From assembly GCA_947500645.1 (NCBI GenBank), contig CANMSD010000002.1:496001-560000 (forward strand): a DNA stretch of 64,000 nt, given 5' to 3'. This DNA is from an uncultured Erythrobacter sp. (GTDB taxonomy: Bacteria > Pseudomonadota > Alphaproteobacteria > Sphingomonadales > Sphingomonadaceae). Under the pieces are notes generated by a model, which did no database searches, was not told the DNA's origin, and worked only from the letters and a program-made list of their open reading frames with translations. Every line of letters starts with the position of its first letter. Position 1 is the first letter of the stretch. The translations under genes and the position numbers were made by a program. Below are positions 1 to 64,000 of the stretch, piece by piece.

Positions 1-78
1 GAAGTGTCGGCGGCTGGCAAAGTGTGTTCGTCCATACTGCATTAGATGTGCAATACAGCGGCAACAGACAAGTCCAAA

Positions 79-1260
79 TTACGACCGCTGGTTGAACCGA
101 CGACCGACCATGGCCGCTGCGATGTTGGTTTTCTGGACGTCGATCGCACCCCCGGCGATACCCCATGCATAGGCATCGCGCAGGCGCTGCTCCATCCCAT
201 AATCCTTGTGATAGCCGTAGCCGCCCATCACCTGCATGCCGAGCGCGGTCACCTCTCGCACAATCTCATTGGCGTAGCATTTGGCGAGCGAGCTCTCGTA
301 AACCGTCGGCAGGCCATCTTCCTGCGATGCGGCATTGGCGGCGGCCCGGTGGATCAGCAGGCGCGCGGCATCGACCTTCATCGCCATTTCGGCGAGTTTC
401 ATCTGCACCGCCTGGAAGTCGACGATCGGTTTGCCGAATGCCTCTCGCTCCTGTGTGTAGGAGAGCGCTTGTTCGAGCGCCGCCGCGGCCACGCCCAGAC
501 TCTGCGTTGCATTGCCGCAGCGCTCCAGCCCGAATGCACTCATCAGTCTACCGAAGCCGCCCGCGCCGATGATCAGGTTCTCGCCCGGCACTTTGACATC
601 CTCTATCGCGAAATCAGCGGTCGGGATACCGCGAAAGCCCATCAGCTCCTCGCGCTTGCCGAACTGCATCCCCTCCATATCTCTTTCGAGCAGGATCGCG
701 CCAATCCCTTTGGCTCCCGGATCGTCAGTGAAGCGGCAATAAGTGACATAATAGTCGGAATGCCCGCCGCCGCTGGTCCAGCGTTTGTAGCCATTGACTA
801 TATAGCCCCCAGAACGGGCAGCGCCGTCTGCGACCGCCTTCGTCTTGAGATCGGTCAGCGCCGTTCCAGCGTCGGGCTCCGACATCGAGACGGCGACGAT
901 CTTCTCGCCCTTGATGACTTCGGGAAGGATCTTCGCCTTCATCTCATCAGAGCCGAAGCGTTCAATTGTGCGCACCGGTCCGGTCAGCGCCTCGAACACC
1001 GGGAAGGCGACCGCGTTGGATATCTGCGCGAACTCCTCGAGTACGATCAGCGCCTCGACATGACCCATGCCCAGCCCGCCGTATTCGGTCGGCAGATTGA
1101 CGCCGAGAAAGCCCATTTCGCCATATTTACGCAGCATATCGGACGGGACCGGATAGTCTTTCTCCTCCATGTCGCGCGCCAGTTCCGGCAATTCGGCGCG
1201 GGCAAATCTGCGCGCAGTATCTTGCAGCTCGCGCTGCTCGTCAGTCAGGTTGAAATCCAT
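79..1260 (-). CDS. acyl-CoA dehydrogenase family protein
   Basis: ORF 79..1383 (-); natural start MDFNLTDEQRELQDTARRFA; ACAD motifs (SEPDAGTALTDLKT, YTQEREAFGKPIVDFQAVQMKLAEM, QVMGGYGYHKDYGMEQRLRDAYAWGIAGGAIDVQK). Confidence 0.93.
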   Translation of the reverse strand: MDFNLTDEQRELQDTARRFARAELPELARDMEEKDYPVPSDMLRKYGEMGFLGVNLPTEYGGLGMGHVEALIVLEEFAQISNAVAFPVFEALTGPVRTIERFGSDEMKAKILPEVIKGEKIVAVSMSEPDAGTALTDLKTKAVADGAARSGGYIVNGYKRWTSGGGHSDYYVTYCRFTDDPGAKGIGAILLERDMEGMQFGKREELMGFRGIPTADFAIEDVKVPGENLIIGAGGFGRLMSAFGLERCGNATQSLGVAAAALEQALSYTQEREAFGKPIVDFQAVQMKLAEMAMKVDAARLLIHRAAANAASQEDGLPTVYESSLAKCYANEIVREVTALGMQVMGGYGYHKDYGMEQRLRDAYAWGIAGGAIDVQKTNIAAAMVGRRFNQRS

Positions 1261-1381
1261 CGGGTCGCTTTTGGTCCTCTTACGCTTGGACGTCTTCCTA
1301 ACGCATTTGCGCAGGCTGTGTAGCCGGTGATCGACGCAATTTTCAGTCGACGCCATCAACCAGAGCCGCAATAAACCCGCC

Positions 1382-2134
1382 ATGAGCTATCAATTCGATC
1401 TGAGCGGACGCACGGCGCTCATCACCGGCGCATCCTCTGGACTGGGGGAGAGATTTGCGCGCCTGCTGACCGGCAGCGGCGCCAAGGTCGCGCTGGGCGC
1501 GCGGCGCAAAGACAAGCTCGAAACGCTTCAGGCAGAACTTGGCGAAAGCGCGCTGGCCGTCTCTATGGATGTTGCGCGCGAAGCGGATATTATTGCTGGC
1601 TACGACGCAGCCGAAGCCGCCTTCGGCACGGTCGATACGGTAATAGCCAATGCCGGGATCGACGGCGTGGGAATGGTCACCGATGTCAGCGAGGAAGAAA
1701 TCGAGCGAACGCTGTTGATCAATCTCAAGGGCGCGATCCTGACAGCGCGCGAAGGAGCAAAGCGGATGCTGGCGGCGGGAACCGAGCAGGGGCGGATCGT
1801 GATGACCGCTTCAATCACGGCGTTTGAGCCTACGCCTGGTCTGGTGGCTTACTCCGCCAGCAAGGCGGGCGTTGTCCAGGCCGCGCGCAGCATGGCGAAA
1901 GAACTCGCGCGCTCGGGGATTTGCGTAAACACGATTTCGCCCGGCTATATCCGCACTGCTATCAACGATGCGTGGTTCGAAACCGAACCGGGCAAGAAGC
2001 AGATTTCTCGCTTCCCGCGCAAACGTCTGATGGGCGAGGAGGGCCTCGACGCAGTGGTGTTGTTCCTGTGCTCCGATGCAGCGCAATTCGTGACCGGCGC
2101 GGACTTTGTCTTGGATGACGGCCAATCGCTTTAG
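1382..2134 (+). CDS. SDR family NAD(P)-dependent oxidoreductase
   Basis: TGASSGLG cofactor motif, NAG, YSASK active site, ends with VTGADFVLDDGQSL. Confidence 0.93.
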   Translation: MSYQFDLSGRTALITGASSGLGERFARLLTGSGAKVALGARRKDKLETLQAELGESALAVSMDVAREADIIAGYDAAEAAFGTVDTVIANAGIDGVGMVTDVSEEEIERTLLINLKGAILTAREGAKRMLAAGTEQGRIVMTASITAFEPTPGLVAYSASKAGVVQAARSMAKELARSGICVNTISPGYIRTAINDAWFETEPGKKQISRFPRKRLMGEEGLDAVVLFLCSDAAQFVTGADFVLDDGQSL

Positions 2135-2168
2135 CACGCAGTACGGCACTTGAAGATGTAGGGAGAAA

Positions 2169-2243
2169 TGGTGCCACGAGAGAGAATTGAACTCTCGGCC
2201 TCGTCATTACCAATGACGCGCTCTACCACTGAGCTACCGCGGC
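2169..2243 (-). tRNA. tRNA-Thr (anticodon GGT), CCA encoded
   Basis: Reverse complement GCCGCGGTAGCTCAGTGGTAGAGCGCGTCATTGGTAATGACGAGGCCGAGAGTTCAATTCTCTCTCGTGGCACCA folds as a cloverleaf; anticodon loop TTGGTAA gives GGT. Confidence 0.95.
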
Positions 2244-2333
2244 ATATCCAAACAGGCGCGCGCTATTGTCGCGTCGCGCTGCAATGTCAAGCGAGGCTTG
2301 AACCATTCGCCCCCTAGCGGCAAGGCGTTTCGC

Positions 2334-2492
2334 ATGAGTGAAGACAAAAGCAAGAATCTGTCGCGAGAGGAACGTCTCGCAGCCAAATTGCGCGAGAACC
2401 TTCGCCGCCGCAAAGCGCAATCTCGCGCACAGGACGATTCGGCTGGCGATTCGCCGCCAAGCGGGGTTCCCAAGGGCAGCGACCAAAGCTAG
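2334..2492 (+). CDS. small basic/charged conserved hypothetical protein
   Basis: MSEDKSKNLSREERLAAKLRENLRRRKAQSRAQ..., a style common for small sphingomonad proteins; located before gpmA. Confidence 0.6.
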   Translation: MSEDKSKNLSREERLAAKLRENLRRRKAQSRAQDDSAGDSPPSGVPKGSDQS

Positions 2493-2528
2493 TGCGAAAC
2501 CGTCTTTTTTGTTGGCGTGCCGTAGCCG

Positions 2529-2598
2529 CCCGCGCCCTCTACCCTTCTTCCCGGAGCCTACCGGGGCACAATCCGGGTGGAAGGGTAGAGGGCGCGGG
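2529..2598. repeat. long near-perfect inverted repeat (19 bp perfect outer arms plus 6 bp inner stem)
   Basis: Arms CCCGCGCCCTCTACCCTTC (2529-2547) and GAAGGGTAGAGGGCGCGGG (2580-2598) are exact reverse complements; inner stem CCCGGA/TCCGGG. Confidence 0.9.
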
Positions 2599-2621
2599 GG
2601 GCTCGGAAACTCGGAGATAGA

Positions 2622-3308
2622 ATGCCCAAGCTTATTCTTGTCCGCCACGGCCAGAGCCAGTGGAACCTGGAAAACCGCTTCACCGGTTGGTGGGATGTCG
2701 ACCTGACTGAAAAGGGCGTCGAAGAGGCCAAGGCCGCTGGCGTGCTGATGAAGGACAAGGACGTGCTGCCCACGACTTGCTTCACCTCGTTCCAGACCCG
2801 CGCGATCAAGACGCTCAATCTGGCGCTGGAAGAAATGAACCGGCTGTGGCTGCCCGTAACCAAGGACTGGCACCTAAACGAGCGGCATTATGGCGGGCTG
2901 ACAGGTCTCAACAAGCAGGAAACCCGCGACAAGCACGGCGATGAGCAGGTACATATCTGGCGCCGCAGCTTCGACACGCCGCCACCACCGATGGAGCCGG
3001 GCAGCGAGTATGACCCGGGCGCAGACCCGCGCTATGAGGGCATCGACGTCCCTTACACCGAGAGCCTCAAACTTACGATCGAACGCGTGCTGCCCTATTG
3101 GGAAAGCGATATTCTGCCCGTGCTCGCCAGCGGTGAAACGGTCATCATCTCCGCGCATGGCAACAGCCTCCGCGCGCTCGTGAAGCACCTCTCCGATATC
3201 TCGGATGAGGACATCACGGGCCTGGAGATTCCCACCGGCCAGCCAATCATCTATGATTTCGACGAAAACATGGTTCCGGGCGAACGCTATTATCTCAAGG
3301 ATTCGTGA
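2622..3308 (+). CDS. gpmA: 2,3-bisphosphoglycerate-dependent phosphoglycerate mutase
   Basis: [55 protein letters not shown]. Confidence 0.96.
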
Positions 3309-3315
3309 GGCGATT

Positions 3316-3810
3316 ATGGCCAAAGAGGGGGGCAGCAGAGTTGCCATCGTGATGGGCAGCCAGTCCGACTGGCCGACCATGAAATGCGCCGCAGAGGTTC
3401 TCGAAGAGCTTGAGGTCGATCATGAAGCTCGGATCGTATCCGCGCACCGCACGCCGGACCGGATGGCGGCCTTTGCCAAAGGCGCAGAGGGCGAAGGCTT
3501 CGACGTGATTATCGCAGGTGCGGGCGGCGCAGCACATTTGCCCGGCATGATTGCTGCGATGACGCATCTGCCGGTGCTTGGGGTACCGGTTCAGTCCAAG
3601 GCTTTGAGCGGCATGGATAGCCTGCTCTCGATTGTTCAGATGCCGGCTGGCGTACCGACCGGCACTCTGGCGATCGGCGAAGCGGGCGCGACCAATGCCG
3701 GCCTGCTCGCTGCCTCGATACTGGCCCTGTCCGACGAAGACCTGTCAGACCGTTTGCAGGACTGGCGCGCCGCTCGCAGCGCGGCGGTCGGTGAGCGACC
3801 TCAGGACTGA
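3316..3810 (+). CDS. purE: 5-(carboxyamino)imidazole ribonucleotide mutase
   Basis: [49 protein letters not shown]; start refined to MAKEGGSR. Confidence 0.96.
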
Positions 3811-3817
3811 CCGGCAA

Positions 3818-4912
3818 ATGAGCGCGCTCCCTCCGGGTTCAACCATCGGTATTCTAGGCGGCGGCCAGCTGGGCCGGATGCTCGCCATCGCCGCTGCGCA
3901 ATTGGGCTATCGCTGCATTGGCTATGCGCCAAAAGGCGATAACGTCGCAGCCGAAGTTTGCATCGACTTTTTCGAGAATGACTGGAACGACACCGAAGCT
4001 CTGGCCGCCTTCGCCAGCAAATGCGATGTCGTCACCTGGGAATTCGAGAACGTCCCGTTGCACACGGTCGAAGCCATTCCAGCCGACCGGCTCGCTCCGC
4101 ATCCCAAAGCGCTTGAAGTGGCGCAGGATCGTCTCAATGAGAAGCGGTTCGTAGAGGGTTTCGGTGCGAGCCCAGCGCCTTACAAACGGGTCGAGGACGA
4201 GACCGACTTCGCCCGCGCACTGGAAGAAGTCGGCACGCCCGGTATCCTCAAGACCGCGCGTGACGGCTATGATGGCAAGGGCCAATGGCGGGTGCAAAGC
4301 ACGCATGAGGCGGACGGTATCCGCTTCCCTGGCGTCGCCTGTGTCTACGAAGGCATGGTCCACTTCGAAACAGAGTTCTCGGTCATATTGGTGCGCGCGA
4401 AGGACGGTGAGATTCGTTTTTGGGATTCGACCGCCAACACACATCATGGCGGCATGCTGACCAGTTCGATCCTTCCCGCTGGCGAATTGGTCGAAGCGCA
4501 AGTCGAGGCAGCGAGAGAGATTGCTCGCCAAGTCGCAGACGCGCTCAATTATGTCGGTGTGTTGACGCTGGAATTCTTCGCCACGAAGGACGGTCCCGTA
4601 TTCAACGAGATGGCACCGCGCGTGCACAATTCCGGACATTGGTCGATTGAAGGCGCTGCCACCAGCCAGTTCGAAAACCATATCCGCGCGATTTGCGGAC
4701 TTCCGCTCGGCGGTACCGAAACCCGCTTTGTCAGCGTCGATATGCGCAATATCGTCGGCGAAGATGCTCTCGCAGCGCATGCCATCCTGTCCGAAGATGG
4801 GGAGCCGCACCTGCACCTTTATGGCAAGCGCGAGGCGCGCGAAGGACGCAAAATGGGTCACGTAACACGCGTCAGCCACAGCGCTCCACCAGCGACCGGC
4901 CCACAAACCTGA
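3818..4912 (+). CDS. purK: 5-(carboxyamino)imidazole ribonucleotide synthase
   Basis: ATP-grasp; GILGGGQLGRMLAIAAAQLG, FNEMAPRVHNSGHWSIEGAATSQFENHIRAICGLPLG. Confidence 0.96.
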   Translation: MSALPPGSTIGILGGGQLGRMLAIAAAQLGYRCIGYAPKGDNVAAEVCIDFFENDWNDTEALAAFASKCDVVTWEFENVPLHTVEAIPADRLAPHPKALEVAQDRLNEKRFVEGFGASPAPYKRVEDETDFARALEEVGTPGILKTARDGYDGKGQWRVQSTHEADGIRFPGVACVYEGMVHFETEFSVILVRAKDGEIRFWDSTANTHHGGMLTSSILPAGELVEAQVEAAREIARQVADALNYVGVLTLEFFATKDGPVFNEMAPRVHNSGHWSIEGAATSQFENHIRAICGLPLGGTETRFVSVDMRNIVGEDALAAHAILSEDGEPHLHLYGKREAREGRKMGHVTRVSHSAPPATGPQT

Positions 4913-5430
4913 TGCCGGATATCGTCCTGATATACGCGCGGGCTGAGAACGGCGCGATTGGCAAGAACGGCAAGCTGCCGTGGCACCTGCCCGCCGACCT
5001 CAAGCGCTTCAAGGCACTGACCATGGGCCAAGATGGAAAAGGACGGCCGATGATCATGGGCCGCAAGACCTTCGAGAGTCTGCCCGGCCTGCTGCCCGGC
5101 CGCCGCCACATCGTCCTGACCCGGCGAGAACGCTGGGACAGCACAGGCGCAGAAGTGGCGACTTCGGTGCAAGACGCAATTGCGCTTGCGAGCAAAGATA
5201 ATGAGGCGGGCGAAATTGCTGTCGTCGGCGGCGCAGCGATCTATGACGTTTTCATGGACCAAGCAGATCGCATTGAAATGACCCAGATTCACGAGGAATA
5301 TGCAGGTGACACCTTCATGTCTGCGCCCAATTCTCTTTGGGAGGTTGCCGCGCGCGAAGATCACGCGGCAGAGGGCGACAAGCCCGCATTCTCATTCATT
5401 ACGTATCGCCGCGTCGAAGAGCAGGGCTGA
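4912..5430 (+). CDS. folA: dihydrofolate reductase
   Basis: IVLIYARAENGAIGKNGKLPWHLPADLKRFKALTMG..IMGRKTFESLPGLLPGRRHIVLTR; start overlaps the purK stop (TGATG). Confidence 0.95.
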   Translation: MPDIVLIYARAENGAIGKNGKLPWHLPADLKRFKALTMGQDGKGRPMIMGRKTFESLPGLLPGRRHIVLTRRERWDSTGAEVATSVQDAIALASKDNEAGEIAVVGGAAIYDVFMDQADRIEMTQIHEEYAGDTFMSAPNSLWEVAAREDHAAEGDKPAFSFITYRRVEEQG

Positions 5431-6356
5431 TGCGCTGGCTCGATCATCGTGAACCTGTTCAAGAGGCCTTGCGCGGCGCCATAATCGCGCTGGGCAACTT
5501 CGACGGGTTCCATAGCGGGCATCAAGCAGTCGCCGGCGAAGCGATCAAATGGGCTCATGACGAAGGCCGACCCTCTATTATCGCGACGTTCGATCCTCAT
5601 CCAGTGCGCTTCTTCAAGCCCGATGTGCCGCCGTTTCGTCTGACCACGCTCGAGCAGCGGCAGGAGCTCTATCTCGCCGCGGGCGCAACCGCGATGCTGG
5701 TGTTCCATTTCGATGCCGAGCTTTCGAGCACCAGCGCGGAAGACTTCATCACCGAAATCCTGATCGAACGGTTCGGCGCGCATGGCGTGGTGACCGGCGG
5801 CGACTTCACCTTTGGCAAAGGCGCCAAGGGCAATGTCGATTTGCTCAGGGGTTATGGCGGCGAGCATGGCCTCAAGTCACGGGTGGTCTCGCCTGTGGAG
5901 GGCAAAGGCGAAATCGTCTCCTCCAGCCGCATTCGCGAAGCCTTGCGCGAGGGCAAACCGGAACTCGCAGCCGAGCTTCTCACGCGTCCGTTCGCGATCA
6001 GGGGTATAGTCGAGCATGGCGACAAGCGCGGGCGCGAAATCGGCTATCCCACCGCCAACCTCGCGATCGATAAATATCTGCGGCCCAAATACGGGATATA
6101 TGCGGTGACCGGCAAAGTGTTGGCCACGGGCGAAATGCTCAAAGGGGCGGCCAATATCGGTGTTCGCCCGCAGTTTGAACCGCCGAAAGAGCTGCTCGAA
6201 CCGCATTTCTTCGACTTTTCAGGCGACCTCTACGGTCAGGAAATCGAAGTCTCCTTCCACCACTTCCTGCGCGGTGAAGCGAAGTTCGACAGCCTTGAGG
6301 CTTTGGTCGAGCAAATGGACAAAGACTGCGCTGAAGCGAGGCGATTGCTTTCATGA
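5430..6356 (+). CDS. ribF: bifunctional riboflavin kinase/FAD synthetase
   Basis: LGNFDGFHSGHQAV, VTGGDFTFGKGAKGN, SSSRIREALREG, GYPTANLA, ANIGVRPQF. Confidence 0.95.
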   Translation: MRWLDHREPVQEALRGAIIALGNFDGFHSGHQAVAGEAIKWAHDEGRPSIIATFDPHPVRFFKPDVPPFRLTTLEQRQELYLAAGATAMLVFHFDAELSSTSAEDFITEILIERFGAHGVVTGGDFTFGKGAKGNVDLLRGYGGEHGLKSRVVSPVEGKGEIVSSSRIREALREGKPELAAELLTRPFAIRGIVEHGDKRGREIGYPTANLAIDKYLRPKYGIYAVTGKVLATGEMLKGAANIGVRPQFEPPKELLEPHFFDFSGDLYGQEIEVSFHHFLRGEAKFDSLEALVEQMDKDCAEARRLLS

Positions 6357-7399
6357 AAATTTGGCTGCGGCGCGGGGCAATTCTCGCAGCCTTCGCATTC
6401 CTGATCCTGACTGTTGTCAATGCGAGCTGGCTCGCGCCCGAGCCAAAGGGCTCACCCAAGCTGATCGCGCATCGCGGGGTGTATCAATTGTACGACAAAA
6501 CCGGCGTGGGGCGGGACACCTGCACGGCGGACCGCATCGAAGAGCCCTTTCATGGCTATCTCGAAAACACGCAGGCCAGCACCAATCGCGCGCATCGGCT
6601 TGGCGCGCATATGGTGGAGATCGATGTCGCGCCCACCAAGGATGGCGAGATGGTGGTATTTCATGATTGGGCACTCGATTGCCGCACCAATGGTAGCGGC
6701 CCGGTGCGTGACGCGACACTCGAAGAGCTGCAAGCGCTCGATATCGGGTATGGCTACACCGCCGATGGCGGCCAGACCTATCCCTTTCGCGGCAAGGGTG
6801 TGGGGCTGATGCCGGAGGTGACGGATTTCGTCAGCAAGCTGCGACCGCGTGCGCGCCTGATGTTCAACTTCAAATCGAAAGACGCCAGCGAGGCGGATTT
6901 GCTCGCCAGCAAATTGCGCGCAGCGGGCCGCGATCCGGTTGCCGAGGGCGATGGGTTTTATGGTCATGAAGCACCTATCAGGCGCATGCGCGAGCTGTTT
7001 CCTGATGCCTGGGTCTGGAACCAGCAGGAGGCAAAGGCCTGCGCGCAATCCTATGTCGCGGTCGGATGGAGCGGATACCTGCCGCAGGATTGCCGCGGCA
7101 AAACGATGGTCATCCCGCTCAACTATCAATGGGCATTCTGGGGTTGGCCCAACCGGCTGATCGCGCGGATGGAGGCGCATGGCGGCGAAGTGATCGTGAT
7201 TGGCCCCACTGGCGAGAACAATCCGCGCGGCCTCACTCTGCCCGAACAGCTCACTGAAATTCCCAGCACCTTCAACGGTTATATCTGGGTGGAGGACGCC
7301 TTCGCGCTGACCCCGGCGCTCATCAGCCGCCTGGACAATCGCACTCAGGAAGAAATCGACGCGACCAAGACCGCGCTGGAGCGGCGGCGCAACCGATGA
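6353..7399 (+). CDS. glycerophosphodiester phosphodiesterase family protein (membrane-anchored or secreted)
   Basis: N-terminal hydrophobic segment; LIAHRGVYQLYD, ENTQASTNRAHRLGAHMVEIDVAPTKDGEMVVFHDWALDCRTNGSG. Confidence 0.85.
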   Translation: MKIWLRRGAILAAFAFLILTVVNASWLAPEPKGSPKLIAHRGVYQLYDKTGVGRDTCTADRIEEPFHGYLENTQASTNRAHRLGAHMVEIDVAPTKDGEMVVFHDWALDCRTNGSGPVRDATLEELQALDIGYGYTADGGQTYPFRGKGVGLMPEVTDFVSKLRPRARLMFNFKSKDASEADLLASKLRAAGRDPVAEGDGFYGHEAPIRRMRELFPDAWVWNQQEAKACAQSYVAVGWSGYLPQDCRGKTMVIPLNYQWAFWGWPNRLIARMEAHGGEVIVIGPTGENNPRGLTLPEQLTEIPSTFNGYIWVEDAFALTPALISRLDNRTQEEIDATKTALERRRNR

Positions 7400-7455
7400 T
7401 CGCTGGCGCATTTGGGCTTTCGTGCCGCCCCGCTTTGCTCTAACGGCCCTGCCCT

Positions 7456-10392
7456 ATGTCTGACGATAGCAATAAGCGAGATTACCGGGACAGCGTCTTC
7501 CTGCCGAAGACCGATTTCCCAATGAAGGCCGGCCTTCCCCAGAAGGAACCGGGTATTCTCGCGCGTTGGGAGGACGCCAACCTTTACCGTGCGCTGCGCG
7601 ACACCCGCGCGGGCCGCGAGAAGTTCGTCCTGCATGATGGCCCGCCTTACGCCAATGGCGACATGCATATCGGCCATGCGCTCAACCATATCCTCAAAGA
7701 CATGGTGTGCCGCACGCAGAACCTGCTGGGCAAGGACGCGCCCTATGTGCCGGGCTGGGATTGCCACGGCCTTCCGATCGAATGGAAGGTCGAGGAGCAA
7801 TACCGCAAGAAGAAGAAAAACAAGGACGAGGTTCCGGCCAAGGAATTTCGCGCCGAATGCCGCGCGTACGCGCAGAAATGGGTCGATACGCAGCGCGAGC
7901 AGCTGAAGCGGCTCGGCATCATGGGCGATTGGGACAATCCCTACCTAACCATGGACCCTCAGGCAGAGGGCACGATTGTCGCCGAGCTGATGAAGTTCGC
8001 GGAAAGCGGCAACCTCTATCGCGGGTCGAAACCGGTGATGTGGTCGCCGGTCGAAAAGACCGCGTTGGCCGAGGCCGAGGTCGAGTATGAGGATATCGTC
8101 TCGACCCAGATCGATGTGGCGTTTGAAATCATCGAGAGTCCGATCGAAGAGCTGGTCGGCGCGCATGCGGTGATCTGGACCACGACCCCCTGGACGATCC
8201 CGGTGAACCAGGCGATCGCCTATGGGCCGGAGGTCGAGTATTGCCTTTTTGAGATCAAAACTGGTGAGATCGATGATCTACCGGCTCTTGAGAAATGGCG
8301 CCATAAGTTGCTTCTAGTTGCACGGGAACTCGTTCCTGACTTCCTCAATCGGATCGGATGCGAGTGGGACAATAGCGACGTCCCGCATATTCTGTTCAAA
8401 GGCACCGACCTCGCCGGAACCGTCGCGCGCCACCCGATGCACCATCTCGGGGGCTTCTATGCGACGCCGCGTCCTATGCTGGAGGGCGATTTTGTCACCA
8501 CCGAGAGCGGCACCGGCCTCGTCCACATGTCGCCCGATCATGGCGAGGATGACTTTGCGCTATGCAAGGCACACGGGATCGAGCCGGTCTTCGCGGTGAT
8601 GAATGACGGGCGCTATCGCGACGATTGGCTGTGGCTTGGGGCGGATGATCTCGATGCCGAAGGCAAGCCGCGCCGCCGCGCGGTCATCAACAAACCGTTC
8701 AATTCCGCTGAAGGCCCGATCTGCAGCGACCTGCGCGCAGCGGGCGCGTTGCTATCCGCGAGCGATGATTACGAGCACTCCTACCCGCACTCATGGCGCT
8801 CAAAAGCCAAGGTCATCTATCGCTGCACCCCGCAATGGTTTGTGCCGATGGACAAGCCGCTTGATGAGCCTGTCCAACCATCCGACACGCCGGTGATCGA
8901 GCTGGACGGCGTGGGCCATGCGAAGGGCATTCCCGCTACGCTGCGCGAGCGGTCCATGGCAGAGATCGAGCGCGTGCGCTTCGTGCCGGAGAAGGGGCGC
9001 AACCGGATCGGCTCCATGGTCGAAGGGCGGCCCGACTGGGTGCTATCCCGTCAACGCGCATGGGGCGTGCCGATCACCCTGTTTCTCAAAAACGGCACGA
9101 GCGAATATCTGCAAGATGCGCAGGTCAATACACGCATCGTCGAAGCGATCACCGCTGAAGGCGTCGATGCCTGGGATGAGGCGCGCAAGGCCGAATTCCT
9201 CGGCTCCGATTACAATCTCGATGACTATGAGATGGTCACCGACATTCTGGACGTCTGGTTCGATTCGGGCTGCACCCACGCTTTCGTGCTGGAATCGGGC
9301 CGCTGGCCGGACCTGCAGTGGCCTGCGAACCTTTACCTCGAAGGCAGCGACCAGCATCGCGGCTGGTTCCAGTCCTCGCTGCTCGAAAGCTGCGCGACGC
9401 GCGGCCGCGCGCCTTACGACGAAGTGCTGACCCATGGCTTCACCATGGACAAGGCCGGCAAGAAAATGTCGAAGTCGCTCGGCAATACGATCGACCCGCT
9501 CAAGATCATGGAGCAGACCGGCGCTGATATCATCCGCCTGTGGGCGCTGAGCGTCGATTTCACCGAAGATCACCGGATCGGCGATGAGATCCTGAAAGGT
9601 GTGGGCGATCAGTACCGCCGTCTGCGCAACACGTTCCGCTATCTGCTCGGCGCACTCGACGGGTTCGTCGGCGATATGTCCGATAGCGGCGAAATTCCCG
9701 AGCTGGAGCTGTACGTCCTGTCGCTGCTGAGCGAGCTGGACGGCAAGCTGAAGCAAGCGGTCGTCGATTACGACTTCAACACCTACACCCGCCTGCTGGT
9801 CGATTTCTGCAACGAAGACCTCTCGGCCTTCTTCTTCGATATTCGCAAGGATTCGCTCTATTGCGACGGGGAGGAATCGACCACGCGCAACGCCTATCGC
9901 ACCGTGCTCGACCTGCTGTTCCACGCGCTGGTGCGCTATGCCGCGCCGGTGCTGGTCTACACCGCAGAAGAAGTGTGGCAGACCCGCTATCCAGAGGACG
10001 GAGAGCAAGGTGGCAGCGTCCATCTGCTCGAATGGCCGAGCGTGCCGCAAGTACCCGCCGACCGCGCCAAATGGGACGCGCTGCGCGCCCTTCGCGAACG
10101 CGTGACCGAAGCGATCGAGCCGCTGCGCCGCGAAAAGACCGTCCGCTCCAGCCTGGAAGCCGAAGTCACCGTGCCCGCCAGCGCGGTGCCGGAAGGCGTT
10201 TCGGATGAGCAACTCGCCGAACTGTTCATCACTGCGACAGTGACGCGCAGCCAAGGCGATGAGGTGACGGTCACCAAGACATCCCACGACAAATGCGGGC
10301 GCTGTTGGCGCTTGCTGCCCGACGTGCCTGAGGAAGGCGCGCTGTGCGGGCGATGCGAAAGCGTGGTTGCGGGCATGGATGCGGTGGCATGA
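7456..10392 (+). CDS. ileS: isoleucine--tRNA ligase
   Basis: HDGPPYANGDMHIGHALNHILKD, HGLPIEWKVE, KMSKSLGNTIDP, C-terminal zinc motif CGRCWRLLPDVPEEGALCGRC. Confidence 0.97.
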   Translation: MSDDSNKRDYRDSVFLPKTDFPMKAGLPQKEPGILARWEDANLYRALRDTRAGREKFVLHDGPPYANGDMHIGHALNHILKDMVCRTQNLLGKDAPYVPGWDCHGLPIEWKVEEQYRKKKKNKDEVPAKEFRAECRAYAQKWVDTQREQLKRLGIMGDWDNPYLTMDPQAEGTIVAELMKFAESGNLYRGSKPVMWSPVEKTALAEAEVEYEDIVSTQIDVAFEIIESPIEELVGAHAVIWTTTPWTIPVNQAIAYGPEVEYCLFEIKTGEIDDLPALEKWRHKLLLVARELVPDFLNRIGCEWDNSDVPHILFKGTDLAGTVARHPMHHLGGFYATPRPMLEGDFVTTESGTGLVHMSPDHGEDDFALCKAHGIEPVFAVMNDGRYRDDWLWLGADDLDAEGKPRRRAVINKPFNSAEGPICSDLRAAGALLSASDDYEHSYPHSWRSKAKVIYRCTPQWFVPMDKPLDEPVQPSDTPVIELDGVGHAKGIPATLRERSMAEIERVRFVPEKGRNRIGSMVEGRPDWVLSRQRAWGVPITLFLKNGTSEYLQDAQVNTRIVEAITAEGVDAWDEARKAEFLGSDYNLDDYEMVTDILDVWFDSGCTHAFVLESGRWPDLQWPANLYLEGSDQHRGWFQSSLLESCATRGRAPYDEVLTHGFTMDKAGKKMSKSLGNTIDPLKIMEQTGADIIRLWALSVDFTEDHRIGDEILKGVGDQYRRLRNTFRYLLGALDGFVGDMSDSGEIPELELYVLSLLSELDGKLKQAVVDYDFNTYTRLLVDFCNEDLSAFFFDIRKDSLYCDGEESTTRNAYRTVLDLLFHALVRYAAPVLVYTAEEVWQTRYPEDGEQGGSVHLLEWPSVPQVPADRAKWDALRALRERVTEAIEPLRREKTVRSSLEAEVTVPASAVPEGVSDEQLAELFITATVTRSQGDEVTVTKTSHDKCGRCWRLLPDVPEEGALCGRCESVVAGMDAVA

Positions 10393-10943
10393 GCAAGCTT
10401 TTCACCAAAAATCGCATAATCGGCCTGGTCCTTGCGCTGTTTATTGCCGGTATGGACCAGCTCGTGAAATGGTATGTGATTGGCCCGCTCGCTTTGCGCG
10501 AAGTGCGCAATATCGAGCTGCTGCCCTTCTTCGACCTCACTTACGTGGAGAATCGCGGCGTCTCGCTCGGCCTGCTTGAGGCTAACAATATGGAGATGCG
10601 TTGGCTGCTTGTCGCGGGCACTGCCGTGATTGCGCTGATCGTGCTTGTCTGGATCATGCGCGAGAAGCTGCTGGGCGATATCCTCGGCCTCGGCCTGATC
10701 CTGGGCGGCGCGATCGGCAATATCCGCGACCGTTATGAGCTTGGCTATGTGATCGATTATGCCGACCTGCATATCGGAACGTTTCGCCCGTTTCTCGTTT
10801 TCAACATCGCCGATGCAGCTATCACCATCGGCGTTGTGATAATCCTTGTTCGCAGCTTTTTCGTGAGCGACAAGGATGATACAACCCCCATAGAAGACCA
10901 TTCGCCCAGCGACACGGACGCTGAGCAGCCAGCCCAGAGCTGA
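10389..10943 (+). CDS. lspA: signal peptidase II
   Basis: Four-TM protein; GMDQLVKWYV, LTYVENRGVSLGLLE, GGAIGNIRDR, VIDYADLHIGTFRPFLVFNIADAAITIGV. Confidence 0.95.
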   Translation: MSKLFTKNRIIGLVLALFIAGMDQLVKWYVIGPLALREVRNIELLPFFDLTYVENRGVSLGLLEANNMEMRWLLVAGTAVIALIVLVWIMREKLLGDILGLGLILGGAIGNIRDRYELGYVIDYADLHIGTFRPFLVFNIADAAITIGVVIILVRSFFVSDKDDTTPIEDHSPSDTDAEQPAQS

Positions 10944-10957
10944 CCCGGAGAGTTACA

Positions 10958-11368
10958 ATGCGTGCCTACAAAACCGCCATCCTTCTTGTGTCGAGCAGCG
11001 CGATGCTGGCCGCTTGCGGAGGGTCCGGCATCTTCAACCGCGACCGTCCGGACGAATTCGCCGTTCAGCGTCAGGCACCGCTGGTTGTGCCGCCTGATTT
11101 CAACCTGGCCCCGCCAGCACCCGGCGCACCGCGTCCAGCGGAAGGCGCAGCGTCCGAGCAGGCTCTTGAAGCTCTGTTTGGCGGCCCTGCCCCACGCAGC
11201 CAGATCGAAACCAGCGCGATTGATCGTGCCGGTGCGGCAGATCCCGGCATTCGTTCCGAAGTGGGCGATGAAGGCACGAACACAGTCGCCAAAGGTCGTG
11301 TGACCCGGGATATTATCGCTGCCCCCGAAGGCGACGGTGCGGCTGCGCAGACGATTATACCGTCATGA
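10958..11368 (+). CDS. DUF3035-type lipoprotein
   Basis: Lipobox LAACGG; RPDEFAVQRQAPLVVPPDFNLAPPAPGAPRP; downstream of lspA. Confidence 0.8.
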   Translation: MRAYKTAILLVSSSAMLAACGGSGIFNRDRPDEFAVQRQAPLVVPPDFNLAPPAPGAPRPAEGAASEQALEALFGGPAPRSQIETSAIDRAGAADPGIRSEVGDEGTNTVAKGRVTRDIIAAPEGDGAAAQTIIPS

Positions 11369-11561
11369 TTTTTGCACCCCATCCGGGGTGCGGTCTCCTC
11401 GCTCACCCGGCCTGAAGGTCGCGTCGCTGCGGACGCCCGGTCGGGCTTGCGGCGCTTCGCGCCGTTCAGGTGCGATCCAGTGCTGCAGGGCGCTCAGCAT
11501 CTCGTAACATCGATGTTTTCAGGATCGCGAGTGCAGCCGGCCAGCGCGCGATTGTGCGACG

Positions 11562-12887
11562 TCAGCCGTCTTCTGAAACAACCGCCTCAGAACTGCGGCT
11601 CACCAGGATCTTGTCGATCCGGCGCCGGTCCATATCGACCACCTCAAAGCGCCACCCCTGGTCGGTAAAGGTATCACCCTCAGTCGGCAGCCTTTTCAGC
11701 ACTGACAAGGCGTAGCCAGCTGCGGTCCCGAACTCGCGGTTCTCATCATAATCGAGGCCTAAGCGGTCAGCCAGCGCGTCCGCCGAAATGCCGCCAGAGA
11801 TCAACAGCGAGCCATCGTGCCGCTCGACCAGATCCGGCGCATCGCCTTCATCCTTGTCGCTGACGAAATTGCCCGCCATGGCGGTGAGCAGATCGACCGG
11901 TGTAACGATCCCGTCGAGATGACCATATTCGTCATGCACCATCACCATTGCGGTGTCCGACTGTTGCAATATTCGCAGCGCGTCGACCGCGTCGAGCTGA
12001 TCTGGCACGACTTCCGCTTTGCGCATCATGTCTCTCAGCGAAACCGGCTTGCCCGCGACCAATTGCGCCAACACTTCGCGCACTTTGACCACGCCCAACA
12101 CATTGTCGGGTGAGCCATCAGCGACCGGCAGCAGCGAATGCGGGCTGTCTTCAATCACCGCCTTTATCGCCTTCTCATCCGCGCCGACATCGATCCAGTC
12201 GAGCTCAGTGCGCGGCGTCATCATTTCGCGCACAGGTCGCTCGGCCAGGCGCACCACACCGGTTAGGATTTGATGCTGTTCTTCCTCGATCACGCCCGAG
12301 CGAGTCGCATCTGCAAAGATCATCTGCAGCTCTTCAGCGGTGACCGAGTTCTGATTGCCGGAACGGATGCCAAACAGGCGGATAATCGCGGCAGAGCTAG
12401 TGTCGAGTAGCCATACGAGCGGCGCAGCAATTCGGGCGAGCAGCGCCATCGGTCGCGCCATGACCAGGGCGATGGGCATGGCGGCTTTCAAGGCGAGCTG
12501 TTTGGGCACCAATTCGCCGATCACCAGCGTGAAATAGGTCGTGAAAGCGATCGCGATCACAAATCCGACGTCGCCCGCCATATCGGCCGGTACGCCAAGG
12601 AGAACGAGCCGCTCACCAACAGGGCCGCCGAGGCTTGAACCGGAATAGGCGCCGGAAATGATTGCAACCAGCGTGATGCCGATCTGCACCGTCGAGAGAA
12701 ACTTCCCCGGATCAGCAGCCAGTTCCAGCGCGGTTTTGGCCCCGGCAGAGCCATCGTCCCGCTTGGCCTTGAGACGAGCGGGTTTGGCCGAGACGATCGC
12801 AAGTTCCGACATGGCGAACACGCCATTGAGCACGATCAGTCCGGCAATTATGAGAAGGTCAGGCCAGGGAAAGGGAGTCACACGCAT
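11562..12887 (-). CDS. hemolysin C/CorC-type transporter (CNNM domain, CBS pair, CorC_HlyC domain)
   Basis: LIVLNGVFAMSELAIVSAKPARLK, MTPRTELDWIDV, VMVHDEYGHLDGIVTPVDLL. Confidence 0.92.
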   Translation of the reverse strand: MRVTPFPWPDLLIIAGLIVLNGVFAMSELAIVSAKPARLKAKRDDGSAGAKTALELAADPGKFLSTVQIGITLVAIISGAYSGSSLGGPVGERLVLLGVPADMAGDVGFVIAIAFTTYFTLVIGELVPKQLALKAAMPIALVMARPMALLARIAAPLVWLLDTSSAAIIRLFGIRSGNQNSVTAEELQMIFADATRSGVIEEEQHQILTGVVRLAERPVREMMTPRTELDWIDVGADEKAIKAVIEDSPHSLLPVADGSPDNVLGVVKVREVLAQLVAGKPVSLRDMMRKAEVVPDQLDAVDALRILQQSDTAMVMVHDEYGHLDGIVTPVDLLTAMAGNFVSDKDEGDAPDLVERHDGSLLISGGISADALADRLGLDYDENREFGTAAGYALSVLKRLPTEGDTFTDQGWRFEVVDMDRRRIDKILVSRSSEAVVSEDG

Positions 12888-12981
12888 TCCGCTAGCACAA
12901 ATGCGCGGAGTTGCCAGCCAGTCTTGCTCGCGATCGTCCACAAGCAGTCATTTCACCGTCAGCCCCATTCAGCTTGCGGCA

Positions 12982-13059
12982 AAACAGGTTGCCTCAATCC
13001 GGCGTCAGTTCGGAACAGACTGGTTGCCCGATGCTTTTATCTAGGACAACAACCTGTTT
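12982..13059. repeat. 10-bp inverted repeat pair (AAACAGGTTG ... CAACCTGTTT) bracketing the OmpA-family gene leader
   Basis: Arms 12982-12991 and 13050-13059 are exact reverse complements; the right arm ends just before the AAGGAGG RBS. Confidence 0.7.
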
Positions 13060-13077
13060 CAAAAAGGAGGAACCATA

Positions 13078-13773
13078 ATGAAAACAGCGAGAATTTTCCT
13101 TTCGAGCACGGCAGCCATCGCCCTGTTGGGCACAAGCGCTTGCGTTACCGACCCCAACACCGGCCAGCAGAAAGTGTCTCGTACAGGCATCGGCGCGGTT
13201 CTGGGCGGCACATTAGGTTACCTGCTCGGCGGCGTCGTGGGCGGCGACACTGCGCGTATTATCGGCGCAGGCATCGGCGGCTCAGCCGGCGCCGTGATCG
13301 GCAAGCAGTTCGATGACCAGATCAAGGAATTGGACGAGCAGACCGCCGGTAGCGGCGTCGATGTGGAAGAAATTGGCGATCAAGACGCGATTCTGGTGCG
13401 TCTGCCCGATGGAGTGACTTTTGCGACGGGTTCTGCCGAGATCAATCCTGGCTTCCGCCAGACGCTTGATACGGTCGCAGACAGCTTGATCAAATATCCC
13501 AACAGCCTGATCGACGTATACGGCTTTACCGATACGACAGGTTCGGACGCGCTCAACCAACGCCTGTCGGAGCAACGCGCGCAATCGGTTGCCGATTACC
13601 TCGCGTCGCGCGGAGTCGCACGCAGCCGCATGGCCACGCAGGGCTTTGGTGAACAATATGACTATTTGCGGGTGAAAACCGGCGACAATATCAATGAGCC
13701 GCTTAACCGCCGCGTCGAAATCAAGATCGTCCCGATCAGTCAGGAAGACGTGGAAGCCGCACGCAACAACTGA
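13078..13773 (+). CDS. OmpA family lipoprotein with glycine-zipper N-terminal domain
   Basis: Lipobox-like GTSACV; GAVLGGTLGYLLGGVVGGDTARIIGAGIGGSAGAVIGKQ; OmpA C-terminal DVYGFTDTTGSDALNQRLSEQRAQSVADYLASRGV; strong RBS AAGGAGG. Confidence 0.93.
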   Translation: MKTARIFLSSTAAIALLGTSACVTDPNTGQQKVSRTGIGAVLGGTLGYLLGGVVGGDTARIIGAGIGGSAGAVIGKQFDDQIKELDEQTAGSGVDVEEIGDQDAILVRLPDGVTFATGSAEINPGFRQTLDTVADSLIKYPNSLIDVYGFTDTTGSDALNQRLSEQRAQSVADYLASRGVARSRMATQGFGEQYDYLRVKTGDNINEPLNRRVEIKIVPISQEDVEAARNN

Positions 13774-13798
13774 TCACGTGGGCATTTCTAGTTTGAAA

Positions 13799-13826
13799 GG
13801 GGTCGGCTTACGCTGGCCCCTTTTTT
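13799..13826 (+). terminator. rho-independent terminator after the OmpA-family gene
   Basis: GGGGTC-ggcttacgct-GGCCCC followed by TTTTTT. Confidence 0.85.
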
Positions 13827-13854
13827 GTCTCGGTAGCAAGGCCAGCCGCGCTCT

Positions 13855-14640
13855 CTATTTGAGCTGCTTCGCCCGCTCAGCAATTCGCTCAACCGCCTCG
13901 CCATGGATATCTGGCGAGCTCACAAGCACTCCAAAAGCGCGCGGGTCGCGTTTGTTATATGCGAAGGGCGCGCCGAACGCGTCGGAAACCTGCGCCCCGG
14001 CCTCGCGCGCGATCAAGGTCGCGGCGCCGACATCCCATTCGAAACCCCAGCGTATCGTTGCGACCAGATCAGCCTGGTCATTGGCCACCATTGCGATGCG
14101 CAGCGCAATTGAGTTGGGCTTCTCGACAATCGTCAGGTCCGAATCAGGCCCCGGCAATTGATCGATGGGAATACGAGAGCCGGAAAACACCTTTCGCTGT
14201 GAGGCTGCGATCGGCGCTTCATTCAGAGTGGCACCCTGTCCAGCCAATGCGAGCCATTCTTCACCCCGAGCGGGCGCCGCAAGCATACCAATCAAGGGGC
14301 GGCCAGCGCTGATCAAAGCGACAGACACCGTCCAGCCGGGCCTACCGCGAATGAAATCACGTGTCCCGTCGATCGGATCAACCAGCCAGATCAGGTCTTT
14401 CTTGAGCCGAGCCTCATCGTCCGCCGTTTCCTCCGACAGCCAACCCGCTGAGGGAAGCAGCGCGTGCAGTTCTCGCTTCAGGAACGCGTCGACCTCAAGG
14501 TCCGCCTCGCTAACGGGATCGCCTGGCGTTTTCTCCCACGTTGACAAGGCATGCCCATCACCCGGCCAGCGCGAATGTGCGATCCGGCCCGCTTCTCGGA
14601 CGATTTCTTGAAGGCGACTATGATCAATCATTTTGGGCAA
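13855..14640 (-). CDS. inositol monophosphatase family protein (CysQ-like 3'(2'),5'-bisphosphate nucleotidase)
   Basis: [54 protein letters not shown]. Confidence 0.88.
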
Positions 14641-14793
14641 TCATGTGAGCCATATGTGGTGGCCGCACAAACCCCACTTTTCAAGCCGGTGAATCCATGC
14701 TTAGGCATGCGCAAAGCTCTGAAGCAGACACGCGGCAGGGTGCCAACAGATCAAAACTCTCCCACAAGATTTTCATCAAGGACACGCTCTCCC

Positions 14794-15993
14794 ATGAACA
14801 TCCACGAATACCAGGCCAAGGAATTGCTCAAGGAACACGGCATCGCCGTGCCAGCCGGCCATGCTGCGATGAGCGTTGAGGAAGCCGTTGCGGCTGCCAA
14901 GCAACTTCCCGGCCCGCTCTATGTGGTGAAGGCACAAATCCATGCCGGTGGGCGCGGCAAGGGCAAATTCAAAGAACTCAGCCCTGATGCGAAGGGCGGT
15001 GTGCGGCTCGCACAGTCGATCGAAGACGTTGAAAAAGACGCGAAAGAAATGCTCGGCAACACGCTGGTGACGATCCAGACCGGTGAAGAAGGCAAACAGG
15101 TCAATCGCCTCTATGTCACCGACGGTGTGGATATTGAGAGCGAATATTACCTCGCCATGCTGGTCGACCGTGCAACAGGCCGGGTGGCTATGGTCGCTTC
15201 GACCGAGGGAGGGATGGACATTGAAGATGTCGCTCACAACACGCCAGAGCTGATCACCACGATCACCATCGATCCGGCGCAGGGCTTTATGCCGCATCAC
15301 GGACGCGCCGTCGCATTCGCGCTCAAACTGTCGGGCGACCTCAACAAGCAGTGCCAGAAGCTTGCAGCCAAGCTCTATGCCGCCTTCATGGCGTGCGATT
15401 GCGAGATGCTTGAGATCAACCCGCTGGTCGAAACCAAGGACGGACAGTTGCTCGTGCTCGACACCAAAATGAGCTTTGATGGCAATGCGCTCTATCGTCA
15501 CCCTGCAATCGAGGAGATGCGCGACGAGACCGAGGAAGATCCAGCCGAAGTCGAAGCGTCCGAATACGACCTTGCTTACATCAAGCTCGACGGCAACATC
15601 GGCTGTATGGTCAATGGCGCTGGTCTCGCCATGGCGACGATGGACATCATCAAGCTGAACGGTGCGTTCCCGGCCAACTTCCTCGACGTCGGCGGCGGCG
15701 CGACTACAGAGAAGGTGACCGCAGCGTTCAAGATCATTCTGGCCGACGATGCGGTCGAGGGAATTCTGGTCAACATCTTTGGCGGTATCATGCGCTGCGA
15801 CACGATTGCAGAGGGCATTGTCGCGGCTGCCAAGGAAGTCGAACTCGACGTGCCGCTGGTGGTCCGCCTCGAAGGGACCAATGTTGACAAGGGTAAGGAC
15901 ATCCTCGCCAATTCCGGCCTTCCGATCGTGCCCGCCGACAATCTCGGTGACGCGGCTCAGAAGATCGTCGCCGAGGTGAAGCAGGCGGCTTGA
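14794..15993 (+). CDS. sucC: ADP-forming succinate--CoA ligase subunit beta
   Basis: [88 protein letters not shown]. Confidence 0.97.
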
Positions 15994-16072
15994 GTCCAGA
16001 ACTTCGGCTTTGCCTTAGCGCGTTGTTAACCATACGGTTTTAATCCGCTCTCCTAACAGGGGGCAGATACCA

Positions 16073-16666
16073 GTGAGTTCAGACGCAATCGAAACCGCAG
16101 CCGCTGCGCAAGTCGCAACGCGCCATCAAAAACCTGACGCCTTCAAGAAGGCTGAGACAATCCTAGAATCGGTGCTGTTTGGCAGTCGCTGGCTGATGGC
16201 GCCGTTCTATCTGATGATGGTCGGTGCGCTGGGTATGTTGCTGGTCAAGTTCGGTCAGGAAAGCTGGCACATTCTCACCCATACCCTGATCATGACGGAG
16301 GCTGATGCGGTTCTCGCGGTTCTGTCCCTGATCGACATCACGCTGACCGGCAATCTGCTGCTGATGGTGGTGTTTGCAGGCTATGAAAACTTCGTATCGA
16401 AGATGGATGTCGACGATCACGAAGATCGCCCGGACTGGATGGGCAAGGTCGATTTTGCCGGATTGAAGCTGAAACTGGTCGCCTCCATCGTGGCGATTTC
16501 AGGCATCAATCTGCTCAAGAGTTTTATGGCGTTGAGCGCGACCGAGATAACACCAGGCGTTGAAAAGCAGCTATTCTGGATGCTCGCCATCCACTTGGTG
16601 TTCATCGTTTCCGGCGTGATGCTAGCTCTGATGGACAAGGTGGCTGCAACGACCAAGCCGCACTAA
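16073..16666 (+). CDS. YqhA/UPF0114 family membrane protein
   Basis: ESVLFGSRWLMAPFYLMMVGALGMLLVKF; LIDITLTGNLLLMVVFAGYENFVSK. Confidence 0.88.
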   Translation: MSSDAIETAAAAQVATRHQKPDAFKKAETILESVLFGSRWLMAPFYLMMVGALGMLLVKFGQESWHILTHTLIMTEADAVLAVLSLIDITLTGNLLLMVVFAGYENFVSKMDVDDHEDRPDWMGKVDFAGLKLKLVASIVAISGINLLKSFMALSATEITPGVEKQLFWMLAIHLVFIVSGVMLALMDKVAATTKPH

Positions 16667-16668
16667 GA

Positions 16669-17571
16669 CTAGCGCGTCGGTTCTGGCTCCGGCAGGACCG
16701 GCTCAGTGCTATCCTGATAGGTGAGCCAGTTGCGCCAAATGTCGTGGGTGCGCTGGTCCGTCAGCCTGATCGAGCAGCGCAGCGACATGGCATTGCGGAT
16801 CGTGCCCTCTTTCCATTGCTCGTACACCGAATTGCATTCGCGTTCCCGGTAAGCGGTGAATTCCTGATCACTTGTGCGGATCATTTCAGCGAGATCGCTG
16901 CTGTTGTCAGCCGAGCCAAGCGCGGCTTCCAGATAGGTGGCCTGACGCGCCTTCGCCCGACCCAGAGCCTCTGAGAGGCAGTTGTTGATTGCGACAGTGG
17001 TCCCATCGCAATCATACGATGCTAGTGCCGCTCCAACAGCCTTGAATCGAAAAAGCAATTCTTGCGGCTCCGGCTTGTCGCTCTTCATGCGGACCGCTGC
17101 AACGAGTCCATCGGGTCCGTCACAACGCAGCGTCAGCGCGTTGAAAAAGGCCGCGCAATCTTCCATCGCAACCAGGCGGAAGGTCAGCATGCCGTCCTTC
17201 TCCTCCCACCCGGTCAGATCTGCGTTGAAGTGCTTCAAGCGCAGCACGAGCGTGCCCCCCTCCTCCATCAGATAAAGATGCTCGGTGAACATGATCGCAC
17301 TCTCGCCATCTTCACTTGTTGTCTCTTGAACGAAAGTACCGACCATCGTGCCACCCGTTGGCGGCAGCCAGCTTTCCAACGCGGGCGCACCAGCGATACC
17401 TTCCCCGACCCATTGCCCGACCAACCAATCCATCTGCTCGAGGCTTGCAGGCGGCGATTCGAAACCTTCTTCGCCGATCCGCGTTTCTATAGGCAAATCC
17501 TGCGCCACAGCTGCCATGGATAGCCCAAACGCCGCCACAGCTGTTCCAATCACCCGTACGATTGCAGACAT
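16669..17571 (-). CDS. secreted protein with DUF6265-like domain fused to an LprI/DUF1311-like C-terminal domain
   Basis: Signal peptide MSAIVRVIGTAVAAFGLSMAAVAQ; LVGQWVGEGIAGAPALESWLPPTGGTMVGTFVQ; C-terminal AEMIRTSDQEFTAYRERECNSVYEQWKEGTIRNAMSLRCSIRLTDQRTHDIWR. Confidence 0.7.
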   Translation of the reverse strand: MSAIVRVIGTAVAAFGLSMAAVAQDLPIETRIGEEGFESPPASLEQMDWLVGQWVGEGIAGAPALESWLPPTGGTMVGTFVQETTSEDGESAIMFTEHLYLMEEGGTLVLRLKHFNADLTGWEEKDGMLTFRLVAMEDCAAFFNALTLRCDGPDGLVAAVRMKSDKPEPQELLFRFKAVGAALASYDCDGTTVAINNCLSEALGRAKARQATYLEAALGSADNSSDLAEMIRTSDQEFTAYRERECNSVYEQWKEGTIRNAMSLRCSIRLTDQRTHDIWRNWLTYQDSTEPVLPEPEPTR

Positions 17572-17707
17572 TGCACTTCTCCCATCAAGAACTCCACCCG
17601 TATCCAACTCTGGCGCGTTGTGCACCTAAGCAGAGGGTTGACGTAACAAAGACGTAGCGCGAGACCGCAATTCGACAGATAACTGAAAAATCCCACCTCC
17701 ACCCAAC

Positions 17708-17730
17708 TTGACGTTTACGTAAACGCAAGC
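17708..17730 (+). promoter_or_regulatory. 14-bp perfect palindrome upstream of etfBA, candidate repressor/activator operator
   Basis: TTGACGTTTACGTAAACGCAAGC; core CGTTTACGTAAACG (17712-17725) is its own reverse complement and overlaps a possible TTGACG -35 element. Confidence 0.65.
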
Positions 17731-17770
17731 TAGGGCTGGGCCCAAGAATTTGCGCAAGGAAGGAACTGCG

Positions 17771-18517
17771 ATGAAAATCCTCGTCCCCGTCAAACGGGTG
17801 ATCGATTATAACGTGAAGCCGCGCGTCAAAGCTGACGGTAGCGGCGTCGATCTCGCCAATGTCAAAATGAGCATGAACCCGTTCGACGAGATTGCAGTCG
17901 AAGAAGCGATTCGCATCAAGGAAGCGGGCAAGGCTGAAGAAGTCGTCGCCGTTTCGATCGGCCCGGCAAAGGCGCAGGAAACCCTTCGCACCTCGCTCGC
18001 CATGGGCGCAGACCGCGCGATCCTGGTCGAAACCGACGAAGAGGTAGAGCCGCTCGCCGTTGCGAAGATCCTCAAAGCGATTGCCGAGGAAGAGCAACCC
18101 GGCCTCGTCCTGCTTGGCAAGCAATCGATTTCGGACGATTCCAACCAGACCGGGCAGATGCTCGCCGCCCTGATGGGCCGTCCGCAAGGCACCTTCGCCA
18201 ACACCGTAGCGGTTGATGGCGATAGCGTCGAAGTGAAGCGCGAAGTCGATGGCGGTCTCGAAACCGTAAAGCTGACGATGCCCGCGATCGTCACGACCGA
18301 CCTTCGCTTGAACGAGCCACGCTACGCTTCGCTGCCCAACATCATGAAGGCGAAGAAGAAGCCGCTCGATATCAAGACACCGACCGATTTCGGCGTCGAT
18401 GTCGCCCCGCGCCTCACGACCACGAATGTCGCTGAGCCGCCCGTTCGCCAGGCTGGCGAGAAGGTCGCCGACGTCGATGCGCTGGTTGAAAAGATCAAGG
18501 CCCTCGGCATCGCGTAA
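17771..18517 (+). CDS. etfB: electron transfer flavoprotein subunit beta
   Basis: [71 protein letters not shown]. Confidence 0.97.
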
Positions 18518-18550
18518 GGCGCGGCTGAGCTGGATAAGGAATAGACAGAC

Positions 18551-19486
18551 ATGAACACTCTGGTTCTCGTCGAACACGACAATTCATCCGTGAATGATGC
18601 GACGCTCGCTGTGGTTACTGCCGCCGGCAAGCTGGGCGATGTGACCGCGCTGGTCGCTGGCCACAATTGCGGCGGCGTTGCCGACAAAGCTGCGCAAATC
18701 GCCGGCGTCTCAAAAGTGCTGAAAGCGGATGATCCCGCCTACGCCAATGGCCTTGCAGAGAACGTCGCGCCGCTGATCGCAGGCCTGATGGACGGCTATG
18801 ACGCCTTCCTCGCGCCCGCCACCACCAGCGGCAAGAACATCGCCCCGCGCGTCGCTGCGCATCTCGATGTGATGCAAATCTCGGACATTCTTTCGGTCGA
18901 AGGCGGCAAGACCTTCACCCGTCCGATCTATGCCGGCAACGCCATTGCGACCGTCGAAAGCTCGGATCCCAAGCTGGTGATTACCGTTCGCGGCACAGCC
19001 TTCGACAAGGCGGAAACAACCGGCGGATCCGCTTCCATCGAAGACGCAAGCGGCCCCGGCGATGCGGGCATTTCCAGCTTCGTCAGCGCGGAAATCGCCG
19101 ATGGCGGCGACCGTCCGGAACTCGCCAGCGCTGGCGTGATCGTCTCGGGTGGCCGCGCGTTGAAAGACGCGGAAACCTTCGAAAGCGTTATCACCCCGCT
19201 GGCCGACAAGCTCGGCGCGGCCATCGGTGCTTCGCGTGCAGCCGTCGATGCGGGCTATGTTCCGAACGACTATCAGGTCGGCCAGACCGGCAAGATCGTT
19301 GCCCCGGAAGTGTATATCGCAATCGGTATTTCCGGCGCGATCCAGCACTTGGCCGGTATGAAGGATTCCAAGGTGATCATCGCGATCAACAAGGATGAAG
19401 ACGCGCCGATCTTCCAGGTCGCGGATATTGGCCTCGTCGCCGATCTCTACACTGCGGTGCCGGAACTGACGCAAAAACTCGGCTAA
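18551..19486 (+). CDS. etfA: electron transfer flavoprotein subunit alpha
   Basis: [95 protein letters not shown]. Confidence 0.97.
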
Positions 19487-19570
19487 GAGCGCCTGCACAA
19501 AGACTTAAGATTGAAGCAGACCTCTGCTTGGCTATCATGCCGGGCAGAGGCTTTGCTATTGGGGGCAGAC

Positions 19571-20449
19571 ATGCGGGTCGTTTCGAAATTGATCACGGTT
19601 ACTTTGGTAGCTTGCGGCGCGGCGAGCGCAGCGCACGCAGAGAAGGAACCGATTGTGATTGAGCCAAGCTCGAAGTGGCACGTCGATTTCGCACCGAACA
19701 AATGCCGTCTAGCCCGCACCTTCGGTGAAGATGAAAACCGCCACTTACTGTTTTTTGAGCAATTCTCGCCAGAGAAAACTGTAGGCCTGACCGTTTCAGG
19801 CCCATCATTTGATCGCTTCAAAACCCGTCAGAAAACCGGCCTTCGGTTCTTCGAGGCTCAGGAGGCTCTCGAGACAGAGCCGTTCAAGGGCGATTTGGAT
19901 AGCGTTGGTCCAGCTATGATCTACTCCACGGTCGACCTTGAGAAAGGTGACGATATTGAAGACGGAGAATTGACTTCCTTGCCTCAACTTGACGCCGCGC
20001 TGGGTGAGAAAGTTGAATTCGTAGCGCTTCAGCAGCGTGGGCGCGAAGTACAGCTTCGCTCAGGCCCATTGGGCGAAGCCTTCAAGGTGCTCAATCAATG
20101 CACACAAAGCCTACTTAGCGATTGGGGGCTGGATGCAGAAAAGCACCTCGCCGCCAGACAATTGCCCAAATGGAAAAATGAACGAAGGGTGGCTGGCCGT
20201 ATCGCCCGAGTATACCCGAGATCTGCGCTTAATCGTGGCGAGCAGAGCATTTTGAGGATGCGTGTGATTGTAAACGAAAAAGGCGAAGTCAGCGAGTGCG
20301 CCATCAATGAGGCGACGACAACCGAAAAACTAGAGTCGCCTGCCTGCAAGGAGATGCTGAAGGCAGAATTTTCCCCTGCGATCGATTCCACGGGACAGCC
20401 ATTCAAGTCTTACTATGCAACCTCAATTATCTATGAGATCGACCGCTAA
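19571..20449 (+). CDS. secreted protein with TonB C-terminal-like domain
   Basis: Signal peptide MRVVSKLITVTLVACGAASAAHA; C-terminal RMRVIVNEKGEVSECAINEATTTEKLESPACKEMLKAEFSPAIDSTGQPFKSYYATSIIYEI. Confidence 0.65.
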   Translation: MRVVSKLITVTLVACGAASAAHAEKEPIVIEPSSKWHVDFAPNKCRLARTFGEDENRHLLFFEQFSPEKTVGLTVSGPSFDRFKTRQKTGLRFFEAQEALETEPFKGDLDSVGPAMIYSTVDLEKGDDIEDGELTSLPQLDAALGEKVEFVALQQRGREVQLRSGPLGEAFKVLNQCTQSLLSDWGLDAEKHLAARQLPKWKNERRVAGRIARVYPRSALNRGEQSILRMRVIVNEKGEVSECAINEATTTEKLESPACKEMLKAEFSPAIDSTGQPFKSYYATSIIYEIDR

Positions 20450-20452
20450 TCC

Positions 20453-21145
20453 TTAGACAGCCAGCACCTTGATGCAATTGCGCCAGGTGCGGCGGACGAT
20501 CTGACGGCGTTGCTCCGGCGTCCGCTCGCTGCGCGCTTCGGTCGAGGACTCCCGGTCAAATAACATATCATACATGATAATCCGCTCCTCCTCCGGCGAA
20601 CTAAGCCGATCGAGCAAATTTTCCATCATGGCATGCACCATAGTGTCACTGGCCCCGCGCTCTGTCCGAGCGTGCGCTGTCTCGTCGACCACCTCGAATG
20701 GTGTCGCCGAATCTGGAACCGTCAGAGCGTCGAGGGAAACGGTGGAAGCTCCAGCATTCACCGCACTGCGCCGCTGATCAAGCCGCATGCGGTGGCGCAG
20801 GCTCTGCAGCTCGCCGCGAATTTGCCAGCTGACGTGAGTAGAGAAGCTCGCCTGGGTGGGGTCAAAAGTGTCGAGCGCGCGATGCACGCCGATAGCAGCC
20901 GCCTGTGCGGCATCGTCCAGCATATCGCTGAGTCCATATTGCAAAGCCAATCGACGGATACGCGGGCGTAGCAATTCGAGCAGCTGTGCGAAGCCGCAAT
21001 CACTTTGGCTACCTCGTGCAGCGTCGGCCAAACCGATCTTGCGCTCAGTCGAAATCCGGCACGCCCATTTTTCGATCGCACGGCTACGCGCATTGTTGTC
21101 GATCGCGCCTGAGCTTGCTCCGCTTCCCATCAATTCTGCCCCCAA
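20453..21145 (-). CDS. sigma-70 family (region 2) protein with atypical C-terminus
   Basis: LLELLRPRIRRLALQYGLSDMLDDAAQAAAIGVHRALDTFDPTQASFSTHVSWQIRGELQSLRHRMRLDQR matches sigma region 2; no clear region 4 helix-turn-helix. Confidence 0.7.
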   Translation of the reverse strand: MGAELMGSGASSGAIDNNARSRAIEKWACRISTERKIGLADAARGSQSDCGFAQLLELLRPRIRRLALQYGLSDMLDDAAQAAAIGVHRALDTFDPTQASFSTHVSWQIRGELQSLRHRMRLDQRRSAVNAGASTVSLDALTVPDSATPFEVVDETAHARTERGASDTMVHAMMENLLDRLSSPEEERIIMYDMLFDRESSTEARSERTPEQRRQIVRRTWRNCIKVLAV

Positions 21146-21212
21146 ACTGCCTGTCCGAGGATAAAAATATGCGCGGTGCCTTAGGGCAGCGATGAAGCGC
21201 TACTAGGGCTAG

Positions 21213-21683
21213 CTACGTATGACTTGGTCGTTGCGCCGTGCCGCAGTCCTGCCGCGAGCTGCCAGCCGCTTGTTCGTGGTCCGGCTTTTGCGCTTCAGCC
21301 AGTCGCTGTGCGCTGGCGAGCGCGCGCTCGCGATTACCTGCGATAAGAGCCGCTGCGCAGGCCGCACATTCCCTCTGTGATCGATGCGTGCGATCTTGCG
21401 CGACGACATGGCTGAGCAGAGCAAAAAGACGAAAGCGCGCTGGTTCGAATTCATCCGGCCGGGCGCAGACTTCTAGCATAGCGAAGTAGAGCTCGGCCGC
21501 AGCCGCCGAATTGCGCTTCTGATCACGCCACAGCGCCCGTCCGGTCAGCACAAATGCGCCCGAGCCAACTTCGAGTTGGCATGGTTCAACCGCTGTAATC
21601 AGTGCCCCGTTGATCACCGCCTGCGCGCCAGCGGCCAGCGTGATCGTCTTGGGGCTGGCAAGAGTTTCGTCGGCTTTGTTCAT
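21213..21683 (-). CDS. FlbT-like protein (flagellar regulator family), tentative
   Basis: ITLAAGAQAVINGALI, RNSAAAAELYFAMLEVC, AALIAGNRERALASAQRLAEAQ fit the FlbT layout by eye. Confidence 0.5.
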   Translation of the reverse strand: MNKADETLASPKTITLAAGAQAVINGALITAVEPCQLEVGSGAFVLTGRALWRDQKRNSAAAAELYFAMLEVCARPDEFEPARFRLFALLSHVVAQDRTHRSQRECAACAAALIAGNRERALASAQRLAEAQKPDHEQAAGSSRQDCGTAQRPSHT

Positions 21684-21731
21684 GCCAAATTTGTAGAGAG
21701 AACGCCGCGCCTTCGGGCGGTCTACGTGACA

Positions 21732-23024
21732 CTACATAAACGATATGATGAAGTGGATAGTCATGCCGACGAGGCCGCCAACCAAGGTGCCATTGATACG
21801 GATGAATTGCAGGTCGCGGCCAACGGCGCTTTCGATCCGGCCCGTGATTGTCGTCGCATCCCAGCGCTTCACCGTGTCGGAAACCAGCGTCACGATCTCT
21901 GAGCCATAGCGGGTTGCGATCCCAACCATGGTGCGCCGCGCAAAGCGGTTGATCTGCAATTGCAGCCGCTCGTCCTGTTTCAGCGCACCGCCCAGCTCCG
22001 CCAGCCCCTTGCGCATTTCATTTCCGAGCTCGCTATCGGCTTCGCGCGCGCGGCGAATCAGCGAACGGCGAATGCGCTCCCACACGCCCATCCACCATTC
22101 GGCAACAGCCGGGTTCTCAATCAGGTCGCGCTTCATGCTTTCGACCCGCTCGCGCGTGACGGCATCATGCTGCAGGTCTTTGCTAAGCTGTTGCAGCCCC
22201 TCCTCGATCTTGCTGCGCAGAGGATGCTCGGGATCCACCAGCACTTCGGCAAGTAATTTGTAGAGCCCATCGAGAACCGAACCAGAGATCCGTTCATCCA
22301 GGCCTGTCCAGCGGAGCACCGCATTGGCACGAGCGTGGATCACTTCGCGCACGGTCTCTTCATTGTCTTCAAGCGTCAGGCCAGCCCAGCGGATGAACCC
22401 GTCCATCAGCGGCATATGCCGCTGATCTGCAATCGCGCTTTCGAGCATACGACCGAGCAAAGGCGAAATGTCGATCTTCGCAAACTGGTTGCCCAAGCCC
22501 GAGCGTACCTGATTGCCCAGCCGGTCGGGATCGAGCGATTCCAGCACTTCGGCAAGCAGTTCCGCCGCGCCTCCAGTGATGCGGGAGCGCGGGTCCGCCC
22601 CGCTTTCGCTGCGCGCAGGAGCGACCAGAAAATCTCCGACCGCGCGCGCAACGTTCATTCCGGACATGCGCCGTGCGACGACCGCGGGCGTCAGAAAATT
22701 TTCCTGCAAGAATTGCGCCATCGTATCGGCGATACGATCCTTGTTTTCCGGTATGATCGCAGTGTGCGGAATCGGCAGACCGAGCGGGTGGCGGAACAAG
22801 GCCGTCACCGCAAACCAGTCGGCCAGCCCGCCAACCATCGCGGCCTCTGCAAAGGCGTTCACATAGCCCCAGGCCGGGTGCAGCTCGATATAGGGATGCG
22901 TTGTGAAGAACAGCACCGCCATCGCCGCCAACAGCCCTGTTGCTGTCCAGCGCATGCGCCGCGCGCGATCGGCGGTCAACGGCTCACCGCCAAAGGTCAA
23001 CGCTGTATGCCTGGCATCGTTCAT
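21732..23024 (-). CDS. DUF445 family membrane protein
   Basis: PAWGYVNAFAEAAMVGGLADWFAVTALFRHPLGLPIPHTAIIPENKDRIADTMAQFLQENFL; C-terminal INGTLVGGLVGMTIHFI. Confidence 0.93.
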   Translation of the reverse strand: MNDARHTALTFGGEPLTADRARRMRWTATGLLAAMAVLFFTTHPYIELHPAWGYVNAFAEAAMVGGLADWFAVTALFRHPLGLPIPHTAIIPENKDRIADTMAQFLQENFLTPAVVARRMSGMNVARAVGDFLVAPARSESGADPRSRITGGAAELLAEVLESLDPDRLGNQVRSGLGNQFAKIDISPLLGRMLESAIADQRHMPLMDGFIRWAGLTLEDNEETVREVIHARANAVLRWTGLDERISGSVLDGLYKLLAEVLVDPEHPLRSKIEEGLQQLSKDLQHDAVTRERVESMKRDLIENPAVAEWWMGVWERIRRSLIRRAREADSELGNEMRKGLAELGGALKQDERLQLQINRFARRTMVGIATRYGSEIVTLVSDTVKRWDATTITGRIESAVGRDLQFIRINGTLVGGLVGMTIHFIISFM

Positions 23025-23088
23025 GCAAGCAGCTCTTGGCGCGCCGCCTCAAGCGGCGACACCCCGTTAGCCATAGCGTGGGGAGCCG

Positions 23089-26000
23089 TCACTCGGCCGG
23101 CTCAGCCCCTGGCGGCAGGCGCGTTGCCGGAGTGGCGGGCTTCACGCCAGCAGGATCGGCGACGGGCGGCTGGTTGCTGCTGGTTTCATCGCCAGGGCGA
23201 TAGGTGAGCATCCGCTCTCGCAGCCATGGTCCGACGCGTTTTTCAAAACTGTCCGCCAGACTGAACCCCGCCGGGACGATCAGCAGCGTCAGCACCGTCG
23301 AAAGGATCAGACCGCCAATCACGACAATGCCCATGGGCTGACGCCAAGCGCCGTCACCGCTGAGCGAAATCGCGGTTGGGACCATGCCAGCCGTCATTGC
23401 CACTGTAGTCATTACAATCGGCTGCGCACGTTTGTGGCCAGCTTCCATAATGGCTTTGAACTGCTCGGTACCAGTCTCCATTTCCTCGATCGCAAAGTCG
23501 ATCAACAGGATCGAGTTTTTCGAGACGATTCCCAGGAGTAGCAGGATGCCGATATAGACCGGCATGCTTTGCGCTTGGCCAACCAGCCAGATCAGCAGGA
23601 TACCGCCCAGCGGGGCGAGTGCGAGCGACGTCATATTGACCAGCGGGCTCATCAGCCTCTTATAAAGCAGCACCAGCACCGCAAACACTAGCAGCACCCC
23701 GGCGATGATGGCGATTAGCAAATTTACCTGAAGCTCTTGCTGCCATTCGTCTTCGCCCACGACGTCGCGGATGACGCCTTGCGGCAGGTTATCGAGGATC
23801 GGTAGCGCATCAACCTGCTGCTGCGCTTCGCCTTTCAGAACGCCACTGGCGAGGTCGGCTCCAACGAGAACGCGGCGGTTCTGGTTGTAGCGCTGAATCG
23901 CGGTCGGACCTGAGCCAAACTCGATATCGGCCACCCGACCCAGGGGTACAGAGCCGCCATTGTTGGTCTGAACCGGCAGGTTTTCGATGGTCGTGAGATC
24001 TGTACGCGCTTCTGGCGACAGCTTCACACGGATCGGTATCTGACGATCGGACAGGGAGAATTTCGCAGCGTTCTGCTCGATCTCGCCAAGAGTCGCGATG
24101 CGGATCGTTTGGCTGAGCGCAATCGTCGTGACGCCAAGCTCTGCTGCGATATTTTCACGCGGAGTGATGATGATCTCAGGGCGATTGATATCTGCGCTGA
24201 TGCGCGGCGCGACAATTGTATTGAGCCCTTTCATCTGCTCGACCAGGGTCGTTGCAGTCTCTTCAAGCAGTGCAGGATCGGAACCAGCGAGCATCACCGT
24301 CAGATCGCGGCCAGAACCAAACCCTCCACTCTGCGATTCAAACCGCACACGCGCATCCGGAATCTTGGCGAGCAAAGGCCCAACTTCGCGCTCAAATTCG
24401 ATCGAGGTGCGCTCACGGTCGTCCTTGAGAGTAATGTAAATCGACGCATTGCCAATCCGCACCCGCTCAAGTGCGAGTTCAACCTCAGGCTGCTCATAGA
24501 GAATATCGGCGACTTGCTCGGTAACCCGCTTGGTGGTTGCCAGTGTGGTACCGGGCACCATCTCGATGTCGACGGTGCTATTTGCATCATCAATGGTCGG
24601 CTGGAATTGAGCTGGGATTTGCCCGAACAGCAGGATCGTGACGAGCAAGGCAAACCAGCCGAGCCCGAGCATCCAGACTCGGTGATCATAGAAACGGGAC
24701 GTCAGATAGTTTATCGTGCCCGGGCGCTTTGCGACCCGCTTACAACCAAGAAATGCGACAAAGGCAGCGCTCACCATCAACGGCAGGGTAAGAAGTGCAA
24801 CGATATATTGAGCAAGGTTCAAAGAGGCAAAATCAAGCTGGGCCGATCCGCTGCTTTCGGTCGTCGCAGAAGCGGGCGCGGGATCACCCAATGCGAGGAT
24901 CACCCCCCCAGCGATGATGCCAGCGATCGCCGCGGCAGTGACAACAACGAGAGCGCCCAATATCTTTGAAAAAAGGCGAGCCACACCATGTTCGGAGCGC
25001 AAAAGCTTCGCCAGTCCACGTATTGCCATAAACGCCAGCCAGCCCGCGACGAACCCAATCACCACAGCAAGAAGCAGCAGGAACACTTCGAAGATTTTGG
25101 CAACAAACCCATGCGCGAACGAGTTTTCGTCGTTTGAGACGAGAGCCCCAACCTTGTTCGGAATATCCAAACCAACCAGACCGTCAAACCCTGGAACATT
25201 AGCACCATTGTAGAGACCGAACATTGCAAACGCAGGCACTACCAAAATCGCGATGACGACCAGAAACAGCGCAATGACGTACAGCCAGCGACTCTTCGGC
25301 CCCGGCAATCCCTCGCGTTTCTCAAGCATTTTGCTGCGATCAAGCGACCAGCCGAGGACGCGCATATAGCGGTCCATCCACGGGCCTTCGCCGTGGGCAG
25401 CATGCCCTTTCGCCGCAAGGAAATAGGCGGCTAGCATAGGTGTGATCATACGAGCTACCGCAAGGCTCATCAGCACTGCGATAACAACGGTTAGGCCGAA
25501 ATTCTGGAAAAACTGACCTGAAATGCCCGGCATCAAGCCGACCGGCAGGAAGACCGCGACGATACAGAAACTGGTCGCCACCACTGGCAGTCCGATTTCA
25601 TCGGCCGCATCGATCGAAGCCTCATAGGCGGATTTGCCCATTCGCATGTGCCTGACGATATTCTCGATCTCCACGATCGCATCATCGACCAGAACACCGG
25701 CCACCAGCCCCAGCGCGAGCAAAGACAAGAAATTCAGATTGAAACCCAGCAGGTCCATGAACCAGAAGGTCGGGATCGCGGAAAGCGGAATGGCGACAGC
25801 GGAAATAAAGGTCGCGCGCCAATCACGCAGGAAAAAGAACACCACGACGACGGCCAGAAGAGCGCCTTCGATCAGTGCCCTCATGGAGCTGCTATATTGG
25901 CTTTCCGTGTAAACCACTGTGTTGAACAGCGGGATGAAAGTGACGTCAGGGTTTTCGGCCTGGATTTTCTCGATCTCTGCCTTTGCCTCGTCGAACACGG

Positions 26001-26889
26001 TGACATCGGAGGCACCGCGAGCGCGGCTCATGTAGAAATTGACGACTTCCTTGTCGCGCACCTCACTAATCGAAGTGCGTTCGGAATAGCCATCGCGCAC
26101 CGTTGCGACGTCTGCGAGGCGAATGGTCCGATTGCCGCCCAGCTGAATCTGCCGCTGAGCGAGATCGTAGGCTGTCTCATTATTACCGAGAACCCGCAGA
26201 GACTGCCGCGTGCCGCCCACCTCTGCGAGGCCGCCCGCCGCATCGACATTGGACTGGCGTAGCACCCCATTGATTTGCGATGCTGTTACGCCAAGCGCCT
26301 GAATCTTGGCCGGATCGAGGATCACCTCGATTTCGCGGTTTACGCCACCCCAGCGGCCCGTTTCCGCCATGCCGGGAATATCGAGCAAGCGTTTCGCAAC
26401 AGTGTCGTCGATAAACCAGCTTAGCTGCTCGATCGTCATGTCATTGGCTTCGACCGCATAAATACCGAGAAAGCCGCCAGCGACTTGCGCCTTGCTGATG
26501 CGCGGTTCCAGAATGCCGTCGGGCAGGCTGCCGCGCACGGTGTCGATCGCGTTTTTGACCTCCACCACCGCATCATCGGGGTCGGTACCGATCTCAAATT
26601 CGACAAACGTACTGGAATTGCCCTCGCTCGCGGTCGAATTGATTGATTTTACGCCATTGATCGAGCGAACCCCGCTTTCGACCAGTTGGGTGATCTGGTT
26701 TTCGATTTCGGTCGGCGCTGCGCCCGGTTGCGAGATGCTGATCTGCACACCGGGGAATTCGACGTCCGGATTGTTCGTCACATCCATTCGCGAAAAACTG
26801 ATGAGGCCGGCCAGCAAAAGCGCGGTGAACATCACCAGCGGGATTACCGGATTGCGGATCGACCAGGCAGAGATATTGCGGAAATTCAT
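23089..26889 (-). CDS. efflux RND transporter permease subunit (HAE1-like) with large central insertion
   Basis: MNFRNISAWSIRNPVIPLVMFTALLLAGLISFSRMDVTNNPDVEFPGVQISISQPGAAPTEIENQIT; LALGLVAGVLVDDAIVEIENI; 1266 aa. Confidence 0.95.
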   Translation of the reverse strand: MNFRNISAWSIRNPVIPLVMFTALLLAGLISFSRMDVTNNPDVEFPGVQISISQPGAAPTEIENQITQLVESGVRSINGVKSINSTASEGNSSTFVEFEIGTDPDDAVVEVKNAIDTVRGSLPDGILEPRISKAQVAGGFLGIYAVEANDMTIEQLSWFIDDTVAKRLLDIPGMAETGRWGGVNREIEVILDPAKIQALGVTASQINGVLRQSNVDAAGGLAEVGGTRQSLRVLGNNETAYDLAQRQIQLGGNRTIRLADVATVRDGYSERTSISEVRDKEVVNFYMSRARGASDVTVFDEAKAEIEKIQAENPDVTFIPLFNTVVYTESQYSSSMRALIEGALLAVVVVFFFLRDWRATFISAVAIPLSAIPTFWFMDLLGFNLNFLSLLALGLVAGVLVDDAIVEIENIVRHMRMGKSAYEASIDAADEIGLPVVATSFCIVAVFLPVGLMPGISGQFFQNFGLTVVIAVLMSLAVARMITPMLAAYFLAAKGHAAHGEGPWMDRYMRVLGWSLDRSKMLEKREGLPGPKSRWLYVIALFLVVIAILVVPAFAMFGLYNGANVPGFDGLVGLDIPNKVGALVSNDENSFAHGFVAKIFEVFLLLLAVVIGFVAGWLAFMAIRGLAKLLRSEHGVARLFSKILGALVVVTAAAIAGIIAGGVILALGDPAPASATTESSGSAQLDFASLNLAQYIVALLTLPLMVSAAFVAFLGCKRVAKRPGTINYLTSRFYDHRVWMLGLGWFALLVTILLFGQIPAQFQPTIDDANSTVDIEMVPGTTLATTKRVTEQVADILYEQPEVELALERVRIGNASIYITLKDDRERTSIEFEREVGPLLAKIPDARVRFESQSGGFGSGRDLTVMLAGSDPALLEETATTLVEQMKGLNTIVAPRISADINRPEIIITPRENIAAELGVTTIALSQTIRIATLGEIEQNAAKFSLSDRQIPIRVKLSPEARTDLTTIENLPVQTNNGGSVPLGRVADIEFGSGPTAIQRYNQNRRVLVGADLASGVLKGEAQQQVDALPILDNLPQGVIRDVVGEDEWQQELQVNLLIAIIAGVLLVFAVLVLLYKRLMSPLVNMTSLALAPLGGILLIWLVGQAQSMPVYIGILLLLGIVSKNSILLIDFAIEEMETGTEQFKAIMEAGHKRAQPIVMTTVAMTAGMVPTAISLSGDGAWRQPMGIVVIGGLILSTVLTLLIVPAGFSLADSFEKRVGPWLRERMLTYRPGDETSSNQPPVADPAGVKPATPATRLPPGAEPAE

Positions 26890-26947
26890 AACATCACGCC
26901 CGTTCTAGTCCGATTGGCTACAGATCGCTCTTTAGACATATCGCGCC

Positions 26948-28141
26948 TCAGCTTTCCTCGCGCCGCGGATTGACCGTTTCGCCCGGATTGAGGAACCCGC
27001 CAGCCCGCAGCACCACTTGCTCGTTGCCCGACAGCCCTTCGGTAATCGCGATACCCTGACGCGTATTCATGCCTGTGGTTACATCACGGCGAACGGCTTT
27101 ATTCTCATCGTCGACGACATAGACGAAGCTGCCGGCATCATCGGCCAGAACTGCGCTCTCGGGTAGAACCGTGGCTACCAGCGTCCCGCTCTGGATTTCA
27201 GCCGTCGCAAAGCCGCCAGGACGAAGTTCAGGTGCGTAGGCGAGTGCAATACGCGCAGTACCCTGGCGATTCTGCGGATCAATCACGGGCGATAGCTGCC
27301 ACACCTGGCCGGTGAAACTTTTGTCCGAACCACTCGGCACGACCGATGCCTGAACGCCTTGGCCGAGTCTTGCGAGCTGATCCTGACTGAGCTGGGCAAG
27401 CATTTCCATCTCACCGCCGCGTGCGATATTGAACAAAGGTGGTGCGCCTGCACCGACCGTCTGACCAGGTTCAACATTGCGCTCAAGCACCAAGCCGGAA
27501 GCAGGAGCTACAATGTTAAGGCGTGCATTTCTCGCCCGCAATTCGCGCAATTGTGCTTCAGCGACGTTCACGCGTGCGACGGCGGCGTCGCGGGTCGCGG
27601 TCAAGCGGTCGACATCGGCCTTCGAGATGAAACCACGCTCAACCAACTGCAAAGCGCGATCGAGATTGGCTTGAGCGAGATCGGCATCGGCTTTTGCAAC
27701 CGCGATTTGCGCCGCCTGCGCTTGCGCCTGCTGCGACTGAACCGAGCGATCGATCACAGCCAGAACCTGTCCCTGACGGACCCAGTCACCGGCATCAACC
27801 GGGACCGAAACGACCCGACCACCTTCGCCAACCACACCGACGGGCATGGCGCGACGCGCAGCGATGGTTCCGGGCGCGCTGATCATGCCTTCGACGGTCG
27901 TCTGACCGGGAGCAACAACGGTGACAACCGGAGCCTGCGAATTGTCGTCGCCAGCCGCCGCACCGTCATCGCCGGTAAGTACGACGTAAGTGGCGATCGC
28001 CAGCAGCAGACCGATCACGATTATCCCGACCAGCGCAACGCGGCGCGAAATCAGCGGCTTGTCAGCGCGTACGCCGGACAAGTCTGACGGCACGCTGTCA
28101 GCGGCTTCAGCTGTTATCGAACTCTCGTAATTCATGGCCAA
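26948..28141 (-). CDS. efflux RND transporter periplasmic adaptor subunit
   Basis: One TM, lipoyl/hairpin signature (GRVVSVPVDAGDWVRQGQVLAVIDRS), IVAPASGLVLERNVEPGQTVGAGAPPLF, GGFLNPGETVNPR. Confidence 0.93.
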   Translation of the reverse strand: MAMNYESSITAEAADSVPSDLSGVRADKPLISRRVALVGIIVIGLLLAIATYVVLTGDDGAAAGDDNSQAPVVTVVAPGQTTVEGMISAPGTIAARRAMPVGVVGEGGRVVSVPVDAGDWVRQGQVLAVIDRSVQSQQAQAQAAQIAVAKADADLAQANLDRALQLVERGFISKADVDRLTATRDAAVARVNVAEAQLRELRARNARLNIVAPASGLVLERNVEPGQTVGAGAPPLFNIARGGEMEMLAQLSQDQLARLGQGVQASVVPSGSDKSFTGQVWQLSPVIDPQNRQGTARIALAYAPELRPGGFATAEIQSGTLVATVLPESAVLADDAGSFVYVVDDENKAVRRDVTTGMNTRQGIAITEGLSGNEQVVLRAGGFLNPGETVNPRREES

Positions 28142-28293
28142 TCCTCAGGCGTCATTTCAAGGGTGTGTTATACTGATAACTCACCTTGCGCAATCCCTCA
28201 TACGCCCGGGGAAAGAATCGGGCAATGCGCGGTTCGACTGATGACTTTGACGATAGACGAGCGGCATGCAGCTTAAGTTCCTAACTCTGCACG

Positions 28294-28330
28294 AAAAAGG
28301 GCGAAGCCGCATATCGCAGCCCCGCCCTTC
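28294..28330 (-). terminator. rho-independent terminator for the GlsB/YeaQ gene
   Basis: On the minus strand AAGGGCGGGGCTGCgatatGCGGCTTCGCCCTTTTT. Confidence 0.75.
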
Positions 28331-28354
28331 GAATAAGGCTTTGTTTCGCCCTGC

Positions 28355-28621
28355 TTACCGCACGCGGCCACGCTGGATCAGGTTGACGATGCCAAGCAGG
28401 ACGACCGCACCGACCACAGCAACGCCCAGACCGGTCAGCGAGAACTCTTGGACGCTTCCGCTAATTCCGAGCAATGGGCCAACGATTACGTTGCCTACAA
28501 TCGATCCGACACAGCCGACTACGATATTCCAAAAGATGCCCATCGACGCGTCACGGTTCATGACCAGACTGGCCAGCCATCCAGCGACACCGCCAACGAT
28601 AAGCGCAATAATCCAACCCAT
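28355..28621 (-). CDS. GlsB/YeaQ/YmgE family stress response membrane protein
   Basis: MGWIIALIVGGVAGWLASLVMNRDASMGIFWNIVVGCVGSIVGNVI. Confidence 0.9.
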   Translation of the reverse strand: MGWIIALIVGGVAGWLASLVMNRDASMGIFWNIVVGCVGSIVGNVIVGPLLGISGSVQEFSLTGLGVAVVGAVVLLGIVNLIQRGRVR

Positions 28622-28730
28622 TATAGTTCCTCCTCTGTTGCAACCCCAGTGGCTACATACATGGAAGAACAAGGTCGAGTGGTATTCGGTTCCGAGTGAG
28701 GCCAAATCTGGCGACGCTCAGGCCCCGCGG

Positions 28731-29030
28731 TCAGTATTTCAGCTGGCGTTCGTAGAGGTCGCGATAGTGCTGAATACGGGTCACACGCAGGCCCTGCATA
28801 CCGGAACGGTCGACAGCGCGCTGCCAAGAAGCGAACTCTTCCAGAGTAAGTCCGTAGCGCTCAAGCACTTCATCAATCGTCAGGAGGCCGCCATTTACCG
28901 CAGCCACGACTTCAGCCTTGCGACGCACAACCCAACGTTTGGTCTTGGGCGACGGCAAGTCATCAATCGTCAATGGCTCACCAAGTGGGCCAATGACTTG
29001 TGCGGGGCGGATGTCCTGATTTTCAATCAT
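28731..29030 (-). CDS. sciP: DUF1153 protein, SciP-like cell-cycle regulator (CtrA inhibitor)
   Basis: VIGPLGEPLTIDDLPSPKTKRWVVRRKAEVVAAVNGGLLTIDEVLERYGLTLEEFASWQRAVDRSGMQGLRVTRIQHYR. Confidence 0.88.
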   Translation of the reverse strand: MIENQDIRPAQVIGPLGEPLTIDDLPSPKTKRWVVRRKAEVVAAVNGGLLTIDEVLERYGLTLEEFASWQRAVDRSGMQGLRVTRIQHYRDLYERQLKY

Positions 29031-29400
29031 TTACTGTCTCTCGATCGCCTCGTGCCGCGTCGTCATGTAGTTGAGAACCTATGACAACTGAGGCTTTGCG
29101 ACCTTCTAAAGCAATAGGGTTAACAGGCCGTTCGCCTTCATTGATCGCAGCAAAGTAACTGGCTGCCGCATCTCCGAAGCTGGCCACGCTCACAGATCCA
29201 TGCGCCGTCTTGTCGCGTCGCATGACAGCGCGCAGGTCGCGCGCAGCGTTGATTCGTGCAGCTAGTTCGCTCCATCCGATAGCGCGCAGCGCATCGCCAG
29301 CACGCGCATCCGAGCCGTCAACCGGCACGGAGACGCCCGCGTGCGCATAGGCAGCATCTGCCAGCTGGGTGCCTGGAATCGATGGAACGTTTTCGAACAT
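29023..29400 (-). CDS. hypothetical protein immediately upstream of and overlapping sciP
   Basis: 125-aa ORF overlapping the sciP start by 8 nt; MFENVPSIPGTQLADAAYAHAGVSVPVDGSDARAGDALRAIGW. Confidence 0.65.
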   Translation of the reverse strand: MFENVPSIPGTQLADAAYAHAGVSVPVDGSDARAGDALRAIGWSELAARINAARDLRAVMRRDKTAHGSVSVASFGDAAASYFAAINEGERPVNPIALEGRKASVVIGSQLHDDAARGDRETVND

Positions 29401-29580
29401 TCCATTGTCTCTAGTGCGAGCTCGTCAATATGAAGTAAAACTCGCGTTTACCTGACCTTAGGAATACTGCGCGGCCCAAAAGCAACAAAATTGCCCTCGA
29501 TTGCCGAGTGGCGACCCTCACGTAAATAGCCCCAAACCACTGGAATAGTGCATCAAGCGCGTGTAAAGGGGCCCTTCTTC

Positions 29581-30747
29581 ATGACCACCAACGCTGTTCT
29601 TGAAAGCCAGTCCGAGTTCGGGCTCGATGCTGCCGCGCTGTTCGATTTGCCGAAACCGGCGAGCGAAAGCCGTATCGTTGTCGCCATGTCGGGCGGGGTC
29701 GACTCCTCTGTAGTCGCAGCTCTAGCGGCAGAATCCGGCGCAGAAGTGGTTGGCATCACTCTGCAGCTTTATGATTATGGCGCAGCGACCGGTCGCAAGG
29801 GAGCCTGCTGTGCAGGCGACGATATTCAGGATGCCCGCGCGGTATGCGATCGGTTGGGCATCGCGCATTACGTGTTCGATCATGAAAGTGCCTTTCGCGA
29901 GGATGTGGTCGAGCAGTTTGCAGACGAATATCTTGCCGGTCGCACCCCGGTGCCTTGCATACGCTGCAATATGGGGCCGAAATTCACAGATCTGTTTCGC
30001 ATGGCACGCGAGCTGGGCGCAGATTGCCTGACGACAGGGCATTATGTCCGCCGTGTCGAAGCGGAAGGCGGACCGCATCTTTATCGTGCGGTCGATCCGG
30101 CGCGCGATCAGTCGTATTTTCTTTACGCCACGACGCAAGAACAGCTCGACTATATCCGCTTCCCGCTCGGCGGTCTGCCGAAAGCGAAAGTGCGAGAGCT
30201 GGCCGAGGCGGCGGGGCTGCGCAATGCGGCCAAGCCCGACAGTCAGGACATCTGCTTTGTTCCCGACGGCAATTACGCCAAGATCGTAAAGTCACTGCGT
30301 CCTGAAGGCGGCGTGCCGGGCAATATTGTCCATGCTCAGACTGGCGAAACTCTAGGTGAACACCAGGGCATCGTTCACTTCACCGTCGGTCAGCGCAAGG
30401 GTTTGGATATCGGCGGTCAGCCTGAGCCGCTCTATGTCGTCGGCCTCGATCCCGAGACGCGTGAAGTGCGTGTCGGCCCCAAAGTCATGCTGGCGATTGA
30501 TGAAGCGCAGTTGATCGAGACCAATCGGATTGGCGGTCTGCCGGATGAGCCGCTGACGGCGAAAGTTCGCAGCCTGGCCAAGCCAGTGCCGATCGAATTA
30601 GTTGGCCCGCTTGGCGACAATGCGCCGGCCACGGTCCGCTTTGCTTCACCGGAATTTGGCGTTGCACCCGGTCAGGCTGCGGTGATCTATTCTGGCGAGC
30701 GAGTCATCGGTGGTGGTTGGATCGACGGAACGCGCGCAGCTGGATGA
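29581..30747 (+). CDS. mnmA: tRNA 2-thiouridine(34) synthase
   Basis: [73 protein letters not shown]. Confidence 0.96.
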
Positions 30748-30765
30748 TTTCACGCTACGGCGCGA

Positions 30766-31116
30766 TCACCCTTCCCACTTCTCCAGCACGCAGCCATAGC
30801 CTTCGCGGAAGCTGGCAGTCGTATCCGCCACCAATGGGAAGCGAGCAGTAACGCTCTTGGCGTCCACATCGTCGACTAAAGTGACGATTTCCATTCCGGC
30901 CAGCTTGTCCTTCTCGCAATCTTCAAGGCTGCGGCCCGCTACGAACCGGCACGAACACGCAACGCGCGCTGAGTAGGCCGTACTGACTTCGGCATATCCA
31001 CGAATGGGCTCGCGATAGACCCAGGCAGTGACCGCAATGGCAGCGATTGCGATGAGTAAAAGCCACAAGGCAAAGCGAGACGTCCTGGAAGCGCGTGAAG
31101 AAGCCGAATTTGCCAT
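30766..31116 (-). CDS. hypothetical membrane-anchored protein
   Basis: Start refined to MANSASSRASRTSRFALWLLLIAIAAIAVTAWVYREP; one TM, several Cys (ARVACSCRF). Confidence 0.6.
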   Translation of the reverse strand: MANSASSRASRTSRFALWLLLIAIAAIAVTAWVYREPIRGYAEVSTAYSARVACSCRFVAGRSLEDCEKDKLAGMEIVTLVDDVDAKSVTARFPLVADTTASFREGYGCVLEKWEG

Positions 31117-31150
31117 TGCCAAGCTGTGGTCCTTGGGGAATTGAGTGCTG

Positions 31151-32305
31151 ATGTCTTTGCGTTCTGCTTCCTCTACCGCCGCCCTAGCTATCCTGTCAGC
31201 CCCTTTGATGGTGCTTTCTGCCTGCGGCGAGGCACCGCCAAGCATACCCGCGCCTTTGAGTGAAGCAGCGCTTGCAGCGATCACCGACAAAGCTGGTGCA
31301 CCGCGCGAACAACTAGCGCGCGAGATCGACGATCTGTTCAGCGCCGAGGGTCTGGGAGAGACACGCGCTATTTTAGTGATGGCGGACGGAGAGCTGGCAG
31401 CCGAACGCTATGGCGACGGCTATGATACCGACACAAGGCATGTCAGCTGGTCCATGGCAAAGACTGTAACCGCCGTGATGGTCGGCATGCTCGTTGCCGA
31501 CGGACGGCTGCGGCTGGACGAGCCAGCACCGGTGGCCATGTGGCAGCGCCAAGGCGATCCGCGCTCCGAGATCACATTGCGCCAATTGCTGCAAATGCGT
31601 AGCGGGCTGCGCCACACCGAGGCGGGCGATCCACCCTATGAATCAGCCGAAGTGAGGATGCTGTTCCTCGACGGACGCGACGACATGGCGCGCTGGGCCA
31701 AGGAGCAGCCGCTTGAAGCGGAGCCGGGCGAGAAATTCGAATACTCCTCGAATACGACAGTGATCCTTGCCGATATTGCGACGCGTGCGCTGACCGGCAG
31801 CGATGATCCTGACACGCGGCGCGAGGCGGTGGCGGAGTATCTCGAGGAGCGCCTGTTCGAGCCGCTCGGGATGGATTCCATGGTGCTGGAATTTGATGCG
31901 TCGGGTACACTGATCGGTGGTAGCTTAATGCATGCCACCGCTCGCGATTGGGCCAAGTTTGGCGAGTTCATGCGCAGGAAGGGTCGCGCGTCCAGCGGCG
32001 AGCAATTGGTGCCAAGTCGATTTATCGAAGCGATGGTGGCATCAAGCCCAACCGCGCCACATTACGGCCTGCAAACATGGCTCAACCGACCGATGGGCGA
32101 GCAAGGCAGCGAATATCCGCACCCGTTGTTTCCTGATCGCGCACCCGCAAGCCTGTTCTCACTGATCGGGCATATGGGGCAGTACGTCCTCGTATCACCC
32201 GAGCAACGAATAACTGTCGTGCGGCTCGGCCATTCGACGACCGAAGAACGCCCGCCCATGCTGCAGCAAGTGGCTGACGTTATGGCGCTTTATCCGGTTA
32301 GGTGA
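31151..32305 (+). CDS. serine hydrolase (class C beta-lactamase family)
   Basis: Signal peptide with lipobox-like VLSACGE; VSWSMAKTVTAVMVGMLVADGRLRLDEP (SxxK), FEYSSNTTVIL (YxN). Confidence 0.88.
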   Translation: MSLRSASSTAALAILSAPLMVLSACGEAPPSIPAPLSEAALAAITDKAGAPREQLAREIDDLFSAEGLGETRAILVMADGELAAERYGDGYDTDTRHVSWSMAKTVTAVMVGMLVADGRLRLDEPAPVAMWQRQGDPRSEITLRQLLQMRSGLRHTEAGDPPYESAEVRMLFLDGRDDMARWAKEQPLEAEPGEKFEYSSNTTVILADIATRALTGSDDPDTRREAVAEYLEERLFEPLGMDSMVLEFDASGTLIGGSLMHATARDWAKFGEFMRRKGRASSGEQLVPSRFIEAMVASSPTAPHYGLQTWLNRPMGEQGSEYPHPLFPDRAPASLFSLIGHMGQYVLVSPEQRITVVRLGHSTTEERPPMLQQVADVMALYPVR

Positions 32306-32342
32306 TTTTTTGGCCGAGAGCCAAGCCGCCCGCGTAGGCAGC

Positions 32343-33146
32343 CTATAAGTAAAACGATCCTTCGACCACGGTCACGCACGGTCCTCCAAGCCAGACGCGA
32401 TCGCCGTCGAGCCTGCAGGTCAGATCACCGCCCCGCTGCGATGCCTGATGGGCCGTAAAGCTGTCGCGCCCCAATCGTTCAGCCCAGAATGGAGTCAGCG
32501 CCGCGTGGGCTGAGCCGGTTACGCTGTCCTCGTCTACTCCGGCGCCGGGCACGAAAACCCGACTGACGATATCGGTCTTGTCACCGGGAGCAGTACAGTC
32601 GAACTGGTCGACACCGAATTCGCCCAAAGCACGAAGGTCCGGATCGAGGGCGCGAACCTGCGCTTCGTTTTCGAACAGGAAGATATTATAGAGCGAGTCG
32701 TTGCGATGGACGAGCAAAGGCTCCGCACCCAGAAGCTTGACTGCCTCCGGATGTGGGCGCGGCTCGGTCTTGATAGCGGGAAGCGCAACCTCATACCCCT
32801 CGCCAGACTTTTGCACTTCAAGAGTGCCAGACTTGCGAGTTCGAAAGGCTACGCGATCGCGTCCTTCGCCCCATTCGTGATGAGAGAGCAGCACATGGCC
32901 AGCGGCGAGCGTCGCGTGCCCGCACAGCGCAATTTCATATGTAGGGGTACACCAGCGCAGCTCCCAATCCGCCTCGCCGGTCTCGTCTTTCACAACGAAG
33001 GCGGTCTCTGCGAACATGTTTTCGCCGCCGATTTCCACGAGCACATCATCGGGCAGCCAGTCTTCCAGAACCATAACCGCAGCCTGGTTGCCGCCAAACG
33101 GTCGGTCGGAAAAGGCATCGACATGCCAGTAGGGGATCTTTGACAT
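32343..33146 (-). CDS. PhzF family isomerase/epimerase
   Basis: WHVDAFSDRPFGGNQAAVMVLEDWL; PTYEIALCGHATLAAGHVL; GAGVDEDSVTGSAHAALTPFWAERLG. Confidence 0.93.
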   Translation of the reverse strand: MSKIPYWHVDAFSDRPFGGNQAAVMVLEDWLPDDVLVEIGGENMFAETAFVVKDETGEADWELRWCTPTYEIALCGHATLAAGHVLLSHHEWGEGRDRVAFRTRKSGTLEVQKSGEGYEVALPAIKTEPRPHPEAVKLLGAEPLLVHRNDSLYNIFLFENEAQVRALDPDLRALGEFGVDQFDCTAPGDKTDIVSRVFVPGAGVDEDSVTGSAHAALTPFWAERLGRDSFTAHQASQRGGDLTCRLDGDRVWLGGPCVTVVEGSFYL

Positions 33147-34099
33147 CAATCTTTCTCCAGTTTGTCGAACTCGTCGGTCTCGGCCAGCGGATTGTCCGGC
33201 TCGTCTACATGGCCCTCAGGGTCGATGTGGATCAGTAGTTCGAGCTTTGGGAAATGTCGTATTAGTTCCTCTTCCACCCGCTCAATGATTTCATGCGACT
33301 CTGCCACTGTCATGTCCCCCGGCATATCGACGTGGAATTGGACGAAGTCGTGCGTGCCGCTGGTCCGGGTGCGTAAATCATGCAGGCTGGCAAGTTCCGG
33401 GAACTGGGCAGCGATTTCGACCAATCGCAAGCGCTCTTCTTCAGGCCACTCGCGATCCATCAAATGGTCGACCGCCTCGCCGGCTGCTCGCCAGGCACCC
33501 CACAGAAGCCAACCCGCGATCGCGAGCCCGAACAAAGGATCAGCGCCGGTGAGGTTGAAGTATTGGTCAAGCACCAGCGCCGCGATAACAGCTAGGTTGA
33601 GCAGTAGATCCGACTGATAATGCACGTGGTCGGCGCCAATCGCCACCGATCCGGTTTTTCGGATCACGTAACGCTGCCAAGTGAGCAGAGCCAAAGTCGC
33701 GACGATGGCGATCGCCGAGACAGCAATGCCGGCATCTGCTGAAGCCGTCTGGCGCCCTTCAACCAAGTGCGTGATCGCACGAAATGCGATGGCCGCAGCC
33801 GATAAGGCAATCAGGATAACCTGGAACATCGCTGCCAAGGATTCCGCCTTGCCGTGACCGAAGCGATGCTTCTCGTCCGGCGGCTGCGCAGCAACGGAAA
33901 CGCCTATCAGAGTCGCGATCGAAGCGATCAAATCGAGCGATGTATCCGCGAGACTGCCCAACATCGCGGTCGAGCCGGTCCGCCATGTCGCCCAAAATTT
34001 CAGTCCGGCAAGAAACAGCGCTGTGGTGATCGATGCAAGCGCCGCGCTGCGTGTAAGGTTTGCCGAGCTACTCACGGATAGAGCAAGGTGTCCGACCAA
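33146..34099 (-). CDS. cation diffusion facilitator family transporter
   Basis: MLGSLADTSLDLIASIATLIGVSVAAQPPDEKHRFGHGKAESLAAMFQ; GADHVHYQSDLLLN. Confidence 0.92.
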   Translation of the reverse strand: MVGHLALSVSSSANLTRSAALASITTALFLAGLKFWATWRTGSTAMLGSLADTSLDLIASIATLIGVSVAAQPPDEKHRFGHGKAESLAAMFQVILIALSAAAIAFRAITHLVEGRQTASADAGIAVSAIAIVATLALLTWQRYVIRKTGSVAIGADHVHYQSDLLLNLAVIAALVLDQYFNLTGADPLFGLAIAGWLLWGAWRAAGEAVDHLMDREWPEEERLRLVEIAAQFPELASLHDLRTRTSGTHDFVQFHVDMPGDMTVAESHEIIERVEEELIRHFPKLELLIHIDPEGHVDEPDNPLAETDEFDKLEKD

Positions 34100-34734
34100 T
34101 TGCCATCGGCGTCGCGAGTGAAGACACGGCGATCATGCAGTCTGTTGGGACGATCCTTCCAGAACTCGATGCGCGTTGGCACCAGTGTAAAACCAGTCCA
34201 ATGCGAGGGCCGTGGAACTTCGCCTGCCGCTTCGAAGCGAGCGCGCAATTCCTCGACCCGATCAACATAGATGTCGCGGCTGGGCAGCGGGCGCGATTGG
34301 TCGCTCGCAGCTGACCCGACCTGACTCTTGAACGGGCGCGAGTGGAAGTAGGCATCGGCCCGTTCCGGGGTCACTTCGTGCAAGTGACCTTCAATTCGGA
34401 TCTGACGACGAAGGCTCTTCCAGTGAAACAGCATGCTCGCCTGCGCGTTGGCGCCGATTTCCTCACCCTTCCGGCTTTGCGAATTGGTGTAAAAGGTGAA
34501 GCCACCACCGCCTATGTCGGCCGACGCATCATCTGGGCCATGTTCCTTCAGCAAAACCATGCGCACGGAAGGAGCGCCGTCGGGCGTTGCTGTCGCAATC
34601 GCGACCGCATTGGGATCGTTGGGCTCGCTCTCATGAGCAAGGGCAAACCACTCGTCAAACAGCGAAAAAGGATCTGCGCCGCTTGGGATTTCGCTGGCCG
34701 CCAATTGGCTCGCATCAAGGGCTGTGTCTGTCAT
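34072..34734 (-). CDS. pdxH: pyridoxamine 5'-phosphate oxidase
   Basis: MTDTALDASQ...; NAVAIATATPDGAPSVRMVLLKEHG, FYTNSQSRKGEEI, FHWKSLRRQIRIEGHL, ending LYP. Confidence 0.95.
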   Translation of the reverse strand: MTDTALDASQLAASEIPSGADPFSLFDEWFALAHESEPNDPNAVAIATATPDGAPSVRMVLLKEHGPDDASADIGGGGFTFYTNSQSRKGEEIGANAQASMLFHWKSLRRQIRIEGHLHEVTPERADAYFHSRPFKSQVGSAASDQSRPLPSRDIYVDRVEELRARFEAAGEVPRPSHWTGFTLVPTRIEFWKDRPNRLHDRRVFTRDADGNWSDTLLYP

Positions 34735-34893
34735 AATTGTCCCACAATCGCATTCTGTCGGGTTGTCGCCAATGGACCCTGTCGGCCCAGTAAAGCAACA
34801 TCTAGCGATGTGGGGACAAGTAAGTGGCTGCAAAAGGGGTGGCGGCAAGGAAATTGGCACCGCTGGAACAGGCCGACCGTCAGAAAATACTGA

Positions 34894-34937
34894 CCAAAAC
34901 GAAATCGGCCTGGCATCCCAAGGGAGGCCAGGCCGAC
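34894..34937 (-). terminator. hairpin terminator for the small membrane protein gene
   Basis: Perfect 10-bp inverted repeat TCGGCCTGGC (34905-34914)/GCCAGGCCGA (34927-34936), followed on the minus strand by TTTCGTTTT. Confidence 0.75.
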
Positions 34938-34959
34938 AAAGCGAAATCTCGCTCAGTTG

Positions 34960-35175
34960 TTATGGGCTAACTGGATCGTCATCGCCGTCCGCAAAAGCGA
35001 AAACAGCAATAGCTATAATACCAGCGAGAAGGCCGAGAGCGATGATGCTACCGCCTTCGCCCAACTCGCTCTCGCCTTCGACAGGCGCGAGAGCTGGTGC
35101 GGCAACCTGAGCCATGACAGGCGCGGTCGCAAGACCGAGAACTGCAAGACCAGCTACAACTTTATTACGAATCAT
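34960..35175 (-). CDS. small single-TM secreted/membrane protein
   Basis: MIRNKVVAGLAVLGLATAPVMAQ signal peptide, GGSIIALGLLAGIIAIAVFAFADGDDDPVSP; own terminator. Confidence 0.65.
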   Translation of the reverse strand: MIRNKVVAGLAVLGLATAPVMAQVAAPALAPVEGESELGEGGSIIALGLLAGIIAIAVFAFADGDDDPVSP

Positions 35176-35428
35176 AAAGATAACCCCTAAAAACGGAAAC
35201 AGGTTGCACATTATTAGACATAAGAGAGGGGGGAAGTCGATGGCTTTCTCGCCACTTATCCCGAAAGCATACTAAACCGTCGCATTAATCCCACACTTTT
35301 TCCGATCGTCTACGTTGTTACAAGCGTTCGTGAACTGGTTCGCGCGAACTAAACACGAGCCTTTATCCCTGGGTAACACCTAACCTATGCGCTTGCGTGC
35401 CGACACTGTTGCACCTAGCTAACACGCT

Positions 35429-36388
35429 ATGGCCGATCCTTACAGCACACTAGGCGTCGCTCGCACTGCGTCCGAGAAAGAGATCAAGAGCGCCTATCGC
35501 AAGCTCGCCAAGGAGCTTCACCCCGATCGCAACAAGGACAATCCCAAAGCCGCCGAGCGCTTTTCCGACGCCACCAAAGCGTATGATTTGTTGTCGGATT
35601 CGGCCAAGCGCGGACAGTTCGACCGCGGCGAAATCGACATGGAAGGCAATCCTACCAACCCATTTGGTGGCTTCGGAGGTGGTCCTGGTGGTGCGGGTGG
35701 CTTTGCCGGAGGTGCTCGTCGCAGCTACAGCGCGGAGGATTTCGGCGGCTTCACGCCCGACGATATGGATCTTGGCGATCTGTTCGAAGGCCTGTTCGGT
35801 GGCGGTAAACCTCGTGGCGGTAGCGCGAGACGCGGCTTCGGCCAGCAACGACGCTCTCCACCGCCAAAGAAAGGCGCTGACATTCAGTACCGCCTTGCCG
35901 TGCCCTTCGTGGATGCAGCCGCCGGTCGCGATCAGCGAATTACACTAGCGGACGGCAAGACGATCGATTTGAAGCTGCCCGCCGGTGTTGAGGACGGCAC
36001 GCAAATGCGCCTCAAAGGGAAGGGCCATGAAGGCCCCGGTGGTAAAGGCGATGGCCTGGTACTGGTCGAAGTTGGTAGCCACCCGTTCTTCAGGCGCGAT
36101 GGCGATAACATCCGCATGGACTTGCCGCTGACGCTCGATGAGGCGGTGCGCGGCGCGAAGGTGAAGTGCCCGACTGTCGACGGGCCGGTCATGCTCACCA
36201 TCAAACCAGGCACCAATGGCGGGACAGTGATGCGGCTCGGCGGCAAGGGCTGGACCAAGAAAGGTGGCAAGCGTGGCGATCAATTGGTGACACTGGAAAT
36301 CCAGCTGCCCGAAAACCTCGATGAACTTACCGATCGGATCGAGGATTGGACCGATCCCGCGAAGCCTCGCGAGAAATTTGGGCTTTGA
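35429..36388 (+). CDS. DnaJ C-terminal domain protein (CbpA-like, no zinc finger)
   Basis: J domain [36 protein letters not shown] with HPD; G/F-rich linker; C-terminal domain. Confidence 0.92.
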
Positions 36389-36407
36389 GCGGCGGGTTCG
36401 CCTGATC

Positions 36408-37439
36408 ATGGGCGCGCAAAGCGGCCTGCCCGACCGGAGCGAACGCGAAGTGCGTTCGCTTTCCCCCGAGGCGCGCCGACGCGAGCTCTTGCAGCATCGG
36501 CAAGGCCTGCTCTCAGACCCCCACAATACGAAAAAGATTCGCGGCAAGGTTCTGGCCAAAGTGGGGCCCGGCACACGCGCATTCGAAGTCGTCAAGCGCG
36601 CCGCAATCGGCACTTACAACGATGGCTTCATCCATGCGGGAAACCTCGCCTATCTCGCCATGCTGGCAATCTTCCCATTCTTTATTCTCGGTGCGGCGCT
36701 GTTCGAATTGGTCGGCGGGCAGGAAAACAGTGCGGCTTTGGTTGAGACGGTCCTGATTGCAATGCCCCCCACCGTCGCCGAGGTCATCGCCCCAGTCGCC
36801 AGCGATACGATGGATGCGCGCAGCGGCTGGCTGCTCTGGTTCGGCGCCGGGGTCGCTCTATGGACCGTATCGAGCCTGATTGAGACGATCCGCGACATCC
36901 TGCGCCGCGCATATGGCACAAAAGCAAGCCATGCCTTTTGGAAGTACCGGCTGTTTTCCGTCGGATTGATCCTTGCGGCGGTGATCCTGCTCATGGCCTC
37001 ACTCTTCGCTCAAGTGGCGATCGGCACAGCACAACAGGTGATCGACGCGCGCTTTCCCCAGCTGACCGAGGCGATCGACACTTTACGCTTATCGCGCATT
37101 GTCCCTGCGATCGGCCTATCCGGATCGCTTTATCTGCTGTTCTACACCCTCACTCCGGCGGAATATCGCAAAAAGACCTATCCCAAGTGGCCCGGCGCGC
37201 TATTCACCGCCGTATGGTGGCTCGCCGTATCCAGTGCCTTACCGCCGATCCTGCGCAGCTTTTTCACGTACAATCTTACTTATGGCAGCCTTGCCGGGAT
37301 CATGATCGCGCTTTTCTTTTTCTGGCTGGTAGGCTTAGGGCTAGTGATTGGAGCAGAATTGAACGCCGCATTGGCAGAACCGTGCGATGATAGCGCACAA
37401 TCGGACGATGCGGACGAGTTGGAAGCCGAAGGAGACTGA
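36408..37439 (+). CDS. YihY/BrkB family inner membrane protein
   Basis: YNDGFIHAGNLAYLAMLAIFPFFILGAALF; YKTYPKWPGALFTAVWWLAVS-like core; six TM segments. Confidence 0.9.
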   Translation: MGAQSGLPDRSEREVRSLSPEARRRELLQHRQGLLSDPHNTKKIRGKVLAKVGPGTRAFEVVKRAAIGTYNDGFIHAGNLAYLAMLAIFPFFILGAALFELVGGQENSAALVETVLIAMPPTVAEVIAPVASDTMDARSGWLLWFGAGVALWTVSSLIETIRDILRRAYGTKASHAFWKYRLFSVGLILAAVILLMASLFAQVAIGTAQQVIDARFPQLTEAIDTLRLSRIVPAIGLSGSLYLLFYTLTPAEYRKKTYPKWPGALFTAVWWLAVSSALPPILRSFFTYNLTYGSLAGIMIALFFFWLVGLGLVIGAELNAALAEPCDDSAQSDDADELEAEGD

Positions 37440-37443
37440 AGCG

Positions 37444-38268
37444 ATGCAGGGCCTGATGAAGGGCAAACGCGGGCTGATCATGGGCCTGGCCAATGACAAG
37501 TCAATCGCCTGGGGAATCGCAAAGCAGCTGGCCGAGCAGGGCGCCGAGCTGGCCTTCTCCTATCAGGGCGACGCGCTGGCCAAACGGGTCAAGCCGCTTG
37601 CTGAGCAATTGGGCAGCGACTTCGTATTTGAGTGCGATGTTTCAGACATGAATTCCCTCGATGCCGCATTCGACACGCTCAAAGGGCGCTGGGAAACGAT
37701 CGATTTCGTCGTTCACGCAATCGGCTTCTCGGACAAGGCCGAACTACGCGGAAAGTATGTCGACACCAGTCTTGACAATTTCCTGATGACCATGAACATT
37801 TCAGCCTATTCGCTGGTTGCGGTGACCAAGCGAGCCGCCGAAATGATGCCGCCTTTGGCCGAAGATGGCTCTGGTGGCGGCAGCATTCTGACGCTCACTT
37901 ATTATGGCGCTGAAAAAGTCATCCCTCACTACAATGTCATGGGCGTTGCCAAGGCCGCGCTTGAGACAAGCGTCCAATATCTTGCCAATGACCTTGGCCC
38001 AGCAGGTATTCGGGTCAACGCAATCAGCGCTGGTCCGATCAAGACCCTCGCCGCGAGCGGGATCGGCGATTTCCGCTACATCCTCAAGTGGAACGAATAT
38101 AATGCGCCGATGCGCCGTAACGTGACAATTGACGAGGTTGGTGGCTCCGCGCTGTACTTCCTGTCGGAGCTTTCCAGCGGCGTTACCGGCGAGGTGCAAC
38201 ACGTCGATGCCGGCTATCACGTGGTCGGCATGAAACAGGAAGACGCCCCAGATATCTCGGTTGCGTAG
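37444..38268 (+). CDS. fabI: enoyl-[acyl-carrier-protein] reductase (NADH)
   Basis: LMKGKRGLIMGLANDKSIAWGIAKQLAEQGAELAFSYQGD; TYYGAEKVIPHYNVMGVAKAALE; GPIKTLAASGI. Confidence 0.96.
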   Translation: MQGLMKGKRGLIMGLANDKSIAWGIAKQLAEQGAELAFSYQGDALAKRVKPLAEQLGSDFVFECDVSDMNSLDAAFDTLKGRWETIDFVVHAIGFSDKAELRGKYVDTSLDNFLMTMNISAYSLVAVTKRAAEMMPPLAEDGSGGGSILTLTYYGAEKVIPHYNVMGVAKAALETSVQYLANDLGPAGIRVNAISAGPIKTLAASGIGDFRYILKWNEYNAPMRRNVTIDEVGGSALYFLSELSSGVTGEVQHVDAGYHVVGMKQEDAPDISVA

Positions 38269-38329
38269 CTAGCGTCAGTTTCTTGCAAGTGCGAAGTCCT
38301 GCGTGTAGGCGCAGCGGCAATTCGAGAAC

Positions 38330-40273
38330 TTGAGGATCGCAGACTCAAATATCATGCAAATGCTTGTCGCCATCATTGTTGGCGTGCTCGACCGGCTGTC
38401 AACCTGGTCGCGCGCACGGAAACGCGCCGTCGTGTTCGCGATGGATCTGGCACTTTTGGTGTTATCGATCTGGATCGCGTTTTCACTGCGCGTGGGCCAA
38501 TGGGAACTTGCCTCAGAGCCGATCCGGATGCTTTTGGCAGCCGGGCTTGCGCTAATGGTTCCAATCTTTTGGTCAGCTGGCGTCTACAACACCATATTCC
38601 GCTACGCCGGTGTGGGCATGATGCGCACCTTGGCACCGGCATTCTCCGTTTACACCGCAGCAATGTTCGGCGTTTTCATGGTCTATGGATTCGCCGGGAT
38701 CCCGCGCACAATGGGCTTACTTCAGCCACTCACTTTCTTCCTGCTTGTGGTCGGGTCTCGGATTGCCGCACGGTACTTTTTCATCGATATCTTGGATCGT
38801 GGCACCATCAAAGGCGAAATACGCCGAGTGTTGATTTACGGCGCCGGTCGTGCCGGACAACAGCTTGCGAGTTCGATACGATCCGACCCGCAAATGCAAA
38901 CCGTAGGCTTTATAGATGACGACAAGCGATTGGCCGGCCAGAGGTTGGATGGAGATCGCGTATTTGCAAGCAACGAGCTTGAAAGAGTCATCTCAAACGG
39001 CAAAGTCACCGATATATTGCTCGCCATGCCTGGCGCCTCCCGACATGTGCAAAGAAAAATACTCGAGAAGCTGCGTCCGCACAATGTAAAGGTCAAAACG
39101 CTGCCGCGCACGCGTGACATAGTCGATGGCCAAGTCTCGCTGAGCGATATCCGCCCAGTGGAGATTGAAGACCTGCTGGGACGCGAACCGATACGCCCTA
39201 ACGAATTGCTGCTTGGCCGAACGATTGTCGGCAAAACAGTATTGGTGACTGGAGCTGGCGGATCAATCGGCAGCGAATTATGCCGACAGGCCCTCAAAAA
39301 CGGGGCCAGCCGTCTACTATTGCTCGATCAGAATGAGTTCGCGCTCTATTCCATCGATGACGAGTTGCGATCTGCTCAGATCGAAAAAGAGGAGCCGCAG
39401 TGCGAAGTCGTCGCTCTGCTGGGTTCAGTGTGCGATGACGAGCGCCTCAAATTCATATTCTCGAACTTCGACATCGACACGGTTTTTCACGCGGCCGCTT
39501 ACAAACACGTTCCTCTGGTGGAGGCGAATCCGCTGGAAGGTGCGCGCAATAACATAGCGGGCACGATGAAGGTGATGACGACAGCCCATGGCGCGAAGGT
39601 CAAGCACTTCACCTTGGTCAGCACAGACAAAGCTGTGCGTCCCACCAACGTTATGGGTGCAACAAAAAGAGCCGCTGAACTTGTTGTGCAAGCTTATGCG
39701 GAGCACCAGAACGAGATGTGCTGCTCCATGGTGCGATTTGGCAATGTTTTGGGCTCTAGCGGTTCCGTGGTTCCGCGTTTCAAGGCACAAATCGAAAAAG
39801 GCGGCCCGATCACATTGACCGACAAGGACATTACGCGCTTTTTCATGACCATTCCCGAGGCGGCCAATCTGGTCATTCAGTCCGCTGGAATGGCCAGAGG
39901 CGGCGAGGTCTTCCTCCTTGACATGGGGCAGCCGATCAAGATCTACGACCTCGCAAGGACAATGATCGAGTTGTCTGGGCTAAAAGTCTGTGATGACGCA
40001 AATCCGGACGGCGATATCGCAATAACCGAAATCGGATTGAGGCCGGGCGAGAAACTGTTCGAAGAGTTGCTGATCTCTGAGGAAGCCAAAGCAACCAACC
40101 ATCCAAGGATCTTCATGGCGCACGAGCAATTTTTGCCTTGGCAAGAAATGCAAGCAATCGTGAACGATCTTTGCCTTATCCGCGACCAAGCGGCATTGAT
40201 AGACTTGCTCCAGTCGACGGTGCCCGAATTTGCTTTCCAGAATGGTTCCAAAGCTGTGAATTCGCCATCGTAG
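38330..40273 (+). CDS. nucleoside-diphosphate sugar epimerase/dehydratase (CapD/WbpM/FlaA1-like)
   Basis: N-terminal TM segments; GKTVLVTGAGGSIGSELCRQALKNGASRLLLLDQNEFALYSID; FHAAAYKHVPLVE; FVSTDKAVRPTNVMGATKR-like region. Confidence 0.93.
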   Translation: MRIADSNIMQMLVAIIVGVLDRLSTWSRARKRAVVFAMDLALLVLSIWIAFSLRVGQWELASEPIRMLLAAGLALMVPIFWSAGVYNTIFRYAGVGMMRTLAPAFSVYTAAMFGVFMVYGFAGIPRTMGLLQPLTFFLLVVGSRIAARYFFIDILDRGTIKGEIRRVLIYGAGRAGQQLASSIRSDPQMQTVGFIDDDKRLAGQRLDGDRVFASNELERVISNGKVTDILLAMPGASRHVQRKILEKLRPHNVKVKTLPRTRDIVDGQVSLSDIRPVEIEDLLGREPIRPNELLLGRTIVGKTVLVTGAGGSIGSELCRQALKNGASRLLLLDQNEFALYSIDDELRSAQIEKEEPQCEVVALLGSVCDDERLKFIFSNFDIDTVFHAAAYKHVPLVEANPLEGARNNIAGTMKVMTTAHGAKVKHFTLVSTDKAVRPTNVMGATKRAAELVVQAYAEHQNEMCCSMVRFGNVLGSSGSVVPRFKAQIEKGGPITLTDKDITRFFMTIPEAANLVIQSAGMARGGEVFLLDMGQPIKIYDLARTMIELSGLKVCDDANPDGDIAITEIGLRPGEKLFEELLISEEAKATNHPRIFMAHEQFLPWQEMQAIVNDLCLIRDQAALIDLLQSTVPEFAFQNGSKAVNSPS

Positions 40274-40352
40274 ATAACGCACATCGCGTACTCACAGCGC
40301 CTTTCCGACATCCGCTTGCATCCCAAAATTATCCAGTTAGAGCTCCGCAGCA

Positions 40353-41753
40353 ATGAAAAATGTACTCTCAAAATGGGGCAAAAACCGCGTTGCTGTCGCT
40401 TTTTATGCTCTGCTTGCGGTTCTGGTGGTTGGTGGCGGTGCATCTCGTGCTGACGTACAATCTCTTTTGGTTGTGCGGCCGATCGCAGCGATTGTACTAG
40501 CCATCGGCCTGTACTCCCTCACTTGGGACCATGTGAAAAGGCACCTTTGGCTCTTCGGAGTACTGATATCGTTCGCGATCTTGATGGCCCTGCACTTGGT
40601 TCCTCTTCCACCATCGGTATGGACTGCCCTGCCTGGGCGAAGCATCTTGAGCGAGGCAGAAACGCTCGTCGGCATTGAACAGCCATGGCGACCGATTTCG
40701 ATGGTTCCTTGGAGAGGGTGGAATAGTCTGTTCTCGATGCTCATCCCGCTGGCAACGCTGGTGGTCGCTTCGCAGCTCGACGGCAGGCAATTGCAGCGCA
40801 TGTTACCCGTACTACTCGCTTTGATGATCGGCGCCGCCATTCTCGGGCTTTTGCAGATCATCGGCTCTAACAACGGCCCGCTCTACTATTACGATTTGAC
40901 CAATCGCGGTGCCCCCGTGGGAATATTTGCAAACCGCAACCATGCCGCCGTGTTTCTTGCGCTTCTCATTCCTGCTGCGGCGGCCTTCGCTGCGATGCCG
41001 GCAAAATCAGTCGAACAGCTACGCAAGCGCCAATTCACCGCCTTGCTCGCAGCGGCGATTATCGTGCCAGTGATTCTGGTCGCTCGATCAAGGGCCGGCC
41101 TGATTGTAGCAGCGCTGGGCATGCTCTCGGCAGTGTTCATCTATCGTCGACCGAACGTTGAAGTCAAAGCCCGTCGTCGGCGTAATAAAGTGAGCCCAAC
41201 CGTGATAATGGCAGGTGTGATCCTTGGCGTCCTTGGATTGGTCTTCTTTCTGGCAGAGCGCGCAACCACTTTGGCGAAATTCACCGAGGCAGGGGGAATT
41301 GACGAGACCCGCTCGACAATTTGGGCGGTATCTTTCGAGGCGATGCAGAACCAGATCCCGATAGGGTCTGGCTTCGGTTCTTTTGTCGAAGTGTACCAGA
41401 TGTTTGAGCCAGTCGATGCTCTGAATCGATACTATGCGAACCATGCTCACAATGACTACTTGGAACTGGTTCTTGTATCCGGGTTGCCCGGATTGGCTCT
41501 ACTATTGGTCGCTGTCTATTGTCTCGCTAAACGCGGTCTAAAGCTGATACTCACAAGTTTGAAAGACAGAGGTGCTGCCCGCAGCCCCCATCGCCTGCTG
41601 GGGCTCGTAAGTGTCGCCTGGCTTGCGCAACTGGCAATCGCAAGTGCAGTTGACTATCCGTTACGCACGCCGATGCTGGCAGCAATTGCCGTGCTTGCAT
41701 GCGTTTGGTTGACACGGGCAGATCACGATCGTGAACGCACCAAGCAGGGATAG
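40353..41753 (+). CDS. O-antigen ligase family membrane protein
   Basis: Multi-TM; GIFANRNHAAVFLALLIPAA; ETRSTIWAVSFEAMQNQIPIGSGFGSFVEVYQMF...NHAHNDYLELVLVSGLPGL. Confidence 0.88.
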   Translation: MKNVLSKWGKNRVAVAFYALLAVLVVGGGASRADVQSLLVVRPIAAIVLAIGLYSLTWDHVKRHLWLFGVLISFAILMALHLVPLPPSVWTALPGRSILSEAETLVGIEQPWRPISMVPWRGWNSLFSMLIPLATLVVASQLDGRQLQRMLPVLLALMIGAAILGLLQIIGSNNGPLYYYDLTNRGAPVGIFANRNHAAVFLALLIPAAAAFAAMPAKSVEQLRKRQFTALLAAAIIVPVILVARSRAGLIVAALGMLSAVFIYRRPNVEVKARRRRNKVSPTVIMAGVILGVLGLVFFLAERATTLAKFTEAGGIDETRSTIWAVSFEAMQNQIPIGSGFGSFVEVYQMFEPVDALNRYYANHAHNDYLELVLVSGLPGLALLLVAVYCLAKRGLKLILTSLKDRGAARSPHRLLGLVSVAWLAQLAIASAVDYPLRTPMLAAIAVLACVWLTRADHDRERTKQG

Positions 41754-41803
41754 GCCAGCAAATGTTATCTGCGCAAAATGGCACAGTGTTCAAAAGGGTT
41801 GAT

Positions 41804-42553
41804 ATGATTTCAGTTAAGCATCTCTCCTTGCGATTGGCAGTCCTCGCGCTTTCGCCAGCGCTTGCTCTTGGAGCTTGTTCGACGCCCCGCCCTCTAGAAG
41901 GCAATGCGGTAGTTGACGTTGTGGAGGGGACCTCCCTTCCGGCCCCGACAAGAGCTGATATGGGCGGATCGGGCCGAGATTTTGCTCTGGGCCCCTATGA
42001 CAAACTAAGGATCTTCGTCCTGGGCATTGAGGAGTTAGAAGGTTTCGAAGCGCAGATTGATGGCGCCGGACGTATCTCTTTCCCGTTGGCCGGAGACATC
42101 ATCGCTGCTGGCAAAACCCCAGCCGAGCTCGGCTCGGAAATCGAAGATCGCATGCGCGAAAACTTCGTTCGCAACCCACAAGTGTCCGTGAATCTGGAGG
42201 AAACCAACAGTCAGATTGTCTTTGTTTCGGGCGAGGTAAACGAACCAGGTGGGTATCCCGTACCGGGCGACCTAACATTGCTGGGCGCAGTATCGCAGGC
42301 AAAAGGCCTGACAGAGTTTGCCAAGAAAGAGTACGTCGTGGTGTTCCGCACGGTAGACGGGACGGATATGGCTGCGCTGTACGATCTTGAAGCGATCCAG
42401 CTGGGCCTCTACCAAGACCCGACAATATATGCCAATGATCGAGTGGTGGTGAGCACATCTCGTGCCCGCAGGCTATTCCGTGATATCTTGTCAGGTGCAC
42501 CACTGCTGACGACGCCAATCATCGCTGCGGTCACAAGCGGCAATAGCAACTAG
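41804..42553 (+). CDS. polysaccharide biosynthesis/export lipoprotein (Wza-like)
   Basis: Lipobox LALGACS; LGPYDKLRIFVLGIEELEGFEAQIDGAGRISFPLAGDIIAAGKTPAELGSEIEDRM. Confidence 0.92.
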   Translation: MISVKHLSLRLAVLALSPALALGACSTPRPLEGNAVVDVVEGTSLPAPTRADMGGSGRDFALGPYDKLRIFVLGIEELEGFEAQIDGAGRISFPLAGDIIAAGKTPAELGSEIEDRMRENFVRNPQVSVNLEETNSQIVFVSGEVNEPGGYPVPGDLTLLGAVSQAKGLTEFAKKEYVVVFRTVDGTDMAALYDLEAIQLGLYQDPTIYANDRVVVSTSRARRLFRDILSGAPLLTTPIIAAVTSGNSN

Positions 42554-44757
42554 TGAATATTCCTATGAACACGCAACAAGATGGCGCTGCCACCACGCCC
42601 GCCATCGGCGGCACTCGCGCTCTGGGCGTTAATCTCAGTGATCGGCCGGTGTTGCTGCACTATTGGCAGCTTCTTAATCGATACAAATGGTTAATGGCGG
42701 CAATCGTAGCGGCCTCTGTGGCGCTAGCGCTGGTGGCGACATTGCTGATGCGCCCGCAATACACCGCGACATCGCGGATTGAGATCAGTCGCCAGGCTGC
42801 GAATGTGACCAACGTTGAAGGGCTCGAATCCACCGAGGCGGGGATCGACCTTGAGTTTTATCAAACCCAATATGCATTGTTGCGCGCGCGCTCGCTTGCA
42901 GAGCGCGTTGCACGCGAACTCAGGCTTACCAATAGCGAAAGCTTTTTCGAGGCCCATGGCCGGCCCTTTGAGGGTCCCAACGGCGACGCTCCGACCGAGG
43001 TGCAGCAGGGTCAAGGGGAATTGCTTTTGGAGCGTCAACGTGACGCGGTCGATATCCTACTGGAGCACATCGCGATCGCTCCGATCCGTGGCTCGAGTTT
43101 GGTAGACATCAGCTACACCAGTGCTTCGCCGCAACTGTCTGAACGGATCGCCAACAGCTGGTCTCGTCAGTTCATAAGGGCCTCGATGGATCGGCGATTC
43201 GCGTCGACGACCGAAGCACGAGAGTTTCTAAATGAACGGCTGACAGAACTTCGAGCGCGCCTCGAAGATTCTGAGCGCAACTTGGTTACCTATGCCGCGA
43301 ACAAGAACATCGTAAGGCTTAACCCCGCAGAAAGTTCTGATTCCGGATCAGGCTCAGGCCGGACGTTGCTTGCCCAGGACCTCGAATCATTGAACGCGTC
43401 ACTGGCGGAGGCACAAGCAGCCCGCATTGGAGCACAAAGTCGCCTCCAGTCGTTGCAGACTAGTGCCGGTCAACAATCACTCAACAATCAAACGATCTTG
43501 GATTTGCGCAGTCGCCTGGCAGAAAGACGCGCAGAATATTCGCAGCTTCTGGCTCAATTTGAACCCGAGTATCCTCGGGCCCTGGCTCTGGCAGAGCAGA
43601 TTAAGTCACTGGAGAGCGCAATCAATGCTGAAGAAGGACGGGTTCGCTCCACAATTGAAAGCTCTTTCCGGGAAGCCAGCCAGCGCGAGGCAGCGCTACG
43701 CGCCCAGTTGGAGGAACGCAAAGGTGACCTGCAAGTCGAGGAACGCGACCGGATTCAGTACAATATCTTTTCTCGAGAGGTCGATACCAATCGTCAACTC
43801 TATGAGAATTTGCTTCAAAGATTCAAAGAAATTGGTGTTGCGGGCATTGCGGCCAACAACATCGCGATTGTCGATCTTGCGACCTTGCCGGTGGAGCCTT
43901 CGTCTCCACGTCTGCTGATCAATTTGCTACTCGCGGTCATGGTTGGCGCTTTCGCTGCGGGAGGTGTCCTGCTTGTCCTCGATCAACTCGATGAAGGGAT
44001 CCGCGATCCTCAATCTGTCGAAGATCGCCTTGGGATTCCGCTTCTGGGCACCATCGGCGAAGTGGGCGATGAGAATGAGTTCGAGCTCATCCAAGATCGA
44101 AAATCGGAGTTGTCCGAAGCCTATTTCACCGTTCACACAAATCTTGCTTTCGCATCGCCAAACGGCGTGCCCAAGATATTCATGCTCACCAGTACGCGAG
44201 AGAAAGAAGGCAAGACCACGTCTTCCATTTCGCTTGCAACGATTCTCGCGCGATCAAGTGGCAGCACGGTTCTGGTTGATGCCGATATGCGTTCTCCATC
44301 GATTGCCGAGGCCTTTGGGCTTGATAATGAATTCGGGGTAAGCAACATCTTGTCCGGAAGCGAGGAGGTTGGGCGTGCAGTGCAGGAGACCGGTCTTCCA
44401 AACCTATCCTGCGTAGGCACCGGCCCTGTCCCGCCAAGCGCAGCTGAGCTGTTAAGCGGTGATCGAATGGGCGAATTTCTGCGGCAGCTCGCAACGCGCT
44501 TCGATCATGTGGTTATCGACGCACCGCCTCTCTTGGGTCTGGCTGATGCGCCGCTCATCGCCCGCCATGCTGAAGGCGTGGTGTTCGTGGTCGAGTTTGA
44601 TCGAATCCCAGTGCGAGGCGCGCGCTCGGCTATTGAGCGGCTCCAAGCGGCAAACGCACCCATATACGGGGCGATTCTCACTAAGTACGACGCCAAGTCT
44701 GAAGGCTACGGTTATGGTTATGGCTACGGCTACGGCTATGGGAAACAAGATGGCTAA
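42553..44757 (+). CDS. polysaccharide biosynthesis tyrosine autokinase (Wzc/GumC-like)
   Basis: Wzz domain, coiled coil, Walker A (TSTREKEGKTTSSISLA), FDHVVIDAPPLLGLADAPL; C-terminal EGYGYGYGYGYGYGKQDG. GTG start overlaps the wza-like stop. Confidence 0.93.
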   Translation: MNIPMNTQQDGAATTPAIGGTRALGVNLSDRPVLLHYWQLLNRYKWLMAAIVAASVALALVATLLMRPQYTATSRIEISRQAANVTNVEGLESTEAGIDLEFYQTQYALLRARSLAERVARELRLTNSESFFEAHGRPFEGPNGDAPTEVQQGQGELLLERQRDAVDILLEHIAIAPIRGSSLVDISYTSASPQLSERIANSWSRQFIRASMDRRFASTTEAREFLNERLTELRARLEDSERNLVTYAANKNIVRLNPAESSDSGSGSGRTLLAQDLESLNASLAEAQAARIGAQSRLQSLQTSAGQQSLNNQTILDLRSRLAERRAEYSQLLAQFEPEYPRALALAEQIKSLESAINAEEGRVRSTIESSFREASQREAALRAQLEERKGDLQVEERDRIQYNIFSREVDTNRQLYENLLQRFKEIGVAGIAANNIAIVDLATLPVEPSSPRLLINLLLAVMVGAFAAGGVLLVLDQLDEGIRDPQSVEDRLGIPLLGTIGEVGDENEFELIQDRKSELSEAYFTVHTNLAFASPNGVPKIFMLTSTREKEGKTTSSISLATILARSSGSTVLVDADMRSPSIAEAFGLDNEFGVSNILSGSEEVGRAVQETGLPNLSCVGTGPVPPSAAELLSGDRMGEFLRQLATRFDHVVIDAPPLLGLADAPLIARHAEGVVFVVEFDRIPVRGARSAIERLQAANAPIYGAILTKYDAKSEGYGYGYGYGYGYGKQDG
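44704..44739 (+). repeat. (GGYTAY)6 hexanucleotide tandem repeat encoding the Wzc (Gly-Tyr)6 tail
   Basis: ggctac ggttat ggttat ggctac ggctac ggctat. Confidence 0.95.
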
Positions 44758-46003
44758 AACCAAGCGCACTCGTAGCCAGACCACTGCAGCCTCGCCCAAT
44801 CGAAGCAAGCCGGTGCTTCTCGTGCTGATTATCGGCACATTTTTTGTAGTTTGTGCAAGCTTCCTGCAAGCCTTTGCTGCACTGTCGCACAAATCAAACC
44901 CAGTCGCTGTGGTGCAGTTCTTTCAAAACGAGCCGGTAGCAAATGTTCGTCTTGCTGACCTAAAGCTGGCTACGATTACTGCGGAAAGCGATTTTGGAGA
45001 TGAAACGGGCGTATTCGCTCGCCGTTCGTTGCGCGCTCAGGCCTTGAATCCAGGCGCGCTTCGGCATTTTGGCATACTCTCCATGTTCGAGGGCGACATG
45101 AACAAAGCGGATCAGGTGTTCGCTATGGCTCAACGCATGAGCAAACGTGATCACCTGACAAGTATTTACCGGCACGAGTTTGCAAACACGCTGGGTCGAC
45201 CGCAAGAAGCGGCTGAACATCTGGATAATGCAGCCCGGACCTCGCGGACTGCGCGGACGCAATTGCTGCCACGAGCAATAGAGTTCTTGGATGAGGCGGA
45301 TACGCGGATCGCTCTTGGCACCCAGCTAGCAGAAGACCCGGATTGGGCCGCTGACTTTTGGAGCGCGGCGAGCACTGATCGTAGCCGTAGTTCAGAATTG
45401 GCGATGCTACGGCTGGAAATGCCCAGTGGGAACACGCTCGTGCCCGACAACATCAGTCGCGCCATTATCCGCAACACGCTTTTGGATAATGAACCGGAGT
45501 TGGCGGTAGCGGTGTTTCGCCATGCTGCAGGCCAAGACAGCGCCAATCAAACGCTCGACAAGAACTTGGACTTTACCCCTGGGTACTGGCCGCCTTTCAC
45601 TTGGCAAAGCTTTGTCGTGGCTGATGCGACGGCTAGCGCAGCAAACGACGGCGTGTCACTCGATTTCAGCGTTCTGCCAGGCGCACAAAGGGCATTGCTA
45701 GCGCGCCGATTGATTAACTATCCTGCAGGGACATATCGATTGGCGTTCGAGCTGGAACAGGCTGAAGATGCCAACCTTAGAGCAGGGCAAGCGAGAATCT
45801 CCCTGCTCTGTGCAGACAGTGGCAAGTCGCTGGGCTCCGTAGCCCTTGAGGCAGAGGGCCGCACTGCCCCTCTCTCGACTATCTTCACCATCGATCAAGA
45901 CTGCGAATACCAATGGATCCGCGTCGAAAGCGCGCCAAACCCTTCTCAGGCGATCGCTAGTGGACGTATATCGGACTTGACGATCAATCACATTTCGGAA
46001 TGA
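44750..46003 (+). CDS. membrane-anchored protein with TPR-like region and C-terminal beta-rich domain, polysaccharide locus
   Basis: TM PVLLVLIIGTFFVVCASFLQAFAAL; helical repeats; C-terminal ...LLCADSGKSLGSVALEAEGRTAPLSTIFTIDQDCEYQWIRVESAPN. Start could also be 44738, inside the wzc 3' end. Confidence 0.7.
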   Translation: MAKTKRTRSQTTAASPNRSKPVLLVLIIGTFFVVCASFLQAFAALSHKSNPVAVVQFFQNEPVANVRLADLKLATITAESDFGDETGVFARRSLRAQALNPGALRHFGILSMFEGDMNKADQVFAMAQRMSKRDHLTSIYRHEFANTLGRPQEAAEHLDNAARTSRTARTQLLPRAIEFLDEADTRIALGTQLAEDPDWAADFWSAASTDRSRSSELAMLRLEMPSGNTLVPDNISRAIIRNTLLDNEPELAVAVFRHAAGQDSANQTLDKNLDFTPGYWPPFTWQSFVVADATASAANDGVSLDFSVLPGAQRALLARRLINYPAGTYRLAFELEQAEDANLRAGQARISLLCADSGKSLGSVALEAEGRTAPLSTIFTIDQDCEYQWIRVESAPNPSQAIASGRISDLTINHISE

Positions 46004-46006
46004 TCG

Positions 46007-47275
46007 ATGAAAGTCTGGTTGCTTCAGCGCGCGGAACCGACACCGCACGACAATGCCGGTGCCCAAAGGCGCCTCAGAACCGGACTGATGGCAGATTTCT
46101 TCCAAGCCGCCGGCCATGAAGTCATATGGTTCACTTCATCCTTCGATCACTATAACCGTCGCTTGCGCTATGACGAGACAACCACAAAAGAAGTTCGACC
46201 CGGCTATGACATCTGCTATCTGAAAGCGCGCGGGTACAAAAAGAATGCATCAATCGCCAGACTGCTCGATGAAAGAGCGGTGACGACGGAATTTCGGCGA
46301 GTGGCTCCTACCAAACAGCGTCCAGACTTGATCATTTCATCGCTCCCGTCAGTCGGCATGGCGGAAGTTGCCGGTGAGCTTGCGCAAAAATGGGGCGTCC
46401 CGATGATCACAGACGTTCGCGACCTGTGGCCGGATGTCTTCCTGGATCTGCTTCCCTCCTTTGCGAAGCCGTTCGCCATGCCGATGATCTCTTCGATGCG
46501 GCGGGAACTGGGAAAAGTTATCGATGCCAGCTCTGCGGTAATCGCTTCGTCCGACGCGCTGGTTCAATGGGCATTCGCCTATTCGAGCAGGACGAGACGG
46601 TCAGAAGATCGCTCGGTTCGCATGGCATACATGCCGTCAGAAGCACTCACGATTTCACCATCGGAAGAGGCGGAGTTCCAGAAGAAGTTCGCGATAAACC
46701 CCGATGAATTCAATATCCTGTTCGTTGGCACCATTGGCCCAATGATGAATCTAGACCCCGTGTTGCGCGCGGCGGAAATTCTCGCAGCGGAAGGCTTGCC
46801 GTCGCACTTCCGCCTGTGCGGTCATGGTTCTGATCTCGACAGGATCAGCACGGCCGCCAAAGGACTGCCAAATGTCACCTGTCCGGGCTGGGTGTCAGCA
46901 AAGGAGATCAGGTTTCTCCTTGGGCATTCAACCGCTGGCATAATACCGTACAGCGACATTCCCAGTTTCCAGATGAGCATATCGAACAAGTTTGGAGAAT
47001 ATCTCTCCGGTTCGCTTGTGATGCTTGCCAATAAGCGTGAGAGCGCTATGGGCACTCTCGTGACCGAAAATGGCGCAGGAATCGTCTACGATGACGATCC
47101 GGTTGCTCTTGCAAATGCAATCCGACGATTGCATGGCTCGCCAGAGCAGCTGGAGCGCCACCGCCATGGCGCGAAAAAGCTATATGACGAACAATTTCAT
47201 GGGCCGACCGTCTATTCACGCTTCGTGAAAGACATGGAGAATCTGGCTCACAACCATTCAAGCAATTTAAGGTAG
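46007..47275 (+). CDS. glycosyltransferase (GT4-like, WbuB-type)
   Basis: MKVWLLQRAEPTPHDNAGAQRRLRTGLMADFFQAAGHEVIWFTSSFDHY; ITDVRDLWPDVF; FNILFVGTIGPMMNLDPVLRAAEIL. Confidence 0.88.
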   Translation: MKVWLLQRAEPTPHDNAGAQRRLRTGLMADFFQAAGHEVIWFTSSFDHYNRRLRYDETTTKEVRPGYDICYLKARGYKKNASIARLLDERAVTTEFRRVAPTKQRPDLIISSLPSVGMAEVAGELAQKWGVPMITDVRDLWPDVFLDLLPSFAKPFAMPMISSMRRELGKVIDASSAVIASSDALVQWAFAYSSRTRRSEDRSVRMAYMPSEALTISPSEEAEFQKKFAINPDEFNILFVGTIGPMMNLDPVLRAAEILAAEGLPSHFRLCGHGSDLDRISTAAKGLPNVTCPGWVSAKEIRFLLGHSTAGIIPYSDIPSFQMSISNKFGEYLSGSLVMLANKRESAMGTLVTENGAGIVYDDDPVALANAIRRLHGSPEQLERHRHGAKKLYDEQFHGPTVYSRFVKDMENLAHNHSSNLR

Positions 47276-47282
47276 TCGACCA

Positions 47283-48131
47283 ATGCAGTCCCCAATCGAG
47301 TACAAGCCATCGCTCGTCGGTCGAAGCGCGCGTATTGTGCTGCCAGCATTGCATAAAGTGCTTCCGACCAAGCTCTATGGCAAGGTATACGAGCTTGCCT
47401 ACGGCAGTTATAAAAGCTTTCTCTATGCTGCACATGGAGCAAAGACCTTCGCTCGCAAGCCGTTCGTACGCGGTGAAGCCAAGCTGAGAGATAAACTCAG
47501 TTTCCAACTGTTGCCGCACACTATGGGTGGACGCAAAGCGCTTGAAAACGCTTTCGACGTCGTTGCTGAAGTCGAGCGGCGCGGGGTCGACGGCGTGATC
47601 GTGGAATGCGGTGTCGCTGAAGGCGGAACTGCAGCGATGATGGCCCTCACCAACCGCGAGCTGGGCAAGCAAGAACGCGAAAAATGGTTCTTCGATTCCT
47701 ATGAAGGTCTGCCGGAACCAACGGCCGAGGACTACCACGACGGTCGCGCTGGCGAATTTATCCGCCCTCTGCCGGAGGGTTCATGTCTAGGAACCATCGA
47801 ACAGGTCAGCGAACTGTTGTTCGACGACCTGAAATTCGATCGTGAACAGACCCACTTGGTCAAAGGCTGGTTCCAAGACACGGTCCCTGCTCATAAGGAC
47901 AAACTTGGCTCGATCGCTGTTCTTCGACTGGATGGGGACTGGTATGAGTCCACGAAAATTCCGCTCGACAACTTCTACGACAAGATTCCTGAAGGCGGAT
48001 TTGTGATCATTGATGACTATGCGACTTGCTTCGGCTCTCGCAAAGCGGTTGACGAATTTCGTGCGGAACGAGGAATCGTGACTCCACTTCGCGAGGATGG
48101 TCGCGGGGGCGTCTATTTCGAACGAGGGTAA
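47283..48131 (+). CDS. TylF/MycF-type SAM-dependent O-methyltransferase
   Basis: GVIVECGVAEGGTAAMMAL; LRLDGDWYESTKIPLDNFYDKIPEGGFVIIDDYATCFGSRKAVDEFRAE. Confidence 0.85.
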   Translation: MQSPIEYKPSLVGRSARIVLPALHKVLPTKLYGKVYELAYGSYKSFLYAAHGAKTFARKPFVRGEAKLRDKLSFQLLPHTMGGRKALENAFDVVAEVERRGVDGVIVECGVAEGGTAAMMALTNRELGKQEREKWFFDSYEGLPEPTAEDYHDGRAGEFIRPLPEGSCLGTIEQVSELLFDDLKFDREQTHLVKGWFQDTVPAHKDKLGSIAVLRLDGDWYESTKIPLDNFYDKIPEGGFVIIDDYATCFGSRKAVDEFRAERGIVTPLREDGRGGVYFERG

Positions 48132-48786
48132 TCTCATCCCGCACTCGTCCGACATTGAACCAAAACCGATCTACGAAACGGCGAAAAGGCTCGGAGACAT
48201 GCTGCTTTCGAGCTTGTTGATCTTGCTGCTTGCGCCGGTGATTGCGGCGCTGGCTCTTGGCGTGAAAGTTTCTTCTCCCGGCCCAGCGCTCTATCGCGGA
48301 ACTCGTACAGGTCGCCACGGCATCCCGTTTGCAATCCTGAAATTTCGCTCGATGGTCATCGATGCGGATAAAGGTGCTGGAACGACCAGTCGCAATGATG
48401 CGAGAATCTTTCCGTTTGGAGCATTTCTGCGTCGCTACAAGCTCGATGAGCTGCCGCAGCTGTTCAACGTATTGAAGGGCGATATGAGTTTTGTCGGCCC
48501 GCGGCCGGAACTGCCTCGCTATACCGACCAGTATAACGGCGACGAGCTGTGCATTCTGGCCGTGCGGCCAGGTATAACGGATTTGTCATCGCTGCGCTTC
48601 AATGACCTTGGCGCGCTGATCGATGATGAAGACCCGGACAGCAGCTTTGAACGCAATGTGCTGCCCATGAAAAACAAGCTTCGCGTTGAATATGTCAAGC
48701 GTCGCGGCATCCTCCTCGATATACAATTGGTAGCGCAAACCATTCTTGTTGTGATCGCCAAACCATTTCGAAAGTCACGCTCATGA
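48097..48786 (+). CDS. sugar transferase (small monotopic phosphoglycosyl transferase)
   Basis: AKRLGDMLLSSLLILLLAPVIAALALGVKVSSPGPALYRGTRTGRHGIPFAILKFRSM; LDELPQLFNVLKGDMSFVGPRPE. Confidence 0.92.
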   Translation: MVAGASISNEGNLIPHSSDIEPKPIYETAKRLGDMLLSSLLILLLAPVIAALALGVKVSSPGPALYRGTRTGRHGIPFAILKFRSMVIDADKGAGTTSRNDARIFPFGAFLRRYKLDELPQLFNVLKGDMSFVGPRPELPRYTDQYNGDELCILAVRPGITDLSSLRFNDLGALIDDEDPDSSFERNVLPMKNKLRVEYVKRRGILLDIQLVAQTILVVIAKPFRKSRS

Positions 48787-49724
48787 GTAGCAAAGCACAG
48801 ATTGTGATCGGCTGCGAGCAGCTCGGAGGTACGGACTGGGGCGCGATAGACGAAAACGAGATAAAGTCCGCCATTTCCCGCGCATTCGACAATGGTTTGC
48901 GCAGGTTTGATACTGCAGATGTCTATGGCCTGGGCGCGAGCGAAGAGCGGCTCTCGCAAGCTCTGGGATCACGCATCCACGATGCCTTCATTATCAGCAA
49001 GGGAGGCGTCCGCTGGGAGAAAGGCGATGGACGAGCTCGCACCTGGAAGGACAACAGCCCGGCCTACCTAGCTAGCGCGCTGGATGATAGCTTGCGACGC
49101 CTCAACGTCGATGCGATTGATCTGTATTTCATTCATTGGCCGGACAATGTCACGCCGATCGACGAAATGCTGAGTTTTTGCGAGACGGCAAAGACTGCTG
49201 GCAAAATCAAATCCTTTGGACTTTCGAACTTTCCTCGGGAGGCTGTCCACACCGCAGCGCAATCCGGGCTTGGCGCAATGCAGAGCGGTTTGAGCTTGCT
49301 TAGCACAGAAGCCGAACAGCGCCCATTTGTTGAAGCGGGTGTGCTAAGCTTGGCCCGGTATGGTTATGGAGCATTGGCCCAAGGGTTGCTGACCGGAAAA
49401 TATTCGGTGCAAGACAAATTTGGAGCAAATGATCGCCGCCATCGCTTGTCGCACTTTGCGCAGCTTGATCACGCCCACATTCGACAGATTCTCGACACAC
49501 TGAAAGGCTGTGCAGTCAATCATAATAAGACGATGGGGCAAATAGCGGTTCAAGCACTACGCCAATCCGGCTTGCTCGAAAACGTGATCGTTGGCGTCAA
49601 AAGCATTGCCCAGATAGACGATCTGCTGGGCTTGGCAGGATTCGAGTTGAGTCCTGAAGCACTCACGCAGCTGTTTGCCAGCACCGCATGGCAAACTGCC
49701 GCATTGCAGCCGGCGAACGATTGA
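48783..49724 (+). CDS. aldo/keto reductase
   Basis: FDTADVYGLGASEERLSQALG; IDLYFIHWPDNVTPIDEML; ATGA overlap with the preceding gene. Confidence 0.9.
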   Translation: MSSKAQIVIGCEQLGGTDWGAIDENEIKSAISRAFDNGLRRFDTADVYGLGASEERLSQALGSRIHDAFIISKGGVRWEKGDGRARTWKDNSPAYLASALDDSLRRLNVDAIDLYFIHWPDNVTPIDEMLSFCETAKTAGKIKSFGLSNFPREAVHTAAQSGLGAMQSGLSLLSTEAEQRPFVEAGVLSLARYGYGALAQGLLTGKYSVQDKFGANDRRHRLSHFAQLDHAHIRQILDTLKGCAVNHNKTMGQIAVQALRQSGLLENVIVGVKSIAQIDDLLGLAGFELSPEALTQLFASTAWQTAALQPAND

Positions 49725-49780
49725 TTTCTCCCTGTTGCGTGTTAGAGCGCAACCGAAATCGCACTATTAAGAAAAAATCA

Positions 49781-50596
49781 ATGAAACCTAACTCTTCAAG
49801 TCAGGAGCTAGCGGACTTCATTCGACACTCAGTGGTGCGAATGACTTCTTATGGCAAATCCTCCCACGTCGGCTCATGCCTGTCGATCGCTGATATTCTG
49901 GCAGTCCTCTATGGTGATGTGCTGAACGTCGATCCGGATAGGGCGGATTGGGTCGATCGCGACCGTTTCATTCTGTCCAAGGGGCACGCTGGCGCGGCAG
50001 TATATGCCGCTCTCGCGGGGCGCGGCTTCTTCGATGAGAGCCAACTGGACGACCACTACATTAATGGGTCACGCATGTCCGGTCATGTGTCGCACAAGGG
50101 AATTGCCGGCGTTGAGGTATCCACCGGATCGCTTGGCCAAGGTCTCTCACTGGGCGCGGGCATGGCACTAGCATCAAAACTGGATGATCATAAACGGCGT
50201 GTTTTTGTGGTGATGAGCGACGGCGAATGCAACGAAGGCTCCGTTTGGGAGGCGGCGATGTTCGCCGCCCATTTTCGTTTGTCCAAACTTTACGCGGTAA
50301 TCGATTACAACAAATTGCAGTCTATCGCATCTACCGAAGAGACCATGGCGCTAGAGCCATTCGAAGATAAATGGCGCGCATTCGGGTGGGAAGTGCGCCG
50401 TGTCGACGGTCATGATCATGCCGACTTACGTGAGGCAATGTCGGAGCCGGCAGACAAAGATCGCCCGGTTGTGGTGATTTGCGACACTGTGAAAGGCAAA
50501 GGCGTCTCCTTTATGGAGAACGCTGTATTGTGGCACTATCGTGCGCCAAATGATGAAGAGCGTGAGAGCGCCCTCAAAGAGTTGAGCGCATCATGA
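49781..50596 (+). CDS. transketolase, N-terminal (TPP-binding) subunit
   Basis: GHVGSCLSIADILAVLYGDVL-like region; LSKGHAGAAVYAAL; GSLGQGLSLGAGMAL; VVMSDGECNEGSVWEAAMFAAHFRLSKLYAVIDYNK. Confidence 0.92.
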   Translation: MKPNSSSQELADFIRHSVVRMTSYGKSSHVGSCLSIADILAVLYGDVLNVDPDRADWVDRDRFILSKGHAGAAVYAALAGRGFFDESQLDDHYINGSRMSGHVSHKGIAGVEVSTGSLGQGLSLGAGMALASKLDDHKRRVFVVMSDGECNEGSVWEAAMFAAHFRLSKLYAVIDYNKLQSIASTEETMALEPFEDKWRAFGWEVRRVDGHDHADLREAMSEPADKDRPVVVICDTVKGKGVSFMENAVLWHYRAPNDEERESALKELSAS

Positions 50597-51480
50597 GGGA
50601 CAGTTTTGTCGCCACGATTACCGATCAGCTCGATAAGGACGAGCAGGTCCTGCTGCTCACTGGAGATCTGGGCTTCGGGATTTTCAACGATATCAGCGAT
50701 CGGTTTCCTGAGCGTTTCATAAATGTCGGAGTCGCCGAGCAGAATATGATCGGCGTTGGGTCTGGCTTATCGATGATGGGCAAGGCCGTATTTTGTTATT
50801 CGATTGCCAATTTCGTGTTCATGCGGGGCCTCGAACAGTTCCGCAATGGGGCCGTCTACCATGATACAAATGTTACCTTGGTTTGCTCGGGCGGCGGCTT
50901 CACCTATGGGCAGCTTGGGTTCACGCATTTCGCGATTGAAGACTATGGTATTATCTCCGCTCTAGGATCGGTGGACATCTACCACCCTTCAACCAGCGAT
51001 CAGGTGCAAAGAGCGGTTGAGGAATGCGCCAAGTTGCCTGGGCCGAAATATCTGAGACTTGAGAAAAAAGAGCTAGATTTCCCTACGCTCGCGACCTTTG
51101 GTGAGCGCGCCGGCTTAGCCCTGCACCATCAGGGCGAGCAGTATGGCATCATTGCGATCGGCGGACTTCTGGAAGAGGCAATGGCAGCGGCCGAGCAATC
51201 GAACGCGGACGTTGCAGTTTACAGCCTGCCCCGACACCTCGCGCTCGGTGACCCGGAGGTGAAAACTGCTCTTAGTCGCCATTCAAAATTGATTTGTATC
51301 GAAGAACATGTACGGCCAAACAGCGTCGGGCAAAAACTCCAGTCGATGGGGTTCGCGGTCGATCATCTGGCCATCTCTGATACAGGTCCCTCAGTGGTAG
51401 GAGACCAAGCATTTCTCCGTAACCATTACGGACTGACCGTAGACGGGCTTTGCGCAAGCCTGACTCAGCTCGATCTATAA
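50593..51480 (+). CDS. transketolase, C-terminal (pyrimidine-binding) subunit
   Basis: LLTGDLGFGIFNDISDRFPERFINVGVAEQNMIGVGSGLSMMGK; ATGA overlap with the N-terminal subunit. Confidence 0.92.
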   Translation: MRDSFVATITDQLDKDEQVLLLTGDLGFGIFNDISDRFPERFINVGVAEQNMIGVGSGLSMMGKAVFCYSIANFVFMRGLEQFRNGAVYHDTNVTLVCSGGGFTYGQLGFTHFAIEDYGIISALGSVDIYHPSTSDQVQRAVEECAKLPGPKYLRLEKKELDFPTLATFGERAGLALHHQGEQYGIIAIGGLLEEAMAAAEQSNADVAVYSLPRHLALGDPEVKTALSRHSKLICIEEHVRPNSVGQKLQSMGFAVDHLAISDTGPSVVGDQAFLRNHYGLTVDGLCASLTQLDL

Positions 51481-51496
51481 AAATCTAGGAAACAGA

Positions 51497-52435
51497 ATGA
51501 TCACTCTTGTTGGCGCCGGTGCCTGGGGCAAAAATTTGTTCCGCAACCTGCATGAATTGAGTCTTTTGCATTCAGTGGTCGATCCGGCCCCGCAAGCCCG
51601 CGAACTGGCGGAACAGAACGGCGTTCCACATTTTGATGACATTGCTCAGGTTCTAGATAATCCCGAGATCAAAGGCGTGGCCGTTGCCACTTCGGCCCCG
51701 ACCCATTTTGCCGTCTGTATGGCTGCGTTAGATGCCGGCAAAGATGTATTCGTGGAGAAGCCCATCGCGTTGCAACTCAGCGACGCGCAAGCAATGGCCG
51801 AAAAAGCCAACGAAAAGAATGCCATCCTTATGGTTGGTCACCTGCTGCAATACCATCCGTGCTTTGCTGCACTGCGAGACCTAGTTGCCAAAGGCGAGCT
51901 GGGCAATGTTCGCTATGTGCTTTCAACCAGGCTGAACTTTGGTCGCATCCGCAGCAACGAGGACGTCATTTGGAGCTTCTCGCCCCACGACATATCCATG
52001 GTGCTATCCCTCATCGACGCTCCAGTGTCCGATGTCTCATCGCACGGCTTCGACATCCTGCAGGATGGTATCGCAGATATCGGTCACATCACTCTGAATT
52101 TCGCCAATGGTGCGAGCGCAGAGATTCGGTCGTCATGGCTGCATCCCCTGAAGGAGCAGCGCCTCGTCGTCGTTGGCCAAAGCAAGATGGCAGTGTTCGA
52201 TGATCGTCTACCTTGGGAAGAAAAGCTTACGATCTACGATCACCATGTCGCAGAGGGACCCGTGGCAGCCCCCGGCGAGGCGCATGCGGTTGACGTACCT
52301 TTTGGAGAGCCATTGAAACTCGAGCTCCAGCACTTCGCCGATCGGATTGATGATCGGCAGCCACCGATCAGCGATCCCGCCGAGGCGATTGCTGTTCTGA
52401 ATGTTTTGCAGCAAGCAAGCTCACTGGAAGGCTAG
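51497..52435 (+). CDS. Gfo/Idh/MocA family oxidoreductase (candidate WbpB-like UDP-sugar 3-dehydrogenase)
   Basis: [63 protein letters not shown]. Confidence 0.9.
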
Positions 52436-53025
52436 TGACCGTCATGACCAGCTCAGATTACTTCGTCCACGAAACCGCACTTGTCGATGACCAGGTCGAC
52501 ATCGGCAAAGGCACTTCTGTGTGGCACTTTGTCCACTTGCTCTCTGGCACCAAGATCGGAGCGGGATGCTCGATCGGTCAAAACGCGATGGTGGGGCCAA
52601 ATGTTAGCGTCGGAAACGGCTGCAAGATCCAGAACAATGTCTCGATCTACAACGGTGTCGAGGTGGAGGACGACGTCTTTATGGGTCCGTCGATGGTATT
52701 CACCAACGTTCTGACTCCGCGAGCACATATCAATCGCAAGGATGAATTTGCGAAAACGCTTATCCGCAAAGGAGCGACTTTGGGTGCAAATTGCACGATC
52801 GTTTGCGGCAACACCGTTGGTCGTTACGCGATGGTCGGAGCTGGCGCAGTCGTGACCAAAGACGTCCCAGACTACGCGCTGGTCTTGGGTAACCCCGCGA
52901 GACAGGTCGGTTGGGTCAGTGCCGCCGGGGAGCGGTTGAGCGACGACCTAGTTTGCCCGCGAACCGGCGAACGCTACGAATTGGTTGGCGACAAACTGCG
53001 CCCGATCGAAAACGCCGGAGAGTAG
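52435..53025 (+). CDS. left-handed beta-helix N-acetyltransferase (WbpD-like)
   Basis: [98 protein letters not shown]. Confidence 0.92.
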
Positions 53026-53055
53026 ACGCGCGCTTGCGATAGCACGCCCATTGTC

Positions 53056-54159
53056 ATGCATATCGTACAACTCACCTCTGCTCACCCACGCACGGATGCG
53101 CGCGTCTTTCACAAGCAGTGCTGCTCGTTGGCGGAAGCTGGTGCGAAAGTAACATTGGTTGTTGCCGATGGCTTGGGCGATGAGACCAAGAACGGGGTGG
53201 AAATTCGGGACGTAGGCCGAAGTGATGGCAGAGTCGGTCGCATGGCTCTTTCCAGCAAGCGCGTCTATTCGCTCGCGAAGACCCTTGAAGCCGATCTCTA
53301 TCACTTACACGATCCTGAGCTCATTCCGTGGGGCTTGATGCTTTCGCGCAGTAAAGTGCCAGTGGTGTTCGATGCGCATGAAGACTTGCCGGCGCAGATC
53401 GCGACCAAGCATTATCTGCCAAAGCCAGCGCGCAGCATTCTGGCAGGTGTTGCCTCTCTCGGAGAACGACTGGCATTTCCAAAATTCAGCGGGCTAATCG
53501 GAGCGACGCCAGAGATAACTGGGAAACTCCGTTCGCATCATCGCACGACGCAGCTGATTGCCAATTACCCCAAGCGAGACGAATTCGCTCCACCACAGGA
53601 GCGCGATCCCAGATTTGCGCTCTTCGTCGGCAGCATGAGCCGCATCCGCGGTATTGCAGAATTGGCCGACGCTATGCAGCATACCAATGCGAATCATAAG
53701 CTGCATCTGGTTGGGCCAATGGCAAATGATGGGATCGCAGAGAGAGTTGCGAGTTCTGCCGGCAGCGAACGCATCGTCACATTCGGCAGTGTTTCACGCG
53801 AGGCTGTAGCACAGCAAATGCGCGGTGCGGCATGCGGTATTGTGACATTCCTCGAAGCTCCCAATCATCTCAACGCCCAGCCTAACAAATTGTTCGAATA
53901 TATGAGCGCCGGTATCCCGGTCGTTGCCTCGCATTTCCCACTCTGGCGCGAACTGATTGAGGGTGCGAATTGCGGTCTTTGTGTTGATCCCGCGAACCCG
54001 CGCGCCATTGCGGAAGCCATCGATTGGGTCTTCGATAATCCGGAAGAAGCCGCACAGATGGGTCGTCGCGGACGCGCCGCAATCGAAGAGGGTTTGAATT
54101 GGGAAACTCAGGCTGAAGAGCTGCTGGCGTTCTATGGCCGGTTAGGGGCTGAATCATGA
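53056..54159 (+). CDS. glycosyltransferase (GT4-like)
   Basis: MHIVQLTSAHPRTDARVFHKQCCSLAEAGAKVTLVVADG; VVFDAHEDLPAQI; KLFEYMSAGIPVVASHFPLWRELIEGANCGLCVDP. Confidence 0.9.
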   Translation: MHIVQLTSAHPRTDARVFHKQCCSLAEAGAKVTLVVADGLGDETKNGVEIRDVGRSDGRVGRMALSSKRVYSLAKTLEADLYHLHDPELIPWGLMLSRSKVPVVFDAHEDLPAQIATKHYLPKPARSILAGVASLGERLAFPKFSGLIGATPEITGKLRSHHRTTQLIANYPKRDEFAPPQERDPRFALFVGSMSRIRGIAELADAMQHTNANHKLHLVGPMANDGIAERVASSAGSERIVTFGSVSREAVAQQMRGAACGIVTFLEAPNHLNAQPNKLFEYMSAGIPVVASHFPLWRELIEGANCGLCVDPANPRAIAEAIDWVFDNPEEAAQMGRRGRAAIEEGLNWETQAEELLAFYGRLGAES

Positions 54160-55220
54160 AAATCGTTTCTGTAGTCGGTGCCAGGCCGCAATTCATCAAG
54201 GCCGCCGCAGTGTCGCGAGTCTTCTTAGAGTTCAGCGAAATCGACGAGAAAGTGGTCCACACTGGCCAGCATTTCGATGCCGGGATGTCAGACATATTCT
54301 TTGACGAGCTTGGCATACCCGAACCCGCGGCGCGGTTCGACATTTCCGGCGGCACGCATGGGGCGATGACTGGTCGGATGCTCATGGCAATGGACGAGCT
54401 ATTGAGCGAGCACAGGCCGGATCTTGTGCTCGTTTATGGCGACACCAACTCCACGTTAGCCGGTGCTCTATCGGCAGCAAAAATGCATATTCCGGTCGCG
54501 CATGTCGAGGCCGGCCTGCGCAGCTTCAACATGAAGATGCCTGAAGAAATCAATCGCATCCTCACCGACAATATCAGCCGCTACCTTTACTGCCCTACCG
54601 ATCAAGCAGTCACAAACCTGACCGATGAACGCTACGACAACCGTGACTGCGATATCCTGTTAACCGGCGATGTAATGCTGGATGCGATGCAAGGCTTCAG
54701 CCCGTTGGCTAGAAAGCCCGATATCGATCTGCCAAGCAAGTTTGCATTGGCGACGGTGCATCGAGCCGAGAATACCGACGAGCCAGATCGCCTTGCACAA
54801 ATCGTTAGCAGCCTAAACAATGTCCAGCGCGAAACGCTACCGATTGTCATGCCGCTGCACCCACGCACTCGCAATGCCATTGCCAGTTCCAATCTTGACC
54901 TCGAGGTTACCATCATTGATCCGGTAGGTTATCTCGAAATGCTATGGCTGCTCCGCAGCGCAGATCTTGTTCTCACCGATAGCGGCGGATTGCAGAAGGA
55001 AGCCTATTTTTGTGGCAAACCCTGCATAACCCTGCGCGATGAAACGGAGTGGGTCGAGCTTGTGGAGGCTGGTGCAAACTTCCTCACAGGGGCCCAGGGG
55101 TCAGAGATTAGCAAAGCGGCTCAGCTTGCTTTAGAATTGGAATTTGAACCCAATCTTGCTCTATTTGGTGGAGGCAACTGCGCCAAACGGATCGCAGAGC
55201 ACCTGACCAGAGGCCGATGA
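54156..55220 (+). CDS. non-hydrolyzing UDP-N-acetylglucosamine 2-epimerase (WecB/WbpI family)
   Basis: VVGARPQFIKAAAVSR; VHTGQHFDAGMSDIFFDELGIPEPA; VYGDTNSTLAGALSAAKMHIPVAHVEAGLRSFNMKMPEEINRILTDNIS; LTDSGGLQKEAYFCGKPC. Confidence 0.95.
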   Translation: MKIVSVVGARPQFIKAAAVSRVFLEFSEIDEKVVHTGQHFDAGMSDIFFDELGIPEPAARFDISGGTHGAMTGRMLMAMDELLSEHRPDLVLVYGDTNSTLAGALSAAKMHIPVAHVEAGLRSFNMKMPEEINRILTDNISRYLYCPTDQAVTNLTDERYDNRDCDILLTGDVMLDAMQGFSPLARKPDIDLPSKFALATVHRAENTDEPDRLAQIVSSLNNVQRETLPIVMPLHPRTRNAIASSNLDLEVTIIDPVGYLEMLWLLRSADLVLTDSGGLQKEAYFCGKPCITLRDETEWVELVEAGANFLTGAQGSEISKAAQLALELEFEPNLALFGGGNCAKRIAEHLTRGR

Positions 55221-56593
55221 TGGATGCCATTCGCACTGCAGGGCGCCCGCCAAAACTGGCAATAAGAGACACTGACAGTTTCGCCAAGCTCGTCATAAGG
55301 CTGGCTTGTGCAGGCCTCCTCTTTCTCAGCCTCTCGATAATCTACACTGATTATGTGTCTGTGCTTTTCGCTTACTATGGCTTTCAGTACATTTTTGAGC
55401 CCGCTCGCCTGCCATTGGCGATTGGCGCGATCCTTGTTTTGACAGCCTTTGTCGCTCCTAGGATTGGCGACGTGAATGCGCTGCTTGTGACCCTGTGCCA
55501 CTTTTTCTTTTTGATCCCAACGGCCGTGATGTTCGTCTATGGCGGGCTATATAGCTCGATCTTCTTATGGACGGTCGTCATTTTGCTTGCGCTGATCGGG
55601 TTATCGCGCACTGATATTAGCATAAATTTCCGCGCATCGATCAGCCTGACAGCTCTGGAATTGTGTCTGTTCGCCTTGGCGCTTGCCGGCTTGGCGCTGG
55701 CAATATCGAGCGTGGGCCTCTTCTCCCTAAGCTTCAACATCTTCGAAGTGTATGATCAACGGGCGCTCGCGAACGAAGCGGATCTGGGTATCTTCGGATA
55801 TATTCAGCAATTAGGCGTACAGGCGTCTCTACTGCTTATCGCCGTGGCTTTCTTCAATCGCCAATACGCAATGGCAGTCGGCGGGTTCGCTATTGCAATT
55901 CTGTTTTTTGCCTACACCGGGCACAAGAGCTTCCTCTTTTGGTCGCTCTTTCTCGTCGCGTTCATCTATCTCGGACGCCTGAAAAACAAATTTTCGATAT
56001 TTGTCATCTCAGCCACAGTGTTCACATGGATCATGGTTCTGATCATGGACACATCGATTGGTTCGGACCTCAATAGCTTTTTGACTCGCCGCACACTTTT
56101 CACTCCCGTGCTGTTGAATCAATATTACATCATGTTCGCCGACCAGTTCGGCTTTCTCAGCTGGAGTTATTCGAAGGTTGGGCTGGGCTTTTTCGAATAT
56201 ACCGACACGGTTTCGCCGACGCAGGCCGTCGGTCACTATTTGACGGGCAGTGACACCAATTCAGCCAACACCGGGATGATAGGTTTCGGTTTCATCAATG
56301 CTGGTCATTTTGGTGTGGCAGCATATCTTATCACGTTCTTTGGAATCATGCTGCTAGGGGGCGGTGTGGCCAAAGCAAAAGGGATCGAACTGCTGGGTGC
56401 AGCAATCATGATCCGTGCAGCTTACTCCGCGGTGACAACTTCAGACTTGCCCGCGATCTTTCTATCTGGGGGCCTGGGTTATGCGCTTATACTTCTGTTG
56501 GTTTATCCAAGCGTCACTGCAACTGCTCCTTCCAAGAAGGGTTCGCTCGCTGCTACGCCTGACAACCGATTACCGATACGCTCCCCTGCGTAA
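55217..56593 (+). CDS. multi-TM oligosaccharide repeat-unit polymerase-like protein (Wzy candidate)
   Basis: About 10-12 hydrophobic segments; position inside the locus; low sequence recognisability is typical for Wzy. Confidence 0.7.
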   Translation: MMDAIRTAGRPPKLAIRDTDSFAKLVIRLACAGLLFLSLSIIYTDYVSVLFAYYGFQYIFEPARLPLAIGAILVLTAFVAPRIGDVNALLVTLCHFFFLIPTAVMFVYGGLYSSIFLWTVVILLALIGLSRTDISINFRASISLTALELCLFALALAGLALAISSVGLFSLSFNIFEVYDQRALANEADLGIFGYIQQLGVQASLLLIAVAFFNRQYAMAVGGFAIAILFFAYTGHKSFLFWSLFLVAFIYLGRLKNKFSIFVISATVFTWIMVLIMDTSIGSDLNSFLTRRTLFTPVLLNQYYIMFADQFGFLSWSYSKVGLGFFEYTDTVSPTQAVGHYLTGSDTNSANTGMIGFGFINAGHFGVAAYLITFFGIMLLGGGVAKAKGIELLGAAIMIRAAYSAVTTSDLPAIFLSGGLGYALILLLVYPSVTATAPSKKGSLAATPDNRLPIRSPA

Positions 56594-56615
56594 CGCCAAG
56601 AAAGCTTCATAACAT

Positions 56616-58523
56616 ATGTGCGGAATATTCGCTCGGTTCTCGAGGGCAGCCGAGAGTACGACCAATCTTGCCGAGATTTCTCAACGATTGGCACATCGTG
56701 GGCCAGATGCAGAGGGCGCCGTCACCTGGTTCGGCGATGAGAAACCGCAGGTAGTTGAGGACTTTGGCAAACCTTGCGCCGGGCATGTCTTACTTCACCG
56801 GCGATTGGCGATCATCGATTTAGACCACCATGCCGATCAGCCGTTCGTATCCGCTGACGGTCGCCATTGGCTCATTTTCAACGGTGAGATTTACAATTAT
56901 CGCGAGCTTCGCAGCGAGATCGAGGCTGAAGGCGTTACTTTCCGCACATCCAGCGATACTGAAGTTCTACTCGCAGCCTGGCGTCTTTGGGGACCAGACT
57001 GCCTATCCAGGCTTGAAGGAATGTTTGCCTTCGTCATCTTCGACCGACGGCAAAACAAAGCCGTGGCTGCAAGAGATCCGTTTGGGATCAAACCTCTGTT
57101 CTTCAAGGTCTCACATAGTGAGATTCTTTTGTCTTCCGAGTTGTCACCAATCACCTTCCACGACTCGCCTGACAAGCTTGAAGCCAAGAGCGCAGCGCAA
57201 GCAATCCGTTGGGGAATGAACGATGGCCATGGGGCGAGCCTGATACCAGGAGTGCGAAGGCTTTCGCCGGGAACATATTGCATGATCGACCTCAATGGCC
57301 AGGCAAGCATGGCCGACCCAGTGAGATACTGTGATCTCCAAACGGTCCAACAGGAAGACTGGGATTATGGTGAAGCCACGCAAAAGCTCCGGGAGACATT
57401 CTTGGGCTCCGTTGACCGTCATCTGCGGTCGGACGCCTCACTTGGATTTGCGCTTTCCGGAGGAATAGATTCTAGCGCGATTGTGTGCGCCGCACATGAG
57501 CTGGGACGAGAAGGGATCAAGACATTCTCGTACGTGCCGCAGGATGAACGTATTTCCGAGCGCAAATGGATTGACATCGTCGCGCGGCACGTTGGGGCAG
57601 AAACGCACTTCATCCAACCGCAACGCAGCGATGTGGCGGCGAAACTTGCGGAAGTGATACGGTCTCAAGGCGAACCATTCGCAAGCCTCAGTATCTATGC
57701 TCAGTACGAGCTGTATGCCGAAGTGGCCCGGCAGGACGTGAAAGTCCTATTGAGCGGGCAAGGAGCCGACGAATTGCTTGCCGGCTATATCTCATATTAC
57801 CAGGCAGCAGCGTTTCAGGACATCGCGAAAGGCCGTCTCAAGACTGGGATATCGAGGTTGCACAGCCTCGACGCCCACTTTGGCGTAGGCTGGAAATCTT
57901 CACTGCTCTGGATGCTACGCCTCAGCCTTCCTCAAAAATTGCGAAATCAAATGGCGAGAGTAAATTTCGCCAGCCGTGCTCCATGGGCCGACACTCATGC
58001 GATGGCAGAGAACGGGATGAGGAATTGGGCGGAATTGCGGCCGCGATCAGCTGCCAATTCGTCGGTGAGTGGAATGCTGCGAGATTCAATCGAGAACTCT
58101 CTAGTGGCGCTGTTGCGTTATGATGATCGTAACTCGATGGCGCATTCCGTTGAGAGCCGCGTACCTTTTCTGACGCTGGACATGGCTCGCTTGTGCCTTT
58201 CTTTCCCTGATTCATTCCTGATCGACGATGCTGGCGTCACCAAACGGATCTTCAGGGACGCGATGAGAGGAATCGTGCCCGAAGAAATCCTGCAACGCCA
58301 AGACAAGCTCGGCTTCACCCCCGACAATTCGAACTGGCGGGATGCACTGGGCAGCTTCATTCCTAGCGGAGAGGGTAAACGTGTCGCGGGCCTCGTCTTT
58401 CCCAAAGAACTGAGCGAGGCCCTTCAATCAGAAGACAATGGCGGAAGAGAAGACATCACCTTCGCCTGGAGATCACTCAACCTTTGCGCATTGGAAACGC
58501 TCTACACCGAGACGCTCAATTGA
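56616..58523 (+). CDS. asnB: glutamine-hydrolysing asparagine synthase family protein (AsnB-type amidotransferase)
   Basis: MCGIFARFSR (Cys2 nucleophile), HRGPDAEGAV, FNGEIYNYRELRSEIEAEG, FALSGGIDSSAIVCAA, LLSGQGADELLAGY. Confidence 0.93.
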   Translation: MCGIFARFSRAAESTTNLAEISQRLAHRGPDAEGAVTWFGDEKPQVVEDFGKPCAGHVLLHRRLAIIDLDHHADQPFVSADGRHWLIFNGEIYNYRELRSEIEAEGVTFRTSSDTEVLLAAWRLWGPDCLSRLEGMFAFVIFDRRQNKAVAARDPFGIKPLFFKVSHSEILLSSELSPITFHDSPDKLEAKSAAQAIRWGMNDGHGASLIPGVRRLSPGTYCMIDLNGQASMADPVRYCDLQTVQQEDWDYGEATQKLRETFLGSVDRHLRSDASLGFALSGGIDSSAIVCAAHELGREGIKTFSYVPQDERISERKWIDIVARHVGAETHFIQPQRSDVAAKLAEVIRSQGEPFASLSIYAQYELYAEVARQDVKVLLSGQGADELLAGYISYYQAAAFQDIAKGRLKTGISRLHSLDAHFGVGWKSSLLWMLRLSLPQKLRNQMARVNFASRAPWADTHAMAENGMRNWAELRPRSAANSSVSGMLRDSIENSLVALLRYDDRNSMAHSVESRVPFLTLDMARLCLSFPDSFLIDDAGVTKRIFRDAMRGIVPEEILQRQDKLGFTPDNSNWRDALGSFIPSGEGKRVAGLVFPKELSEALQSEDNGGREDITFAWRSLNLCALETLYTETLN

Positions 58524-59806
58524 GTTTGGGCCGAATGATCCTGCGGCTGGGTTCAGCCAACATGGTCATGTTGGCGGCCCATATCGCAACCATCGGCATC
58601 TTAGGCATAATTGCACCTCCGAAAGAATTTGGACTCTTTCTTCTCGCTCTTTCCATATCGCTGCCGTTCTCTTCATTCGCCGGTTTGCGCCTTGAAAGCG
58701 CCTTGCCAAGCTTAAACAGCGGCAGGGAACTGAAAACTGTTCTAGCTTTGGCCACGCTGTCGGTCGGGTTTGTTTGCCTGCTTCAACTAGGGACAGTTCT
58801 ATGGCTTGGACAACTGCAAATGTTCGAGGTTCAGACGCTCGATGCGTTGTCTATCGCCGCATTGACCGCACTGACATTTACGCAGGCACTTATTCAAATC
58901 GGTCGGCTTTGGGCCATCAGGCATCAACAGATAGACGCAATCGCACGGGCCACCAAAGTGCGCGCTGCTGCGACCTTAGTGCTGCGTGGAAGCGTTGTCA
59001 TAGCGTTGCTTATCGGTGTCGCAGGTTTTCTCGGCTCTATTGGAACGGCCTTGATTCTTTGCGAGCTCGCGATCGCCATATTAATGGCCTCCCAGCTTTT
59101 CCCGGCCCAAGAGGCAAAGACTGCACTTGGAAAGTTGCGCAAGAGGGTGACTCAGGCAACGCTCAGAAAGAACTGGAAATTTCCAGTTCTGGAAACGCCG
59201 TCGAGCATAATTGATAACTTGGCAGCCAACGCTCCACTTCTGCTCGTAACGCAATTCTTTGGGTTGACCGCGACGGCTAGTTTTGGATTGGCATTTCGCG
59301 GGCTCGCAGTGCCGATCGCCCAACTCTCAAAGACGCTCACCGAAGTCATGCAAACGCGTTACTCCGAGCTGCAGCGATCGGGCGAATGGAGAGGATTCGC
59401 GCACCTCTTTTTTCGCTCATCTGCCATCGCAATAGGACTGGCACTAGCTGGCACCGCCGCCACAATCCTGGTCTCATACGGTTTGATCCAAACCCTTGAA
59501 GACGCTTATCTTAGAGAAGTGCTTTGGATCATAATCTTGATCTCACCCTGGATCGCAAGCAGCGCCGTTGTGAACATCAACTCGCGCATATTGTTGATGC
59601 TAAAACGACAAGAATTGAAGCTGGTATACGATGGCTTGCAGATCGTTTTCATCGTACTGCTCTGGATCCTCCAGAGGACATATTCGCCTGATCTGTTCGA
59701 ATTTGTGTGGTGGATCAGCTGTACGCAAGTGGCGGCGTACGGCGTCTATTGGATGCTAATCTGGGTCGCCATCAAGGCCGAGAGTAATAGGGCTGCGCTG
59801 GTCTGA
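58484..59806 (+). CDS. polysaccharide biosynthesis flippase (Wzx-like); exact start uncertain
   Basis: Multi-TM; NWKFPVLETPSSIIDNLAANAPLLLVTQFFGLTATASFGLAFRGLAVPIAQLSKTLTEVMQTRYSEL. Confidence 0.8.
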   Translation: MRIGNALHRDAQLSLGRMILRLGSANMVMLAAHIATIGILGIIAPPKEFGLFLLALSISLPFSSFAGLRLESALPSLNSGRELKTVLALATLSVGFVCLLQLGTVLWLGQLQMFEVQTLDALSIAALTALTFTQALIQIGRLWAIRHQQIDAIARATKVRAAATLVLRGSVVIALLIGVAGFLGSIGTALILCELAIAILMASQLFPAQEAKTALGKLRKRVTQATLRKNWKFPVLETPSSIIDNLAANAPLLLVTQFFGLTATASFGLAFRGLAVPIAQLSKTLTEVMQTRYSELQRSGEWRGFAHLFFRSSAIAIGLALAGTAATILVSYGLIQTLEDAYLREVLWIIILISPWIASSAVVNINSRILLMLKRQELKLVYDGLQIVFIVLLWILQRTYSPDLFEFVWWISCTQVAAYGVYWMLIWVAIKAESNRAALV

Positions 59807-59846
59807 CAGAGACAATCAGCGCAAGCCCTCCGCAACTCAATTTTTG

Positions 59847-61172
59847 CTAAGCGGGGAAGATGTTATCCGCTGAAGCATCAAAGACATTTCTGGTATCGAT
59901 GACCAACTCACAGTGTTTTGCAACGGCTTCGTAATCGACCTTGTCGTGATCTGTGCAAAGCAACACCGCGTCATATTCCGCAAAAGCTGCGGGGTTGAAG
60001 TCAACACTACGCCGCCCAACCATTTCTGGATGCTCACGCAAATTGGGTATGACCGGCACATAGGGATCGTAGAACTCAACCTTTGCGCCGCGACTCTCAA
60101 GTTCTTCGATGAGCACGAAACCAGGACTCTCACGAGTGTCCTCGACATTCTTCTTGTAGGCGACACCCAGAACCAGGACTCTCGCGCCGGCAACGGCCTT
60201 CTGCTTGCGGTCGCTCAGAGCCCGAACCAGCTCCTCAACCACATGGTATGGGGCCATCAAGTTCACCTCACCCGCTAGCTCAATGAAGCGGGTTGGCACC
60301 TGGAATTCTCGTGCGCGCCAGGTCAGATAGAACGGGTCAATTGGAATACAGTGACCACCGAGGCCTGGGCCGGGGTAGAATGGCATATATCCAAAGGGCT
60401 TGGTTGCTGCACCTTCGATAACGTCCCAGACGCTAATCCCCATTTTGGCATAAATCAGCTTAAGCTCGTTGACCAAGGCAATGTTGACCGATCGGAAAAT
60501 GTTCTCGGTCAGCTTTACCGCCTCTGCAACCTCGCAACTTGCCACCGGCACAGCCTTGTCGACGACAGAACCGTAGAACGTCATGGCCACATCGAGGGCC
60601 GCCTCACCATCGGCGCCGACAACCTTTGGAATTGTGCGTGTTTCAAAATCAGGATTGCCAGGGTCTTCACGCTCAGGAGAATAGGCAAGGAAGAAATCCT
60701 CGCCACTTTTCAATCCATCGGACTCAAGGATCGGCTTCATCAAATCCCTGGTCGTGCCGGGATAGGTGGTCGACTCCAGAGAAATCAGCTGGCCTGCACG
60801 TAAATGCGGCCGGATCGCTTCAACCGTCTGCAAGACATAAGTCAGGTCAGGCTCGCGATGCTTACTAAGCGGCGTTGGCACGCAAATAACCAACGCATCA
60901 CATTCGACCGTTTGCGAAAAATCGCTAGTTACGTGAAAACGGTCGCCTTCCCGCATCGTCGCAAGCAAGCTGTCTGGCACCCGCTCAATCGGCGACTTCG
61001 CCGCGTTGAGCGCCTCGATTTTCGCATCGTCCACGTCAAAGCCAAGCACACGGTAGCCCGCCTGGAACGCGGCGACAGCTAATGGCAGCCCGACATAGCC
61101 CATGCCCAGAATCCCGATAACCGCTTCACGCGATTCCAGGCGGTCGATTACCGACTTCGCATTGTCACTCAT
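59847..61172 (-). CDS. nucleotide sugar dehydrogenase (WbpA-like UDP-GlcNAc 6-dehydrogenase)
   Basis: VIGILGMGYVGLPLAVAAFQAGYRVLGFDVD; LISLESTTYPGTTRDLMKPILESDGLKSGEDFFLAYSPEREDPGN; GPGLGGHCIPIDPFYLTWRA. Confidence 0.93.
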   Translation of the reverse strand: MSDNAKSVIDRLESREAVIGILGMGYVGLPLAVAAFQAGYRVLGFDVDDAKIEALNAAKSPIERVPDSLLATMREGDRFHVTSDFSQTVECDALVICVPTPLSKHREPDLTYVLQTVEAIRPHLRAGQLISLESTTYPGTTRDLMKPILESDGLKSGEDFFLAYSPEREDPGNPDFETRTIPKVVGADGEAALDVAMTFYGSVVDKAVPVASCEVAEAVKLTENIFRSVNIALVNELKLIYAKMGISVWDVIEGAATKPFGYMPFYPGPGLGGHCIPIDPFYLTWRAREFQVPTRFIELAGEVNLMAPYHVVEELVRALSDRKQKAVAGARVLVLGVAYKKNVEDTRESPGFVLIEELESRGAKVEFYDPYVPVIPNLREHPEMVGRRSVDFNPAAFAEYDAVLLCTDHDKVDYEAVAKHCELVIDTRNVFDASADNIFPA

Positions 61173-61190
61173 TAAACTGGCCCTTGTGGG

Positions 61191-62312
61191 TTACTGAAAG
61201 AAAGACCGAACGGCGTCGATTGTGAATTGCGCCTCGTCCTCGGTCCAATATGGGTTCATCGGCAGGCTGATGACTTCAGTGCTTAGCTTTTCACTTACAG
61301 CGAGGCTCCCCTCACCTTCACCATAAGCTGCATAAGCCTGCTGCAAATGCATTGGCACGGGATAGTAAACCGCAGTCGGCACCCCTTTATCCTTGAGGTG
61401 CGCCTGCAATTCATCTCGCGCTTCAGTCCGGATCGTGTACTGAGCCCAAGCCGAAGTGACGCCTGCAGGCTTTACCGGCGTCGTAACAACGTCACTCAGG
61501 CCCTTTGTGTACGCATCAGCCAGCCGATTGCGTTGCTCAATTTCCTCAGCAAAACAAGCAAGCTTAGCTAACAGGATCGCAGCCTGAATTGTATCCAGAC
61601 GGCTATTCATGCCCACTCGCACGGTCTCATACTTTGCTTTGCCAGACCCATGCACCCGAATGGAGCGCATTACACTGGCTAGCTCTTCATCATCGGTGAA
61701 GACGCCGCCGCCATCGCCATAACAGCCAAGCGGTTTTGCCGGGAAGAAACTGGTGGTTGTTACCGGCGCAAACGTGCCAACTTTCTGGCCATCTGCATTT
61801 GAAGCACCAAAGCTTTGAGCGGAATCCGCAATGCAGGCGAGGTCATTCGCTTCGCAAATCGAATTGAGACGAGCCCATTCGGCGGGCAGGCCGAATAGAT
61901 CGACAGCAATCAGACATTTGGCATTGTGGCCTGCCGCCCGAGTGCGCTCGATGGCCCGCTCAAGATCGTCACAGTCGACGTTGAAGGTCTCGGCATCAAC
62001 CTCAACAAAGACCGGTACCGCGCCGAGAATGAGAATGACCTCAGCTGTCGCCGTGTAGGTGAAAGACGGAACGAAAACACGGTCGCCAGCTTTAACTCCC
62101 AACGCCATAAGCGCGATCTGCAGAGCGTCGGTGCCATTCGCCACTGCAATCGAATGCCCGGCGCCGCAAAACTCTGACAAACGCCGCTCTAGCTCTGCGA
62201 CTTCGGGGCCCATGATGAATTTGCCATGATCGAGTACAGAAGCGATGTTTTGATCGATCTGAGAGCGCAAGCGCTCCGCCTGATGTTGCAGTCCGGTGAA
62301 GGGTATCTTCAC
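61191..62312 (-). CDS. DegT/DnrJ/EryC1/StrS family aminotransferase (WbpE-like)
   Basis: FTGLQHQAERLRSQIDQNIASVLDHGKFIMGPEVAELERRLSEFCGAGHSIAVANGTDALQIALMALGVKAGDRVFVPSFTYTATAEVI; FFPAKPLGCYGDGG. Confidence 0.94.
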   Translation of the reverse strand: MKIPFTGLQHQAERLRSQIDQNIASVLDHGKFIMGPEVAELERRLSEFCGAGHSIAVANGTDALQIALMALGVKAGDRVFVPSFTYTATAEVILILGAVPVFVEVDAETFNVDCDDLERAIERTRAAGHNAKCLIAVDLFGLPAEWARLNSICEANDLACIADSAQSFGASNADGQKVGTFAPVTTTSFFPAKPLGCYGDGGGVFTDDEELASVMRSIRVHGSGKAKYETVRVGMNSRLDTIQAAILLAKLACFAEEIEQRNRLADAYTKGLSDVVTTPVKPAGVTSAWAQYTIRTEARDELQAHLKDKGVPTAVYYPVPMHLQQAYAAYGEGEGSLAVSEKLSTEVISLPMNPYWTEDEAQFTIDAVRSFFQ

Positions 62313-62560
62313 GAAGTGTTTCCTTTCATAGGCCCATTGAAAACGGGCTAGGTAGTAAACTAGCTACACGCCGAAAACCTGACGCACCCGAGCAGTCCAA
62401 AGAGGTCAAACCTTAAGGCCGCACACGGGAAACATCTGGTGAGTTTTAGAATTTGAACCCGGCAGTGAGATCGGTGGGTCTTCCATGCTTTCTGCGAAAA
62501 GCGCCAGACGCCATGCCGATACTCAAATACCCGGCGAATGCAAGGCAATTTGGCCGATGC

Positions 62561-63982
62561 TTATTTGGAGTGACCTGAGACTTCGGCGAGCGGAAAATTG
62601 GAAATGACCTCATCCACACTGACCTTGCCGGACCATTCACGTCGCCCATGGTTGCGTAATGACAGGAAAGAGCCGAGCCCATTGCTTTTAACTATGCAGG
62701 AATGAACCAAGACATCGATGGGAACAGAGGCGCCTCGGTTGCGAACTTCCAGAACTCTACCCTTGCGACTTTGATTTGTGGCAATCACTTCAGAGCCGAC
62801 CACCTCGATCCGGCAAGGCACGGTCGTATGTGGCCCGATTGCGATACTGTTGCCGCCGAAGTCAATGATCCCGCGGTACGTTTTCGATGGGTCAACCGCA
62901 GTGGTCAGAGCGCATTCTTGCACGGTCATCTTACCCCCCAAGACCTCTGCCCCAACGACGCACACTCCGCTTGCCAAAGCGGAAATCCTACAAGAATAGT
63001 ACCCATTATCGCGTCCGCTTAGGGATGCGCCGCCGGATATGTCGCAATCTCGATATCTGATCCCTTCACAATTGCCGTGCAGGTCGGCTGCATGAACCAA
63101 GCTTTTTTTATCGTTCGCGATGGCGGCCTTCTGGATAACAATATCGCGATTTGGCATTGAATCAGGAAAATCGCTGCCGCCAACAGAAATGCCATGCCGT
63201 CTACCGAAGAACTTGCCGTCCGTGACATGCCCGTTCTGACTGTTACCGATCGCCAAACCATAATCGCTGCCAGAACCTGACCCTCGATTTTCAATCGTCG
63301 TGTTGATTACACGGAAGTCGAAATTCCGATCGAGATAGATGCCGATCGGGGCCGCCGCCTCGACCGAGACATTCTTCAAATACACATCCCTTGAATACTT
63401 CACGTGAAGCGCACCGCTTGTGCCCGAAGCAATAGCCAAATTCTCGATCGAAGGCTCTGTGGGATCAATGCGAGCGATGTGAACGCGCCTACGCTCAAGC
63501 GAGGCCACTGCTCGGCTCGAAAGCCAAACGCGCCTTCCTTGAATTCGCTCAACCAAACACGAGAAGCCCTCGCGATACAGCGGTCTAGCTAGCGAGAAAC
63601 CACCGGCCTTTGGATCTGTGAAGAACAAGAGGTCGCCGACATCACAGCCGGGTCGATTTGTAAACTCGACCATAGTGTCACCGATGGTGATGTCCTTTGC
63701 CAGTGCCGGGAGACGAACAGCCTTTCCTGTACTTTTCAGAAGATACGGGCCCTTGCCTCCCCGTTTGGAAATGACTGTTCTGCTGCCCTGCCCCTCAAGA
63801 TGCAGATTTCCTATCTCGGTGCCAGCCACCAGATGATAAACACCAATACCGAGACGCAGTCGACGTGGCTGAGAAAGGTCGAGCGACGTGATGAGAGGTG
63901 TCAAATCGCGATCCGGGCCGACGAATTTATCCGCATTGATTGTACCCGCAGCGGGCATTGCCAGAACTCTGGCGGCGGGCAC
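62561..63982 (-). CDS. right-handed parallel beta-helix protein, possibly secreted; 5' end may run past the window edge
   Basis: Short repetitive coils (VYLKNVSVEAAAPIGIYLDRNFDFRVINTTIENRGSGSGSDYGLAIGNSQNGHVTDGKFFGRRHGISVGGS); the frame stays open to position 64000. Confidence 0.65.
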   Translation of the reverse strand: MPAARVLAMPAAGTINADKFVGPDRDLTPLITSLDLSQPRRLRLGIGVYHLVAGTEIGNLHLEGQGSRTVISKRGGKGPYLLKSTGKAVRLPALAKDITIGDTMVEFTNRPGCDVGDLLFFTDPKAGGFSLARPLYREGFSCLVERIQGRRVWLSSRAVASLERRRVHIARIDPTEPSIENLAIASGTSGALHVKYSRDVYLKNVSVEAAAPIGIYLDRNFDFRVINTTIENRGSGSGSDYGLAIGNSQNGHVTDGKFFGRRHGISVGGSDFPDSMPNRDIVIQKAAIANDKKSLVHAADLHGNCEGIRYRDCDISGGASLSGRDNGYYSCRISALASGVCVVGAEVLGGKMTVQECALTTAVDPSKTYRGIIDFGGNSIAIGPHTTVPCRIEVVGSEVIATNQSRKGRVLEVRNRGASVPIDVLVHSCIVKSNGLGSFLSLRNHGRREWSGKVSVDEVISNFPLAEVSGHSK

Positions 63983-64000
63983 TATGCAGCCTGCCCCAAC

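Follow-up and report, generated by a model that had tools for sequence, protein, structure and literature searches.

The closest precedent for the genes described here is found in Streptomyces, where the split-gene transketolases of the miharamycin and amipurimycin pathways were suggested to place a hydroxyacetyl group on a keto sugar, although in vitro proof is absent (PMC12247030). According to the same 2025 review, no transketolase has been characterised as ketone-accepting, no structure of such an enzyme is available, and Streptomyces is the source of all 13 candidates of Krug et al. (PMC12247030). For Pau7, an aldo/keto reductase (AKR) of paulomycin biosynthesis, reduction of the keto group in an acetyl (two-carbon) branch at C4 has been proven (PMC4753412). 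In LPS, ThDP-dependent branching is carried out by YerE of the yersiniose A pathway (and by ErwE and MMAR_2332) on CDP-4-keto-3,6-dideoxyglucose, and the two-subunit ThDP enzyme EvdU5/EvdS3 (eurekanate, avilamycin/everninomicin) is proposed to place a two-carbon branch on a UDP-4-keto sugar. Building a sugar by ketol transfer to a keto sugar has been proposed for a few antibiotics; transketolase-based sugar branching on bacterial surfaces is not described in the literature searched. Searches for split transketolases, for transketolases in O-antigen gene clusters, and for transketolases with glucose-1-phosphate cytidylyltransferase returned nothing relevant.

Here, we describe an AKR gene and two half-transketolase genes, tktN and tktC (products together, TktNC), in an uncultured Erythrobacter sp. 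The stretch of DNA analysed, 64,000 nucleotides long, is referred to as the window. An earlier note on this DNA had suggested an undescribed sugar-branching pathway; "undescribed" must be qualified, given the hydroxyacetyl transfer already proposed for the split transketolases of miharamycin and amipurimycin (PMC12247030).

Results

The AKR, TktN, and TktC genes are located in a Wzx/Wzy-type polysaccharide locus (Table 1). The gene of the initiating phosphoglycosyltransferase (PGT) shares an ATGA overlap with that of the AKR (48783-48786), and tktN shares one with tktC (50593-50596). The longest TktN reading frame opens at 49688, but conservation with Altererythrobacter xiamenensis, in which the protein also begins with MKPNS, places the true start at approximately 49781. 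As this lies 3' of the AKR stop codon, AKR and TktN do not overlap, and the apparent overlap is an artefact of the early ATG. The CapD gene is not adjacent, lying 11.7 kb from TktC, and the Gfo/Idh gene begins only 17 bp downstream of TktC, an arrangement that counts against the CapD product as the acceptor. A complete ManNAc3NAcA-type set (Gfo/Idh, NAT, DegT, UDP-sugar dehydrogenase, and 2-epimerase) is present in the locus.

Table 1. Genes of the polysaccharide locus, with positions in the window and the supporting match.
Feature	Positions	Strand	Evidence
CapD/WbpM-like UDP-HexNAc 4,6-dehydratase	38330..40273	+	PF02719 3e-116
Wzy_C/O-antigen ligase-like membrane protein	40353..41753	+	PF04932
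Wza-like exporter	41762..42553	+	PF02563, SLBB
Wzc-like co-polymerase/tyrosine kinase	42553..44757	+	PF02706, PF13807
Glycosyltransferase family 4	46007..47275	+	PF13692/PF00534
TylF-type O-methyltransferase	47283..48131	+	PF05711 3e-48
Initiating phosphoglycosyltransferase (Bac_transf, PGT)	48097..48786	+	PF02397 9e-52
Aldo/keto reductase (AKR), proposed side-chain ketoreductase	48783..49724	+	PF00248 2e-47
TktN, ThDP-binding half of split transketolase	49781..50596	+	PF00456 3e-45
TktC, pyrimidine-binding and C-terminal half of split transketolase	50593..51480	+	PF02779 9e-20, PF02780 5e-6
Gfo/Idh/MocA oxidoreductase (WbpB-like)	51497..52435	+	PF01408
Hexapeptide acyltransferase (WbpD-like)	52435..53025	+	PF00132
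Glycosyltransferase family 4	53056..54159	+	PF00534
UDP-HexNAc 2-epimerase (WecB/WbpI-like)	54156..55220	+	PF02350; TIGR00236 above cut-off
Possible Wzy-type polymerase	55217..56593	+	Context and syntenic A. xiamenensis ORF; no Pfam match
AsnB-like glutamine amidotransferase	56616..58523	+	TIGR01536 above cut-off
Wzx-like flippase, weak match	58484..59806	+	PF13440 9.6e-4, below cut-off
UDP-sugar 6-dehydrogenase (WbpA-like)	59847..61172	-	TIGR03026 above cut-off
DegT aminotransferase (WbpE-like)	61191..62312	-	PF01041 3e-103

TktNC is a split-type transketolase, with the N domain on one gene and the pyrimidine and C domains on the adjacent one. Pfam matches and alignment bear out the earlier note's description of an AKR beside two ATGA-coupled halves with intact ThDP motif (SDGECNEG...N) and AEQN. 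H26, H66, H100, H261, H473, the ThDP/Mg motif, and the catalytic Glu are all conserved in the alignment. The nearest solved structures are 6yak, a split-transketolase N-subunit, for TktN (3e-75) and 6yaj for TktC (1e-28). The phosphate site of classical pentose-phosphate transketolases (S385, H461, and R520, with the neighbouring D469) is altered, with G, G, L, and K at the positions of E. coli TktA S385, H461, D469, and R520. In the E. coli enzyme, S385 binds the substrate phosphate, and the S385Y/D469T/R520Q variant is shifted away from phosphorylated acceptors (PMC5073344). However, H461S and D469L were also found in the aligned L052-L059, a group without sugar-nucleotide genes, so the pocket alone does not point to nucleotide sugars. 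The lost phosphate contacts would also be expected to weaken the binding of phosphorylated ketose donors, which counts against the branching reaction proposed below.

The AKR has the fold and the catalytic tetrad (D43/Y48/K73/H118) of its family and is nearest to IolS/GSP69-type enzymes. The AKRs linked to TktNC formed one clade (UFBoot 100; 95 with Azospirillum), and unlinked AKR paralogues from two of the genomes fell outside it.

The whole locus is syntenic in A. xiamenensis, whose CapD is 61% identical to that of the window. Against the A. xiamenensis orthologues, pN/pS was 0.20 for TktN, 0.28 for TktC, and 0.43 for the AKR, indicating purifying selection on all three. Pseudogenes or chance reading frames are excluded by the intact motifs, the synteny, and these ratios. 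The earlier note had also raised the case of the pair being the only transketolase in the genome. This does not hold, as a separate full-length transketolase (680 aa frame, 450 bits) is found at G000:C1:181787-182752; TktNC is neither the only nor the principal transketolase here, and a housekeeping role is rejected.

A single-protein scan of genome contigs yielded four loci only, and a wider genome search supplied most relatives. Two matches on Streptomyces plasmids lacked annotation. In a phylogeny of joined TktN and TktC, the window fell in an 11-member clade (UFBoot 100) inside a 15-member clade (UFBoot 99), and the four additional members of the latter all carry RfbF/RfbG. A 4,6-dehydratase (RfbG or CapD) was present in the locus of 18 of 25 clade members and in 0 of 17 members of two other family groups (Fisher 2e-6, uncorrected for relatedness; the loci are related and the counts not independent). 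The dehydratases recurrently linked to TktNC of this clade are of the CDP-, UDP-, and GDP-sugar types. The recurring neighbours, enzymes for nucleotide-4-keto-6-deoxy sugars, are either RfbF/RfbG (CDP-glucose 4,6-dehydratase) or, as in the window, CapD and an initiating PGT; identities of RfbF, RfbG, and RfbH in the relatives' loci were above NCBIfam cut-offs. Within the window's own clade, the gene order is DegT-TktN-TktC-PGT-CapD in L156 and L157 and AKR/PGT-TktN-TktC...CapD in L093, with CapD 2-5 kb from TktNC in all three. A PGT adjoins TktNC in these loci and in L003, L069, L092, and L121. CapD was present in 7/7 checked clade genomes without adjacent RfbFG, while G449, with RfbFG adjacent, has no CapD in its genome. 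No dehydratase was found near TktNC in L091, L119, and L092, which counts against the CapD product as the acceptor.

Paenibacillus cellulosilyticus encodes TktN as a fusion with a nucleotide-sugar SDR, and in Methylovirgula HY1 the order is rfbF-rfbG-SDR-rfbH-tktN-tktC. Where no AKR is present, an SDR or DegT gene occupies its place beside TktNC. The clade shows linkage to nucleotide keto-sugar enzymes and to a ketoreductase, as expected of a ketone-accepting, sugar-branching transketolase of the kind proposed for miharamycin and amipurimycin.

Discussion

We propose, with a probability of about one half, that TktNC uses a nucleotide 4-keto sugar as the acceptor of a ketol unit and that the resulting branch is reduced by the AKR; the most likely acceptor is the CapD product. 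Judging from the sequence comparisons, TktN and TktC would form one ThDP-dependent transketolase whose acceptor is a nucleotide-activated keto sugar rather than a sugar phosphate. With a ketose as donor, the enzyme would attach a two-carbon ketol unit at C4 of UDP-4-keto-6-deoxy-HexNAc, where the ketone would become a tertiary alcohol bearing a hydroxyacetyl branch. Reduction of the branch ketone by the AKR would then yield a 4-C-(1,2-dihydroxyethyl) sugar. The repeat unit probably starts with this sugar, transferred to undecaprenyl phosphate by the PGT, whose gene lies directly upstream of that of the AKR and is coupled to it. The two-carbon branching and reduction suggested in the earlier note gain comparative support from the dehydratase linkage, the SDR-TktN fusion, the AKR clade, the pocket residues, and Pau7. 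Its further suggestion of methylation by TylF is hinted at by co-occurrence, as TylF-type genes lie near TktNC in the window, L003, L111, L156, L162, and L171.

RfbF/RfbG exist at another locus of the window's genome. RfbG was absent from the whole A. xiamenensis genome, which keeps the TktNC locus; this favours the CapD product over a CDP sugar and makes CDP-4-keto-6-deoxyglucose an unlikely acceptor in the window. The adjacent Gfo/Idh could instead provide UDP-3-keto-GlcNAcA, with addition at its C3 ketone leading to a 3-C-branched uronic acid. Amipurimycin carries a comparable C3 branch. The Gfo/Idh gene also directly follows TktC in A. xiamenensis, and in G558 genes for Gfo/Idh, NAT, and DegT lie some 15 kb away from TktNC. 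However, no Gfo/Idh was found near TktNC in other clade members (including L156, L157, L092, L121, and L069), C4-keto enzymes are the partners in the sister clade, and the ManNAc3NAcA-type set already accounts for the Gfo/Idh, so we consider this acceptor improbable. Supply of an ordinary or unusual sugar phosphate (e.g., sedoheptulose-7-P or erythrose-4-P) to a nucleotide-sugar pathway, which the earlier note had offered as a second option, is unlikely. In L005, on a distant family branch, TktNC occurs with GmhA, HddA, and HddC/GmhB-type genes, and genes for HddA-like kinases are found close to TktNC in Azospirillum and L162. A search of the window's locus proteins identified no relatives of GmhA, HddA, HddC, or GmhB, and heptose supply was rejected for this locus. 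Moreover, the housekeeping transketolase already makes the same intermediates, the classical phosphate-binding residues are altered in TktNC, and the SDR-TktN fusion and RfbFG linkage better match a nucleotide-sugar acceptor.

The AKR might also be a plain C4-ketoreductase converting the CapD product to a QuiNAc/FucNAc-type sugar, with TktNC acting on something else. Its coupling to the initiating transferase and the lack of another obvious C4-ketoreductase for the CapD product in the locus favour this, but the single clade of TktNC-linked AKRs and the SDR or DegT genes that replace them make it quite improbable. Some antibiotic pathways obtain glycolyl-ACP from transketolase-like enzymes, and the hexapeptide acyltransferase nearby would suit N- or O-glycolylation of a sugar by TktNC-derived glycolyl groups; as the Pfam scan of the locus proteins detected neither a lipoyl/E2 domain nor an acyl carrier protein, we regard this as very improbable.

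Returning to ketol transfer, we tentatively suggest that the clade as a whole is a widespread, unrecognised C2-ketol branching system for surface polysaccharides. It may act on CDP-, UDP-, and possibly GDP-4-keto-6-deoxy sugars, with AKR, SDR, or DegT partners reducing or aminating the branch to give 4-C-(1,2-dihydroxyethyl)-type sugars, in parallel to YerE but by different chemistry. If true, this would be a general enzymatic way of branching bacterial surface sugars, the second of its kind, and would turn ketone acceptance by transketolases into a question testable in tractable non-pathogens. Branched sugars in polysaccharides could then also be predicted from a genomic marker, and the enzymes would be candidate biocatalysts for making hydroxylated tertiary alcohols.

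Comparison with Known Systems

The miharamycin and amipurimycin enzymes, compared here by description only, share the two-gene transketolase and the proposed ketol transfer; they belong to antibiotic clusters, whereas TktNC is found in surface-polysaccharide loci of Pseudomonadota and others with CDP/UDP 4-keto-sugar genes. The Methylovirgula gene order resembles the yersiniose pathway with a transketolase replacing YerE. However, YerE is a single-chain flavoprotein of the acetolactate-synthase type that uses pyruvate, whereas TktNC has transketolase domains on two chains and a presumed ketol donor. EvdU5/EvdS3 likewise differs in being of the pyruvate-dehydrogenase type, with an acetyl donor and a pentose acceptor. 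Pau7, a reductase of a two-carbon branch at C4 (PMC4753412), belongs to AKR5I and its branch is acetyl, whereas the window AKR is nearest to the IolS/GSP69 type and its proposed branch is hydroxyacetyl. The split transketolase of Carboxydothermus hydrogenoformans (6yaj/6yak) is the closest solved structure for both halves, but it keeps the classical residues around H461/D469 (ATHAGLTVGEDGASH), where the window has CSGGGFTYGQLGFTH.

Split Transketolase Genes and Their Locus

The window contained an aldo/keto reductase gene (AKR) and genes for the N- and C-terminal halves of a split transketolase (TktN and TktC; together TktNC) at the positions claimed in the earlier note. The two halves constitute one transketolase, and their closest solved structures were those of the Carboxydothermus hydrogenoformans split transketolase (6yak, 3e-75; 6yaj, 1e-28). 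A start (MKPNS) is shared with the Altererythrobacter xiamenensis orthologue, and TktN therefore begins 3' of the AKR stop.

Coordinates of features in the window and related loci (L-numbers, individual loci; G000, the window's own genome; C1, one of its contigs)
Feature	Position	Strand	Remarks
514-aa ORF	44459-46003		Between Wzc and a glycosyltransferase
AKR	48783-49724		Tetrad D43, Y48, K73, H118 present
Overlap of AKR with upstream phosphoglycosyltransferase	48783-48786		ATGA
TktN, longest ORF	opens 49688		
TktN, shared start	~49781		MKPNS
TktN/TktC overlap	50593-50596		ATGA
TktC	50593-51480		
AsnB-like amidotransferase	56616-58523		Within the locus
Pectate-lyase-like beta-helix protein	62561-63982	-	Locus end; 43% in A. 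xiamenensis
Full-length transketolase	G000:C1:181787		450 bits to PF00456
Second polysaccharide locus (L132, L133)	G000:C1:739000-766000		Without TktNC; RfbF, RfbG, DegT/RfbH-like enzyme, SDR, Wza, another CapD
SDR/TktN fusion	L171:5097-7004		Paenibacillus cellulosilyticus plasmid

The genes lie in a Wzx/Wzy-type polysaccharide cluster syntenic with A. xiamenensis: CapD (UDP-HexNAc 4,6-dehydratase), Wza, Wzc, TylF, the initiating phosphoglycosyltransferase (PGT), AKR, TktN, TktC, Gfo/Idh, NAT, GT, 2-epimerase, AsnB, Wzx, UDP-sugar dehydrogenase, DegT, and the pectate-lyase-like gene. Among ten genes compared, TktN (79%) and TylF (77%) were the most conserved, and pN/pS was 0.20 for TktN, 0.28 for TktC, and 0.43 for AKR. 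Alongside CapD, PGT, the AsnB-like enzyme, and TylF, the locus holds a complete ManNAc3NAcA-type set (UDP-sugar 6-dehydrogenase, Gfo/Idh, DegT, NAT, 2-epimerase); AKR, TktN, and TktC are dispensable for that sugar, as the earlier note claimed. The AsnB-like protein perhaps amidates a uronic acid of the polymer, and the pectate-lyase-like protein is possibly a lyase for it. The 514-aa ORF had no Pfam match, nor did its positional counterpart in A. xiamenensis, an ORF of 416 aa.

The pair is not the housekeeping enzyme: the genome encodes a further, full-length transketolase, contrary to the sole-transketolase case that would have counted against the earlier note's idea. The relatives sample covered 36 genomes of the same genus, and none had a close TktC (G020 matched at only 28%); in the order sample, a close match turned up in just one other same-genus genome, G201 (68% identity). 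The pair is hence an accessory trait.

TktNC Neighbors Across the Tree

We gathered ~65 TktNC loci of Pseudomonadota and other phyla, plasmid matches among them, and examined a tree of joined TktN and TktC with UFBoot support. An 11-member clade (100) held the window and was itself nested in one of 15 members (99); support was weak (46) for a wider grouping of 25, and a clade of 33 that also takes in the radical-SAM group received 100. Gene neighbors tracked the tree. In most of the window's own clade, PGT stood beside TktNC (window, L003, L069, L092, L093, L121, L156, L157), and CapD lay within 5 kb in L093, L156, and L157. RfbF and RfbG (glucose-1-phosphate cytidylyltransferase and CDP-glucose 4,6-dehydratase), sometimes with RfbH, were carried by all four members that the 15-member clade has beyond the window's own and by most of the grouping that comes next. 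RfbFG were assigned by similarity in L047-L051, L094-L096, L101, L104, L120, L122, L123, L163, and L164, and NCBIfam confirmed these identities in L048, L094, and L101. The order was rfbF-rfbG-SDR-rfbH-tktN-tktC in Methylovirgula sp. HY1 and rfbF-rfbG-C-methyltransferase-[SDR-TktN fusion]-TktC-TylF in P. cellulosilyticus, where the fusion joins an NDP-sugar SDR to TktN naturally and TktC remains separate.

No RfbFG, PGT, or CapD was seen near TktNC in the L052-L059 plus L061 branch, and 4,6-dehydratases were absent from the radical-SAM branch loci (L004, L097, L098, L100, L103, L105, L107, L110). A 4,6-dehydratase (RfbG or CapD) occurred in 18 of 25 clade members vs. 0 of 17 in the two other groups (Fisher 2e-6, indicative only, as shared ancestry is ignored).

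Several other-branch pairs (among L097, L098, L100, L103-L108, L110, L170) lay near radical-SAM/B12 proteins, methyltransferases, and SDRs. In L163 and L164 (G1163, G1192), a single polysaccharide locus contained two differing pairs spaced by ~12-14 kb, and one of the pairs adjoined RfbF-RfbG-RfbH. HddA-like kinases accompanied a distant branch (L005, L111, L162), with GDP-mannose-dehydratase-like and heptose genes in L005 and L162, which suggests a heptose-related variant.

Acceptor, Reductase, and Active Site

The earlier note's branching hypothesis gained partial support. Transfer of a ketol unit by TktNC to a nucleotide 4-keto sugar has a probability of about 0.5 in our estimate; that the acceptor is specifically a UDP sugar is less certain. 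In the proposed route, the acceptor would be the CapD product, UDP-4-keto-6-deoxy-HexNAc, and AKR would reduce the branch ketone. Across 401 genomes from the order, 47 had RfbG, and five of these (G083, G251, G283, G303, G369; two genera, hence not independent) placed it no more than 2 kb from TktC. The window's genome has RfbFG, but at a different locus on C1. The A. xiamenensis genome shares the TktNC locus yet has no RfbG at any position, which makes a CDP sugar an unlikely acceptor. CapD was present in 7/7 checked clade genomes without adjacent RfbFG and absent from G449, which has adjacent RfbFG; this pattern favors a CapD link, in a supportive way only since CapD is common. A C3 ketone made by Gfo/Idh competes as acceptor, with Gfo/Idh directly 3' of TktC in the window and A. 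xiamenensis, although not directly after TktC in other clade members.

AKRs, which would perform the reduction following transfer to the CapD product, also adjoined TktNC in L003, L093, and Azospirillum L111. Those of the window, L003, and L093 formed one clade (UFBoot 100; 95 with L111), separate from unlinked paralogues in the window's and L093 genomes; both AKRs of L162 fell outside. Where an AKR was lacking, an SDR took the neighboring place in L121, in the RfbFG loci, and in the Paenibacillus fusion, and a DegT aminotransferase did so in L092, L156, and L157. All three partner types would be accounted for by a step that reduces or aminates the ketone of the branch. For the AKR Pau7, reduction of an acetyl branch at C4 of a sugar has been proven (PMC4753412).

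By alignment, TktNC retains H26, H66, H100, H261, H473, and the ThDP motif. Where E. coli has S385, H461, D469, and R520, the window carries G, G, L, and K. Its sister clade also has the G at position 461, lacks an acidic residue at 469, and in most cases has K at 520. In the E. coli enzyme, S385 touches the substrate phosphate, and S385Y/D469T/R520Q shifts the acceptors away from phosphorylated aldehydes and toward bulky aldehydes that carry no phosphate (PMC5073344). Related changes appear in the L052-L059 group as well, so the pocket by itself is no proof that the acceptor is a nucleotide sugar.

Comparison with Known Systems

Our search of the open-access literature found no link between transketolase and such polysaccharide loci, and branched LPS sugars are credited to YerE-like enzymes (PMC12247030). 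For miharamycin and amipurimycin, split-gene transketolases are proposed to place hydroxyacetyl on a keto sugar; a 2025 review lists 13 further candidates, every one from Streptomyces, and no in vitro characterization of these enzymes (PMC12247030). The TktNC system would accordingly read as a variation on this split-transketolase sugar branching, itself still a proposal.
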